A stretch of DNA of 47,101 nt, taken from positions 1-47,101 of the forward strand of contig JAIRNC010000058.1 of NCBI GenBank assembly GCA_031258255.1, given 5' to 3'. Shown here piece after piece: positions 1 through 47,101 of the stretch (its first letter is position 1; each line of letters begins with the position of its first letter). This DNA is from Synergistaceae bacterium (GTDB lineage: Bacteria; Synergistota; Synergistia; Synergistales; Synergistaceae). The notes under the pieces were generated by a model that was given only the letters and a program-made list of their open reading frames with translations, was not told the origin of the DNA and ran no database searches. The position numbers and the translations under genes are program-made.

Positions 1-360
1 TGGCCGGTGCTGCTCAACACCAGTTCGGGAGTGAAAAACGTCGATCCCATACTCATTCGCTCGGCGAAGTCGATGGGCGCTTCCAGGCTGTTCATCTTCG
101 TGAAGATAATCCTCCCCGCCGCGGCTCCGGAGATTTTCACCGGCATACGCCTCGGAGGCTCCTGCTGCGTCATGGCCGTGGTCGCCGCGGAGATGATCGG
201 CGCGTCGTCGGGACTGGGGTATCTGGTGCTCTATTCGGAGGAGACCTTCAACGTTCCCGAGATGTACGGGGGAATCGTCGGGCTCGCCATATTGGGCATA
301 GGGCTGAACTGGATACTGTACAGGGCGGAGAAATTCTTCACGTCGTGGAAAGAGGCGTAG
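1..360 (+). CDS. ABC transporter permease, SsuC/TauC-like (3' part only)
   Basis: The reading frame is open at the left edge, so this is the C-terminal part of a larger gene; the GTG at position 7 is not the real start. The visible 119 residues include the EAA-type cytoplasmic loop typical of binding-protein-dependent permeases (SAKSMGAS...ILPAAAPEIFTGIRLG), followed by hydrophobic segments. This loop style is usual in nitrate/sulfonate/taurine permeases, which form the inner-membrane channel and contact the ATPase. The stop is 3 nt before the next ORF, which encodes a sulfur-assimilation enzyme, so a sulfonate-like substrate is plausible. The substrate is inference; the permease family is well supported. 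Confidence 0.85.
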   Translation, partial: WPVLLNTSSGVKNVDPILIRSAKSMGASRLFIFVKIILPAAAPEIFTGIRLGGSCCVMAVVAAEMIGASSGLGYLVLYSEETFNVPEMYGGIVGLAILGIGLNWILYRAEKFFTSWKEA

Positions 361-363
361 GCC

Positions 364-2505
364 ATGTCCGAGGGGAGGGCTCTGAAACATAAAATCACGG
401 CGGAAGCGGGGCGTCTGGGTCTCAGCCTGCTCGGGTTCGCGAGCGTGGGGCGCTGGAAAGAAGGGTCGGACGCTATGCCGGCGCTGCCGGGTTCTCCCGC
501 GCCGTCCGAGCCGAGGGAAAATTATTTCCCCGGCAATATCTGGCCCTGGAGCAGGACCGTCATCACCGGGGGCGTGCCGATATTCCTGTCGATGGGGGAG
601 ACCACCCCGTCCAATTTTTACTCCGAGCTTTACAACACTACAAACCGTATCCTCGACGAAGCCGCGTATCGTCTGGCGAACGTGTTGTTTTCCCTCGGCT
701 TCAGGGCGCATTTTTTCCCCCGCGACGGCTACGGCGAGATAGGGGCTCTGGTCGAAAAACCCGAGGCGGCTTTCTCCCAGGTATTGGCGGGCAAATACGC
801 AGGGCTCGGGACGATCGGGGCTAATCACTGCCTGCTCACGCCCGAGTTCGGCCCCAGGGTGCGTCTGGTGTCGGTCGTCACTGACGCTGTCCTCTCCCCA
901 GACCCCATGATTGAGGGGGACCTCTGCTCGGGATGCGGCAAATGCGCGGCGGCGTGCCCAATCGGCGCTTTTACCGGGCGGCGGGATATGCGCATAGCGG
1001 ACATGGAACGATATAAATGCGCGAAGTATCATCGGTTTCTGCGCGACGAAATGCGCTATCCCTGCGGCGTTTGCGTCATGTCCTGCCCCGTGGGGAACGA
1101 CAGGAAAATTTTTAGCGGAGTGGCCGTATCGGAGACGGGGCTGTATCATCTGCAGAATTACGGTTCGCGTGAGAGAAACGCGACCGAATTTTATCTCAAG
1201 AGGAGGAGATTCATAATGGAAAACAGAAATTACAAATTCGAAACGATTCAGGTGCACGCCGGACAGGAAAAACCGGATCCCGCGACCGACGCGCGGGCGG
1301 TGCCGATTTACCAGACCACGTCGTACGTGTTTCCGACATCGAAATCCGCCGCTGACCGTTTCGCGCTCACGGAGGTCGGCAATATCTACACCAGGATAAT
1401 GAACCCGACATGGGCCGTCTTCGAGCAACGCATGGCGGCGCTGGAGAAGGGCGTAGCCGCACTTGCGACCGCGTCGGGCGCCGCTGCGGTCACTTACGCG
1501 ATACAGAACATCACGAAGAGCGGAGACCATATAGTCACCGACAACCAGCTCTACGGCGGAACCTACAATCTGTTCGCCAACACGTTCAGGGATATGGGAG
1601 TCGATGTGACCTTCATCGACGGCAGCGACCCGACGCTGTTCGAGCACGCCATAAAGCCGAACACGAAGGCGCTCTTCTTCGAGACCATAGGAAACCCGAA
1701 CGCGAGCATCGTCGACATCGAGGCGGTGGTCGCCATCGCCCACCGGCACGGCATCCCCGTCATAGTCGACAGCACATTTGCCACGCCCTACCTGCTGCGG
1801 CCGATAGAGTACGGGGTCGATATCGTGGTACATTCGGCCACCAAGTTCATCGGCGGGCACGGCACATCCATCGGCGGTGTCATCGTGGACGGCGGCAATT
1901 TCGACTGGGCGCAGAACGACAAATTTCCCGGCTTGAGCAGACCCAATCCCAGTTACCACGGCGTCGTCTTCACCGACGCGGTACAGAACCTGGCCTACAT
2001 CATAAAGGCGAGGACTACATTGCTTCGCGACACAGGCTCGTCTCTTTCGCCCTTCAACGCTTTTCTGTTCCTGCAGGGACTCGAAACCCTCTCGCTGCGC
2101 GTCGAAAGGCATGTCGAGAACACACTCAAAACGGTGGAGTGGCTCAAGAAACATCCCCAGGTGGAGCGGGTTAACCACCCGGCCCTGCCCGAGCACCGGG
2201 ATCACAGTCTTTATAAAAAGTATTTCCCGAAGGGCGGTGCCTCGATCTTCACCTTCGAAATCAAGGGAGATTCGGAAAAAGCCAAGCGTTTCACCGAGGA
2301 ACTCAATCTCTTCTCGCTTCTGGCAAACGTCGCCGACGTAAAATCCCTGGTCATCCACCCGGCGTCCACCACCCACTCGCAGATGAGCGAGAGCGAACTT
2401 CTGGCGGGCGGAATCAAGCCCAACACGGTGCGGCTTTCGATCGGCACTGAGCACATCGATGACATAATAGACGACCTGAAGCAGGGTTTCGAGGCCGTGA
2501 TGTAG
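364..2505 (+). CDS. Double 4Fe-4S protein fused in frame to O-acetylhomoserine sulfhydrylase (MetY)
   Basis: One 713-residue frame holds two proteins. Residues 1 to about 280 resemble QueG-like double-cluster ferredoxin proteins, with CSGCGKCAAACPIG and CGVCVMSCPVG motifs. Residues 285-713 are a full-length (429 aa) PLP enzyme of the Cys/Met metabolism family, closest in style to O-acetylhomoserine sulfhydrylase (VHAGQ near the start, YGGTYNLF, and the PLP lysine in VVHSATKFIGGHG). That enzyme makes homocysteine from O-acetylhomoserine and sulfide. An internal ATG at 1216 follows a strong AGGAGGAG, so MetY may also be made alone. The gene sits 3 nt after the ABC permease, suggesting a sulfur-scavenging operon. 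The role of the Fe-S half is unknown. Confidence 0.85.
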   Translation: MSEGRALKHKITAEAGRLGLSLLGFASVGRWKEGSDAMPALPGSPAPSEPRENYFPGNIWPWSRTVITGGVPIFLSMGETTPSNFYSELYNTTNRILDEAAYRLANVLFSLGFRAHFFPRDGYGEIGALVEKPEAAFSQVLAGKYAGLGTIGANHCLLTPEFGPRVRLVSVVTDAVLSPDPMIEGDLCSGCGKCAAACPIGAFTGRRDMRIADMERYKCAKYHRFLRDEMRYPCGVCVMSCPVGNDRKIFSGVAVSETGLYHLQNYGSRERNATEFYLKRRRFIMENRNYKFETIQVHAGQEKPDPATDARAVPIYQTTSYVFPTSKSAADRFALTEVGNIYTRIMNPTWAVFEQRMAALEKGVAALATASGAAAVTYAIQNITKSGDHIVTDNQLYGGTYNLFANTFRDMGVDVTFIDGSDPTLFEHAIKPNTKALFFETIGNPNASIVDIEAVVAIAHRHGIPVIVDSTFATPYLLRPIEYGVDIVVHSATKFIGGHGTSIGGVIVDGGNFDWAQNDKFPGLSRPNPSYHGVVFTDAVQNLAYIIKARTTLLRDTGSSLSPFNAFLFLQGLETLSLRVERHVENTLKTVEWLKKHPQVERVNHPALPEHRDHSLYKKYFPKGGASIFTFEIKGDSEKAKRFTEELNLFSLLANVADVKSLVIHPASTTHSQMSESELLAGGIKPNTVRLSIGTEHIDDIIDDLKQGFEAVM
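1201..1218 (+). promoter_or_regulatory. Internal Shine-Dalgarno and ATG for the MetY half
   Basis: AGGAGGAG at 1201-1208 lies 7 nt before an ATG at 1216 that is in frame with the long ORF and marks the usual N-terminus of an O-acetylhomoserine sulfhydrylase (MENRNYKFET). There is no stop codon between the two halves. The site therefore allows a separate MetY product from the same mRNA and suggests the two were once distinct genes. Confidence 0.65.
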
Positions 2506-2585
2506 GGACGAACCTATATGTTCGCCCGATTTTAGTTTGCGCGGGGGTTGATCTGATCAACGGGGCAGGCACGCAAGTCTGCCCC
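2505..2585. repeat. Intergenic inverted-repeat cluster (two hairpins), possible bidirectional terminator
   Basis: Two hairpins follow the metY stop. The first has arms GGG-A-CGAAC and GTTCG-CCC (2505-2527) followed by GATTTTAG. The second has arms GGGGCAG (2562-2568) and CTGCCCC (2579-2585). The minus-strand phn operon ends at 2705, so these could stop transcription from both sides. The composition resembles small dispersed palindromic intergenic repeats, but the copy number cannot be seen here. The rest of the gap (2586-2704) shows nothing distinct. Confidence 0.45.
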
Positions 2586-2704
2586 TGCCATGCAATTGTC
2601 CGCTTCCGCAACCGTATATGTGAATAAATCTGCGTTCTTATACCGTTTCGACTATCCGCTTGCTTCTTTCGTCCAATAAGGTGCATACACAGGCTTCTAT
2701 GAGC

Positions 2705-3502
2705 CTAAAGTATCGCTTTTACGCCGCTTTCGTCCGATAAAAAATCGCCGACGCCGAACGGCTGCGGCTCATATTTGCCGTGATAATCACTGCCGCCGGT
2801 TAAAAATAAACCGTGCCGATTCGCGTAATGCCGTATAGTTTCTCTGCATTCTTCGTCATGCGCGTGATGGTTGAGTTCAAGCCCGTCGAGACCGACTTTT
2901 ACAAGTTCCGGGATAAGCCGGAAATTACGCTGCTGTCCCGGATGAGCGAGTACGGCGAGTCCGCCGGCCGATTTTATCGCATATACCGCTTCAAAAACAT
3001 CTATGTACTCGACAGCAAAAGCGCAAATGCCGCCTCGCTTAAAAGTCTTCCGGTAGAAGTCGCCATACATATCAGACACTTGTCCGGTCGCGACGAGCCA
3101 ATCTATGATGTGCTGTTTATACAGATATTTCCCGCCGGCTCTCGCGAGTTTCTCCATATCGATCTGAAACCCGGCTTGAATCAATATCTCCGCTTGTTTC
3201 TCGGAATTTTTATCGCGGGCTTCCAAAAACGGTTGGGTGAGAGCGGTGACAATATCATGATTTTGAATGTTATAACCCAAAATATGCGCTCGAGTATTTG
3301 TTTTACGGTGACAGGCGGATATTTCTATGCCGCCGATGACCCGGATGCCCGCGTCGGTGGGAATTCGCTCTATATGTGACAATGTATCGTGATCCGTAAC
3401 GGCAATGCCGTCGAGCCCTTTTCCCTTTGCCATAAGGATTATTTTTTCGATACTTTCACTGCCGTCCGAAAATGTCGAGTGAATGTGCAAGTCGGCTTTC
3501 AC
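2705..3502 (-). CDS. PHP-domain phosphoesterase of the C-P lyase operon (PhnPP-like)
   Basis: A 265-residue PHP-family metal phosphoesterase. Metal-binding motifs are visible: DLHIHSTFSDG at the N-terminus, TDHDT, a mid HPG motif and GSDYHGKYEP near the C-terminus. The start is a GTG at 3502 overlapping the phnL stop (GTGA), with GAGGGAG upstream; the ORF track's longer start is unlikely. As last gene of a phn operon without phnP or phnN, it probably hydrolyses 5-phosphoribosyl 1,2-cyclic phosphate, as shown for a PHP-family enzyme (PhnPP) of Eggerthella lenta, yielding ribose 5-phosphate and phosphate. That assignment is by family and context; the PHP fold itself is clear. Confidence 0.8.
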   Translation of the reverse strand: MKADLHIHSTFSDGSESIEKIILMAKGKGLDGIAVTDHDTLSHIERIPTDAGIRVIGGIEISACHRKTNTRAHILGYNIQNHDIVTALTQPFLEARDKNSEKQAEILIQAGFQIDMEKLARAGGKYLYKQHIIDWLVATGQVSDMYGDFYRKTFKRGGICAFAVEYIDVFEAVYAIKSAGGLAVLAHPGQQRNFRLIPELVKVGLDGLELNHHAHDEECRETIRHYANRHGLFLTGGSDYHGKYEPQPFGVGDFLSDESGVKAIL

Positions 3503-4194
3503 GATACGATCGCTCCCTCGGAAATATTGAAAATTTTGTCGCACACGCCTTTCATAAACTCGATGTCGTGAAAAATGCCGATCATGCCGGTATCCTTGCC
3601 CTTGAGATTTCGGAGCATATCCCTTACGAGGATTTTTGTCCTGCCGTCAAGAGACGCCGTGGGTTCGTCCAGCATGAGCAGGCGCGGTCTTTTGACCATA
3701 GCGTGGGCCAGGTTCAGCCTGAGCCGCTCGCCGCCTGAGAAAGTGGCCGGGTATATGTCCCACAGGTTCTCCGGCAAGCGGAAGTACGCGAGCATTTCCT
3801 TCGCGTCGGTTTCCGCGCTCCCGGCATCCATTCCCATGTCGGTCAGAGCGTTCATCACATGCTCTTTGGCCGTCGTCCGCGGCATTACATTCAAAAACTG
3901 CGACACATAGCCGATTTCGTGGCGGCGCAGATAGAGAATTTCCCGCTCGGCGGCCGCGGCCAGATCGATCCTGCCAAACGCTTCGCTATTGTATATTATC
4001 TCTCCCCGCGTGGGAAGATAACTGCGGTAGATGCATTTCAATATCGTCGATTTGCCCGCGCCGGAGAGCCCGGCGATGCCGATAAATTCTCCGTGTTCGA
4101 GTTTCAGGCTGATATTCCGGCAGGATTTTATCTCGCGTCCCGGATTATGCAGATAGAAATTTTTGGCGAGATTCGCGATGCATAAAATTTCCAT
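3499..4194 (-). CDS. phnL: C-P lyase accessory ABC-type ATPase PhnL
   Basis: 231 residues with all ABC ATPase signatures: Walker A GLSGAGKST, signature FSGGERLRLN, and Walker B LLMLDEPTASLD. The position directly after phnM and its short length fit PhnL, the second non-transport ABC protein of the C-P lyase system, which works with PhnG-H-I-J-K in converting phosphonates to ribose-1-phosphonate intermediates. The ATG follows the phnM stop by 2 nt with an overlapping GGAGGTAA site. The 3' end overlaps the PHP gene by 4 nt, implying coupled translation. Confidence 0.9.
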   Translation of the reverse strand: MEILCIANLAKNFYLHNPGREIKSCRNISLKLEHGEFIGIAGLSGAGKSTILKCIYRSYLPTRGEIIYNSEAFGRIDLAAAAEREILYLRRHEIGYVSQFLNVMPRTTAKEHVMNALTDMGMDAGSAETDAKEMLAYFRLPENLWDIYPATFSGGERLRLNLAHAMVKRPRLLMLDEPTASLDGRTKILVRDMLRNLKGKDTGMIGIFHDIEFMKGVCDKIFNISEGAIVS

Positions 4195-4196
4195 CT

Positions 4197-5375
4197 TTAC
4201 CTCCGGTATTCTATACGCGAGGTCGGATTGCCGTCCACAAACACATGAGTGATGACCGGATAACCGTCCAGCAGATCCACGATCAGCAGATCCGCTTTTT
4301 TCCCGGGCTCCAGCGAGCCGTAATCCTTATCCGTCCTCATGGCTCTCGCAGGGTTCAACGTCGCCTTGTTCACCATTCGCGGCAGTGAGACCCCGTATTT
4401 ATCGTGCATGTGAAATATACTGTGCAAAATCGCGGCAGGGTAATAATCCGAGCAGATTATGTCGGCCGAACCATCCAACACAGCCTCCGACGCCGACAAA
4501 TTGCCCGCGTGGGAACTGCCCCTCAAAATGTTCGCCGAACCCACGACCGTGTAAAAACCGTGCGATTTCGCGGATTTTGCGGCATCCAGCGTAACGGGGA
4601 ACTCGCTGACATCCACTCCGATGTCTTTGTTCATCGCGAGTTTTTTTTCCGTGTCGTCGTCATGCGAGGCCACCGCGATTCCACGTGCGTGTGCCCTCGC
4701 CGCAAGTTCTTTAAGCTGTTCGAAGGACAGGGTATCTTTATTTTTGTGATAATCCACGACTCCGTCAAAGCCGAGGGTTTCGATTTCCCTGCCGTTATAA
4801 CCGGAGATTGTATCGTGGTATATCGCCAAATCCCTGTATTGTCCCTGGCCGGGCGTATGGTCCATGAACGATATCAAGTGCGCCTTCCCCTGATCGATCA
4901 TAGCGCCGGCGATATCGAAAGCCTCCAGATTGTCGATCTCGATACGCAGATGGAGCCTGTGATGAATCAGATGGTTGCGCGAATAAATATCCGATATCAA
5001 ATCGGCTATTTTTTGCACATCCTCTTTTAACGACAACGGACATTTCCCAAAAAACTCGTCCCTGTACAAAGACAAAGAATGGTACATGGTGGTAATCCCG
5101 GCGCTCAGCAAATCGCGTTCGCATACTTTCAGCGCGAACTCGAAATCCATTTGAGATGTAGGACGCGGCTGTATGTATTGTTCGATTTTATCCGAGTGGA
5201 CATCGATCAGTCCCGGCATGACATAACACCCGTGAGCGTCGATAACCCTTTCGACGTCATACGCGCCGCCAAGGCTGTCTTGAAATCCGAAAATCCTGTC
5301 GTCCTCCAAAAGCAATACTTTCCCCTCGATTACATGATTGGGCGTCACTATCTTCCCGTTTTCTATCACGATCAA
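4197..5375 (-). CDS. phnM: Alpha-D-ribose 1-methylphosphonate 5-triphosphate diphosphatase PhnM
   Basis: 392 residues of the amidohydrolase fold. PhnM removes pyrophosphate from ribose 1-methylphosphonate 5-triphosphate to form the 5-phosphate substrate of PhnJ. Visible features match the family: MPGLIDVHSDKIEQ, PRPTSQMDF, SFMDHTPGQGQ, ASHDDD, and ICSDYYPAAIL. The start is a TTG at 5375 (a GTG at 5369 is an alternative) behind a GGGGGA ribosome site. It follows the phnJK stop by 12 nt. Length is close to the usual size (about 380 aa). Confidence 0.92.
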   Translation of the reverse strand: MIVIENGKIVTPNHVIEGKVLLLEDDRIFGFQDSLGGAYDVERVIDAHGCYVMPGLIDVHSDKIEQYIQPRPTSQMDFEFALKVCERDLLSAGITTMYHSLSLYRDEFFGKCPLSLKEDVQKIADLISDIYSRNHLIHHRLHLRIEIDNLEAFDIAGAMIDQGKAHLISFMDHTPGQGQYRDLAIYHDTISGYNGREIETLGFDGVVDYHKNKDTLSFEQLKELAARAHARGIAVASHDDDTEKKLAMNKDIGVDVSEFPVTLDAAKSAKSHGFYTVVGSANILRGSSHAGNLSASEAVLDGSADIICSDYYPAAILHSIFHMHDKYGVSLPRMVNKATLNPARAMRTDKDYGSLEPGKKADLLIVDLLDGYPVITHVFVDGNPTSRIEYRR

Positions 5376-5387
5376 TTTATTTTCCCC

Positions 5388-7169
5388 CTAAATCAGCGAA
5401 TGCACAAGCTGTTGCGTGTAGGCGTGCTGAGGGTCTTCGAGTATTTGATCCGTCAGCCCGCTCTCCACGATTTTCCCGTCCAGCATGACGACGGTTCTGT
5501 CGGCCAGCATGCGAATGACCGCGAGGTCGTGGGATACGAGCAGGATGGATATGCCGTACATCGATTTGATTTTTCGTATCAAGTCGAGCACTTTCGCCTG
5601 TACGGACAGGTCGAGCCCCGTGGTCACCTCGTCGAGCAGCAGCAACGCGGGGTTGTTGGCAAGGGCTTTTGAAATCTGAACGCGCTGCTGCATGCCGCCC
5701 GAAAAATTTTTGGGCGCCTCGCTCATGCGGGATGTCATAATCTCCACGGCTTCCAGAAGTTCGGCGGCGCGTTCGGTCATTTGCCCGGCGTTCCTGCTGC
5801 CGGCGGCGATGATCTTTTCCGCGATGTTGGACGCGGCCGAATAATCCATGCGCAGCCCTAAAACCGGATTTTGATAGACCATGCCCATGATTTTGTTTTT
5901 AATCATGCGTCGCTCGGCAGCGCTCGTGTCCCATATATTTTTTTGTCCGTCTTTATAATCGCGCAATACGGCGCTGCCGGAGGTCGGAACAAAATCAAAA
6001 TACAGCGACCTCATCAGCGTCGTCTTTCCCGAACCGCTCTCGCCCACGATTCCCAGCACTTCGCCGGGATAGACGTCGAGGGATATGTCGTTTGCCGCCC
6101 AGACGGTTTTACAGACCGCGCAACGGTTCTTCTCAAGGTTCTCCTGACATGCGGGACAGCCTTCTCCATAACGGACGATCAGGTTTTTGACCGACAGTAC
6201 CGGTTCTCGAACCTCGGGGCTCCGCCCCGAACCCCGCAAGGGGACTCGTCCCCTTGACCCCTTTTTATAAGAGGGTGCGGGGAGCTTGCTCCCTGCCGGG
6301 TTCGGGCAGCGCCCGAGGTTTTGATCCTGTGGTTTGGGGCGGCTTCTGACCTCCCGGCAATACGAGGTGTCGGAACATTGATAAACCTTTTCGCCGGTTT
6401 GAGCGTCGAATATTTCGTCGAGGAACGTATTTTCGCTTCCGCACAAGCGGCATCGCCTGCCCGCGAAACTTTCCCGCTCGAAGGGCACGTCGTCGAAGGC
6501 GAGGGAGACGACCCGGGTATATGGGGGAATGGCGTAAATCTTTTTTTCGCGCCCTGCGCCGAACAGATAAAGACATTCCGCCCCGTGCAGTTTGGGGTTG
6601 TCGAACTTGGGGATGGGGCTCGGGTTCATAATATACCGCCCTTCGACCATGCAGGGGTATTCGGACGCAACGGTCACCTTTTTATATTTTACGAGGCTCT
6701 CGTAAAGCTGAAGCCATATCGGGGCGTAATCACATTCCGCGTGCATTTGTTTCGTAACTTCCTCACGGGCTTCGACGATGCGCAGCGGTTCTGGAATGGG
6801 AACCTGAAGCACGAGAATCTGCCGGTTCGACAAGGGTATTTCCGGTATTCTGTGCCGGGTTTGGATCAATGTTGCCTCCCGGGTATCGGCAGTGGTTCTG
6901 ACATCCGTGCAAAGGCCGACAAACTTCTTGATGTTGACTGCATTCACGCTTTCGTCGCTGCCCTGGTCGATGACTTTGAGAACATCGTCCGGCCCTATCA
7001 GCGAAAGCGTCAGTTGAATGCCTCCCGTGCCCCAGCCCCGCACGATGGGAATCTCGCGGGAACCGAAAGGCACCTGATACCCCGGTATGGCAACCGCTTT
7101 GAGCACGGCACGGCGGATCTCCCTTTTGGAACCTTCATCGAGAAAGGCGAAATTATAATTTGCGTTCAT
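5388..7169 (-). CDS. phnJK: PhnJ-PhnK fusion: radical SAM C-P lyase joined to its ABC-type partner
   Basis: One 593-residue frame. Residues 1 to about 275 are PhnJ, the radical-SAM enzyme that cleaves the C-P bond. It has the unusual CX2CX21CX5C cluster motif at C240, C243, C265 and C271, almost the same numbering as E. coli. Residues 325-593 are PhnK, with Walker A GIVGESGSGKTT, signature NFSGGMQQRVQ and Walker B LLLLDEVTTGLD. The linker of about 50 residues is encoded largely by a 111-bp palindromic element. No ATG or GTG is available in frame at the junction, only one TTG. The PhnK part has an extra CX2C-X8-CX2C insert (C338-C353). The start is ATG 7169 with GAGGG upstream, overlapping phnI by 17 nt. 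PhnJ and PhnK are normally separate proteins that bind each other. Confidence 0.92.
   Translation of the reverse strand: MNANYNFAFLDEGSKREIRRAVLKAVAIPGYQVPFGSREIPIVRGWGTGGIQLTLSLIGPDDVLKVIDQGSDESVNAVNIKKFVGLCTDVRTTADTREATLIQTRHRIPEIPLSNRQILVLQVPIPEPLRIVEAREEVTKQMHAECDYAPIWLQLYESLVKYKKVTVASEYPCMVEGRYIMNPSPIPKFDNPKLHGAECLYLFGAGREKKIYAIPPYTRVVSLAFDDVPFERESFAGRRCRLCGSENTFLDEIFDAQTGEKVYQCSDTSYCREVRSRPKPQDQNLGRCPNPAGSKLPAPSYKKGSRGRVPLRGSGRSPEVREPVLSVKNLIVRYGEGCPACQENLEKNRCAVCKTVWAANDISLDVYPGEVLGIVGESGSGKTTLMRSLYFDFVPTSGSAVLRDYKDGQKNIWDTSAAERRMIKNKIMGMVYQNPVLGLRMDYSAASNIAEKIIAAGSRNAGQMTERAAELLEAVEIMTSRMSEAPKNFSGGMQQRVQISKALANNPALLLLDEVTTGLDLSVQAKVLDLIRKIKSMYGISILLVSHDLAVIRMLADRTVVMLDGKIVESGLTDQILEDPQHAYTQQLVHSLI
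6210..6320. repeat. Palindromic element inside phnJK, translated in frame
   Basis: Near-matching terminal inverted repeats (AACCTCGGG...CCGAACCC read inward from both ends) enclose nested GC-rich hairpins such as GGGGCTCCGCCCC, AAGGGGACTCGTCCCCTT and GGGAGCTTGCTCCC. The block is 111 bp, exactly 37 codons, and has no stop in the phnJK frame. It encodes the low-complexity linker between the two enzymes. The makeup is that of a dispersed intergenic palindrome, not coding DNA. Confidence 0.75.
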
Positions 7170-8226
7170 TGCCGGCAACCCTCGTTTTTCTCACCGAATC
7201 CAGCTTTGACTGGAAGGTGACATAATGTGGCAACTTCAGGTGAGAGATAAATCCGTTCATCTCCAGGCTGTCACCGTGCGTCAGCACAAATTCCTCGTCC
7301 TGCGTCGGGTACGGGCCGCCGCTGTCCAATTCCCGGTCGATAACGGCCATTGAGATCGCTTTGTTTTCGTTTCTGCCGAATACCGCGCCATAGCCGACCG
7401 CGAGTTTCAGCCGATCTTTATCGTCCGCCGCGTTGAAACACTCCACTTCAGTGATCAGGATTTCGCCTATAAAAATGCTTTCATTTTCGTCCGGCAAATA
7501 AGAGACATAGAGTTCCACATAACCGCAGCGCAGCTCGCCCACCGTCGGATGCACCTGTCCGAATCCGCGCAGCGCGGAGTACGCGAGCCCCGAAATAAAG
7601 CCGGCGTCCGCGCGGGAGAGAGTTTGCAGGCGCGCGCTTCTGCCGGCCGGAAATTCCAGCATTTTCACCGTTACGTCACGGGGGCTCCGGTTGTCTTCAT
7701 CGAAGCTGTCGATAAGTCCCTCTTTTCTGAGTTCGTCGGACAAACGCGGACATGGCACGACCTCCTCCGGCGCTTGCGCCGAGAGGGCGGCGGTCATTCT
7801 CCGCCGCAGTTCGGCCGGGCTTTCCCCGTCCATGTCGAAATTGATCAGCCTGTGAGTGTAGTCATAAGTCGCGCCGAGAATCTGGCCGCCCGTTATATCC
7901 TTGAAAGCTGCGGAAATACGCCGCACAACCCGCATCGCCCCGGTATCAACCGTATCGGTGTAATAATTTCTCGTGAGGGTGGAGCGATAGGCCCGCAGCA
8001 AAAAAACCGCTTCTTCCAACGATCCTTCACACTGTTTGAGCGCAAGGGCGGCATATGTCTTGGAATATAGTCCGGCCTCGCTCATTATCCGATCCACGAG
8101 CAGCGACAGTTTGTTTTCGACCGCCTCGACCTCGACGTCTTTGTCCGTGCCGCTTCTGTAAAAATCGAGCAGCCGGATGCTCTCCCCGATGGCTTCCTTG
8201 CCCCCCGACACCGCGACGTAGGCCAT
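7153..8226 (-). CDS. phnI: C-P lyase core subunit PhnI
   Basis: 357 residues, aligning by eye with E. coli PhnI throughout: MAYVAVSGGKEAI start, ALKQCEGSLEEAVFLLRAYR, GATYDYTHRL, AYSALRGFGQVHPTVGE, and HLKLPHYVTFQ at the end. PhnI is the nucleosidase-like core subunit that, with PhnG-H-L, attaches phosphonate to the ribose of ATP/GTP. Its ATG follows the phnH stop directly. The 3' end overlaps phnJK by 17 nt. Confidence 0.95.
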   Translation of the reverse strand: MAYVAVSGGKEAIGESIRLLDFYRSGTDKDVEVEAVENKLSLLVDRIMSEAGLYSKTYAALALKQCEGSLEEAVFLLRAYRSTLTRNYYTDTVDTGAMRVVRRISAAFKDITGGQILGATYDYTHRLINFDMDGESPAELRRRMTAALSAQAPEEVVPCPRLSDELRKEGLIDSFDEDNRSPRDVTVKMLEFPAGRSARLQTLSRADAGFISGLAYSALRGFGQVHPTVGELRCGYVELYVSYLPDENESIFIGEILITEVECFNAADDKDRLKLAVGYGAVFGRNENKAISMAVIDRELDSGGPYPTQDEEFVLTHGDSLEMNGFISHLKLPHYVTFQSKLDSVRKTRVAGNERKL

Positions 8227-8814
8227 TTATTCCGCCTCCATCCGCGTCAGGCGGGGAATGGCGAAAAGTTCGCCGTTATCCGAGACAAATAACATGTCGA
8301 TCCCCCGCGGATATTCGTAATTCCGCGCGTCACGCGACATGACGGCGTATTCGACAGTACGCGTCGCATGAACCGCCGCATGGCCGTCTATGCCGGGCCC
8401 GGACAGTTTCATCCGGCAAGCGGGGGCGCCCCCGTTTCGAATTATCGCGGTCGCGCTTTTGTGCGGGGCGGAGAGGGTTCCGCATTTCATGTTTTCTATA
8501 ACGTTTTCAATATCGTCCGGGCAACTGACAAAGACGAAATCCGCCGATTCGATTTCGTCTTTCCTCGCGAGGGTCAATGACGCGATTTCGTCGGACAGCT
8601 CGTCCTCCCCGCAAGTGTTGAAACTGACCTCGTTGTCGAGCAGCGTCACCGCCACGGCCAAAAACGCGGGACGGCCGCCGGACAGTTTAGCCGCGTATTC
8701 GCTGATATCGACGATCCTTGCGGGATTCGACAGGGCGTCGAGGATGAGCCGGAACATCTTCTGGCTGTCAAATACCGCGTCAAAGCTGTGCTTTTTTGAA
8801 AGCGTTGAGATCAT
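8227..8814 (-). CDS. phnH: C-P lyase core subunit PhnH
   Basis: 195 residues, the usual PhnH size (E. coli 194). PhnH is a dimeric core subunit of the G-H-I-J complex with a PLP-transferase-like fold but no cofactor. The family N-terminus (HSFDAVFDSQKMFRLILDAL) is clear. The start is ATG 8814 with AGGAGG 6 nt upstream; the ORF-track start at 8841 lacks such a site. The gene overlaps the end of phnG by 35 nt, a tight coupling typical of this operon. Confidence 0.93.
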   Translation of the reverse strand: MISTLSKKHSFDAVFDSQKMFRLILDALSNPARIVDISEYAAKLSGGRPAFLAVAVTLLDNEVSFNTCGEDELSDEIASLTLARKDEIESADFVFVSCPDDIENVIENMKCGTLSAPHKSATAIIRNGGAPACRMKLSGPGIDGHAAVHATRTVEYAVMSRDARNYEYPRGIDMLFVSDNGELFAIPRLTRMEAE

Positions 8815-9235
8815 CGGGTGCCTCCTGATCCATAGATTCAAAGCTGACCATTGTTTTCAAGTGCATGGCATTTTCCCGCATCACCATGTCGTTTTGTCCC
8901 TTTTCAAGTGCGAGCAGCGTCTCCATGCCGGTGAAAACGCCTTTATTGACTGCTGCGTCGATGATGGCCATATCGAGGGTTTTTTCGGAGTCGTCGCCCA
9001 TCACGACGGCGACGCCCCGTGCGCCGTCAATTTCCACGACCGCCTCGCTGACGATGACCTCGCCGATGTAAAACAGGCTTTGCTTGACGGGCTCGCGCAT
9101 CTTGATCATGGCCAGGGTCTTTCCCGGCTCTTTCAGGATGACTGGGCGATATGTTTTCAGTATATCGGCGGCCATAGCCGCAACTTCCTGCCTGTCAGCT
9201 TTCGCCAATATTCTGGTCAATCGTTTTTTGTCCAT
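8780..9235 (-). CDS. phnG: C-P lyase core subunit PhnG
   Basis: 151 residues (E. coli PhnG is 150). The conserved middle part (GEVIVSEAVVEIDGARG.AVVMGDDSEKTLDMAIIDAA) marks PhnG, a core subunit of the C-P lyase complex needed for nucleotide-phosphonate formation. The start is ATG 9235, one nucleotide after the phnE stop (TGATATG); the ORF-track extension to 9271 lies inside phnE and is unlikely. Confidence 0.93.
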   Translation of the reverse strand: MDKKRLTRILAKADRQEVAAMAADILKTYRPVILKEPGKTLAMIKMREPVKQSLFYIGEVIVSEAVVEIDGARGVAVVMGDDSEKTLDMAIIDAAVNKGVFTGMETLLALEKGQNDMVMRENAMHLKTMVSFESMDQEAPDDLNAFKKAQL

Positions 9236-9236
9236 A

Positions 9237-10106
9237 TCATCTGATTCTCGCTTTGATCCTTGTCGCGGCAACTTCCAGCAAAATTACCGCGGCGACGACA
9301 ATGTATGTGATAAATCCGAGTTCTTGCAGGTCGAAGTAGTGGCTGCCGGCCATATACAGGTCAAAACCGATGCCGCCCGCTCCGGCAGCCGCTCCTATCG
9401 CGATCGCGTTCGTGAAGTTGATTTCGAGCCGAAGGAACGTCCACGCCGTCATATGGCTCATCGACGATGGAACGACAGCTTGAAAGACGATCTGCCAGAA
9501 ACTCGCGCCGGTGGCTTTCAACGCCTCGATCGCGCCATCGTCCATTTCCTCGATGGATTCGGCGTACGCCTTGATCAGATAACCGGCACTGTGAAAGGTG
9601 AGGCCGGCGACGGCAGCGACGCTTCCCAGTCCGGCCGCGACGGTGAAAATAAGTACCCATAAAATCGTTGGTACAGCCCTGACAAGGGCGACGAAGCTCT
9701 TTATGATATTCGCTGTTATGGGATTTGCGATGTTTTTCGCGCAAAGCAAAGCGCCGAAGAAGGCGATGAGGGCCCCAAAAATCGTGGAGAGCGCGCCGAG
9801 AGAAAATGTCGCAAGCAGCGCATTCATCGCGCCGGGAAAAGTGTTGTATCTCAAGCGAGGTTGTCCGAACAACACCTTGGCGTTGCCGATGGTACTCGAA
9901 ACCGCCTCCGCGATGTTTATGTTCTTGTAGTCGAATGTAAAAAAACCGTACGCGGTAAGTCCGAGCAGGACAAGAACCGTGAGATTTACGGCGAGCCCGC
10001 TCTTGGACATCGCCGCCGTCTTGATTTTGCCTCCGCGGGATTTTCGCATGTATTTATGCAAGTCGAGAGAGATGGGAGCCCCTTCGGCGATGACAAGTTT
10101 GTCCAT
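9237..10106 (-). CDS. phnE: Phosphonate ABC transporter permease PhnE (second copy)
   Basis: 289 residues with several membrane segments and the permease loop ALKATGASFWQIVFQAVVP. Together with the preceding permease it forms the phosphonate importer channel with PhnC and PhnD. The likely start is ATG 10106, sharing one base with the stop of the upstream permease (TGATG), with AAAGGTGA as ribosome site; a GTG at 10109 is the alternative. Two phnE genes are common in phosphonate operons. Confidence 0.9.
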   Translation of the reverse strand: MDKLVIAEGAPISLDLHKYMRKSRGGKIKTAAMSKSGLAVNLTVLVLLGLTAYGFFTFDYKNINIAEAVSSTIGNAKVLFGQPRLRYNTFPGAMNALLATFSLGALSTIFGALIAFFGALLCAKNIANPITANIIKSFVALVRAVPTILWVLIFTVAAGLGSVAAVAGLTFHSAGYLIKAYAESIEEMDDGAIEALKATGASFWQIVFQAVVPSSMSHMTAWTFLRLEINFTNAIAIGAAAGAGGIGFDLYMAGSHYFDLQELGFITYIVVAAVILLEVAATRIKARIR

Positions 10107-10930
10107 CACATGATCACCTTTCTGATTTGATTGGATATTATTTCAATGGCAATGACCAATATCACGATCGAAATGACGACCATGCTTGCCGAACCGTAGT
10201 CCATTCGCTTGTAATACAGGTCGAACATGGCGCCTATGCCCGTGGCCGTGAGTACGCCGATCAGGGTGGAATTTCTAATATTGGTTTCGATCATATATAA
10301 AACCCACGAGACGATCTCCGGCATGGAGTGCGGAACAATGCCCCGAAACACCGTCTGTAAATAAGTCGCGCCGGTGGCATACAGCGCTTCGACGCAGGCC
10401 TCGCATACTTCGTCGATCGTTTCTATAAATGTGCGGGTCAGCATTCCGAAAGTGGCGAAAAACAGGGCGAAAAATCCGGTCAGGATATTTTGCCCGAACG
10501 AAAAAAGCAGGAGCATTGCCCAGACCACGTCAGGCACGTTTCTAAAAAACGCGGCGGCAATTCTGACCGTCCTCGCGATCCAGGGATTGATTTTGGTGAT
10601 CCTCGTGCCGAGCAGACTGAAGAAAAAAGCGCAGATACCGGCGCATACAGTGACGGCAACCGACAGGAGCGCCGTTTCCGTCAGTTTTTTTATAATATTG
10701 GGCAGCCGCGACAGAGCCTTTTCATCCGGGATCAGATTTTTGGCGATCCATGTAATTGCCGCGGGGATCGACTCGAAACCGCCGATTACGTCGTAATTGG
10801 TCACGGCGGAAGAAATCGAGAAAACAGCCATTACGCCGAGAAAAATCAGCGTAAACGTTCGTCTTCTTCTGACAAATACGGATGTCTGGTCTTGGGGTTT
10901 GGGGACTTTATCCATATGCTCACCGGACAT
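10106..10930 (-). CDS. phnE: Phosphonate ABC transporter permease PhnE (first copy)
   Basis: 274 residues (269 if the ATG at 10915 is used), with a first membrane helix near residues 25-45 and the permease loop ALYATGATYLQTVFRGIVP. It is the first of two permeases in the PhnC-D-E-E importer. It overlaps the phnC stop by 11 nt if the first ATG is used. The N-terminal PKPQDQ stretch before the helix is also found in the phnJK linker, where the DNA is part of or next to a repeat; this may be chance. Confidence 0.9.
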   Translation of the reverse strand: MSGEHMDKVPKPQDQTSVFVRRRRTFTLIFLGVMAVFSISSAVTNYDVIGGFESIPAAITWIAKNLIPDEKALSRLPNIIKKLTETALLSVAVTVCAGICAFFFSLLGTRITKINPWIARTVRIAAAFFRNVPDVVWAMLLLFSFGQNILTGFFALFFATFGMLTRTFIETIDEVCEACVEALYATGATYLQTVFRGIVPHSMPEIVSWVLYMIETNIRNSTLIGVLTATGIGAMFDLYYKRMDYGSASMVVISIVILVIAIEIISNQIRKVIM

Positions 10931-11690
10931 CTGTGATCAGCTCGCCCTCGTTCGATTGATAAATTTCGTGAATTTTGGATTCGGCCAAACGGTCGGGCGG
11001 GCCGTCATAAACGATCCGGCCCGATGTAATGCCGATGATCCGCATGGAATACTTCATCGCGACGTCGACTTGATGCAGATTGAAGATGCAGGTTATTTTC
11101 ATATTTTTGTTGATGAGGCTCAGATGATCCATAATGACCTTCGACGAACTGGGGTCGAGAGACGCGATTGGTTCGTCGCATAAAATAAGCCTCGGCGCCT
11201 GCATGAGGGACCGGGCGATGCCCACGCGCTGCTTCTGGCCGCCGGACAACTCGTCGCAGCGTTTATACGCTTGTTCGGTAAGGCCCAGCTTCGACAAAAT
11301 TTGAAACGCGCTTTCCTTTTCCCGCTCCGAATAAAACCCCATGGCGCCGCTTATGGTCGACTTATGCCCCAACCGACCGTGCAGCACGTTTTCGATTACG
11401 CTCAGCCTATCCACCAGGTTGTAATGTTGAAATATCATGCCGATCTTTTTACGGATCTGGCGGATTTCCTTCTTGCCTGCCCGGATGATGTCGTGCCCGT
11501 CAAAGAATATTTCGCCCCGCGTTGCGTCGACGAGCCGGTTGACGCAACGCAGGAGCGTTGATTTGCCAGAACCTGACGGCCCGATGACGGACACGAATTC
11601 GCCCTCGTCCACCGAAAAGGAGACATCTGCCAGCGCGTGTGTCATTTTGTCGTATGTTTTGCTCACGTTTTTAAACGTTAAAATGGACAT
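10920..11690 (-). CDS. phnC: Phosphonate ABC transporter ATP-binding protein PhnC
   Basis: 256 residues. Walker A GPSGSGKST, signature LSGGQKQRVGIARS, Walker B LILCDEPIASLD and the family-typical IFQHYNLVDRLSVIENVLHGRLG identify PhnC, the ATPase that drives phosphonate uptake through the two PhnE permeases. It follows phnD by 9 nt and overlaps the first phnE. The C-terminal QSNEGELITDVR tail is within normal length. Confidence 0.95.
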   Translation of the reverse strand: MSILTFKNVSKTYDKMTHALADVSFSVDEGEFVSVIGPSGSGKSTLLRCVNRLVDATRGEIFFDGHDIIRAGKKEIRQIRKKIGMIFQHYNLVDRLSVIENVLHGRLGHKSTISGAMGFYSEREKESAFQILSKLGLTEQAYKRCDELSGGQKQRVGIARSLMQAPRLILCDEPIASLDPSSSKVIMDHLSLINKNMKITCIFNLHQVDVAMKYSMRIIGITSGRIVYDGPPDRLAESKIHEIYQSNEGELITDVR

Positions 11691-11699
11691 GCGCCTTTT

Positions 11700-12734
11700 T
11701 TAACGATAAGGATCGTACCAGGAATCATCCACGCGGACATAACCCTTGCTGGAGGAGGTCTTATACAGCCCCATCGCGCCTTCCACGCTCGCGTCATAGA
11801 ATATTTTCCCGTTATTCGCGACTTCATCCGAGGTAAAGAGGGCACGGATGGCCTCTATTTCGGCATCGCTCAAGTTCTTGGGATTATAGGCGTTCGGGCC
11901 GTTAAAGACGGGCGTGCACGAGATGACTGTAAATTCTTTCCCAGCATGTTGATCGAACGGAGCGTCAGCGCCACGCTTGACGATATATACGGCGCCTACG
12001 GTGTTTTCCTGACCAGATTTAAGTTCAATGTAAGGCGCGAGTTCGATGTCGCAGAAAGCAGCGACATCGACGTTGCCGCTGACCAGGTTGACCGCTGAAC
12101 CTTGATGCGAGCCGCCGAAGAACACTTCCTTGAAGAAGTTCCCGTCTGGGAGCAGGTCATCTTCGTTCAACTTGTCGCTGGCGAAATGCGCGATAATCGC
12201 GGAGGTGGGGACCCTGAAGCCCGACGTGGAGCTGTTGGATACAAAGGACATCTTTTTGCCTTTTATATTGTCGATGGAATAAGCGTTGCCCTTCTTGTAA
12301 CTGCCCGCGTTCCCCATATTCACACAGAGCCAGGAAAAATATTTCGCTTCGTCGAGTTTGCCGTTTTGGTCGCCGTTGACAAACAAAACGCCGACCTGGG
12401 GATTTCTTTTCTGCGCCTCGATATATCCGACGGCTCCCATTGACATGGCGATATCAGCGGCACCGCTCGCGATCGACTCGATGGCAATCGTGTAGTCGGT
12501 CGTCAGCCTGTGCTCCGCCTTCCTGCCGGTGGCCTGCTCTATAAGCCGGCCCACTTCCGCGCGCGCCGCGTCATGGGTGCTCGACGATTCGTTGGGATAC
12601 CAGACGACGTTGATCGGCCTGGCGTTCAAGGAGGGGCTGTTCGCCGCGCCGAAACCGCGTCCGGCCGCCCCTGCCGCCATGAGGGCTGTGAGCAGGACTG
12701 TCACGACTGATTTAAGAATCTTGTGCTTTTGCAT
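11700..12734 (-). CDS. phnD: Phosphonate ABC transporter substrate-binding protein PhnD
   Basis: 344 residues, first gene of the phn operon. The start is ATG 12734 behind AAGGTGAGG, giving a clear signal peptide (MQKHKILKS, then a hydrophobic stretch ending near GAAGRGFGAA). The ORF-track start at 12917 would put 61 residues of MITE sequence in front and is rejected. The mature protein has PhnD/SsuA-like periplasmic-binding features: WYPNESSSTHDAARAE, MSMGAVGYIEAQ, FGGSHQGSAVNLVSGNVDVAAF. It captures phosphonates in the periplasm or at the cell surface for PhnC-E. Confidence 0.93.
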   Translation of the reverse strand: MQKHKILKSVVTVLLTALMAAGAAGRGFGAANSPSLNARPINVVWYPNESSSTHDAARAEVGRLIEQATGRKAEHRLTTDYTIAIESIASGAADIAMSMGAVGYIEAQKRNPQVGVLFVNGDQNGKLDEAKYFSWLCVNMGNAGSYKKGNAYSIDNIKGKKMSFVSNSSTSGFRVPTSAIIAHFASDKLNEDDLLPDGNFFKEVFFGGSHQGSAVNLVSGNVDVAAFCDIELAPYIELKSGQENTVGAVYIVKRGADAPFDQHAGKEFTVISCTPVFNGPNAYNPKNLSDAEIEAIRALFTSDEVANNGKIFYDASVEGAMGLYKTSSSKGYVRVDDSWYDPYR

Positions 12735-12758
12735 GGATTCCTCACCTTGCCTTTTTAG

Positions 12759-12939
12759 GGAATCGCTGATTAAATGTTCTTTGGGCGAAATGGAGCAGAT
12801 TCGTTCGCTTCCCGAAATGGCAGTCGTGAAAACGGCCGCAGACGCAGCAGAGCTACGCCCAGGACCATTTTTACGGCTGACATGAAGGGGGCGGGCGAAG
12901 GCGCCCATTGCAGCCAAAGGTTATTTAATCAGCGATTCC
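12759..12939. mobile_element. MITE-like element in the phnD leader
   Basis: Perfect 17-bp terminal inverted repeats (GGAATCGCTGATTAAAT at 12759-12775 and its complement at 12923-12939) bound a 181-bp segment with no convincing ORF. It lies between the likely phn promoter and the phnD ribosome site, so it should be transcribed as leader RNA. Similar but diverged half-motifs occur at 15388 (GGAAGCGCCGATCAAT) and 41320 (GGAAACGCCTATC). Confidence 0.7.
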
Positions 12940-12972
12940 TTAGATTTGCTGGCATCGCTCTGCCGCCATGAA

Positions 12973-13026
12973 AGTATAAAATTTATATGTAACAACCATG
13001 TGAATGTTTCGTGTTTTTTGTGTAAA
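12973..13026 (-). promoter_or_regulatory. Candidate Pho-box array and -10 for the phn operon
   Basis: Read on the minus strand, hexamers TTTACA (13026-13021), AACACG (13015-13010), TTCACA (13004-12999) and GTTACA (12993-12988) repeat with an 11-bp period. A TATACT -10 follows 9 nt later (12978-12973). The layout matches PhoP boxes of the TTHACA-N5 type, known to control phosphate-starvation genes in Gram-positive bacteria. The second hexamer is weak. Confidence 0.5.
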
Positions 13027-13038
13027 ATCCTCGCCGTA

Positions 13039-13067
13039 TTGACAGGCGTCAGCCAATCGGGATAAAA
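13039..13067 (+). promoter_or_regulatory. Likely promoter of trmB
   Basis: TTGACA at 13039-13044 is followed 17 nt later by ATAAAA (or GATAAA after 16 nt). It is about 85 nt upstream of the trmB start and divergent from the phn promoter. Confidence 0.45.
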
Positions 13068-13150
13068 CTTGCCTTGCCCTTACGCTTGGGCTAAAATGAC
13101 GAAGGGCTTGCGATGCCCCGTTTCAACATATCAGACAGGGGTTATGGGCG

Positions 13151-14077
13151 ATGAACTGGAACTTCACTGACATACTTATACCCCCGGGGGAATCGCTCGT
13201 CGCCAGCGGGCCGGTCATAGCCGAGATCGGCTTCGGCAACGGGGAGTACTTGGAGCACCTGGCTCGGACGAGGCCGGATTGTTCCGTAGTCGGCATCGAA
13301 ATATCCCAGTGGTGCGTGACGAAGGCGGCGCGCAGGGCGCTCTCCGCAGGGTTTCGGAACGTCCGCCTCATTCACGGGGATGCCAGGGATCTCCTCCGCT
13401 ACGCCTTCGAGCCCCGCAGCTTAAGCGAGGCATACATGAACTTCCCGTGCCCCTGGCCCAAGAGAAGGCACACGGAGCGCAGGGTGGCCAGCCCCCGTTT
13501 CGCGGCCCTCATAGGCGGACGCCTTGCGCCCGGCGGCACCTTCACCCTGGCCACCGACGTGGAGTGGTACGCCGAGCAGACGCGGGACGCGTTTTTATCG
13601 AGCGGCTCTTTCAGCGCCGGCCCGGTCGAGCGCAACCCCGAGAGGGATTACGTCACGAAGTACGAGCGTAAGTGGCGCGAGATGGGGCGCGAGACGTTCG
13701 TGACGAGGGCCGTCAAGACGGCGGAGGTATCGGAACCGGACACCGGCAAGGAGGGCGAAGAGGCTTTGGAGACGACCGCCAATCCCGGCATCGCGCAACT
13801 CAGCCTAAGCGACAGGCTGAGGCCGATCTTAGGCGAGTGCATACGCAAAGACGGGTATGTCGTGATTTTTAAGGAGCTGTTCGCGTCCGGGGACGACGCG
13901 GCTCTCATATCGGTGATATCGGTGGACGAGGGGTTTGAACAGCATTACTACGTCAAGGTCGTGCTGTCCGGCTCGCGGTGGCTGGGGAAGCTGGATTCCA
14001 TCGGACACCCGTACAGGACCCCAGGAGTCCGGGCGAGCATGAGGGCAATGTCCCGGATAGCCGGTATCGAGTTTTAA
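13151..14077 (+). CDS. trmB: tRNA (guanine-N7-)-methyltransferase TrmB with C-terminal extension
   Basis: 308 residues. The first 200 are a Rossmann methyltransferase with SAM loop IAEIGFGNGEYLEHLA and the family motif NFPCPWPKRRHTERR (usually FPDPWPKKRH). TrmB makes m7G46 in tRNA. The C-terminal 100 residues are an added domain of unknown role; extended TrmB proteins occur in some deep-branching bacteria. The D-to-C change in FPCPWPK is worth noting because that aspartate is usually conserved. The ATG follows a GGGG-rich site. Confidence 0.88.
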   Translation: MNWNFTDILIPPGESLVASGPVIAEIGFGNGEYLEHLARTRPDCSVVGIEISQWCVTKAARRALSAGFRNVRLIHGDARDLLRYAFEPRSLSEAYMNFPCPWPKRRHTERRVASPRFAALIGGRLAPGGTFTLATDVEWYAEQTRDAFLSSGSFSAGPVERNPERDYVTKYERKWREMGRETFVTRAVKTAEVSEPDTGKEGEEALETTANPGIAQLSLSDRLRPILGECIRKDGYVVIFKELFASGDDAALISVISVDEGFEQHYYVKVVLSGSRWLGKLDSIGHPYRTPGVRASMRAMSRIAGIEF

Positions 14078-14083
14078 ACCAAT

Positions 14084-14125
14084 GATGCCCGGGCTTTTCG
14101 GCTCTCTTCCGAAAACCCGGGCATC
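14084..14125. terminator. Bidirectional terminator between trmB and the MFS gene
   Basis: A long hairpin, GATGCCCGGG-c-TTTTCGG with complement CCGAAAA-c-CCGGGCATC and a 7-nt loop, lies between convergent trmB and the MFS gene. There is only one mismatch in about 18 pairs. It lacks a long T run on either side, so efficiency is uncertain. Confidence 0.6.
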
Positions 14126-14136
14126 CTCACGTGGCG

Positions 14137-15366
14137 TCACGAGGCGCGCCGCAGCCGCTTCCTTACATCCCCAAATAAAATGCCGGCCACGGCCAGAAGC
14201 GGCAAGAGCGACACGACGCAGAGGGCGCGTTCAAGGCCGATCGCGTCGCCCAGCTTTCCTATCGGGAAGGCCACTGCGTTCGCTATGCCCCAGGAGAGGC
14301 CCATTACCAGCGAGCTTGCCGTGCTGCGCGACTCCGGGACGAGTTCCTGTGCCATGGCGAGCGTCACGGAGCTCGTGGCGGAAAGGCAAGCGCCGCCCAG
14401 GACGAAAAGAACCGCTGAGGACGCGCTCCGCGTGAGCAGGGCGGGGAACAGGAGCAGGGGGGAGAGCGCGAGCACGGCCAATATGACCCTCTTCTTGCCG
14501 AAGAGGTCTGCCATCCTGCCGCCCATCAGGCTGGAGACGGCGCCGGAAACGGAAAAGGCGAAGAGAAGCGATCCGCCTAACTCTATGCTCCCGCCGCGCC
14601 CAGTGACGAGAAGGGGCAAAAACACCCTTATGCCCTGCGATGTGGAGTCGCGGATGATCGATATGAGTATTAAGGGCAAGCAGACCATGAATACGCGGAG
14701 GAAGCCTCTGGACGTCCCGCCACCCGCTGCGCTGTCTCCGCCGCCCGCCCTTTCCTGCGTCTGCCTGTCGGCATCCACGAACCGCTTAGGGAGACCGCGC
14801 TTCGCGGCCAAGGCCACTGCCAGCACCGGGAAGATCGCCAAGGGCATGAGCGAGGCGCCCAGCGTTTTCAGCAGGAAAACGCCGTAAAGCGGACTCAGGG
14901 CAGCGCCAAGCAGACCAGCGGCAGAGAACACCGCCAAGTACGACCCCAGATTCCCCCTGCCGCCCGCTATGCCAGTGAGTCCGTGCGCCTGGGGGTGAAA
15001 GCTGGCCGTCCCGAACCCGATCATGGAGACGATCAGCAGGGCGACCCCGTATGACGGGGCTATGGGCAGCAGGTACGCGCCGCCGGCCGTCAGAAGCGGG
15101 GCGAAGATCGCCAGCACCGGCCTGTTGAGCCTGTCGGCGATATGCCCCGCAAAGGGCTGCACTACGATATTCAGCACGCCGAACAGCGCGCTCAGGAAGC
15201 CGGCCTCGCCCAGCGAGAGGGAGAGCCGTCTCTCGATCTCCGGCAAAAATGTCGGGAGCAGCGTGGGGTGAAGGTCGTTTATGAAGTGCAAAACGCTGGC
15301 CGAGATCAGCATCCGCGCGTCGGATCCGCGCTTTATATCCCCTTTGGCAACTGACATATCCGCCAC
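14137..15366 (-). CDS. MFS transporter, fosmidomycin-resistance (Fsr)-like
   Basis: 409 residues with 12 predicted membrane segments. The N-terminal HFINDLHPTLLPTFLPEIERR resembles the FSR branch of the major facilitator superfamily, drug-efflux-like permeases of the cytoplasmic membrane. A loop of about 25 Gly/Ser/Ala-rich residues separates the two halves. The start is a GTG at 15366 after a GGGGGG site, with an in-frame ATG at 15357 as alternative. It lies downstream of the H4MPT operon terminator with its own -10 and is probably a separate unit. The substrate cannot be told. Confidence 0.8.
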   Translation of the reverse strand: MADMSVAKGDIKRGSDARMLISASVLHFINDLHPTLLPTFLPEIERRLSLSLGEAGFLSALFGVLNIVVQPFAGHIADRLNRPVLAIFAPLLTAGGAYLLPIAPSYGVALLIVSMIGFGTASFHPQAHGLTGIAGGRGNLGSYLAVFSAAGLLGAALSPLYGVFLLKTLGASLMPLAIFPVLAVALAAKRGLPKRFVDADRQTQERAGGGDSAAGGGTSRGFLRVFMVCLPLILISIIRDSTSQGIRVFLPLLVTGRGGSIELGGSLLFAFSVSGAVSSLMGGRMADLFGKKRVILAVLALSPLLLFPALLTRSASSAVLFVLGGACLSATSSVTLAMAQELVPESRSTASSLVMGLSWGIANAVAFPIGKLGDAIGLERALCVVSLLPLLAVAGILFGDVRKRLRRAS

Positions 15367-15419
15367 AAAATCCCCCCTCTGTTTTTAGGAAGCGCCGATC
15401 AATGAAACATCGACTTGGC

Positions 15420-15425
15420 ATTATA
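15420..15425 (-). promoter_or_regulatory. Possible -10 of the MFS gene
   Basis: A perfect TATAAT on the minus strand lies 54 nt before the MFS start and just past the folE2 terminator. I cannot see a good -35 at normal spacing. Confidence 0.35.
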
Positions 15426-15429
15426 CACC

Positions 15430-15476
15430 AAAAAGACCATGGCGCGATCATATTGCGTCGCGCTATGGTCTTTTTT
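15430..15476 (-). terminator. Rho-independent terminator of the H4MPT operon
   Basis: A near-perfect hairpin (AAAAAGACCAT-g-GCGCGA, loop of 10, TCGCGC-t-ATGGTCTTTTTT) starts about 35 nt past the folE2 stop. A T tract is present on both strands, so it may act both ways. It marks the 3' end of the nine-gene operon. Confidence 0.85.
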
Positions 15477-15509
15477 GCGTGATATATATTTATTTTTACG
15501 TCTCTGCCG

Positions 15510-16484
15510 TCAATCCATATACAGCCACGAGTCCAGCGACATCGGGCGGGAAGGCCCCGTGATCTCGCCGCGAAGCTCGCGCCGCATCTCGCCTAAAAGG
15601 CCGCATCTCTCGGCGGTGGCGTTGTGGGTGTGGATGCTCTCGAAATTCTCCTGCCGCGCCATTACGAACGCGTCGTCCCCCAGCTCTGGAATGCGCAAGG
15701 CGACGCCGCTTATCATCCAGCGCACTGCGTCCTCGACGAAGCGCGGCTTCATGTGTCCGTCCCATACGACGCTCATCTCGTCGGGGCGCTTTAAGAGGCT
15801 GTATATGCCGGAGCTCATGGCGTCCTCGACTATGTCCACGAGTTTTTCCACCCGGACGCGGTTTTCCGTGCCGATCAGCAACGTCCCCTCCCCCCGCTGG
15901 TTGTGCGAGGCCAGCGGGACGAGGGAGATTATCTCGCGAGCCTGCGCTTCGCTGTAACCAGCGCCTTCAAGTACCGCCCTCGCCCGCTCCGATATCATCT
16001 CCCTGGCGCAGGGGCAGGCTGTGAACCCGTTCACCCTGACGCCCGCTGCCCTGCGCGCCCGGACGCCGTCGCTCACGGAGATGCCGATAAACGTGCAGAG
16101 GTTCTCCACCGTCTTCCCTGAAACAGGGGTGCGCTTCGTCATCGGGTACTGCGCTGTGAGACGGGCTTCGGCCCTGGCCGCCCCCTGCGTCCTGGCCACC
16201 GAGAGGGCCATCCTGTCCGTCAGCGTCTCGAAGTCCGGGGAGGGCATGAGGGCTATCTCCGACGCGATATCCTCGATGTTCTCTATGAAGCGTGACATGT
16301 GTACGCCGGATCGGCTCGCGTCGAGGAAGGCGTAGAGGTCCATCTCGGCGAAGAAGAGCGTCTCGCGCCCCGATGCGTCATTCAGGCGCAAGACCCGCTT
16401 CAGGCCGGTCACGCCAACCCTCGAAAGGGAGAGGCTCGCCTGCGGTGCGCTATTTTGTATGTCGTTGCCTAGCAAATCAGCCAT
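15510..16484 (-). CDS. folE2: GTP cyclohydrolase, FolE2/MptA family
   Basis: 324 residues of the type IB GTP cyclohydrolase family (COG1469), which contains bacterial FolE2 and the archaeal Fe(II)-dependent MptA. Both use GTP; MptA makes a 7,8-dihydroneopterin cyclic phosphate for methanopterin. The metal-site motif FTACPCAREM and the LASHNQRGEGTLLIG segment are present. The start is ATG 16484, overlapping the upstream gene's stop by 8 nt; the ORF-track extension to 16556 is rejected. Its place at the end of an H4MPT operon suggests it feeds pterin to H4MPT. Whether its product is the MptA or FolE2 type cannot be told from sequence by eye. Confidence 0.88.
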   Translation of the reverse strand: MADLLGNDIQNSAPQASLSLSRVGVTGLKRVLRLNDASGRETLFFAEMDLYAFLDASRSGVHMSRFIENIEDIASEIALMPSPDFETLTDRMALSVARTQGAARAEARLTAQYPMTKRTPVSGKTVENLCTFIGISVSDGVRARRAAGVRVNGFTACPCAREMISERARAVLEGAGYSEAQAREIISLVPLASHNQRGEGTLLIGTENRVRVEKLVDIVEDAMSSGIYSLLKRPDEMSVVWDGHMKPRFVEDAVRWMISGVALRIPELGDDAFVMARQENFESIHTHNATAERCGLLGEMRRELRGEITGPSRPMSLDSWLYMD

Positions 16485-17439
16485 TGTCCTTTCTCCCCTT
16501 AAAGTCCCATCTCGCCAGGATATCCGGCACCGGCGTCCGCTCCTGTTCGGACTCAAGGAAGACGAACAGCCCGGCCGCCAGAAGATCCGCCGTCGTCCCC
16601 GGATTCATCAGGTTGTCGGGGTCCTCGAGCATACGTCGCAGACGCCTTACGGCACATCTCCCCTCTGCCGTAAAGCACCCGCCGCGCTCAAGGGCGCGTT
16701 CCGCCAAGGCCGCAACGGCCCAGGAGGCGCGTCGTCCCTGTTTTCTAGCGATCAGCGTGTCCGGCACTGCGCTCAAAAGGCACAGGAACGTCTGCACGAC
16801 CGAACCCCTGAGCGTATGGCCCTCTTCCCAGAGCGCCACGAGCTTAGGCGCCGTGAGTCCGAACGTGATCTCGTAGCCCGTGGCGTACTCGCTGGCTATG
16901 GAGTCCCATGACGCGGCAAAGCGCATGGCCTCCAGAATCGGCGGCGCGCCGCTGCCCTGGGCGTCGAAATCCGTCACGTCGTATTTCTCGCTCCTGTCCA
17001 GCCCCTCCGGTGACGCGCTCTTTATCGCCGAGTATACAGCCGAGGCGTCGCCATCGTCCAGCCCTGCAAGCACGCGTGAGACGGACTCCCGGAGGTCGCG
17101 AGGGTCAACCCCGTCTTTGACCGATCCGGGGCGCTTTAGTGCCGACACATCATTCGCCGCACTCACGAGGGGCGCCAGCAGAAGTATTATGCCGAGGTTC
17201 GTGTTCCTGTCCGTCAGCTGTTTTGTCCTCCTGACCGCGCGCGTGACTAATTCCCCCACGGACAGGCCAGGATCCGCGAAGGCTTCCGCTATCGCCGCGG
17301 CTGAGGCCACGAACGTCATTTCGTTCAGGTACTTGAACGGACTCCCGGGGCTTACGTTCCCAGGCTTTGGCGCGAGCATCTCCATAGCGCAGGCGAGTTC
17401 AGCCGTCTGGGATATCAGGAGCGTCCGCTCGTGATCCAT
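16477..17439 (-). CDS. Triphosphoribosyl-dephospho-CoA synthase-like protein (CitG/MdcB family)
   Basis: 320 residues. Family features of CitG/MdcB (COG1767): APKPGNVSPGSPFKYL near residue 25, RNTNLGIILLLAPL near 80, and MNPGTTADLLAAGLFVFL at the C-terminus. CitG makes an alpha-linked ribosyl-ribose from ATP and dephospho-CoA for citrate lyase, but no citrate or malonate lyase genes are here. Homologues accompany H4MPT genes in methylotrophs, where the role is unproven. A ribosylation step in H4MPT side-chain assembly is an attractive inference, since the cofactor carries an alpha-linked ribose phosphate. It overlaps folE2. Confidence 0.8.
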   Translation of the reverse strand: MDHERTLLISQTAELACAMEMLAPKPGNVSPGSPFKYLNEMTFVASAAAIAEAFADPGLSVGELVTRAVRRTKQLTDRNTNLGIILLLAPLVSAANDVSALKRPGSVKDGVDPRDLRESVSRVLAGLDDGDASAVYSAIKSASPEGLDRSEKYDVTDFDAQGSGAPPILEAMRFAASWDSIASEYATGYEITFGLTAPKLVALWEEGHTLRGSVVQTFLCLLSAVPDTLIARKQGRRASWAVAALAERALERGGCFTAEGRCAVRRLRRMLEDPDNLMNPGTTADLLAAGLFVFLESEQERTPVPDILARWDFKGRKDNG

Positions 17440-17494
17440 CGCTCTGTCCTTTTTACCGAACGGCTGGCGCAGACTGCCGCAGAGGGATAGCCGC

Positions 17495-18460
17495 TCATCC
17501 CCACCCCTTGAGGATAGACGGGTTGACCGAGCCGGCGCGGTACGTCCGGCCAGACCTGGCGTTGTTTACGCATACCTCCGCGGGGCTGAAGAGCAGGGGG
17601 TCGATTTTATAAAAGTCCCATTCGTAGCGCTTGAGCAGGTCGAAGAACGGTGTTCCGTAGTCGGGCGACGCTGAGGCCGGAAGTTTCCCCAAAATCCCCG
17701 TGATCTCCTCGTCGTCGCAAACAACCGTGTACCACGCCCTGCCACCGTAGAGGATCCCGTCATTCGTCCAGCCTATGGCCGCCCCGTCGTTCGCGGCGAC
17801 GGGCGCTATAGGGGCAGCGCCCCAGCCAGCCGTCACGTTGTTAATGTCGAAACCGAGCTCGTGCAGCTTGTGCAGCCCAGTCTCGACGATCCTGGCGGCA
17901 ACCTGGACGCAGCCCGCGATGGACGCGGTGGGCGCGAGCAAGACGAAAAGCCTTTCCGGCTTGACCCCGCACCTTCCGCAGATATATTCGAGAACGCCGT
18001 CAGGGGGGTAAGCCCTGGTCTCAAGCGCCAGGACCGCCGTGTCGGACCTCTCGGCGTTCCCGATCTTCTTAAATATCTCCTCCGCGCCGTAGAGAGCGCG
18101 CGCCGGGCCTGAACCCATGGCGAAATAAGGGCGCTCTCCCTCGCCCTTTATCGTCCACCCGGCGTACTGGGAGGCCATGCAGCCGCGCACGGGCTCGTCC
18201 GCTACCACGGTGACGGACGGCAGACAAACCCCTCCAAACTCTGACAGCCCCAGCGAGACGCGAGCCGTCCCGCCAAGACAGGCCTCGGAGAACAGCCGTC
18301 CGGCCTCCGGGCTTCCCGGTGCCTTTATTCCGGCATCGATTAACACCGCGCCGTTCTGAGACTCGCTCACGACGACGCCGATGCGGTCGGACATCTTTAT
18401 CATCCTTTTGGCAATTTTGCGCGCACGGTCATTGAGATTAGGAGAATTTTTACTTTTCAC
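17495..18460 (-). CDS. mch: Methenyl-H4MPT cyclohydrolase
   Basis: 321 residues, the usual length for Mch. It interconverts N5-formyl-H4MPT and N5,N10-methenyl-H4MPT in the cytoplasm. Recognisable segments: LGLSEFGGVCLPSVTV, YAGWTIKGEGERPYFAMGSGPARAL, and FVLLAPTASIAGCVQVAARIVETGLHKL (read in parts). The start is GTG 18460 behind GGGGGAGG. It lies 55 nt upstream of the CitG-like gene. Enzyme identity is clear; direction of flux in this host is not. Confidence 0.93.
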   Translation of the reverse strand: MKSKNSPNLNDRARKIAKRMIKMSDRIGVVVSESQNGAVLIDAGIKAPGSPEAGRLFSEACLGGTARVSLGLSEFGGVCLPSVTVVADEPVRGCMASQYAGWTIKGEGERPYFAMGSGPARALYGAEEIFKKIGNAERSDTAVLALETRAYPPDGVLEYICGRCGVKPERLFVLLAPTASIAGCVQVAARIVETGLHKLHELGFDINNVTAGWGAAPIAPVAANDGAAIGWTNDGILYGGRAWYTVVCDDEEITGILGKLPASASPDYGTPFFDLLKRYEWDFYKIDPLLFSPAEVCVNNARSGRTYRAGSVNPSILKGWG

Positions 18461-18505
18461 GGATCAGAACCTCCCCCGGTGCGTTTTACAATCAAGAAAG
18501 CGCTA

Positions 18506-19576
18506 TCAAATGGGCCTTTTTGTAATCACCGCCCCCGCGTTCCTCCCAGAGACGACATCCGTATACAGCTTGTCGCCTGAGAGGGCCCGGGATCCTGCGT
18601 AATATTTCGCCAGCGCGGACGCGATCGCATCCGCGTTGGCCTGGCCGTGAGCAAAGCCGTAAATCAAGGGGCCCCATGAACTTTGCCCCATGCCTGACGC
18701 GCCGAGTTCTCTCATTTTTTTGAATATGCCCTCAGCCATCGGGGACGCGAAGCTCCCCGACTGGGCATGGGCGAAGGCCTCGCCAGTTATCTCCTGGATC
18801 CTCGCCAGGCCCTCCCCGAATGCGGGGAGATCCTCTTCGAGAACCGCGGGAAGCAGCCTCATCATCACGATATGGCATATCTCCCGGGCAGAGGCAGGGT
18901 CCGGCGGCGGCATGTCCGCAAACGCGCCGTCCTCGCCGTGTCCGTTCAGGCCCTCGCCCACGCCGGGAGGGAGGACGAGTATGGCCCTCCAGGCGGCGGG
19001 GAAATCTGCCCTGAACAGCGTAAGAGGGGCGTTTGCCGCGCCAGGGCCGGTGCCCGCGTCGACGATAAAACCTCCCCTGCCGAATGACTCTATGCCGATA
19101 CCGGATCTTCTGCCGCGCCCGGTCAGGAGCGCCGCCCAGGCCGGGGAGCAGGGTATGCCGTACAGGCGGCACAGCGACGATGCCACGCACAGCGCGAGCT
19201 GTGTCCCTGAACCGTAACCGCGGTGGGGCGGTATCGTCTCGTCGAGAAAGATGACGGCCTTCGGCTGGCCCGCCGTGACCTCGCTGATTTCAGGCCGCCC
19301 GTAGAACATGTGGGCGTATTTCAGGGCGGAACGGATCGCGTCCGCGTCGCTCCCTCGGACAGAAAGTTCGTCCGCGAAGCGGGCCCTGACCCGTATGCGC
19401 GGGGCCGATATGGACAAGCCGACGCTCCCGAACTTCCTGCCTAGCGAGCCTGAGACGTCCAGGAAGCCGAAGTGCAGGCGAGCGGCAGAGGCCGTCTCGA
19501 CCGTGCCGGGCGCCGTGTCATGCAAGACGCGGCCAAGCATATTATGCGATACTTGACTGTATAAGTTTGAAGGCAT
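18506..19576 (-). CDS. mptG: Beta-ribofuranosylaminobenzene 5'-phosphate synthase
   Basis: 356 residues of the GHMP-kinase-like beta-RFAP synthase family. It condenses 4-hydroxybenzoate or 4-aminobenzoate with PRPP, the committed step of H4MPT synthesis. Motifs: ASAARLHFGFLD near the start, IPPHRGYGSGTQLALCVA, GRRSGIGIESFGRGGFIVDAG, GASGMGQSSWGPLIYGF. The ATG at 19576 has a strong AGGAGGGA site and overlaps the DUF447 gene by 35 nt; an ATG at 19540 just past that stop lacks a good site. Confidence 0.92.
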   Translation of the reverse strand: MPSNLYSQVSHNMLGRVLHDTAPGTVETASAARLHFGFLDVSGSLGRKFGSVGLSISAPRIRVRARFADELSVRGSDADAIRSALKYAHMFYGRPEISEVTAGQPKAVIFLDETIPPHRGYGSGTQLALCVASSLCRLYGIPCSPAWAALLTGRGRRSGIGIESFGRGGFIVDAGTGPGAANAPLTLFRADFPAAWRAILVLPPGVGEGLNGHGEDGAFADMPPPDPASAREICHIVMMRLLPAVLEEDLPAFGEGLARIQEITGEAFAHAQSGSFASPMAEGIFKKMRELGASGMGQSSWGPLIYGFAHGQANADAIASALAKYYAGSRALSGDKLYTDVVSGRNAGAVITKRPI

Positions 19577-20069
19577 CCATCTCCCTCCTTCCCCCGGTTT
19601 TTATGGCAATTGCCTTGAGTTCGTCTATCTTTTGGACGGCAGCCTCTCCGCCCATGCCAAGACGAAGCCTGGTCGCCAGTATCACTGCCTCCAGAGCGGC
19701 GTTGCGGGCCCTGTTGAACGGGACGAAGTGACGCCGCTCGCCCCGGTCCAAGATCTGGCACTTGACGCTCCACTGCTCCTCACCGGACACCTTCCGTGAC
19801 GAGACGACCTCGATATCCCACCAGCAGGGGACGCCATCCAGCACATTCCCCCGCGCCGGCGGGCGCACGTCCGTGAGGGCGGTTATCGCAAAGAGCATTG
19901 CGTCGTCCGCGAAATTCAGCGTCCCGGCTTTATGCTCCAGCAGGGCTTGCCCCGTCCTGCTCGAAAAGAACGGCCGTATCTCGACCGCGCGCGCGTCAAA
20001 AAACGAATCCACCATCGCGCCCATCGGCACGAATCTCGACCCGGCGCCAAGGATCGCCTCCAGCGTCAC
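19542..20069 (-). CDS. DUF447 family protein of the H4MPT gene set
   Basis: 175 residues matching the DUF447 (COG2457) pattern: an N-terminal FVPMGAMVDSFFDARAVEIR, then TGQALLEHKAGTLNFADDA, a flavin-reductase-like split barrel, and a C-terminal helical part. DUF447 genes occur with H4MPT genes in archaea and methylotrophic bacteria; the function is unproven. The start is GTG 20069, overlapping the previous stop as GTGA, with GGGGGGT upstream; the ORF-track start at 20084 is less likely. Confidence 0.8.
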   Translation of the reverse strand: MTLEAILGAGSRFVPMGAMVDSFFDARAVEIRPFFSSRTGQALLEHKAGTLNFADDAMLFAITALTDVRPPARGNVLDGVPCWWDIEVVSSRKVSGEEQWSVKCQILDRGERRHFVPFNRARNAALEAVILATRLRLGMGGEAAVQKIDELKAIAIKTGGRREMDAFKLIQSSIA

Positions 20070-21460
20070 GGCATTACCCCCCACAGCAGATCGTCGTCCT
20101 GGACGTAGTTTCGGCCAAGCCTTAGCGCTATCGCGGCCTTTTGAAGCTCGCGCCCGGCGTAGAAGGAGTGTCCGGGATCAGTCAGATTCATCCCGGCGTA
20201 AATCGCCGTTATGTCCCTGCCGCAGAGGAAACGATCCCTGTTAAAGGCGCAGATCGCGTCTTCCGTGACGAATACCCGCCAGTTCAGGTCGGTGATCCCT
20301 GACTGCATCTCCCGAAGTTGTTCCTCCCTGTATCGCGGCGGAGGCCCCTTCAGCTCGCGGAGGGCCTGTGAGATTTTCTTCGGCGGCATCCTTCTCTCTC
20401 CAGCCGCTTTCATGATCATCCGCGCCGCGAGGAGTTCCCTCACCGTGCCCCTGGCCCAGCGCGCGACCTCCGTGGTGAGCACGTACTCTATCCCCAGTTC
20501 CTGTACGCATGACGCCAGGAGGGCGTTTACGCCAGCGCTGTCCGCCTCCAGCAGTTCCGTAACGTTGCCGGCGCCCATCATCATCGGTGCGTCCGGGTGC
20601 AGCGAGCGATATTCGTAATACCTGCAAAGCGACTGAACGAAACCCAGCATGGGCGGGCAGAGGATCGGATCCGCTATCACATCCGCGCCCATTCGCGCGG
20701 CCTCCCTCGCGTTGACTTCAAGCGAAGCTATATAGCCTGACTCGTCGCCTTCGTAATCGGGGACCACTACAAACCGGCATCTTTTGGCGGCATGGCCCAG
20801 CAGATCCATGTTCGACGAATTGACGCTCAAAATCATATCGGCGCCGGAACTCACGGCCCGCAAAATGGTCTCCCTGTGAAACGTGTCGACCGAGACGAGA
20901 AAGCCTAGGCCTTTAAGCGCCGCTAGCTTTTCGGCTACCTCAGGCACGCCCGTCTCGGGGTTGCCGCCGAGGTCGATCACGTCAGCGCCGCTCTCGCGAA
21001 AGCACAGGGCTGCGCTCACTATCGCGTCCGGCGTCATCCGCCACGCCTCCGTGATCTCCGCGATTATCCGAAACGATCCGTCGCCGCCGCCAGCTTCGCC
21101 CGTATCACAAGCGCCAATCCCCAGCCACTCCGGTATGTCCCAGAGGTCGTCCGGCCCGCGCGTGACCGGCGCGCCGAGCGCCTCCTCCATATCGCGGAGA
21201 CTGCCCGCCACGCGGCCAGGCATCACTATCCTGTCAGGCCTCTCGCTCAAGGCTGGGCAATCCTCCCGCCGCATCCTGATAATCTGGCGGAGGGCCCATT
21301 CAGGGGTCATGAGGGCCGCGACGGATATGGGGAGGCAGAGCGCAGAGGCGCTGATCCCGGAATCGCCTCCGGCGAGCGCGCTGATTACCGCTTCAAGCGG
21401 GCGGGCGGCGAGCCGTCCCGTTACGAAAAGAATCCTTGTCCTACAGGCAGATCCGGCCAT
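20066..21460 (-). CDS. Dihydropteroate synthase-like protein (H4MPT biosynthesis)
   Basis: 464 residues. An N-terminal region of about 140 residues (FVTGRLAARPLEAVI) precedes a TIM-barrel resembling dihydropteroate synthase, with ADVIDLGGNPETG, LVSVDTFHRETI and ADVIADPILCPP. This two-part layout (DUF6513 plus pterin-binding barrel) is that of DHPS-related proteins encoded with H4MPT genes, thought to join the pterin diphosphate to beta-RFAP. The canonical DHPS sulfonamide-site loops differ, so folate synthesis is unlikely. It overlaps the DUF447 gene by 4 nt. Confidence 0.85.
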   Translation of the reverse strand: MAGSACRTRILFVTGRLAARPLEAVISALAGGDSGISASALCLPISVAALMTPEWALRQIIRMRREDCPALSERPDRIVMPGRVAGSLRDMEEALGAPVTRGPDDLWDIPEWLGIGACDTGEAGGGDGSFRIIAEITEAWRMTPDAIVSAALCFRESGADVIDLGGNPETGVPEVAEKLAALKGLGFLVSVDTFHRETILRAVSSGADMILSVNSSNMDLLGHAAKRCRFVVVPDYEGDESGYIASLEVNAREAARMGADVIADPILCPPMLGFVQSLCRYYEYRSLHPDAPMMMGAGNVTELLEADSAGVNALLASCVQELGIEYVLTTEVARWARGTVRELLAARMIMKAAGERRMPPKKISQALRELKGPPPRYREEQLREMQSGITDLNWRVFVTEDAICAFNRDRFLCGRDITAIYAGMNLTDPGHSFYAGRELQKAAIALRLGRNYVQDDDLLWGVMP

Positions 21461-21514
21461 GACTGAAGCCTCATCAAGCTAGGCTCATAAAGACAAATCA
21501 ACGTTATCCATTAT

Positions 21515-22627
21515 TCACAGTCCGCACTCTCTCCATACCTTGGCAGCCTCGTCAGCGAGGCGTGCCATGACGCGGGCGTCGCTTTCGAGATTTGGCGTTA
21601 TCGCGGTGCATATAGGCGCGCCCTCCGGCAGGAGGGACCCGGGATGCGGTATGTCGTGCCTGGAATAATTGTACCATGTCCCCGTGTCCGGGGCTGTCAG
21701 GTTTGAAGGCGCGTATATGATCCCCTTGCCCCTGAACGGGCCGTCCAGCAGCCCGTCTCTCTCCTGCGGCAACCGGCCATCGAGCGCGTCCAAGTGAAGG
21801 CTGAATATGTTGACGCCGTAGAGCAACTCCACCAGCTCGAACGAGGCGCTTATGCGAGGGTTGATCTCAAGGAGCCAGAGCTTGTCGCCATCGTACATGA
21901 AGTCGGCCCCGGAAGCGCCACGGAGCCCAAAATAAGACGCTATTTCCCTTGCCGCCCTCCGCAGTTCGGCCAAAAGGGCGCCCCTCCTGGACGTCTCCGC
22001 CTCGAAGGGCATGATGTTGCCGCACCATGCGAAGCCCGAGGCGCCCAGGGCGCGTTCCCCGGCGAGCTGTCTGCTTGTGCCGCACAGGACGGCGCTCTTG
22101 CCGTCCGCTAAAAAGACGATGGAGAGTGGGATCCCTTCGATGCGCTCCTCAATGTACTCACCGTCACGGATTTTTAATCCCGAATCCCACTCCCTCACGC
22201 CGGTCCCCGCCCCGCTTTTGAACCGTTTGACGAGGCAGCGCGAATCGACAGAAAATTCCTCGCCGGGCGCGGGGAAATACGTCCTCGGCCTCGAAAAACC
22301 GCCCCTGGCGCAGAGCTTATCCAGTTCGCGCTGATCCCTGCAACGCCTGACGGACTCCAAGGGCGGGGAGAAAACGCGCACGCCGCTCTCCTCAAGCTCC
22401 GCAATGGACTCCGGGCGATTCTCTATCCCAGAGGCGAACACGGCGCCGTCCACGTCAAGGCCAGACGCGACAGTCCCGAGAGGCTGGGATTTATCCCTCC
22501 TGCGCCAGGAGGCGATTTTTTTGAGGTCGCGATCCCCGAACGAATCCACTGCCACCGGCTCGTGTCCGGCCCTCGCTACGGACTCGGCCACAGCCCTCGC
22601 GCTCGCCCCCAGCACAAGGACCCTCAT
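21515..22627 (-). CDS. ATP-grasp ligase of the H4MPT operon (Orf17-like)
   Basis: 370 residues with ATP-grasp features: N-terminal Rossmann-like VLVLGASARAVAESVARAGH, a lysine-bearing KRFKSGAGTGVREW, YIEERIEGIPLSIVFLADG, and metal-binding DKLWLLEINPRISASFE. ATP-grasp proteins of this kind (COG2232) accompany H4MPT genes in methylotrophs (Orf17) and methanogens. It may ligate an amino acid or hydroxyglutarate-like group to methanofuran or H4MPT, but the substrate is unknown. It starts 3 nt after the mtdB stop. Confidence 0.82.
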   Translation of the reverse strand: MRVLVLGASARAVAESVARAGHEPVAVDSFGDRDLKKIASWRRRDKSQPLGTVASGLDVDGAVFASGIENRPESIAELEESGVRVFSPPLESVRRCRDQRELDKLCARGGFSRPRTYFPAPGEEFSVDSRCLVKRFKSGAGTGVREWDSGLKIRDGEYIEERIEGIPLSIVFLADGKSAVLCGTSRQLAGERALGASGFAWCGNIMPFEAETSRRGALLAELRRAAREIASYFGLRGASGADFMYDGDKLWLLEINPRISASFELVELLYGVNIFSLHLDALDGRLPQERDGLLDGPFRGKGIIYAPSNLTAPDTGTWYNYSRHDIPHPGSLLPEGAPICTAITPNLESDARVMARLADEAAKVWRECGL

Positions 22628-22630
22628 GAG

Positions 22631-23491
22631 CTATTCCGCGGCCTCCTGGGCGAGAGCGTAGATCCCCTCGGTATCTAGGAGAAGCCCCTTCTCCTCGAAG
22701 AGCTTCGCGATGGCGCGATGATGAATTTTCATCTTGAGGCCGCCAATGCCTATCGCGCCAAAGACGATCTTCCCATCCACTTCGCGGGCGCGCCATACGG
22801 CTTCCGTCCCCTCTGCCCCTAGGGGCGGGACGGCGTTCAGGTCGGCTATGACCTTGAGCGTCGGGTGCTCCCTCCAGAGCTTCTCCGACAAGAGCCGTAC
22901 CCCTGCCGCGCCACAGCAGATCACAGCCGCCGCACCGTCGAGTATCGGCGGCGTGTCTTGGTCGCCCCTCATGACGGCGCACTCCGGCGTCTTGCCGAAG
23001 CGCTCCCCTATCGCGTTAGCCGCGCTCCGAGCCTTGTCCATATTCCTGGACGTGATCACTACGGTCGCCCCGAGGTTCAGCAACAGGCCGGCGGAGCGCT
23101 GCCCGACAGGGCCGGTGCCAGATAGGACGGCGACCTTCTTTCCTTTCATATCGCAGCATGAAGCCATGTAATGGACGGCGGCGGCGGATGTGGTGTTGCA
23201 CCCGTTCGGGTCGAACATCACTGAGACGTCGAGCGGCGGCCATTGCGTCTCCCTGACCTTTTTCAGGATCTGCCCCGCTTCCTCTACGCTGGAACCGCCG
23301 ATGAATATCGCCGTGCTGTACAGATCCTTCGGGGATCTGGTGAACATGCAACCGTGCACCAGCGCCGTAACGTTTTCCGGCGTCACGGCACCGTGGCGCA
23401 GCATGACGCAATCGGCGGAATCTAGGGCCGTTACAGCGTCAAAGACGCTCGGCTGTGGATCAGCGTCGAGCTGGAGCAAAATTTTCCGCAT
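22631..23491 (-). CDS. mtdB: NAD(P)-dependent methylene-H4MPT dehydrogenase
   Basis: 286 residues of the MtdA/MtdB family. MtdB oxidises methylene-H4MPT to methenyl-H4MPT with NAD(P). The N-terminus (KILLQLDADPQPSVFDAV), GAVTPENVTALVHGCMFTR, MFDPNGCNTTSAAAV and the nucleotide fold VAVLSGTGPVGQRSAGLL followed by TSRNMDK are all typical. This bacterial-type enzyme differs from the F420-dependent Mtd of methanogens, so the pathway mixes archaeal-like and bacterial parts. It is second in the operon, 69 nt after the DUF2193-like gene with a strong hairpin between. Confidence 0.92.
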   Translation of the reverse strand: MRKILLQLDADPQPSVFDAVTALDSADCVMLRHGAVTPENVTALVHGCMFTRSPKDLYSTAIFIGGSSVEEAGQILKKVRETQWPPLDVSVMFDPNGCNTTSAAAVHYMASCCDMKGKKVAVLSGTGPVGQRSAGLLLNLGATVVITSRNMDKARSAANAIGERFGKTPECAVMRGDQDTPPILDGAAAVICCGAAGVRLLSEKLWREHPTLKVIADLNAVPPLGAEGTEAVWRAREVDGKIVFGAIGIGGLKMKIHHRAIAKLFEEKGLLLDTEGIYALAQEAAE

Positions 23492-23509
23492 TTTGGCGTC
23501 CCCTTTCGG

Positions 23510-23547
23510 GGGAGCGCCCCCGCGCGAGACGGCGCGGGGGCGCTCCC
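23510..23547. other. Intercistronic 16-bp perfect hairpin
   Basis: GGGAGCGCCCCCGCGC (23510-23525) and its exact complement (23532-23547) enclose a 6-nt loop, between the DUF2193-like gene and mtdB. No T run follows on the minus strand, so it is more likely an mRNA-stabilising or processing element than a terminator. Confidence 0.7.
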
Positions 23548-23560
23548 TGCATTGCTTAGG

Positions 23561-25078
23561 CTATATCGTCTCTTTGCACTGGCAGTAGCCCTCGAAGGAT
23601 GCGAGAGCGCCCTTGGCATACGGGGCGCAGCGCTTGATGAGGGTGCTGACGGCGCAGTCCTTGCAACCCTTCATCGGGGCGCCAGGCGTACCGGGGTTGA
23701 GAGCCATCATGTTCGTCATGGCGGTAGCCGTGACGCACTCCGGCGTCAGGTAGCACGGGAAGTCCGACAGGGACATGAGCGCCGCGAAGCGCTGTGTGAT
23801 GGCGCAAGCGGGATAAGTGTAGCGCTGTGGGTTAGAGATGACCGGGTGCTTCGTGACCGGCGAGAAATCAAGCTCGATCCCCTTGATCTTGCCGCCCTTG
23901 TCGATAATGGACTCGCCCCTCTTGAGGATGTCCATGAAATCGACGTTGTGGAGCTCATCGGCCTCTCCGCGCTTCGGGTTGATCGCCGCGTAGTTGTGGA
24001 AGCGCTTTACCAGCAGGTCAACCAGCATAGGCACGTTAAACGCGTCGAGCGCCAACACGCAAGCCGCTGCGGCAGCCGGAGCGCCCGTGGCGGCGGCGAC
24101 GACGTCCCACCCGCTCTTGAACGCGCCTATTTCGAGCCCCTTCTTCAACGTGGCGGTGAACACCTGCGTGACGGCCTCGTATATGGCGAATACCATGTCG
24201 TCCTTGAACATATTGTACGCGGACTGCGCTATATGGTGGCCGATGTCGCCGACGCAGTACGCCGGCACGGTGACGATATTGGCCGGGTGTACGCCGGCCT
24301 TGAACGCCGCCTCTACGACCGGCCTCATCCTCTTGCTGTAGCCATCCATGTATTTGCCTAGGTCGAACGAAGAGTGGGGGCCGTGCCCGCCGAGGTTATG
24401 GGTGGCCATGAGCTCCTTCTGGGCGGCCTTCGGCTGGTCGTACAGGCGCTGCAGCTGCGCTACCTCCGCGGCTTCTGCCTCCCCTGCCGTTTTCCCGGAC
24501 TCGATGGCGGCCCTGAACGCGGCGCCCAGGCCATAGGACGTGTTCATCCCCCAGGATTTGGAGGCGAGCAACGTCTCCTTATCCTTCTGCGGGATGTCCA
24601 GCGGCTTCAAGATCCTGTTCACCAGGTTCGGGACGGAGCCGACCGAGAAACCGAAGTCAACGACGCAGGTAGGCCCGTACATCCCGCCGTAGCGGCGGAC
24701 CGCCTCCAGCCCGATAAGGGCTTTGTTGGCGCCGATGGCGTCAATGAATTTCTTCGTGGACGCCTTGAAGGCGGGATCCAGCTCGAACAGGATCTCGAGG
24801 ATGGGCGGGGTCTGGTGGTGCTCGATAAACGGGTCGTCCTCCGGACGAATGGTATCGGTGATCTCCTTTAACACCTCGTAGTGAGCGTTGACTGACTGGA
24901 CGTGGAGTTCGAATATCTCCTTGCTCTGCCCCTCCGTCGGCTTCATGGCGTTGACGGCATCCACATACGGCTTGGCATCCGCTATCTTGAACGTCCCGCC
25001 TCTTTTTTCCTTTATTACGTTAAAATCCGCCTCTGCCGCTCCGATACATTCCTTCACCATTTTTTCCTGCAAACTCAT
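23561..25078 (-). CDS. DUF2193-like protein, first gene of the H4MPT operon
   Basis: 505 residues. It resembles the archaeal DUF2193 family from memory of its length and N-terminal style (VIKEKRGGTFKIADAKPYVDAV), but this should be checked. No membrane segment or signal is visible. Possible metal or redox residues cluster in NLGGHGPHSSFD, DIGHHIAQS, FPCYLTPEC and a C-terminal KGCKDC, with more cysteines in the last 25 residues (KRCAP, YCQCK). An Ala-rich helix lies near residue 320. It has the best promoter in the operon, a structured leader, and a stable hairpin behind it, all suggesting high expression. Function unknown; a catalytic C1 role is only inference. Confidence 0.6.
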   Translation of the reverse strand: MSLQEKMVKECIGAAEADFNVIKEKRGGTFKIADAKPYVDAVNAMKPTEGQSKEIFELHVQSVNAHYEVLKEITDTIRPEDDPFIEHHQTPPILEILFELDPAFKASTKKFIDAIGANKALIGLEAVRRYGGMYGPTCVVDFGFSVGSVPNLVNRILKPLDIPQKDKETLLASKSWGMNTSYGLGAAFRAAIESGKTAGEAEAAEVAQLQRLYDQPKAAQKELMATHNLGGHGPHSSFDLGKYMDGYSKRMRPVVEAAFKAGVHPANIVTVPAYCVGDIGHHIAQSAYNMFKDDMVFAIYEAVTQVFTATLKKGLEIGAFKSGWDVVAAATGAPAAAAACVLALDAFNVPMLVDLLVKRFHNYAAINPKRGEADELHNVDFMDILKRGESIIDKGGKIKGIELDFSPVTKHPVISNPQRYTYPACAITQRFAALMSLSDFPCYLTPECVTATAMTNMMALNPGTPGAPMKGCKDCAVSTLIKRCAPYAKGALASFEGYCQCKETI

Positions 25079-25141
25079 TACTGACCATCCTTCCTCATTC
25101 TTCGAAACGCTCTTCCAAATGACCGCGAACTAGATGGATAC

Positions 25142-25247
25142 AGCTGTGCCGAGGGAAAAACAGGCTATACTTCTATGACGGGCGGCACCTCCTCTCAGGT
25201 CGGCACGTGTCTCCCATGGGGAGACCCCCGGTTACAGAACTCTTGAG
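25142..25247 (-). promoter_or_regulatory. Structured 5' leader of the H4MPT operon (candidate regulatory RNA)
   Basis: Between the promoter and the first ORF, the minus-strand RNA can form a hairpin GTCTCCC/GGGAGAC (25209-25225), a closing stem GTGCCGA/TCGGCAC (arms 25200-25206 and 25146-25152) and a small ACCT-GAGAGG-AGGT hairpin inside it. CTTGAG and CTCAAG may close the 5' end. I could not match it to a known riboswitch class with confidence. Confidence 0.4.
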
Positions 25248-25282
25248 CTTACTAAATTTTTCTTATACATGAGACTCAAGGT

Positions 25283-25311
25283 AATATAATGCATTAGCGG
25301 AGTAAAGTCAA
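25283..25311 (-). promoter_or_regulatory. Promoter of the H4MPT operon
   Basis: On the minus strand TTGACT (25311-25306), a 17-nt spacer and TATATT (25288-25283) form a near-consensus sigma-70 promoter. Transcription would start about 200 nt before the DUF2193-like ATG. Confidence 0.75.
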
Positions 25312-25388
25312 GTTTCAGTTGTTGTTTGTGTGTTTTGTTGTTCGTCTGTGATAATGTCCGCTCATAACTCATCAGCGAAAATGTCCTC

Positions 25389-25493
25389 ATGGAACAGGAG
25401 AGATTGACATTGAGCAGAGATGAGTCGAAGCGAGTGAAAGTTCTGGAACGGGTATTGTCGGGAAGCATGACATATCGGGTTCTCGACAGTTGA
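25389..25493 (+). pseudogene. N-terminal relic of an ISNCY-type transposase
   Basis: ATG 25389 opens a 34-codon frame (LSRDESKRVKVLERVLSG) that reads like the start of ISNCY/IS1202-like transposases, where this segment precedes the helix-turn-helix. It stops at 25493 before the HTH. Upstream AATGTCCGCTCATAA and AAAATGTCCTCATG look like an insertion-sequence end. The rest of the transposase is absent, so this is a deletion remnant. Confidence 0.45.
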
Positions 25494-25577
25494 TATAGAA
25501 AATAATCACCTTCTACTGTTGTCCAACAATATCTTCTTGGAGTCCTGGTTTTTCAAGCATAAATAACATAGGTTTCA

Positions 25578-25775
25578 CTATCGTGCATTGCGGCGTCTAA
25601 TCCTTTCGGCAATATCATCAATAGTAATGCCGTTGAGCAAGGCTTCGCGATCTTCTGTGTAATTACCAGCGCTGTTTTCAAACTGTCTTAGGAAATTTAT
25701 CGCTCCTATCGTCCCAAGCTCCTTAAAGAGGGCATTTAAGCCTCTTTCTCTTATTTCTGCAAGATTACTGTTCAT
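25578..25775 (-). CDS. Small partner of a PIN-domain protein, putative antitoxin
   Basis: 65 residues, overlapping the PIN gene stop by 11 nt. The pattern GLNALFKELGTIGAINFLRQFE...GNYTEDRE...ITIDDIAERIRR is that of small proteins repeatedly encoded beside PIN-domain genes of the YLDNCCLNRPFD type. It lacks a classic DNA-binding motif. An antitoxin role is inferred from pairing; order here is toxin first. Confidence 0.6.
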   Translation of the reverse strand: MNSNLAEIRERGLNALFKELGTIGAINFLRQFENSAGNYTEDREALLNGITIDDIAERIRRRNAR

Positions 25776-26208
25776 AGAGCACCTCCATCAACCATTTCAA
25801 TGGGTTATTGATTTTAATTTTTACATCAACCCTTTGTGTAGCATTAAGCAACCTACGATCAGTTGTAAGGAAAATATCGGCTTCCCCAAATTCCGCGCTT
25901 GCAACATGAAGCGCGTCATAAGGTTTAATGCCGTGTTTTTCGAGTTCTTTCGCCCTTGTTACTATTTCCTCGGTCAACTCGACATAAAGTGTAGCGGATT
26001 GGCACAGCAACAATATTTTTTGTTTCTTGACCTTATCGGCAATCATTGACATCTCATCGAACAAAACATCGCTCCCAAAAAAATCCCAATCTCCAATCTC
26101 GCATCGGTCAATAATTGCCAAAACTGACTCGCTTTCCATACGCACTGCATTATCATCTAAGTTATCGAATGGCCGGTTCAAACAACAGTTGTCTAAATAT
26201 ATTCTCAT
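25765..26208 (-). CDS. PIN-domain protein, putative toxin ribonuclease
   Basis: 147 residues. Typical PIN layout: an N-terminal aspartate in IYLDNCCLNRPFDNL, an acidic centre (GSDVLFDEMS), KPYDALHVASAEFGEADIFLTTDRRLL at the C-terminal half with conserved Asp residues. PIN proteins are Mg-dependent ribonucleases and often toxins. Codon use and AT content are unlike the GC-rich C1 genes on either side, pointing to transfer. With the small downstream gene it forms a likely toxin/antitoxin pair between two IS relics. Confidence 0.8.
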   Translation of the reverse strand: MRIYLDNCCLNRPFDNLDDNAVRMESESVLAIIDRCEIGDWDFFGSDVLFDEMSMIADKVKKQKILLLCQSATLYVELTEEIVTRAKELEKHGIKPYDALHVASAEFGEADIFLTTDRRLLNATQRVDVKIKINNPLKWLMEVLYEQ

Positions 26209-26354
26209 ATTTCATCGCCTTTTCGGAGAAGCGCCAAAACTGTTATCCCATCCGTTTCTCCATGTCCATGTGTTTCATGCGACCATTCGCTATCATATTG
26301 GCCTTGTCTGCCTTCGTCAAGCGATTTTCTGTCGTCGATATTTGCGATATTCCG

Positions 26355-26474
26355 CAGTATTCCAAATGCCGGTCCATATCGGAGCATACCGAGCACCCTG
26401 TCGCGAAGTGGGCCAGATTCCTGCGGGTATCCCTAAGCAGCTATGACGCATGGAAGAAAAACCGGCCTTTCCGT
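26355..26474 (+). pseudogene. Fragment of an IS3-family OrfB transposase
   Basis: In one plus frame, the peptide around ISEHTEHPVAKWARFLRV then SLSSYDAWKKNRP resembles the N-terminal end of IS3-family OrfB (commonly EHPVxxMCRVLGVSRSGYYAWKxR). Upstream and downstream reading does not continue as transposase. It is a short degenerate relic. I see nothing convincing in 26209-26354. Confidence 0.5.
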
Positions 26475-26508
26475 GAGTGTGTGTTGTCAAGTTTTGCTGA
26501 ATTATTGC

Positions 26509-26537
26509 TTGACAGTTCATATAGCTTGCCCTATCAT
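26509..26537 (+). promoter_or_regulatory. Likely promoter of the GPH transporter/fmd operon
   Basis: A consensus TTGACA (26509-26514), a 17-nt spacer and TATCAT (26532-26537). A second weaker pair, TTGTTA and TATAAA, sits at 26634-26661. Between these and the first ORF is a GAATAG-TTCG-CTATTC hairpin (26682-26697) with a UUCG-type loop. Confidence 0.6.
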
Positions 26538-26763
26538 TTCAAGCTAATTAAAATAATCCTTAACTTCACTTTGGAAATGATACGCAGTGGCTGCTTCTGG
26601 CAACGGAGAGAGGGGTGGGCCGTATACGCTGATTTGTTAAAAGTTGCCTTGAAGCTATAAAGTGGCGGCTCGCTGTCATGCGAATAGTTCGCTATTCAGG
26701 TGTTTTACGCCCTCAGTTCCATCCGAGAGAACGAGGCAGACAATTACGGAGGAGTGAGATTAG

Positions 26764-26853
26764 GTGGAGAACTTATTGGCATTGACGGAACAGGGGCGTT
26801 TTTCATCCCATGGACTGTGCGAGCGGATTTACGCAGCGGACAGGGACTGGTGA
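26764..26853 (+). CDS. Small ORF (29 aa) directly upstream of the GPH transporter
   Basis: GTG 26764 has an excellent GGAGGAG ribosome site 9 nt upstream and a 29-codon frame (MENLLALTEQGRFSS...) ending 5 nt before the transporter ATG. It is too short for the ORF track. It could be a leader peptide coupling translation into the transporter, or the 5' relic of a deleted gene. I do not recognise the peptide. Confidence 0.4.
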   Translation: MENLLALTEQGRFSSHGLCERIYAADRDW

Positions 26854-26858
26854 ATCAG

Positions 26859-28355
26859 ATGCCTGACAAATCAGAGCAGACCACAGAGACATCGACCAAG
26901 AAGGTCCCCTTTTCAACGAACCTCGCCTATGCCATAGGCGGGTTCCCGGATTTTTTCCCGTACAACCTCTTCTACATCTATTTCCTCTTCTTCTTCACCG
27001 ACATAGCCGGGTTCGACCCCGGCATCGGCGGGACGATCTGCATGATCGTGATCATCTGGGACGCGGTCACCGATCCTATGGTAGGCTACCTGTCCGACAA
27101 CTCCAAATCGAAGCGGGGCAGGAGGAGGCCCTTCATGGCCGCCGCGCTGATCCCTCTGGCGGTCACGACTGTGATGCTCTTTTCGACATTCGAGATGACC
27201 CAGAGGGGCGCTTTCTTTTACTACCTGACCATCGGCCTCCTGCTCTGGACGTTCTTCACAATGTACGACATCCCTTACTACGCGCTGGGAGCGGAGTTGA
27301 CGGACGATTTCGACGAACGGGGCAATATGCGCATAATCCTCGGCGTCCCGATGTTCGTCGCCGGGTGGATCGAATACGCCGGCCCCATGTTCATCTGGGA
27401 CTGGGTGTCGAAATTAGGCATGGATAAATACCTATGGATGAATTCCGACCAGTTCGCGTGGTTCTTGTCCGCCCTCATCCTGGAAACTATAGCGGTGGCC
27501 TGCGGGTATTACTGCATCCGGAAGACCAAGGGGACTGAGCTCATAGACAGGGATCCCGAAAAGGCGGCCAGAAATATGGTGAGCGGCAAGCAATTCATAA
27601 AAAATTACATCGAGCTCTGCCAGGACAGGTCGGTGAAATGGCTGTCTCTTTTTGCCGCCTCGGGCAGCTTCGTATACGCGATAGCGCAGGGCAGCTTCGT
27701 ATACCTGATGGCGAACAATTTAGGGCTCTCCGAGTCGATGCAGGGGACTTACTGGACGTTTGACGCGCTTATCGCGCTGGCGCACCTGCCGCTCATGAAT
27801 TACATCTCGCGCAGGCTCGGCAAGAAACAGTGCGTGTTGCTTTATACGCTCATAGCGAGCGCGGGCTGCTTTGCGTTCTTCTTTATAGGGATAAGGAGTT
27901 TCCTGTATCTGTGCATATTCGATGTCTGCTACCTCTTCTTCAGCACGTCGTTCTGGACAGTCGGAAGCGCCCTCGTGCTGGACTGTGGCGAAGTGGACGA
28001 ATTTGTCACGGGGCAGAGGCGAGAGGCGGCGATTCAGGGCAATTTCTCCTTTGCCACGAAGATCGGCGCGGCGGCGGCCACGTTTTTCAACGGCTGGATG
28101 CTCGAACTGCTGGGCTACGACGGGATGGCCCAGGAACAGACCGCCCAGACACTGCGCGGCATCCTGACGCTGAACACCCTCGTGCCGGCCATCATGCTCA
28201 TCGTCACCGCCACTCTACTCGTAATGTACCCGATAAACAAGAAGAACTACAACCTACTGCTGAACGCCCTCGCGCAGAAGAAGGAGGGCAAGCCCTACAG
28301 CACGGAGGGCTTTGAAAAACTGCTGCCGGCGAACTTCGACCACAGCCATCCCTGA
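26859..28355 (+). CDS. GPH-family cation symporter (MFS_2)
   Basis: 498 residues with about 12 membrane segments. The pattern NLAYAIGGFPDFFPYNLFYIYFLFF, then DAVTDPMVGYLSDNSKSKRGRRRPFM, is that of glycoside-pentoside-hexuronide:cation symporters. A late DCGEVDEFVTGQRREAAIQG segment also fits. The start is ATG 26859; the ORF-track extension to 26700 runs through leader sequence. It stops 31 nt before fmdD, so it is probably in the fmd operon. The substrate is unknown; linkage suggests it may import a C1-yielding organic compound, which is inference. Confidence 0.85.
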   Translation: MPDKSEQTTETSTKKVPFSTNLAYAIGGFPDFFPYNLFYIYFLFFFTDIAGFDPGIGGTICMIVIIWDAVTDPMVGYLSDNSKSKRGRRRPFMAAALIPLAVTTVMLFSTFEMTQRGAFFYYLTIGLLLWTFFTMYDIPYYALGAELTDDFDERGNMRIILGVPMFVAGWIEYAGPMFIWDWVSKLGMDKYLWMNSDQFAWFLSALILETIAVACGYYCIRKTKGTELIDRDPEKAARNMVSGKQFIKNYIELCQDRSVKWLSLFAASGSFVYAIAQGSFVYLMANNLGLSESMQGTYWTFDALIALAHLPLMNYISRRLGKKQCVLLYTLIASAGCFAFFFIGIRSFLYLCIFDVCYLFFSTSFWTVGSALVLDCGEVDEFVTGQRREAAIQGNFSFATKIGAAAATFFNGWMLELLGYDGMAQEQTAQTLRGILTLNTLVPAIMLIVTATLLVMYPINKKNYNLLLNALAQKKEGKPYSTEGFEKLLPANFDHSHP

Positions 28356-28386
28356 TCCCGGCAAGCGCGAACGGGAGGTATCGTAC

Positions 28387-28728
28387 ATGGCAGCCAAACA
28401 GGGTTTTTTGATCACGGTGCGCACGGCCAAGCAGGGCAACGCGATGGAGAGGGGCAAATATTGCGCCGATTACGTCGCGGAGACCGCAACGCTCACCCTC
28501 AGCCCTCGTGATTACCAGGAACTGGCGTTGAAGGAGGGGCAGAGAGCGCGCGTCCGCAGCGATTCCGGCCAGGTGCTGGTCACATGCCGCAGCGCGGAGG
28601 GGCCGGACGGCGTGTTCTTCTTGCCATTGGGCCCGACGGCCAACGAGCTGATCGGCGAGCAGACCTACGGCACCGGCGTGCCGAGCTATAAAGGCTTTAC
28701 GGTGGAAATAGAAGCTGCGCAGGAGTAG
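28387..28728 (+). CDS. fmdD: Formylmethanofuran dehydrogenase subunit D
   Basis: 113 residues forming a molybdopterin-dinucleotide-binding beta-barrel domain. The segment VFFLPLGPTANELIGEQTYG then TGVPSYKG matches the end of archaeal FwdD/FmdD. In methanogens this domain caps the bis-pterin Mo or W cofactor of subunit B. The hydrolytic Fhc complex of methylotrophs lacks it, so its presence argues for a redox-active enzyme. The ATG follows GGGAGGT; the ORF-track start at 28312 lies inside the transporter gene. Confidence 0.85.
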   Translation: MAAKQGFLITVRTAKQGNAMERGKYCADYVAETATLTLSPRDYQELALKEGQRARVRSDSGQVLVTCRSAEGPDGVFFLPLGPTANELIGEQTYGTGVPSYKGFTVEIEAAQE

Positions 28729-28798
28729 GAAAGGGCTATATATAAATCAGCCTTTCCCAAAGGGCAGGCTGTCTTGTTTATGGAAGGGATGACGCGCC

Positions 28799-30097
28799 AT
28801 GACTGTAACTGTCCATAAAGACGTCGTATGCACCTTTTGCGGCGCGCTGTGCGACGATCTGGAGATGCATGTGGAGGACAACCGGGTGATCGACGTAAAA
28901 AACGTCTGCGGCATCGGCCGCAGCAAGGCGCTCCACGGCGACAACGACAAGCCAGAGTGCCGCGTCTATGGGATGCCTGCCACGCTGGAGCGGGCCTATG
29001 ACGCGGCGGCGGAGATTTTGAGCCAGGCAAAATCACCGCTGGTCTACGGGTTCAGCAGCACGGTGGCCGAGGCGAACCGAGTGGGGGTAGAGCTGGCGGA
29101 GATACTGCGCGCCGGCCTCGACAACTGCTCCAGCTACTGCCACGGGCCGGGGGTGCTCGCCCGTCAGCACGTGGGCCTGCCAACCTGTACCCTGGGTGAG
29201 GCCAAGAACCGCGCCGACCTGGTGGTGTTCTGGGGCGCCAACCCCATGGAAAGCCACATGCGCCATTTCAGCCGTTATTCGGTGCAGGCCAAGGGCATGT
29301 ACACGCCGCTCGGGCGCAAGGACCGCAAGTTAGTCGTGGTGGACGTGAGGCCCACCCCCAGCTCCAAGAACGCCGATTTATTCTTCCAGGTGATCCCCGG
29401 GAGCGATTATGAGATCGCCACCGTGCTGCGGGCGCTGGTCTGCGAACTGCCCTTGCCCACGCTCACCGACGACAGCCTGGTGGGCGGGGTGCCGCTGTCC
29501 AGATGGCGGGAACTCGTTGGGCTGCTCAGGGAATGCAAATACGGCGTGGTGTTCTTCGGCATAGGGCTGACCCAGAGTCAGGGCAAAGATTTAAACGTGG
29601 AGCAGCTGATCCGCCTGGTCAGCGACTGCAATCGCTACACGCGCGTCTACGCCATGCCGATGCGCGGACATGCCAACGTCAACGGCAACAATCAAGTGTT
29701 CGTCTGGCAGACGGGATATCCGCTGGCGATCAGCTTCAATCGCGGCTATCCGCGCTTCAACCCCGGAGAGTTCAGCGTTATCGACATGCTCAACCGCGGC
29801 GACGTGGACGCCGCGCTGATCGTGGCCACTGACCCGGCCGCCCATCTGCCTCACACCGCGGTCGAGGGGCTGAAGAAGATCCCCACGATCGTCTTGGATC
29901 CGGTCAACTCCCTGACCACGGCGTGGGCGGATGTGGTCATCCCCGTAGCCACGTCCGGGCTGAGCGCGGACGGCACCTACTACCGCATGGACAACGTGCC
30001 CATTCGCCTGCGTAAAATCCTCGACTGCGAGTGGCCTGCGGATTTGGAGGTCTTGCAACGGATAAAGGAGAGGGTTCTCCATGCTAAAAATCATTAA
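28799..30097 (+). CDS. fmdB: Formylmethanofuran dehydrogenase subunit B (catalytic, Mo/W)
   Basis: 432 residues, homologous along its length to archaeal FwdB/FmdB. It reduces CO2 to formate, or the reverse, at a Mo/W-bis-pterin site. All four 4Fe-4S cysteines are present (C11, C14, C18, C37, in VVCTFCGALCDDL and NVCGIG). The metal-ligand cysteine is also kept (C114 in SSYCHGPG), a position lost in bacterial FhcB as I recall. Further matches are FWGANPMESHMRH and AMPMRGHANVNG. It overlaps fmdA by 17 nt. No polyferredoxin subunit (FwdF/FwdG) is encoded nearby, so the electron partner is unknown. Confidence 0.92.
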   Translation: MTVTVHKDVVCTFCGALCDDLEMHVEDNRVIDVKNVCGIGRSKALHGDNDKPECRVYGMPATLERAYDAAAEILSQAKSPLVYGFSSTVAEANRVGVELAEILRAGLDNCSSYCHGPGVLARQHVGLPTCTLGEAKNRADLVVFWGANPMESHMRHFSRYSVQAKGMYTPLGRKDRKLVVVDVRPTPSSKNADLFFQVIPGSDYEIATVLRALVCELPLPTLTDDSLVGGVPLSRWRELVGLLRECKYGVVFFGIGLTQSQGKDLNVEQLIRLVSDCNRYTRVYAMPMRGHANVNGNNQVFVWQTGYPLAISFNRGYPRFNPGEFSVIDMLNRGDVDAALIVATDPAAHLPHTAVEGLKKIPTIVLDPVNSLTTAWADVVIPVATSGLSADGTYYRMDNVPIRLRKILDCEWPADLEVLQRIKERVLHAKNH

Positions 30098-31730
30098 CGG
30101 CGCCCTTTACGACCCTGCCCAGGAAATCAACGGCCAGATCAGGGCCGTGTGCGTCGGCGACGACGGCAAGATCCGCGATGCGCCGCCTGAAGGGCAGCCA
30201 TGCGAGACCGTCGATGCCGCTGGCTGTGCGGTGATGGCGGGCGGCGTCGATATCCACAGCCATATCGCCGGCACCAAGGTCAACAGCGCGCGCAGCATGT
30301 GTCCGGAGGATCATTACGACCATTTCAAGCCACACACGGCCACGACCAGGGCCGGAACCGGCTTTACCGTGCCAACCAGCTTCTACACGGGCTATGAGTA
30401 CGCCGGGCTTGGCTACACCACGGTGTTCGAGGCGGCTGTCCCGCCCCTGGAAGCCCGCCACGCCCATGAGGAGCTGCTGGACGTGCCGATTATCGATACC
30501 GGCGCCTATACGCTGATGGGCAACAATTACATGGTCATGCAGATACTCGCGGAGGAGGATCCCGTAGGGCGCAGGGAGCGGCTGCGCGATTTGATCTCCT
30601 GGCTGCTTGAGAGCACAAAGGGATACGCAGTCAAGGTGGTCAACCCAGGCGGGGTGGAGAGCTGGAAATGGGCTCAGGGCATACAAAACCTGGACACGCC
30701 GATCCCGCCTTTCGGGGTGACGCCGCGACAGATCATGACGGGCCTGGCAGAGGCGGTCCGCGACCTCGGGCTGCCTCACGGTATGCACTTGCACTGCAAC
30801 CACCTGGGCGAGGCCGGCAACTACATAACCACGCTGGAAACCATGCGGGCGCTAGACGGCCTGCCCGTTCACATGACCCACCTGCAATTTCACGCTTACG
30901 GCCAAAACAAAAAGGGCACGCTCAAGTCAGCGGCCCGGGAACTGGCTGATTATATCAACGAGCACCCCAACGTCACCTGCGACGTAGGGCAGCTGGTCTT
31001 CGGCCCTGCCACTACCATGACCGCCGACGCGCCGATGCAGTACCGTCTGCACGTGGTGACCGGCCATAAGTGGATCAACAACGACGTTGAGATGGAGTCC
31101 GGCGCGGGTGTGGTTCCGCTCCAGTATAAGCCGAAGTCTCTGGTAAACGCCATCCAGTGGTGCATCGGGCTGGAATTGCTGCTGCTGGTCAAAAACCCGT
31201 GGCAGATCGTGCTGACCACCGATCACCCCAACGCCGGGCCTTTTTCCGCTTATCCGCAGATCATCCGTCTGCTCATGGACCGCGATTACCGCGCCTCGCA
31301 GATGGAGGCGCTGAACCCGCGCGTCGGCAAGCACACCGTGCTGTCGCAGTTGTCGCGCGAGTATACGCTGGAGGAGATCGCCGTCATAACGCGGTCCGCC
31401 GCCGCCAGGGCGCTGGGGCTGGCGCAAAGGGGCAACCTGAGCGTCGGTTCCTGCGGCGATATCGCCATCTACCGCGTTCAGGAGGACAAGGAGCGGATGT
31501 TCAGGCAGCCCGCGTACGTATTCAAGGACGGCGCGCTGGTCGTGCGCGACGGCACGGCCGTGCAAAGCCCGCAGGGGCGGCGGCTGCTGGTGCGGCTCGG
31601 CGACGCGGCCCTTCCAGATGACCTGGCGCAGGAATTCCACAACTACTACTCCATCACCCTGGCCAACTTTCCTGTGCAGGATGAATACACTCCCAGACCG
31701 GAGGTGATCCCATGCAAAAAAACGGCGTGA
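30081..31730 (+). CDS. fmdA: Formylmethanofuran dehydrogenase subunit A (amidohydrolase)
   Basis: 549 residues, the binuclear-metal amidohydrolase subunit that condenses formate with methanofuran. Metal-site motifs are complete: GGVDIHSHIAG, the lysine (to be carboxylated) in YAVKVVNPGG, HLHCNHLG, HMTHLQFHAYG and LTTDHPNAGPF. The ATG follows AAGGAGAGGG and overlaps fmdB by 17 nt; the 3' end overlaps ftr by 19 nt. It is the size of FwdA/FhcA (about 550-570 aa). Confidence 0.94.
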   Translation: MLKIINGALYDPAQEINGQIRAVCVGDDGKIRDAPPEGQPCETVDAAGCAVMAGGVDIHSHIAGTKVNSARSMCPEDHYDHFKPHTATTRAGTGFTVPTSFYTGYEYAGLGYTTVFEAAVPPLEARHAHEELLDVPIIDTGAYTLMGNNYMVMQILAEEDPVGRRERLRDLISWLLESTKGYAVKVVNPGGVESWKWAQGIQNLDTPIPPFGVTPRQIMTGLAEAVRDLGLPHGMHLHCNHLGEAGNYITTLETMRALDGLPVHMTHLQFHAYGQNKKGTLKSAARELADYINEHPNVTCDVGQLVFGPATTMTADAPMQYRLHVVTGHKWINNDVEMESGAGVVPLQYKPKSLVNAIQWCIGLELLLLVKNPWQIVLTTDHPNAGPFSAYPQIIRLLMDRDYRASQMEALNPRVGKHTVLSQLSREYTLEEIAVITRSAAARALGLAQRGNLSVGSCGDIAIYRVQEDKERMFRQPAYVFKDGALVVRDGTAVQSPQGRRLLVRLGDAALPDDLAQEFHNYYSITLANFPVQDEYTPRPEVIPCKKTA

Positions 31731-32632
31731 TGATCGAGGATACCTTTGCCGAGGCCTTCGGTATGCGCGGCTGCCGCCTCACCGTCACAGGGCCGAGCGA
31801 TCACTGGGCGCTCACCGCGGCGCGGGCCATTACCGGCTTCGCCACGTCGGTGATCGGCTGCGGCATCGAGGCTGACGTGGAGGGGCCTAGCCCGGCAACA
31901 CCTGACGACAGGCCCGGCTACGACTGCCTGTTTTTCGCCAATTCCTGGGACGGGCTGGCTAACGCCCTGCTCAACAGGGTCGGACAGGCGCTGATGACGT
32001 CGGTGGGGTCAGCCTGTTTCTGCGGGGCGCTGCCTGAAATCGCGCCAGACAGCGAAGATATCAGCCCCTTCGACATAGGCGGCAAGCTGCGCTTCTTCGG
32101 CGACGGCTATCAGTGCAGCAAAGTCATCGGCAACACGCGCTACTGGCGGGTGCCTGTCATGGACGGCGAGTTTTTGGTCGAAGAGACGTTTTTGATGATC
32201 AGGGCCGTGGGGGGAGGCAACTTTTTGCTGCTGGGGCCGAGCCACGCCGCCACCTTGGCTGCGGCTGAGGCCGCAGTGGCGGCCATCCGCCAACTGCGAG
32301 GCGTGGCGCTGCCCTTTCCCGGCGGCATGGTGCGCAGCGGCAGCCAGGTGGGCTCGCGCTACAAGTTCCTCAAGGCTTCAACCAACATATCGTATTGCCC
32401 GACAATCCGCGGCCGCCTGTCCGGCAGCGCGTTGCAGGAAGGCGACAACGCCGTGCTGGAGATCGTCATAGACGGCTTGACCGAAGCGCTGGTGGCCCAG
32501 GCCATGCGCGTCGGCATCGAGGCCGCCTGTGCTTGCGGCGGCATCCGCAAAATCACAGCCGGCAATTACGGCGGCAAGCTGGGCAAGTTTCATTTCCACT
32601 TGCATCAACTATTGGCAGGTGACGAGCGATGA
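31712..32632 (+). CDS. ftr: Formylmethanofuran:H4MPT formyltransferase
   Basis: 306 residues, normal for Ftr/FhcD. It moves the formyl group from methanofuran to N5 of H4MPT, linking the Fmd complex to Mch. Recognisable parts: IEDTFAEAFGMRGCRLTVTG, FPGGMVRSGSQVGSRYKFL, and KITAGNYGGKLGKFHFHL near the end. It has the strongest ribosome site in the operon (GGAGGTGAT before ATG), overlaps fmdA by 19 nt and fmdC by 4 nt (ATGA). Confidence 0.95.
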   Translation: MQKNGVMIEDTFAEAFGMRGCRLTVTGPSDHWALTAARAITGFATSVIGCGIEADVEGPSPATPDDRPGYDCLFFANSWDGLANALLNRVGQALMTSVGSACFCGALPEIAPDSEDISPFDIGGKLRFFGDGYQCSKVIGNTRYWRVPVMDGEFLVEETFLMIRAVGGGNFLLLGPSHAATLAAAEAAVAAIRQLRGVALPFPGGMVRSGSQVGSRYKFLKASTNISYCPTIRGRLSGSALQEGDNAVLEIVIDGLTEALVAQAMRVGIEAACACGGIRKITAGNYGGKLGKFHFHLHQLLAGDER

Positions 32633-33459
32633 GGGTGATCGATTTACGCCTGACGCGGGAACCGAATCTGCCATTAGAGGCGGAACGGCTGCGCCCGGAC
32701 TCGCTGGAGCAGACGACCTTGGACGAAATATACGCCTTGCCGCTGCTGTACGGCAATCAAACGGCGGAGGCCGGAGAGTTTTTGCGGGGCGAAATACGGG
32801 AGACGGGTGACGCGCCTGGCGTCTCGCTGATTCTGCGCGGCGATTTCAGGCGGGTGAAACGTCTGGGACAGGGAATGCAGAGCGGCGAACTGATCATCGA
32901 GGGATCGTGCGGCTTCCACGCCGGCGCCGAGATGGGCGGCGGCAGGATCACCATACGCGGCGACGCGGGGGATTGGCTTGGCGCGCACATGACAGGCGGG
33001 GTTATCCGCGTCGAGGGCAGCGCGGGGCATTGGGCCGGGGCCTCTTATCGGGGCAAAACCCAAGGGATGCGCGGCGGCGCCATAATCATCCACGGCAACG
33101 CCGGACGGATGACCGGCACCAAGATGCGCGGCGGTTTGATCGTAGTGAACGGCGACTGCCTCGAGTTTCCGGGGTACGACATGAACGCCGGGACAATCCT
33201 GATAGCGGGGCATAGCGGACGGCATATCGGCAGCGGCATGGTGCGCGGCACCATCATAGTCCGGGAGGGGCACGACCTGCTGCCGACCTTTTACCATGAC
33301 TGCACATATCAGCCTCCTTTCTGGCAGTTGATGCGCTCTTATATCGAGACGCAGGGCCTCGTGCTGGATGGCTGGGATGTCGATTGCTTCTTTGACCGTT
33401 ACAGCGGCGAGGCGATGACCGGAGGCAAGGGAGAGGTGCTGCTGTGTCACACGGCTTAA
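32629..33459 (+). CDS. fmdC: Formylmethanofuran dehydrogenase subunit C
   Basis: 276 residues. A series of glycine-rich repeats (GGGRITIRGDAGDWLGAHM, GGVIRVEGSAGHWAGASY, GGAIIIHGNAGRMTG, and so on) form the GXGXG beta-helix found in FwdC/FhcC and in glutamate synthase C-terminal domains. FwdC is a structural subunit of the complex. It begins at ATGA overlap with ftr and ends 19 nt before the RimK-like gene. Confidence 0.92.
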   Translation: MRVIDLRLTREPNLPLEAERLRPDSLEQTTLDEIYALPLLYGNQTAEAGEFLRGEIRETGDAPGVSLILRGDFRRVKRLGQGMQSGELIIEGSCGFHAGAEMGGGRITIRGDAGDWLGAHMTGGVIRVEGSAGHWAGASYRGKTQGMRGGAIIIHGNAGRMTGTKMRGGLIVVNGDCLEFPGYDMNAGTILIAGHSGRHIGSGMVRGTIIVREGHDLLPTFYHDCTYQPPFWQLMRSYIETQGLVLDGWDVDCFFDRYSGEAMTGGKGEVLLCHTA

Positions 33460-33478
33460 AGGCGAAGAGACCGGCCTG

Positions 33479-34366
33479 ATGTCTCCCAGCCATGGGAAGA
33501 TCGGCATTCTAGGCACAGCTAAAGGCGAACAGACCATATTGCTGCAACGGGCGCTCAAAGCCCGTGGCGCGGCTGTACAGATCATACACCCCAAAAAACT
33601 CAGCTGCTGGCTGCCGGGCGAGACGGTGGGAGTCACGGCTGCGGAGGAGACGGTGCGTCTGCTCGATCTGCGGGGGCTGGTGGTGCGCTGGCTGCCGGGC
33701 GGATCCCTGGAACAGGTGGTGTTCCGGCTGAACGCGCTTCATCGCCTGGAGCAGAGCGGGCTGCGCGTGATCAACAGCGTGGACACGTTGGAGCGGACGG
33801 TCGACAAATACTACACCACGTCGCTGCTGGCTTCGACCGGACTGCCGGTGCCGCGCACATTGGTGACCGAGCGTTACGACGACGCGATGCGGGCTGTCCG
33901 GGAGTGGGGTTCTGTGGTTATAAAGCCCGTGTTCGGCTCACAGGGGCAGGGGATGGTGCGGGTCGATGACCCGAATATGGCTCACCGCGTGCTGCGCGCC
34001 CTGGAGATGGGGCGCTACCTTTATTACGTGCAGGAATACTTGCCCCACGAGGGCGTGGATTACCGGCTGTTCGTCATCGACGGACGGGTGACGGGCGCTA
34101 TGCGCCGCCGCTCCGAGAACTGGTGCACCAACATCGCCTGCGGTGGCCAGGCTGAACCCTTTGAGGCCCCAGATTCCTTCTGCCAGCTGGCTTTAGCGGC
34201 CTCAGATCTGCTGGGTGCGGATTATCTGGGAGTGGACATCCTGTGCAGCGAGGGCAGCCCCTATCTGCTCGAAGCCAACGGAATCCCCGGCTGGCTGGGC
34301 TTGCAGACAGTGCTAAAATGCGATATTGCGGACGAACTGGCCGCGTTTATTCTGGGGGTGTGCTGA
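33479..34366 (+). CDS. RimK-family glutamate ligase (MptN-like) of the fmd operon
   Basis: 295 residues with ATP-grasp features of the RimK family: SVVIKPVFGSQGQGMVRV, YVQEYLPHEGVDYRLFVIDG, and LGVDILCSEGSPYLLEANGIPG at the metal site. RimK relatives add glutamates; MptN of methanogens adds one to H4MPT, and methylofuran of methylotrophs carries a polyglutamate tail. In this operon it is likely to glutamylate methanofuran or H4MPT, but the acceptor is inference. It is the last gene before a strong terminator. Confidence 0.82.
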   Translation: MSPSHGKIGILGTAKGEQTILLQRALKARGAAVQIIHPKKLSCWLPGETVGVTAAEETVRLLDLRGLVVRWLPGGSLEQVVFRLNALHRLEQSGLRVINSVDTLERTVDKYYTTSLLASTGLPVPRTLVTERYDDAMRAVREWGSVVIKPVFGSQGQGMVRVDDPNMAHRVLRALEMGRYLYYVQEYLPHEGVDYRLFVIDGRVTGAMRRRSENWCTNIACGGQAEPFEAPDSFCQLALAASDLLGADYLGVDILCSEGSPYLLEANGIPGWLGLQTVLKCDIADELAAFILGVC

Positions 34367-34373
34367 CATAATA

Positions 34374-34427
34374 AAAGCGCGGGGGGAACGATGTCCCTGC
34401 CGGATGTGGGCAGCGCCCGCGCTTTTT
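34374..34427 (+). terminator. Rho-independent terminator of the fmd operon
   Basis: Arms AAAGCGCGGG and CCCGCGCTTT with a hairpin-containing loop and a trailing TTTTT lie 8 nt past the RimK-like stop. Confidence 0.85.
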
Positions 34428-34436
34428 CATTCGTAA

Positions 34437-34568
34437 TAGTCTCCGAGCCCTGAGATCCTAAAGCGAAGAGCCGCAGCCATCTTCTTTGCCAAGGATCCAG
34501 GGCCTGGGCTGCAAGCCTGCGGAGTAGCGGGAGAAATCCCTCTGCTTGCCTATTTAGCGAAGGAGATG
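34437..34568 (+). ncRNA. Candidate molybdenum/tungsten cofactor riboswitch upstream of moeA
   Basis: The leader shows features I associate with the Moco RNA motif. TCTCCGAGCC at the 5' end pairs through TCTCC/GGAGA with GCGAAGGAGA at the 3' end. A CCTAAAG stretch resembles a GNRA tetraloop receptor, and a GGGA-GAAA-TCCC hairpin is enclosed by GCAAGC/GCTTGC. GCAGCC (34473) can also pair with GGCTGC (34507). It lies between the fmd terminator and moeA, where such RNAs sense Moco or Tuco. No promoter is obvious. Confidence 0.6.
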
Positions 34569-34618
34569 CATGGAATGACGCTGCTGGGCGCAGTCACAAC
34601 GCTCTGGCCGCTGAATTT

Positions 34619-34660
34619 GCGTGTCTCGTGCAGGTTTTTTATTTTAGGGGGGTGACACGC
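34619..34660 (+). promoter_or_regulatory. Inverted repeat enclosing the moeA ribosome site
   Basis: GCGTGTC (34619-34625) and its exact complement GACACGC (34654-34660) surround the moeA Shine-Dalgarno AGGGGGGTG, with the second arm directly touching the ATG. This could be the expression platform of the upstream RNA, controlling translation. A T-rich tract also lies in the loop. Confidence 0.5.
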
Positions 34661-35884
34661 ATGAAAACGATGCTCAGTTTGGACGAAGCGTCCGAAATCA
34701 TGTCGGGAATATGCCAAGCTACTGGCACAGAAAGCGTGGAGCTGATGGAGGCGCTCGACAGGGTGCTGGCGGAGGATGTCCGTGCGGCTGAAGACATCCC
34801 GCCCTTCGACCGCTCGCCTTTCGACGGGTATGCCCTGCGGGCGGCGGATCTGGCATCGGCCTCAGCGGAGCAGCCGGCGACGCTCCGCGTCACAGAGGAG
34901 ATCCCGGCCGGAAATACGCCTGCGCGCACAGTGAATCCCGGACAAGCGGCAAAGATCATGACCGGCTCGCCGATTCCTCCCGGCGCTGATTGCGTGGTAA
35001 AATTTGAGGAAGTCAGCGCTGAGGGCGCGCATGTGATCGTCTCCGCACCGTTCCCGTCAGGCCGAAACATCATCCCGGCAGGCGAGGATATGGGGAAGGG
35101 GGCGATGGCGGCTCAAAAAGGCACCGTGATCAATCCAGCTATGATCGGTCTGCTGGCTTCATTGGGGATCCAGGATGTCCCCGTATACCTGCGGCCTAAA
35201 GTGGCGATCCTCAGCACCGGCAACGAAATCGTACCCACCGGCGCGGCGGTTTTGCCTCCTGGTAAAATCCGCGACAGCAGCGCGTTCGCCTTGGCCGGCG
35301 CCTTGCGGACGAATGGGGCGGCACCGCTTTTTCTGGGCATCGCGCGGGATGAGGCGGAAGTTATCGGAGAGGCGATCGAGGATGGGCTGCGGGACGCCGA
35401 TATGGTGATCACGACTGGCGGCGTCTCTGTCGGGGATTACGACATGGTCAAGGAGGCTGTCCGACAAATCGGCGCAGACGCCCTTTTCTGGCGCATCCGC
35501 ATAAAGCCGGGCGCTGCGATTCTGGCGGCGCTGAAGCACGGCAAGCTGATCCTGTGCCTTTCAGGCAACCCGGGCGCTGCGATGATCAGCTTCCAACTGC
35601 TCGCCGCGCCGTTTATCCGGCGGATCGCTGGTCATGCCCGGTGGCAGAACAGGGAGATCGACGTGACTTTAAAAGAGGGGTTTAAGAAACCTAGCCTATG
35701 CAAGCGTCTGGTGCGCGGCCATCTCGTCATCGAAGACGGACGCGCCGTCATGTCCGTGACCGAAAATCAGGGGAACGGCGTTCTGAGTTCATTCATTGGC
35801 GCCGACCTCCTGGGAGCGATCCCGGAAGGCAGCGGCCCTGTCCCCCCAGGGACGCGCATCAAAGCATACATGACGGGCGGCTAA
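34661..35884 (+). CDS. moeA: Molybdopterin molybdenumtransferase MoeA
   Basis: 407 residues, normal for MoeA, which inserts molybdate or tungstate into adenylated molybdopterin. Motifs: FDRSPFDGYALRAADL, PAGEDMGKGAMA, TTGGVSVGDYDMVKEAV, LCLSGNPGAAMISF. The start is ATG 34661; the ORF-track start at 34628 lies within the leader repeat. It opens a group with an AOR-family gene and mobA, supplying cofactor to enzymes such as Fmd. Confidence 0.93.
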   Translation: MKTMLSLDEASEIMSGICQATGTESVELMEALDRVLAEDVRAAEDIPPFDRSPFDGYALRAADLASASAEQPATLRVTEEIPAGNTPARTVNPGQAAKIMTGSPIPPGADCVVKFEEVSAEGAHVIVSAPFPSGRNIIPAGEDMGKGAMAAQKGTVINPAMIGLLASLGIQDVPVYLRPKVAILSTGNEIVPTGAAVLPPGKIRDSSAFALAGALRTNGAAPLFLGIARDEAEVIGEAIEDGLRDADMVITTGGVSVGDYDMVKEAVRQIGADALFWRIRIKPGAAILAALKHGKLILCLSGNPGAAMISFQLLAAPFIRRIAGHARWQNREIDVTLKEGFKKPSLCKRLVRGHLVIEDGRAVMSVTENQGNGVLSSFIGADLLGAIPEGSGPVPPGTRIKAYMTGG

Positions 35885-35946
35885 CGATAGGCGGCAGGGC
35901 CAATGAAATCAAGTGCCGTATATGATCAATTATCAGGCAGGTGTTC

Positions 35947-37836
35947 ATGGTGAGCAGCTTTGTTTTTCCTGATGCCGTTATTTTGAACGTAGACCTAGGG
36001 CGGGGGACCGTGCGGCGTGAAATTATACCAGGCCGGGACTACAGGCTGTATCCTGGCGGTTCTGCCCTGGCTGTTCGCCTCCTGCTAGAAAAGATGAACC
36101 CTGGCGTGGACGCGCTCTCCCCCGGCAATCCGCTCGTCTTTGCCGTTTCCCCATTTACCGGGCTGCCGGCTGCGGGGTTGAGCCGCATAGCGGCGGCCGC
36201 CAAGAGCCCTCTCTCGGGAGGCGTCGGCGACAGCCAGGCCGGTGGGTTCCTGCCGGCCGAGTTCGCGGCGAACGGACTCAGCGCCTTGGTCGTGAGCGGC
36301 AGGTCGGAACGGCCCGTGTACCTCCATCTAAAGGACGGCACCGCCGAGATCAGGCCGGCTGGGCATATATGGGGGATGACTACAGGCGACGGGGAGGATG
36401 CCATCCGCAGCGAACTGGGCGACGTCGAGATAGCGCAGATAGGGCCTGCGGGCGAGAGGCTGGTGCGCTTCGCGTGCATCGTACACAACTGCTCCAGGGC
36501 CAACGGCAGGACCGGCATAGGCGCAGTGATGGGCGCAAAAAATCTCCGCGCCCTCGCCGTATCCCGCGCCACAAAACCTCGCCCGGCTGACCCGGAGGCT
36601 TTCAGCGACATAAACCACAGGCTCGCGGGAAAGCTGAACGATCCCTTCTGGAAGGATTTCAAGGACACCGGCACCCCTGGCAACGTGGAACCACTGCGCG
36701 ACATGGGCTATCTGCCTAAAAACAACTACAGCAGCGGCTGGTTCCCGGATTTCAAGGACATCCGCATAAAGGGGGGCGGGAAATGTTACGTCTGCCCCTT
36801 GGCGTGCAAGCGCGTCGCGGAAAAATCGCCAGGCGTGGAACCTCGCTACGGCGGCCCTGAGTACGGCACCATAGCGGCGGTGGGTTCGTATTGCGGGATA
36901 ACCTCGGGCGAATCCATAAAAATATCGCACCAGATATGCAATATGTACGGGATGGACACGATCTCCTGCGGCGCGACCGTATCGTTCGCCCTAGATTGCT
37001 TTTCAAGGGGGATGATCTCCGAAAGGGAGGCCGGGATGAAGCTCTCTTTCGGGGACTCCGAATCGGTTCACCGGCTCATGATGATGGTGGCGAAACGCGA
37101 GGGCATCGGGGACGTATTGGCAGAGGGCAGCGCGAGGGCCGCTCAGATCATAGGGAGGGGCGCACCCGACCTCGTTACCGCCACGAAGGGACAGGAACTC
37201 CCGGCTCACATGCCCCACTTTAAACCGTCATTGAGCCTGATATATGCTGTGAACCCCGGAGGGGCGGATCATCAGTCCAGCGAGCACGACACGATGCTCT
37301 TTGCGCAGGAGGGCAGCTCCGCCCGTAGCTGGCTCTCGTCCCTGGGGGTGAGCGACGAAAGTTTCAGGAAGCCGAGTTCACGGAAGGATAAAGAGGACAC
37401 GATGGGGATTGACGAGTCCAGGGTACGATTCGCCATACTGACCCAGCGCTTTTATTCCCTGCTCGACACGCTCTGCCTCTGTCAGTTCGTATGGGGGCCG
37501 AGCTGGCAGGCTCTGGGGCCTGGGGATGTACTGGACATGGCCTCGTCTGGCATAGGGTGGGAGACGTCCATCGAGGAACTGATGGAAATCGGGGAGAGGA
37601 AGCTCAACATGATGCGGCAGTTCAACGCCAGGGAGGGTTTCACCAAGGACGACGACACCCTGCCGCGCCGCTTTTTCGAACCACTGCCGGACGGCCCGTC
37701 CAAGGGGGCGCGAATCGACAGGCGTAATTTCGACGAGGCGCGAGAGCTCTATTACTCCTTAGCCGGGTGGGACGCGTCCACTGGTAACCCTACCCCGGAA
37801 AAGCTCAAGTCACTATCGCTGGAATGGCTCTTATGA
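35947..37836 (+). CDS. Aldehyde:ferredoxin oxidoreductase family tungstoenzyme
   Basis: 629 residues (631 if the GTG at 35941 is used). N-terminal VDLGRGTVRREIIP and the PGGSALAVRLLLE region fit the AOR pterin-binding domain. Cluster cysteines are visible in CYVCPLACK (CX2CX3C) and in LLDTLCLCQF near the C-terminus. Such enzymes oxidise aldehydes, or reduce acids, with ferredoxin using a W-bis-pterin. Substrate specificity cannot be inferred. It overlaps mobA by 4 nt (ATGA), tying it to cofactor synthesis. The first 30 residues before the domain are ordinary. Confidence 0.92.
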   Translation: MVSSFVFPDAVILNVDLGRGTVRREIIPGRDYRLYPGGSALAVRLLLEKMNPGVDALSPGNPLVFAVSPFTGLPAAGLSRIAAAAKSPLSGGVGDSQAGGFLPAEFAANGLSALVVSGRSERPVYLHLKDGTAEIRPAGHIWGMTTGDGEDAIRSELGDVEIAQIGPAGERLVRFACIVHNCSRANGRTGIGAVMGAKNLRALAVSRATKPRPADPEAFSDINHRLAGKLNDPFWKDFKDTGTPGNVEPLRDMGYLPKNNYSSGWFPDFKDIRIKGGGKCYVCPLACKRVAEKSPGVEPRYGGPEYGTIAAVGSYCGITSGESIKISHQICNMYGMDTISCGATVSFALDCFSRGMISEREAGMKLSFGDSESVHRLMMMVAKREGIGDVLAEGSARAAQIIGRGAPDLVTATKGQELPAHMPHFKPSLSLIYAVNPGGADHQSSEHDTMLFAQEGSSARSWLSSLGVSDESFRKPSSRKDKEDTMGIDESRVRFAILTQRFYSLLDTLCLCQFVWGPSWQALGPGDVLDMASSGIGWETSIEELMEIGERKLNMMRQFNAREGFTKDDDTLPRRFFEPLPDGPSKGARIDRRNFDEARELYYSLAGWDASTGNPTPEKLKSLSLEWLL

Positions 37837-38420
37837 CCACCCCAGAGACGATGAGCGCCGTCGTGCTGGCAGGCGGGCGCAGCAGCCGCATGGGATCCGA
37901 TAAGGCGCTGCTCAAGTGGGGAGAGAAAAATTTCCTGGAGACGATACTCCGGGCGCTCTCGATGTTTCCCGACGTCATGATATCGGCAGCGGACAAGGAA
38001 AGCTACAGATGGGCTCACGCAAGAGTCGTAGCGGACATCTACCGAGACACCGGGCCGGTCGGGGGCATCTACTCGTCCTTGGTCGCCAGCGAACGGGATT
38101 ACCTCTTCGTCACGGCGTGCGACACGCCTCTTTTGAGCGCCTCCCTGATCGGCGAGATATGCCGCGCCGCCGAGGGGTGCCACTGTTGCGTGGCCCGCGA
38201 CGAAAACGGCCTTGTGCACTCCCTCTGCGGCGCCTATCACAAAAGCATGATACCGATATTCAAGGATCAGATAGAGAAGGGGCGCTACAAGATCGCGCTG
38301 GCCTACGACAAGGTGACGATCAAATATCTCGACCTCTCCCCACGGCAGTCAGCAGAACTCAGGAATTTCAACACGGAAGGGGAATACAAGAAGCTGATCG
38401 GTTCGTCCGGGCCAGCGTAG
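37833..38420 (+). CDS. mobA: Molybdenum cofactor guanylyltransferase MobA
   Basis: 195 residues. The nucleotide-binding N-terminus VVLAGGRSSRMGSDKALLKW is diagnostic of MobA, and DTGPVGGIYSSLVAS and VTACDTPLLS follow as in the family. It adds GMP to molybdopterin to make the dinucleotide form needed by bis-MGD enzymes such as Fmd. The start at ATG 37833 overlaps the AOR stop; an upstream ATG at 37824 lies inside the AOR gene. Confidence 0.92.
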   Translation: MTTPETMSAVVLAGGRSSRMGSDKALLKWGEKNFLETILRALSMFPDVMISAADKESYRWAHARVVADIYRDTGPVGGIYSSLVASERDYLFVTACDTPLLSASLIGEICRAAEGCHCCVARDENGLVHSLCGAYHKSMIPIFKDQIEKGRYKIALAYDKVTIKYLDLSPRQSAELRNFNTEGEYKKLIGSSGPA

Positions 38421-38451
38421 ACGGTTCACGAAGAACTGGAGAGACGCTCAG

Positions 38452-39009
38452 ATGCTGTATAATCATAGGATGAAATTATCGCGTGGAAACGTCCGTCCGA
38501 CGACAGGCAAGGTTCAGGGTGCGCTCTTCAACATACTCCGCGCCTCGCAGGACATTGATGGCGCGCGCTTTTTGGATCTTTTCTCTGGCACCGGGCAGGT
38601 CGCGCTGGAAGCGCTCTCGCGCGGCGCGACATCAGTGGTGGCCGTTGAGTCGTCCCGCGTCCAGGCCCGCTTGATAAATTCCAGGTTGAGCGAGATTTGC
38701 GGTGAACGAGAGGCACTGTGCGTGGCTAGGGACGTGAGGCGGGCGATCCCGTCCTTAGCCAAAGGGCGCGCGTTCAGCGTGATCTTCGCCGACCCGCCTT
38801 ACGGCATGGGCTGGGGGGAATCGCTCCCTAAGCTCATCGCCAGTCACGACGCCATACTCGCCCCCGGCGGCCTGCTCGTCCTGGAGCGCTCAATACGTGA
38901 CAGAGCCTCTGACGCCAGCGACCTCGGCGGGGCATTTACGGGACGCGATGACAGGGCATACGGCGATACCGTGCTGTCCTTCTATCGCAAAATAAAGACC
39001 GGGGAGTGA
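38452..39009 (+). CDS. rsmD: 16S rRNA (guanine966-N2)-methyltransferase RsmD
   Basis: 185 residues. RPTTGKVQGALFNIL, FLDLFSGTGQVALEALSRGA and the catalytic IFADPPYGMG identify RsmD. It methylates G966 in 16S rRNA. The N-terminus is a little shorter than usual. A GGAGAG site precedes ATG 38452 (an ATG at 38470 is possible). It overlaps coaD by 4 nt, a common rsmD-coaD pairing. Confidence 0.9.
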   Translation: MLYNHRMKLSRGNVRPTTGKVQGALFNILRASQDIDGARFLDLFSGTGQVALEALSRGATSVVAVESSRVQARLINSRLSEICGEREALCVARDVRRAIPSLAKGRAFSVIFADPPYGMGWGESLPKLIASHDAILAPGGLLVLERSIRDRASDASDLGGAFTGRDDRAYGDTVLSFYRKIKTGE

Positions 39010-39506
39010 GTTCCTTGAACCGAGCTGTGTATCCAGGATCCTTCGACCCGTTCACGAACGGACACCTAGATATTACGGAGAGGGGGGCCAGGCTCTTCGA
39101 CGAGCTCATCGTGGCCGTCCTCATGAACTCAGAGAAGAACGCCATGTTCAGCGTGGACGAGCGCAAGATGATGGCAAGGGAGGCCGTGGTCCATCTGCCG
39201 AACGTAAGGGTCATGTCCTTCGACGGGCTTCTGGTGAATTTTTTGAGGCGCGAGAAGAGCCGCGTGATACTCCGAGGGCTGCGGGCCCTGTCGGATTTCG
39301 AGTACGAGTTCCAGCTGGCTCAGATGAACAGGCAGCTCGCGCCGGAAACCGAGACGTTCTTCATGGTGACGGACGCCAAGTACTCCTACCTGTCGAGCCG
39401 CAACGTCAAGGAGGTTTTCAGCTTCGGTGGCGCGATACAGGAGTTCGTCCCCCCAGGCGTGTTCCGGAGGATGCGCGAGCGCGTCCCGCCGAGGGGCCTT
39501 AGCTGA
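39006..39506 (+). CDS. coaD: Phosphopantetheine adenylyltransferase CoaD
   Basis: 166 residues. AVYPGSFDPFTNGHLDI at the N-terminus, ILRGLRALSDFEYEFQLAQMN and the C-terminal SYLSSRNVKEV are signature CoaD segments. It makes dephospho-CoA from 4'-phosphopantetheine. The GTG start overlaps the rsmD stop (GTGA). It converges on the minus-strand gene at 39510 with only 3 nt between and no visible terminator. Confidence 0.95.
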   Translation: MSSLNRAVYPGSFDPFTNGHLDITERGARLFDELIVAVLMNSEKNAMFSVDERKMMAREAVVHLPNVRVMSFDGLLVNFLRREKSRVILRGLRALSDFEYEFQLAQMNRQLAPETETFFMVTDAKYSYLSSRNVKEVFSFGGAIQEFVPPGVFRRMRERVPPRGLS

Positions 39507-39509
39507 GAA

Positions 39510-40427
39510 TCACTCCAGCCAGAAGTTCGCGGACTCTATGGCCTTGCCACCCCTCTGGGCGATAAGGGCCAGCAGCGCCGCGCCAGACGACGAATCCGGG
39601 AGCTTGCGCAAGAGGCCTACGCCGCCGTGCGTGACTACTATGTAGGTTTCGTCCGGCGAACCCTTGCCCCATCGCGCCATTCGCGCCAGGTCTTCGGGAT
39701 CCCGCGCCTCTGGGAACATGCCGAGCGCGAGCTCGACGCCGAACGCCGTTATCATGCCCCTCGTACCGTCCACGGCCTCCCTCAGACGCGGTGTGGGCTT
39801 CCCTGCTGTACGGCTCGCCAGGGCGTCCTCCTTCAAGAAGGCCACGAACTCACCCGAGAGGAGGCCAGAGCGGTGCAGCGTCCTGACAAAACTGGGGTAC
39901 CACTTGCCCGATAAGCCGAGACCCGCCTCCTCGAGAGCGGAGGCGATCTCCTCCGATTCGTCGTCCGCCCGCCCCGGGAGGTCCGATTTGGATATTCCCC
40001 TGTTGTTGAGCAGTATATTGGACAAGAGGCCACCGAACAGCTCCTCCGTGCTGCTCCCTCCTCCGGACAAAAAACCGGTCACGAACCCCAGGCCCGTTTC
40101 GAGGGGGGACTTGCCGCCCCTTGATTTCGCCCCCAGACCCTCCATCAGGTCGCGCACCGTCTCCTGCCCAGGCATGGACGGGTTTCGCGCGACGTAGGAC
40201 GCGAGACGCCCTGCCTCGTCGTACCGCCCGTCCCTTATGAGATCCGCCACGTCCGTCGAGTAATCCGCGAGCTTCATGCCGTCGAGCTTCCAGTCTAAAA
40301 CCGACGCGCGGACGCCGGGGTCCCTCAGCGCGTAGACGACAAGCAAAGCGCTGATCGCGAGGACGACCGCAGCAATCAGCGCCGCCTTTGCCGCGGTGCC
40401 GCCTCTTGCGGATGCATCCTGCCTCAT
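39510..40427 (-). CDS. Hypothetical membrane-anchored protein
   Basis: 305 residues of unknown function. One N-terminal membrane helix (AALIAAVVLAISALLVVYAL, about residues 13-32) suggests anchoring with the rest outside the cytoplasm. The middle is rich in Gly/Ser (FLSGGGSSTEELFGG). No catalytic motif is visible. The start is ATG 40427, overlapping the amidohydrolase stop as ATGA, with GGTGAA upstream; the pair is an operon. Confidence 0.7.
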   Translation of the reverse strand: MRQDASARGGTAAKAALIAAVVLAISALLVVYALRDPGVRASVLDWKLDGMKLADYSTDVADLIRDGRYDEAGRLASYVARNPSMPGQETVRDLMEGLGAKSRGGKSPLETGLGFVTGFLSGGGSSTEELFGGLLSNILLNNRGISKSDLPGRADDESEEIASALEEAGLGLSGKWYPSFVRTLHRSGLLSGEFVAFLKEDALASRTAGKPTPRLREAVDGTRGMITAFGVELALGMFPEARDPEDLARMARWGKGSPDETYIVVTHGGVGLLRKLPDSSSGAALLALIAQRGGKAIESANFWLE

Positions 40428-41293
40428 TTCACCCACCCCGTGTCGTAGCAAAGTTCCGCCGCGCCCAAGAGCCTCCTGGCGTTGGCCGAAAACAGGCCGT
40501 CCAGGTCCTTGTCGATCATGGCAGAGCCTTCGATCATCTCTTTATATCTCGGGAGGCGCAAAATCGGGAAATCAGAGCCGTAGAGAAATTTTTCAGCCGT
40601 CCCGGAGGCGATTATGCTGTTTAAAATCGAGGCGCCGTACACGAAGGGCGCAGCGGCCGTGTCGTACCAGACGTTCCTCAGATCGGCGCGGACGTCCGGC
40701 ATCTGCTCGTACAGGAAGAGCCCGCCGCCGCAGTGGGCCATGACGATGCACAGCTCCGGGTGGTTCCGCGCGAACATGTACGCCTCCTTGGGGCCAGACC
40801 GACCCTTGCCAGGGTAGTCCCTTCCGATGGGTTCGGCCACGTGCAGCAGCACGAAGAGTCCGTGTTCCTGGCACTCCGCGGCGAAGCGCCACGTCTCGTC
40901 GATGTCCTCCACGCAGAAGAGCTGGCCGTCCGGCAGCAGCTCACCCACGCCGATAGCCCCCAGTTCCGCGCAGCGCGCTATCTCGTCACAGGCGCCACGC
41001 GCAAGAGGTGGGACCGCTATGATGGGCTTCAGCCTCCCGCCCGAGTTCTGCGCGCACTCTAGGACGTAGTCGTTGCACAGCCGGCAGAGCCCGAGATCCG
41101 TGAAGGCAAAACCGCAGATCCAGCTTTCGTCAACGCCGTCGATCTCCATCGCGCCGAGCACGTCCTCCGCTGTGGCCCACCGGTGAACGCGGCCAGCGAC
41201 CTCCGCGCCGAAGCACCTCTCGCGCTGGGCGATGCTCTGCCAGTCTTCCCGCACCTCGGGAGGATATACGTGGACGTGGGTGTCGACGATCAT
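40424..41293 (-). CDS. Metal-dependent amidohydrolase (TIM-barrel family)
   Basis: 289 residues of the amidohydrolase_2 type. DTHVHVYP at the N-terminus, LLHVAEPIG, IVMAHCGGG and LYGSDFPILRL supply the usual His/Asp metal ligands. Related proteins are decarboxylases or hydrolases of small carboxylates; the substrate is unknown. The start is ATG 41293 behind AGAGGTGAG. It is cotranscribed with the membrane-anchored gene downstream. Confidence 0.8.
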   Translation of the reverse strand: MIVDTHVHVYPPEVREDWQSIAQRERCFGAEVAGRVHRWATAEDVLGAMEIDGVDESWICGFAFTDLGLCRLCNDYVLECAQNSGGRLKPIIAVPPLARGACDEIARCAELGAIGVGELLPDGQLFCVEDIDETWRFAAECQEHGLFVLLHVAEPIGRDYPGKGRSGPKEAYMFARNHPELCIVMAHCGGGLFLYEQMPDVRADLRNVWYDTAAAPFVYGASILNSIIASGTAEKFLYGSDFPILRLPRYKEMIEGSAMIDKDLDGLFSANARRLLGAAELCYDTGWVK

Positions 41294-41475
41294 AAGACTC
41301 ACCTCTTCCCAGTTATATAAGGAAACGCCTATCTAGCCGCCGAAAACTCTGCCCGTGCGCCCTGTGATTAGGTTATGCCACGGCCTGAGTCCTCTAAACT
41401 GTGCATTACATCTCGAAGAGCCCTGTGGACATAGCGCTTTTGCCAAGCTCGCGCTTATGTATTTTCTATGCGAAC

Positions 41476-41505
41476 AATATAACATAAAAACTTGAGAAAT
41501 GCTAA
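41476..41505 (-). promoter_or_regulatory. Possible promoter of the amidohydrolase gene
   Basis: Minus strand TTAGCA (41505-41500), an 18-nt spacer and TATATT (41481-41476). The start of the ORF is about 180 nt further. The intervening leader (41294-41475) shows no convincing fold beyond a GGAAACGCC motif near 41320 that faintly resembles the MITE end. Confidence 0.4.
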
Positions 41506-41552
41506 GTAATCAGGCTGAGTTAGCAAAAAATACGGGTTTTACGAAGGAAGGC

Positions 41553-41593
41553 GCGGAGCGCCGTCGCCAGCCCTGCCGGCTACGGCGCTCCGC
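41553..41593 (-). terminator. Terminator of glmS
   Basis: A 12-bp perfect stem (GCGGAGCGCCGT and ACGGCGCTCCGC, 17-nt loop) begins 12 nt past the glmS stop. On the minus strand it is followed by GCCTTCCTTCG, a weak T tract. Confidence 0.7.
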
Positions 41594-41605
41594 TGTGGAT
41601 CCGCG

Positions 41606-43444
41606 CTATTCCACCGTGACGCTCTTGGCGAGGTTTCGCGGCATGTCGATGTCGCGCCCCAGCGTCTTTGCCGTGTGGTAGGCGAAGAGCTGGAGCGGGA
41701 TCACCCCCACGAAGGAGAACAGCTCGCGCTCCGTTCGCGGGATGAACACGACGTCGCTCGCGAATTTACGCGCTTCCTGATCCCCCTCGGTCGCCAGCAG
41801 TATGATGGGCGCGTTCCTGGCGCGGCACTCCTCCACGTTCGAGAGCGTCTTCTCGCGGAGATCCCCCTCCGGGACGAGGGCCACCACCACGAGCTTCTCG
41901 TCCAGCATCGCTATAGGGCCGTGCTTCATCTCCCCTGCCGCATAGGCCTCCGACGGCAGGTAGGCTATCTCCTTCAGTTTGAGGGCGCCCTCCATGGTGA
42001 GGGGGACGCACTCTCTGCGGCCTATGAAGAAGTATCCCTTCGACCCGGAATACTTTTCGGCCAGGGCTTTTATCTCCGTCTCGCGCTCTAGCAGCGACTG
42101 CATCTGGGCGGGGAGGCGCCTCATGCCGCCGATCAGGCGGGCCTCGTCCCTGGCGGACAGGACGCCGCGCTCCTTCGTCAGGTGAAGCGCCAGGATGGCC
42201 AAAAGCGCGATCTGAGCCGTGAACGTCTTGGTCGCCGCGACGCCGACCTCCGGGCCTGCCAGCGAGAGCAGGGTATGCTCGACCTCGCGGTCTATCGTCG
42301 AACCCCGCACGTTCGTTATAGCGACGCAGCAAGAACCCTTGGAGCGCGCGAGCCTGGCGGCCGCCAGCGTGTCGGCCGTCTCGCCGGACTGGGACACGAA
42401 CACGGCCAGCGTGTCGTCCCCGCCGGGGATGTTACGGTACCTGTATTCGGATGCCACCTCGACCCTTATGTCCAGGCTGTCGTCGATGGACTCGATTATG
42501 TCTTTGGCCGCCAGCGTGGCGTAGTGGGAGGTGCCGCAGGCCACCAGATGCACCCTACGGAGCCTCTTCATGAGGCCGTCCGGGAGCTTCAGGCTCTTCT
42601 CCATGTCAACGCTCGTGAGGACCGTGTAGGAGTCTATGGTGAGCCTCATCACGTCGGGCTGCTCCTCTATCTCCTTGCGCATGAAGTGATCGTAATGCCC
42701 CTTGTCAGCCATCACGCTGTCCCAGTTGAGCCGTATGGGTTCCTTGGCGCGCGGCTTGCCGTCGAAGCCGAAGAAGCGGCAGCCGTCGACGGCGAGCCGC
42801 GCCATCTCCCCCTCCTCCATAAAGAGCAGGTCGTGGGTGTACTCCAGGAGGGCCGTAGGGTCCGAGGCGCAGTAGCTCGCCCCATCCGCGTGGGCGACCA
42901 CGAGGGGGGAGCCCTTGCGGGCGCACCAGATTTCGTCCGGCCTGTCCCGGAACATGATTACCAGGGCAAAAGCCCCTTCCAAGGAATTGCAGAGCGCGGT
43001 CATGGCAGCCAGGGCGTCTCCCTCGTATATATCCGCCAGCAACTGGCAGGGTGACTCCGTATCCGTCTGCGTCACGAAGGTTATCCCCTTGGCTTCGAGG
43101 GACGCCCTTATCTCCCTGGCGTTCTCGATGATGCCGTTATGGACCAGCGTTATCATGCCGTCGCAGCTCTCGTGCGGGTGCGCGTTGGCAACTGTCACCC
43201 CTCCGTGCGTGGCCCACCTCGTATGGCCTATCCCGGAGACCGCGCCCTCGCATTCCGCCGCCCTCTCCTCAATCAGCTTCGCCAGCTCGGAGACCTTCCC
43301 GACGATCTTTATGTTCCTGATACCGTCATGACACCGGAGCGCTATGCCGGCCGAATCGTAGCCCCGGTACTCCTGCCTCGCCAGGCCGTTTAAAATAATC
43401 TCCTTGGGGTCGGGCTTCCCCACGCATCCCATGATTCCACACAT
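41606..43444 (-). CDS. glmS: Glutamine--fructose-6-phosphate aminotransferase GlmS
   Basis: 612 residues, full length. The N-terminal catalytic cysteine (MCGIMGCVG) and glutaminase motifs (RQEYRGYDSAG, GHTRWATHG) are followed by two SIS isomerase domains (ACGTSHYATLAA, SQSGETADTLAA, GPEVGVAATKTFTAQ) and the C-terminal DMPRNLAKSVTVE. It makes glucosamine 6-phosphate for cell-wall synthesis. No glmS ribozyme fits in the short leader. Confidence 0.97.
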   Translation of the reverse strand: MCGIMGCVGKPDPKEIILNGLARQEYRGYDSAGIALRCHDGIRNIKIVGKVSELAKLIEERAAECEGAVSGIGHTRWATHGGVTVANAHPHESCDGMITLVHNGIIENAREIRASLEAKGITFVTQTDTESPCQLLADIYEGDALAAMTALCNSLEGAFALVIMFRDRPDEIWCARKGSPLVVAHADGASYCASDPTALLEYTHDLLFMEEGEMARLAVDGCRFFGFDGKPRAKEPIRLNWDSVMADKGHYDHFMRKEIEEQPDVMRLTIDSYTVLTSVDMEKSLKLPDGLMKRLRRVHLVACGTSHYATLAAKDIIESIDDSLDIRVEVASEYRYRNIPGGDDTLAVFVSQSGETADTLAAARLARSKGSCCVAITNVRGSTIDREVEHTLLSLAGPEVGVAATKTFTAQIALLAILALHLTKERGVLSARDEARLIGGMRRLPAQMQSLLERETEIKALAEKYSGSKGYFFIGRRECVPLTMEGALKLKEIAYLPSEAYAAGEMKHGPIAMLDEKLVVVALVPEGDLREKTLSNVEECRARNAPIILLATEGDQEARKFASDVVFIPRTERELFSFVGVIPLQLFAYHTAKTLGRDIDMPRNLAKSVTVE

Positions 43445-43488
43445 CTGGCAGACACCCCGTTCTCTTCAAAGTTAAGGAACCCGTTTCC

Positions 43489-43516
43489 AGCATACTAGTA
43501 TTATCACAGCGGACAA
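43489..43516 (-). promoter_or_regulatory. Likely promoter of glmS
   Basis: Minus strand TTGTCC (43516-43511), a 16-nt spacer and TATGCT (43494-43489), about 45 nt before the glmS ATG and divergent from der. Confidence 0.45.
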
Positions 43517-43581
43517 CGGCATGGATCCGCGTTATCTGGTATAGTATACAGGATAGGATCCTTTAGGAGATGGTGATCAGC

Positions 43582-44913
43582 ATGGGCATTATAACGATAG
43601 TAGGGCGTCCCAACGTGGGGAAATCGTCCATTTTCAACAGGCTTTTGGGCAGGCGGGAGTCGATCGTGGATGACTTCCCTGGCGTGACGCGGGATCGCCT
43701 GTACGCTGAGATGACCTGGGACGGGCATAACTTTTACATAGTCGATACAGGGGGCATAATGGGGGAAAACGACGAGTCCTTCCCGGACATAGCGAGCCAG
43801 ATCGAACGCCAGGTCAGGCACGCCGTGGACGAGAGCGACGGCGTGGTTTTCGTCCTGGACGGCAGGGACGGCTTAACCGTGATGGACGAGGAAATCGCGT
43901 CGCTGCTCCGCAGGGGCGGCAGCAAGGTGATCGTGGCCGTGAACAAGCTCGACAACCCGGCAAAGCTGGACGCCTCGTATGACGCCGCCACCCTGGGCTT
44001 CGACAAGGTGCTCCCTGTGAGCGCCGAGCATAACTTCAACATGGGCGAGCTCCTGGAGGAGATGGTGGCGCTCTTGCCGGACGAGGGCTCTTTCGAGGAG
44101 TCCGAGGACATCCCTGTCACTATCGTCGGGAGGCCGAACGTGGGCAAGTCCAGCCTGCTGAACGCGCTGTCCGGCGAAAATAGATCCTTGGTGTCTGACG
44201 TGCCTGGCACGACACGGGACGTCGTGGACTCCTTAGTGGAGATCGACGGGACGCGCTTCCGCTTCCTGGACACGGCGGGCCTCAGGAGGAAGTCGCGGGT
44301 GAACACGGACATCGAGTACTACTCGACCGTCCGCACGTACCAGGCTATCGACAAATGCCGCGTCGCCGTGGTGATGCTTGACGCGACCGAGCTCGTGACC
44401 GACCAGGACAAGCGCCTCATAGGGCACGTGCTAGATCGCGGCAAGGGCCTCGTTATCGTGGTAAACAAGTGGGACTTGGCGCCGAAGGACGAGAAGATCG
44501 GCGACAAGACGCGGAAGCTCATGAGGGACGAGCTCCCCTTCGCCTCCCACGCCCCGCTGCTTTTCGTCTCAGCGCTCTCAAAGCGCGGCATATCCCGCCT
44601 GAACCAGCATATCTTGGCCGTGGACGAAAACAGGAAGCGGCGGATCCCCACATCCGAGCTCATACGGCTCACCCGCGAGGTCCTGGCGTTCGACAGGATG
44701 CCCGGCTCAGGCGGACGGTATCTTAAAATCTCGTTCTGCACCCAGGCCGACGGGATTCCCCCAGCATTTGTATTTTTCGTAAACGACCGGGATTTAGTTT
44801 CAAAGTCCTTTGAGCGCCGCCTGGAACACATTCTTCGCAAAATGGCAGATTTTTCTGGCTCTCCGATCCGACTTTTTTTTAGGAATAAGCAGGAAAAAAC
44901 GGGGTTATTTTAA
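43582..44913 (+). CDS. der: Ribosome-associated GTPase Der (EngA)
   Basis: 443 residues with two GTPase domains: GRPNVGKSSIFNRLLG and DTGG, then a second GRPNVGKSSLLNALSG, DTAGL and NKWDL, and a C-terminal KH-like domain. Der is needed for 50S subunit assembly. The start is ATG 43582 with GGTGAT upstream; the ORF-track ATG at 43570 sits too close to AGGAG. The C-terminus is ordinary. Confidence 0.96.
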   Translation: MGIITIVGRPNVGKSSIFNRLLGRRESIVDDFPGVTRDRLYAEMTWDGHNFYIVDTGGIMGENDESFPDIASQIERQVRHAVDESDGVVFVLDGRDGLTVMDEEIASLLRRGGSKVIVAVNKLDNPAKLDASYDAATLGFDKVLPVSAEHNFNMGELLEEMVALLPDEGSFEESEDIPVTIVGRPNVGKSSLLNALSGENRSLVSDVPGTTRDVVDSLVEIDGTRFRFLDTAGLRRKSRVNTDIEYYSTVRTYQAIDKCRVAVVMLDATELVTDQDKRLIGHVLDRGKGLVIVVNKWDLAPKDEKIGDKTRKLMRDELPFASHAPLLFVSALSKRGISRLNQHILAVDENRKRRIPTSELIRLTREVLAFDRMPGSGGRYLKISFCTQADGIPPAFVFFVNDRDLVSKSFERRLEHILRKMADFSGSPIRLFFRNKQEKTGLF

Positions 44914-44920
44914 AAAGACC

Positions 44921-44949
44921 TTGACCGTTCAAGGGTTTATATGCATAAT
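44921..44949 (+). promoter_or_regulatory. Promoter of the HU gene
   Basis: TTGACC (44921-44926), a 17-nt spacer and CATAAT (44944-44949). A 12-bp palindrome CCGTTCGAACGG (44973-44984) lies in the leader and may be a regulator site or hairpin. Confidence 0.65.
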
Positions 44950-45039
44950 TATCCCCGGTGCAGGATTGATGCCCGTTCGAACGGCACAGCAGAGGCTTCC
45001 TGGCGCAGGAGGCCAAAAAAATACTGGAGGTGAGAGAGA

Positions 45040-45333
45040 ATGACGAAGCAGGAGTTGGCAAATGAAGTGGCATCGGCAGTTGAGGGCCTGACCAAGAAGA
45101 AGGCGGCAGAGGTCGTTGACGCGATATTCGGAGCGATTCAGGCTGCCCTGTCGAAGGGCGACAAAATCCAGGCCGTGGGTTTTGGAACCTTCGAGGTACA
45201 GCATCGTTCTGCCCGTAAGGGACGCAACCCTCAGGATCCGACGAAAGTGATCGATATCCCTGCCAAGAACGTGCCTGTCTTCCGCGCCGGCAAAGCGCTG
45301 AAGGACGCCGTCAACACAAGCAAGAAGAAGTAA
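45040..45333 (+). CDS. hup: DNA-binding protein HU
   Basis: 97 residues of the HU/IHF family. MTKQELANEVA at the start, VGFGTFEVQHRSARKGRNPQ (the DNA-binding arm with its proline) and a basic C-terminus (SKKK) are typical. It is a histone-like dimer that bends and compacts DNA. A GGAGGTGAGAG site precedes the ATG. It is a monocistronic gene with its own promoter and terminator. Confidence 0.96.
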   Translation: MTKQELANEVASAVEGLTKKKAAEVVDAIFGAIQAALSKGDKIQAVGFGTFEVQHRSARKGRNPQDPTKVIDIPAKNVPVFRAGKALKDAVNTSKKK

Positions 45334-45363
45334 CGCCTCACCGTCAGTATTTTTATAGGAGTT

Positions 45364-45396
45364 AAAGGCGATTACCGCGCAGAGGTAGTCGCTTTT
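45364..45396 (+). terminator. Terminator of the HU gene
   Basis: AAAGGCGATTACC pairs with GGTAGTCGCTTTT (two weak pairs) around a GCGCAGA loop, with a short T tract, 30 nt past the stop. Confidence 0.7.
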
Positions 45397-45534
45397 CTAT
45401 ATGCGAATATGCGAAAACCGAGACGCTGGTTTTGAAAAAACAGCGGACGCCTCGCTAGCCAAGAGCCTTAAAAGTGTGTATGCTACTGTAAGGTGGACGA
45501 CCGCATATTTGACCGATGAGTGGAGGCCTCCGTC

Positions 45535-46602
45535 GTGAAAATTCTCGCAATATGCCCGGCTTACGAAAGCACCAAGGTCGCTCTCTACGAAAACTACGAT
45601 CTGCTCTGGATTGAAATTCAGGATTACAGCGCTGACGAGCTGGCCGAGTTCCCTGATTTAGTGTCGCAGGAGGATTTCCGCTTTGCCAGGCTCAAGGGGC
45701 TGCTGGACTCCAAGGTGGGGCGCCTGAGCGACATCAGGGCCTTCGTTGCCACCTGCGGCGCGCTGCACCCCGTCGAGGGCGGGACGTACCTCATAAATGT
45801 CAACATGCTCCAGGATCTCGCGGGCTGCAAGTACGGGGTGATCCCGGCCAACCTGGGCGCCCCGCTCGTTATGCGCCTTGCCTCCGCGGCCGGCTCGAGA
45901 TACGCTTACGTGCTGGATCCCCCCGTCGTCGACGAGATGAGCGAGACGGCGAGGATGACCGGGCTGCCCGACGTGAGCCGCTGGTCCGTCTTTCACGCGC
46001 TGAATCACAGGGCTGTCGCTAACAGGGAGGCCGTTAGCCTCGGCAAAAATATCATCGACTGCAACTTCATCGTATGCCACCTGGACGACGCAATCTCCAT
46101 CGCCGCCCATGCCGGCGGCAGTATAATAGACGTAAACGACCTGGACAACGCCAGCGGCGCGATGTCGCTCCGCCAGTCCGGCGACATACCGCCCGTAGCG
46201 CTGATAAACCTCTGCTACTCCGGCAAATACTCAGCAGACGAGCTGATAGACCGCGTCCAGCGAAACGGGGGATTGTCAGCCCACCTGGAGACGGACGACT
46301 TCGAGGAGATACTGCGGCGCGTTGACAGCGGCGACAGGAGGGCAGCCCTGGCCTTCAACACGCTCGTATACCAAATCACCAAGCAGGTAGGCGCCTACGC
46401 TGCCGCGCTGGGCGGCAAGGTGGACGCCATCATACTCACCGGCAGGCTGGCGCAGTACGAGGCCCTGTTCGTGAAGCTCGGCAACGCCGTGAGCTGGATC
46501 GGCCCGGTCGTCGCGTATCCCGGCGAGGACGAGACGCTGGCATTGGTTGAGGGCGTCATCAGGGTCATAAAGGGGGAGGAAAACCCTAAGACTTACGCGT
46601 AA
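45535..46602 (+). CDS. Divergent butyrate-kinase-family protein (ASKHA fold)
   Basis: 355 residues, the length of butyrate kinase, with many family segments: PVEGGTYLINVNMLQDL, ANLGAPLVMRLA, DPPVVDEMSETARMTG, FHALNHRAVA and KVDAIILTGRLAQYEALF. Yet key loops are altered: the NPGSTSTK loop is CPAYESTK, HLGGGIS is HLDDAIS, and LTGG is LTGR. These loops bind phosphate in acetate/butyrate kinases. It may be a pseudoenzyme or act on another acyl phosphate. The start is GTG 45535 with GGAGG upstream; the GTG at 45520 precedes that site. Confidence 0.8.
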   Translation: MKILAICPAYESTKVALYENYDLLWIEIQDYSADELAEFPDLVSQEDFRFARLKGLLDSKVGRLSDIRAFVATCGALHPVEGGTYLINVNMLQDLAGCKYGVIPANLGAPLVMRLASAAGSRYAYVLDPPVVDEMSETARMTGLPDVSRWSVFHALNHRAVANREAVSLGKNIIDCNFIVCHLDDAISIAAHAGGSIIDVNDLDNASGAMSLRQSGDIPPVALINLCYSGKYSADELIDRVQRNGGLSAHLETDDFEEILRRVDSGDRRAALAFNTLVYQITKQVGAYAAALGGKVDAIILTGRLAQYEALFVKLGNAVSWIGPVVAYPGEDETLALVEGVIRVIKGEENPKTYA

Positions 46603-46616
46603 GGAGTGGTTAGGCG

Positions 46617-46868
46617 ATGCGCGCTTTCTCCATAATTGGCCTCATCATATCGCTTCTGATCGTGGGATGGCTCAGCGCCTCCTACCTCGCGACCGCCACG
46701 GGATCAGGCGTTTTGCCAGACGACAGGCCAGCGGAGTCTCAATCGGCAATCGACGGACAAGCCGGGATCAGCCCCGCTGTCTCACCGATCGACAGGGCAC
46801 GGGAGCTGGCCTCGCAGGATAAAAAACGGCAAGAAGACATGGAAGCGTTCATCAAGGATCACCAATAA
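46617..46868 (+). CDS. Small single-pass membrane protein, hypothetical
   Basis: 83 residues. A membrane helix at residues 4-25 (FSIIGLIISLLIVGWLSASYL) is followed by a low-complexity Ser/Pro/Ala region and a charged C-terminus. It starts 14 nt after the butyrate-kinase-like gene with AAGGAG upstream, so it is probably in the same operon. Function unknown. Confidence 0.6.
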   Translation: MRAFSIIGLIISLLIVGWLSASYLATATGSGVLPDDRPAESQSAIDGQAGISPAVSPIDRARELASQDKKRQEDMEAFIKDHQ

Positions 46869-46898
46869 AGATTATGAGATAGACGATCTGCCCTACAG

Positions 46899-47101
46899 CT
46901 ATTTCGCCGCGCCAAAATATTCCTCCGCAAGTATGGCGTACATCGCGCGGTCGGAGTATTCTCCTTTTCGGCGGCGCGCTTGACGGAGCGTGCCTTCATA
47001 CAGCATCCCGCATTTTTGCATAACTTTGCCGCTGTTTGGGTTGCGCGGGTCGTGAGTCGCGTAAACGCGGTTAGTTCCGATTTCCTCAAAGAAAAACCGT
47101 A
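46899..47101 (-). CDS. GNAT-family acetyltransferase (3' part only)
   Basis: The minus frame is open to the right edge and stops at 46899. The C-terminal 66 residues read RFFFEEIGTNRVYATHDPRN, then NSGKVMQKCGMLYEGTLRQA and a Tyr/Leu-rich end, matching the RimJ/RimL-type GNAT acetyltransferases. The ORF track shows only a shadow ORF here (46859..47089) because no start codon lies in the window. It converges on the small membrane protein gene. Confidence 0.75.
   Translation of the reverse strand, partial: RFFFEEIGTNRVYATHDPRNPNSGKVMQKCGMLYEGTLRQARRRKGEYSDRAMYAILAEEYFGAAK

Follow-up and report, generated by a model that had tools for sequence, protein, structure and literature searches.

The window, by which we mean the whole 47,101-nucleotide stretch of DNA analyzed here, carries five plus-strand genes (positions 28387 to 33459) that probably encode a redox-active Mo/W formylmethanofuran dehydrogenase, FmdABCD, together with the formyltransferase Ftr, in a Synergistaceae bacterium, with a net direction predicted to be mostly oxidative. 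Redox-active formylmethanofuran dehydrogenases are usually taught as archaeal enzymes of methanogens. Here, anaerobic, nonmethanogenic bacteria carry the archaeal-style Fmd as part of a complete H4MPT island, and it appears coupled to an MtdB-type dehydrogenase, not to F420.

Family models and open reading frames agreed that D, B, A, Ftr, and C are separate proteins, as had been proposed in a sequence-only reading of this DNA. FmdD (28387 to 28728, with an ATG at 28387; 113 aa), the putative molybdopterin-dinucleotide-binding subunit, matched PF01568 (Molydop_binding; 44.1 bits; cutoff, 26.8) and solved PDB FwdD chains (E values of 1e-14 to 1e-16; 8rja_D, 1.4e-16), bearing out the domain assigned to it earlier; its top NCBIfam match was FwdD (NF042908), under the cutoff of that exception model. 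FmdB, the predicted catalytic Mo/W subunit (28799 to 30097; 432 aa), FmdA, the amidohydrolase subunit (30081 to 31730; 549 aa), Ftr, the formylmethanofuran:H4MPT formyltransferase (31712 to 32632; 306 aa; also PF01913 and PF02741), and FmdC (32629 to 33459; 276 aa) scored 512, 720, 374, and 247 bits against TIGR03129, TIGR03121, TIGR03119, and TIGR03122 (cutoffs of 328, 393, 293, and 131), respectively. On the same strand follow a RimK-type, MptN-like ATP-grasp ligase that is a candidate H4MPT:glutamate ligase (33479 to 34366; best NCBIfam match MptN at 229 bits, under its cutoff of 350, but above the rimK_fam cutoff), MoeA for molybdenum/tungsten cofactor insertion (34628 to 35884; MoeA Pfam domains), an aldehyde:ferredoxin oxidoreductase protein of a tungstoenzyme family (35941 to 37836; PF01314/PF02730; PDB 1aor, E = 8e-98), and a MobA-like protein of MGD biosynthesis (37824 to 38420; PF12804; best NCBIfam match MobA, under cutoffs). 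The MoeA and MobA-like genes count in favor of a Mo/W enzyme. A GPH-type MFS symporter lies 5' of fmdD (26700 to 28355, plus strand; PF13347), and one is also found upstream of fmdD in locus L002.

The active-site residues point to a redox-type enzyme. FmdB (E = 3e-122 against 5t5i_B) aligns its 4Fe-4S cysteines C11, C14, C18, and C37 and its C114-HGP motif with FwdB of 5t5i and of four other archaeal FwdB chains; these five ligands were invariant in 20 Synergistota FmdBs. That these cysteines occupy the ligand positions of solved archaeal FwdBs withstood a check for misalignment, and the match is not due to chance. FmdA conserves H59-x-H61, K185, H236-x-H238, H267, and D381; of these, H59, H61, K185, H238, H267, and D381 correspond to the dinuclear metal site and the carboxylated-lysine position. 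The genes are under purifying selection (dN/dS, 0.05 to 0.14). Relative to archaeal Fwd/Fmd (PDB 5t5i, 8rja, 9sfi, 9sw6, and 7bkb), subunits A, B, C, and D and the catalytic residues of A and B are shared, with FmdB identities of 37 to 45%.

The fmd-ftr operon is one half of the H4MPT island. The other half, divergent and on the minus strand, begins with a DUF2193 protein (23561 to 25078; PF09959, 713 bits), followed by an MtdB-like NAD(P)-dependent methylene-H4MPT dehydrogenase (22631 to 23491; PF09176, 91 bits) and an ATP-grasp protein that is kept in the operon across Synergistota (21515 to 22627; PF02655). Further along are a dihydropteroate-synthase-like candidate for methanopterin biosynthesis (20066 to 21460; TIGR00284, 200 bits, under cutoff), a DUF447 protein (19542 to 20084; PF04289/PF20766), a beta-RFAP synthase for H4MPT biosynthesis (18506 to 19576; TIGR00144, 160 bits; cutoff, 113), the methenyl-H4MPT cyclohydrolase Mch (17495 to 18460; TIGR03120, 372 bits; cutoff, 229), a CitG-like triphosphoribosyl transferase that is a conserved neighbor (16477 to 17439; PF01874), and the MptA GTP cyclohydrolase of methanopterin biosynthesis (15510 to 16556; TIGR00294, 264 bits; cutoff, 220). 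The window therefore holds MtdB, Mch, and Ftr alongside H4MPT biosynthesis genes, the mark of an H4MPT-linked C1 pathway. In other Synergistota families, the set forms a single operon.

One alternative is an Fhc-like bacterial hydrolase, in which FmdB and FmdD would be structural only and formyl-H4MPT would end as free formate. Operon order and Ftr/FmdA homology are common to proteobacterial fhc operons, which share A, B, Ftr (FhcD), and C with the window, and MtdB and Mch are the partner genes of methylotrophs; Azospirillum fhc adjoins MtdB, Mch, and beta-RFAP synthase. Nevertheless, such an enzyme is highly improbable and was rejected: FmdD and the FmdB ligand Cys are intact and under purifying selection in the window, whereas the five proteobacterial Fhc loci that encode a B subunit have lost both. 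The contrast with Fhc drawn in the sequence-only reading was correct in these respects but too broad for the cluster, because four of the five Fhc B subunits retain the four N-terminal cysteines; the discriminating features are thus FmdD and C114. The source of the window is a MAG (85% complete, 130 contigs), as might be expected if archaeal genes had been assembled or binned into a bacterial contig or if the locus were a decayed transfer. The chance of this is negligible, since the flanks are bacterial (a C-P lyase operon, GlmS, Der, and butyrate kinase), dN/dS is far under 1, and three further MAGs of Synergistaceae carry the same genes (FmdB identity, 91 to 95%). Moreover, redox-type FmdB was found in 22/188 Synergistota genomes, some of 1 to 8 contigs, and among the carriers is the cultured Acetomicrobium hydrogeniformans. 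An archaeal or chimeric contig, which the earlier reading had named as grounds for abandoning it, was rejected accordingly.

Together with MtdB and Mch, the redox-type Fmd and Ftr would form a complete, reversible route from methylene-H4MPT through methenyl-H4MPT, formyl-H4MPT, and formyl-(methano)furan to CO2 and 2 electrons. FmdA would use its dinuclear metal site to hydrolyze (or form) the formyl-furan bond, formate would travel inside the complex from FmdA to FmdB, and Mo/W-bisMGD held by FmdB and FmdD would interconvert formate and CO2, with the FmdB 4Fe-4S cluster relaying electrons to a carrier of low potential that is probably ferredoxin. The sequence itself shows the gene content, the retained ligands, the conserved operon, and the selection; catalysis, the furan cofactor, the electron acceptor, and the direction are predictions from it. 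Whether CO2 is reduced or C1 units are oxidized cannot be read from sequence; we favor oxidation. Net flux would most often serve C1 disposal, with NAD(P)H and reduced ferredoxin recovered, although CO2 reduction to C1 would be possible. CdhC/AcsB was absent from 19 of the 21 genomes tested, nearly all of which carry FmdB, so the path cannot feed acetyl-CoA synthesis in most carriers, favoring C1 oxidation or anaplerosis. MtdB is part of the oxidative pathway in methylotrophs.

The earlier description of a methanogen-like enzyme held for the redox prediction (ligands, FmdD, and FmdA residues) but needs limits where its surroundings are concerned. Unlike in archaeal Fwd/Fmd, the partner is of the MtdB type, no FwdF/FwdG-type electron-transfer subunits were seen among the annotated genes of the island, and F420-type Mtd and FrhB had no match in the window's own genome (G000). 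Fae had no match there either, and the locus is therefore not filed as a classical formaldehyde oxidation pathway. Likewise, MfnB was undetected in this genome and in its close relatives G155, G156, and G149, which leaves the predicted furan carrier without an evident source in them; MfnB was present in G011 and G015 of the Acetomicrobium group, in G011 beside MfnF and a weakly MfnD-like ATP-grasp protein. The missing matches for MfnB, Fae, and FwdF/FwdG count against the proposed path, but, because the MAG is 85% complete, absences in the window's own genome are weak.

The CODH/ACS of this genome bears on a further alternative, that the module is mainly reductive, with CO2 and ferredoxin/NAD(P)H giving methylene-H4MPT for biosynthesis or a Wood-Ljungdahl methyl branch feeding CODH/ACS. 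CooS, an AcsB-AcsD fusion, AcsC, RACo, and CooC-like ATPases are encoded in G000 (the first four on its contig C31) and in the same-genus G156. In addition, apart from FmdB itself, G000 yielded just one FmdB-like protein, of a DMSO/thiosulfate-reductase-like kind, which would allow Fmd to serve as the point where CO2 is reduced. However, a methyl-branch search covering MTHFR and AcsE/MetH-type Pterin_bind found neither MTHFR nor an AcsE- or MetH-type pterin-binding methyltransferase in G000 (85% complete) or G156 (93% complete). FTHFS is present too, offering a folate route to C1 units, and the CODH/ACS cluster opens with homocysteine S-methyltransferase-family and methionine-synthase-family proteins. 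The sister genomes G155 and G157 show the reverse, with MetH and MTHFR present and CdhC absent. This reciprocal pattern argues for a role like that of the Dehalococcoides-like route, in which methionine comes from acetyl-CoA (PMC7005905). A Wood-Ljungdahl acetogen was accordingly rejected even though CODH/ACS is there: with no gene found linking it to methylene-H4MPT, acetogenesis is unsupported. We regard a mainly reductive module as unlikely and retain the mostly oxidative one.

A redox-type Fmd in bacteria is itself not a first, and the novelty implied by the sequence-only reading falls away. A 2018 study described Fmd A-E, Ftr, and Mch from the Synergistetes isolate Acetomicrobium hydrogeniformans (PMC6025917), a 2020 study described a redox-type fwdDBA-ftr-fwdC operon with Cys118 from Hakuba Actinobacteria (PMC7325909), and a 2023 count of FwdBs in bacteria reached 149 (PMC10100899). 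As published, the Hakuba locus has the identical order D-B-A-Ftr-C, an FwdB with the N-terminal 4Fe-4S site and Cys118, and no FwdFG; methanopterin biosynthesis genes were reported missing from that genome (PMC7325909), whereas the window island has MptA, beta-RFAP synthase, and DHPS-like and MptN-like genes. A. hydrogeniformans OS1 belongs to the same phylum as the window, and its FmdB has all five ligands; it differs in having MfnB. Acetomicrobium FmdBs are only 48 to 50% identical to that of the window, and the genus carries one operon (DUF2193-MtdB-ATPgrasp-D-B-A-(HPPK-MptA)-flavoprotein-...-Ftr-C-Mch) in place of two divergent ones. With this carrier in culture, activity, cofactor, and direction are directly testable.

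What is new here is a probable exchange of the module, the tie between DUF2193 and the island, and CODH/ACS in the same genome with no gene found that links it to methylene-H4MPT. Synergistota carriers span six family-level groups, and the clade of the window probably acquired its Fmd-Ftr module through at least one horizontal exchange, with the rest of the island inherited vertically. No donor was found: a single genome-collection scan returned Synergistaceae only, and plasmid records held only distant FmdB relatives (Proteobacteria and haloarchaea).

To our knowledge, DUF2193 is an uncharacterized protein, conserved in methanogens, with no assigned function. A profile search of the PDB gave no match, and a single-sequence AlphaFold model (pLDDT, 38) was too low in confidence to use. 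Nevertheless, the locus offers strong genomic context for this family. We tentatively suggest that DUF2193 may catalyze an unrecognized step in H4MPT-linked C1 metabolism, such as the loading of H4MPT with C1 units in those carriers that lack Fae. The protein is tightly tied to the H4MPT island: among 20 DUF2193-positive Synergistota genomes, 18 also carry FmdB, and it is ~70% identical across Synergistota families and heads the H4MPT operon wherever it is present.

Five forward-strand genes encode FmdD (28387-28728), FmdB (28799-30097), FmdA (30081-31730), Ftr (31712-32632), and FmdC (32629-33459), with overlaps of 4 to 19 bases between neighbors from FmdB through FmdC. The last four scored above curated NCBIfam cut-offs, and FmdD passed Pfam PF01568 and matched solved FwdD chains; family models and PDB matches thus agree with the D, B, A, Ftr, and C genes of the sequence-only reading, whose coordinates also match. 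FmdB aligned over its full length with FwdB of the archaeal structure 5t5i (E = 3 × 10−122; 45% identity), and the archaeal ligand positions are occupied by C11, C14, C18, C37, and C114, bearing out the cluster and metal ligands proposed by that reading. C114 falls on the cysteine of the archaeal CHGP motif, C118 in the usual FwdB numbering; a second archaeal structure, 9sfi, has an X there, presumably selenocysteine. Alignment of FmdA with solved FwdA showed retention of columns H59-x-H61, K185, H236-x-H238, H267, and D381. The genes are under purifying selection (dN/dS, 0.05 to 0.14). At the level of sequence, a redox-active Fmd is well supported.

Comparison with proteobacterial Fhc at plasmid loci of Azoarcus, Thiodictyon, Paraburkholderia, Azospirillum, and Rhizobium sharpened the contrast that had been drawn with this complex. 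FmdD, present in the window, is missing from all five loci, where genes for A, B, Ftr, and C were found; their B subunits carry A, S, or N in place of the ligand cysteine, whereas the window FmdB keeps C114. However, four of the five B subunits keep the N-terminal cysteines (absent in Rhizobium); therefore, it is FmdD and C114 that discriminate the redox type from Fhc, rather than the cluster cysteines. At the Methylocystis heyeri plasmid locus examined, the A subunit stands alone.

The contig is bacterial, judging by the genes flanking the island (a C-P lyase operon, TrmB, RsmD, CoaD, GlmS, Der, and butyrate kinase). These flanks, together with the closest named records being Synergistaceae metagenome-assembled genomes (MAGs; 91 to 95% FmdB identity), speak against the archaeal or chimeric origin that the earlier reading had named as a threat to its claim. 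The names of these MAGs hint that the organism may come from termite gut. Divergent from the fmd operon, the minus strand encodes DUF2193 (23561-25078), MtdB, an ATP-grasp protein, a DHPS-like protein, DUF447, beta-RFAP synthase, Mch, a CitG-like protein, and MptA; 3′ of FmdC lie an MptN-like ligase, MoeA, an AOR-family protein, and a MobA-like protein. Taken with the fmd operon, the predicted functions of these genes account for the steps between methylene-H4MPT and CO2 and for a large part of H4MPT biosynthesis. F420-type Mtd, FrhB, Fae, and MfnB had no match in the window's own genome, absences that are suggestive only, since this MAG is 85% complete. The adjoining C-P lyase phosphonate operon (2705-12917, minus strand) contains Phn genes, a PhnCDE-type transporter, a PhnP-like protein, and a 596-aa PhnK-containing fusion, presumably PhnJ-PhnK. 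A 713-aa open reading frame (364-2505, plus strand) carries an O-acetylhomoserine sulfhydrylase domain at residues 285 to 712; its N-terminal ~280 residues drew no identification.

Across Synergistota, FmdB exceeded the cut-off in 22 of 188 genomes from six family-level groups. In three of these (f3, f4, and f5), the genes are joined in a single operon: DUF2193, MtdB, ATP-grasp, FmdD, B, A, an HPPK-MptA fusion, a flavoprotein, DHPS-like, DUF447, beta-RFAP synthase, Ftr, FmdC, Mch, MptN, and CitG, with small variations (e.g., no DUF2193 match in genome G020); in f11, the island's gene order is partly different. MptA, fused to an HPPK domain in these other families (locus L036, 6120-7586, and relatives), is unfused in the window, whose island showed no counterpart of their PF02441 flavoprotein (L036, 5602-6159), a candidate dihydromethanopterin reductase. 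This kind of system is already known in bacteria, this phylum included, which removes the novelty implied by a methanogen-like enzyme in a bacterium: Fmd A to E, Mch, and Ftr had been listed for Acetomicrobium hydrogeniformans OS1 (PMC6025917). Our genome G015, very probably this strain, has all five ligands in its FmdB. What the present analysis adds is the operon's spread across the phylum, a probable module exchange affecting Fmd, the association with DUF2193, and the methionine/CODH context.

In a tree of Mch, MtdB, DHPS-like protein, and beta-RFAP synthase, the window's genus was sister to G143, a genome of the same family (support, 100/100). The same grouping was rejected by the AU test for FmdB (P = 0.0005) and likewise for FmdB, A, Ftr, and C combined (P = 0.010). 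Mere acceleration of the window FmdB is argued against by its distance to archaeal FwdB, which does not exceed that of the G143 protein (45.3 and 43.9% identity to 5t5i, respectively). Exchange of the Fmd module in the window's lineage is likely from these trees, in which long branches are present. In the FmdB tree, the bacterial redox-type sequences all came from Synergistota and were compared with five archaeal chains; all Synergistota FmdBs, the window's included, fell on one side of the branch separating them from the archaeal chains. Hakuba Actinobacteria share the window's D-B-A-Ftr-C order (PMC7325909). In G157, a 93% complete genome of the window's genus, every gene of the DUF2193-to-MptA operon is present (contig C138; L089 and L108), but FmdB had no match anywhere.

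DUF2193, which leads the H4MPT operon in Synergistota, is described in the one paper found to mention it as uncharacterized, conserved in methanogens, and bearing a C-terminal metal-binding motif. It was found in 20 of the 188 genomes, 18 of them FmdB positive (Fisher P = 2 × 10−19 by genome and 4 × 10−6 by genus, both overstated because the genomes are related). Across families, identity to the window copy is 69 to 82% for DUF2193 and only 48 to 51% for FmdB. The lead of greatest interest is that DUF2193 may act in H4MPT-linked C1 metabolism. Genome G155 carries two copies on separate contigs (L094 and L095; C122 and C77).

MfnB is present in the Acetomicrobium-group genomes G011 and G015. 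In G011, MfnB, a HisA/HisF-related protein, MfnF, and an ATP-grasp protein weakly matching MfnD are encoded together (L091, 9009-13185); methanofuran synthesis is therefore probable in some Synergistota. Most other FmdB carriers, 98 to 99% complete genomes among them, gave no MfnB match.

A CODH/ACS cluster in which AcsB and AcsD are fused (1,155 to 1,157 aa) was found in the window's genome (L096, 2355-14670, contig C31; fusion of 1,157 aa) and its congener G156, and not in 19 other genomes tested. Neither carrier had a match to MTHFR or an AcsE/MetH-type pterin-binding protein; in the sister genomes G155 and G157, MTHFR and a MetH-like protein are present and CdhC is absent. In the window's genome, the cluster opens with two genes, one for a homocysteine S-methyltransferase-family protein and one for a methionine-synthase-family protein (PRK00957; E = 1.9 × 10−10). 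By analogy, this context resembles the methionine route of Dehalococcoides, in which the methyl group is supplied from acetyl-CoA (PMC7005905). An acetogenic pathway joining Fmd to CODH/ACS is not supported, given this resemblance and the missing MTHFR and AcsE/MetH. Elsewhere in the window's genome (L099, 4352-9539, contig C128), an MtaA/CmuA-type methyltransferase adjoins a DMSO/thiosulfate-reductase-like molybdoenzyme set.
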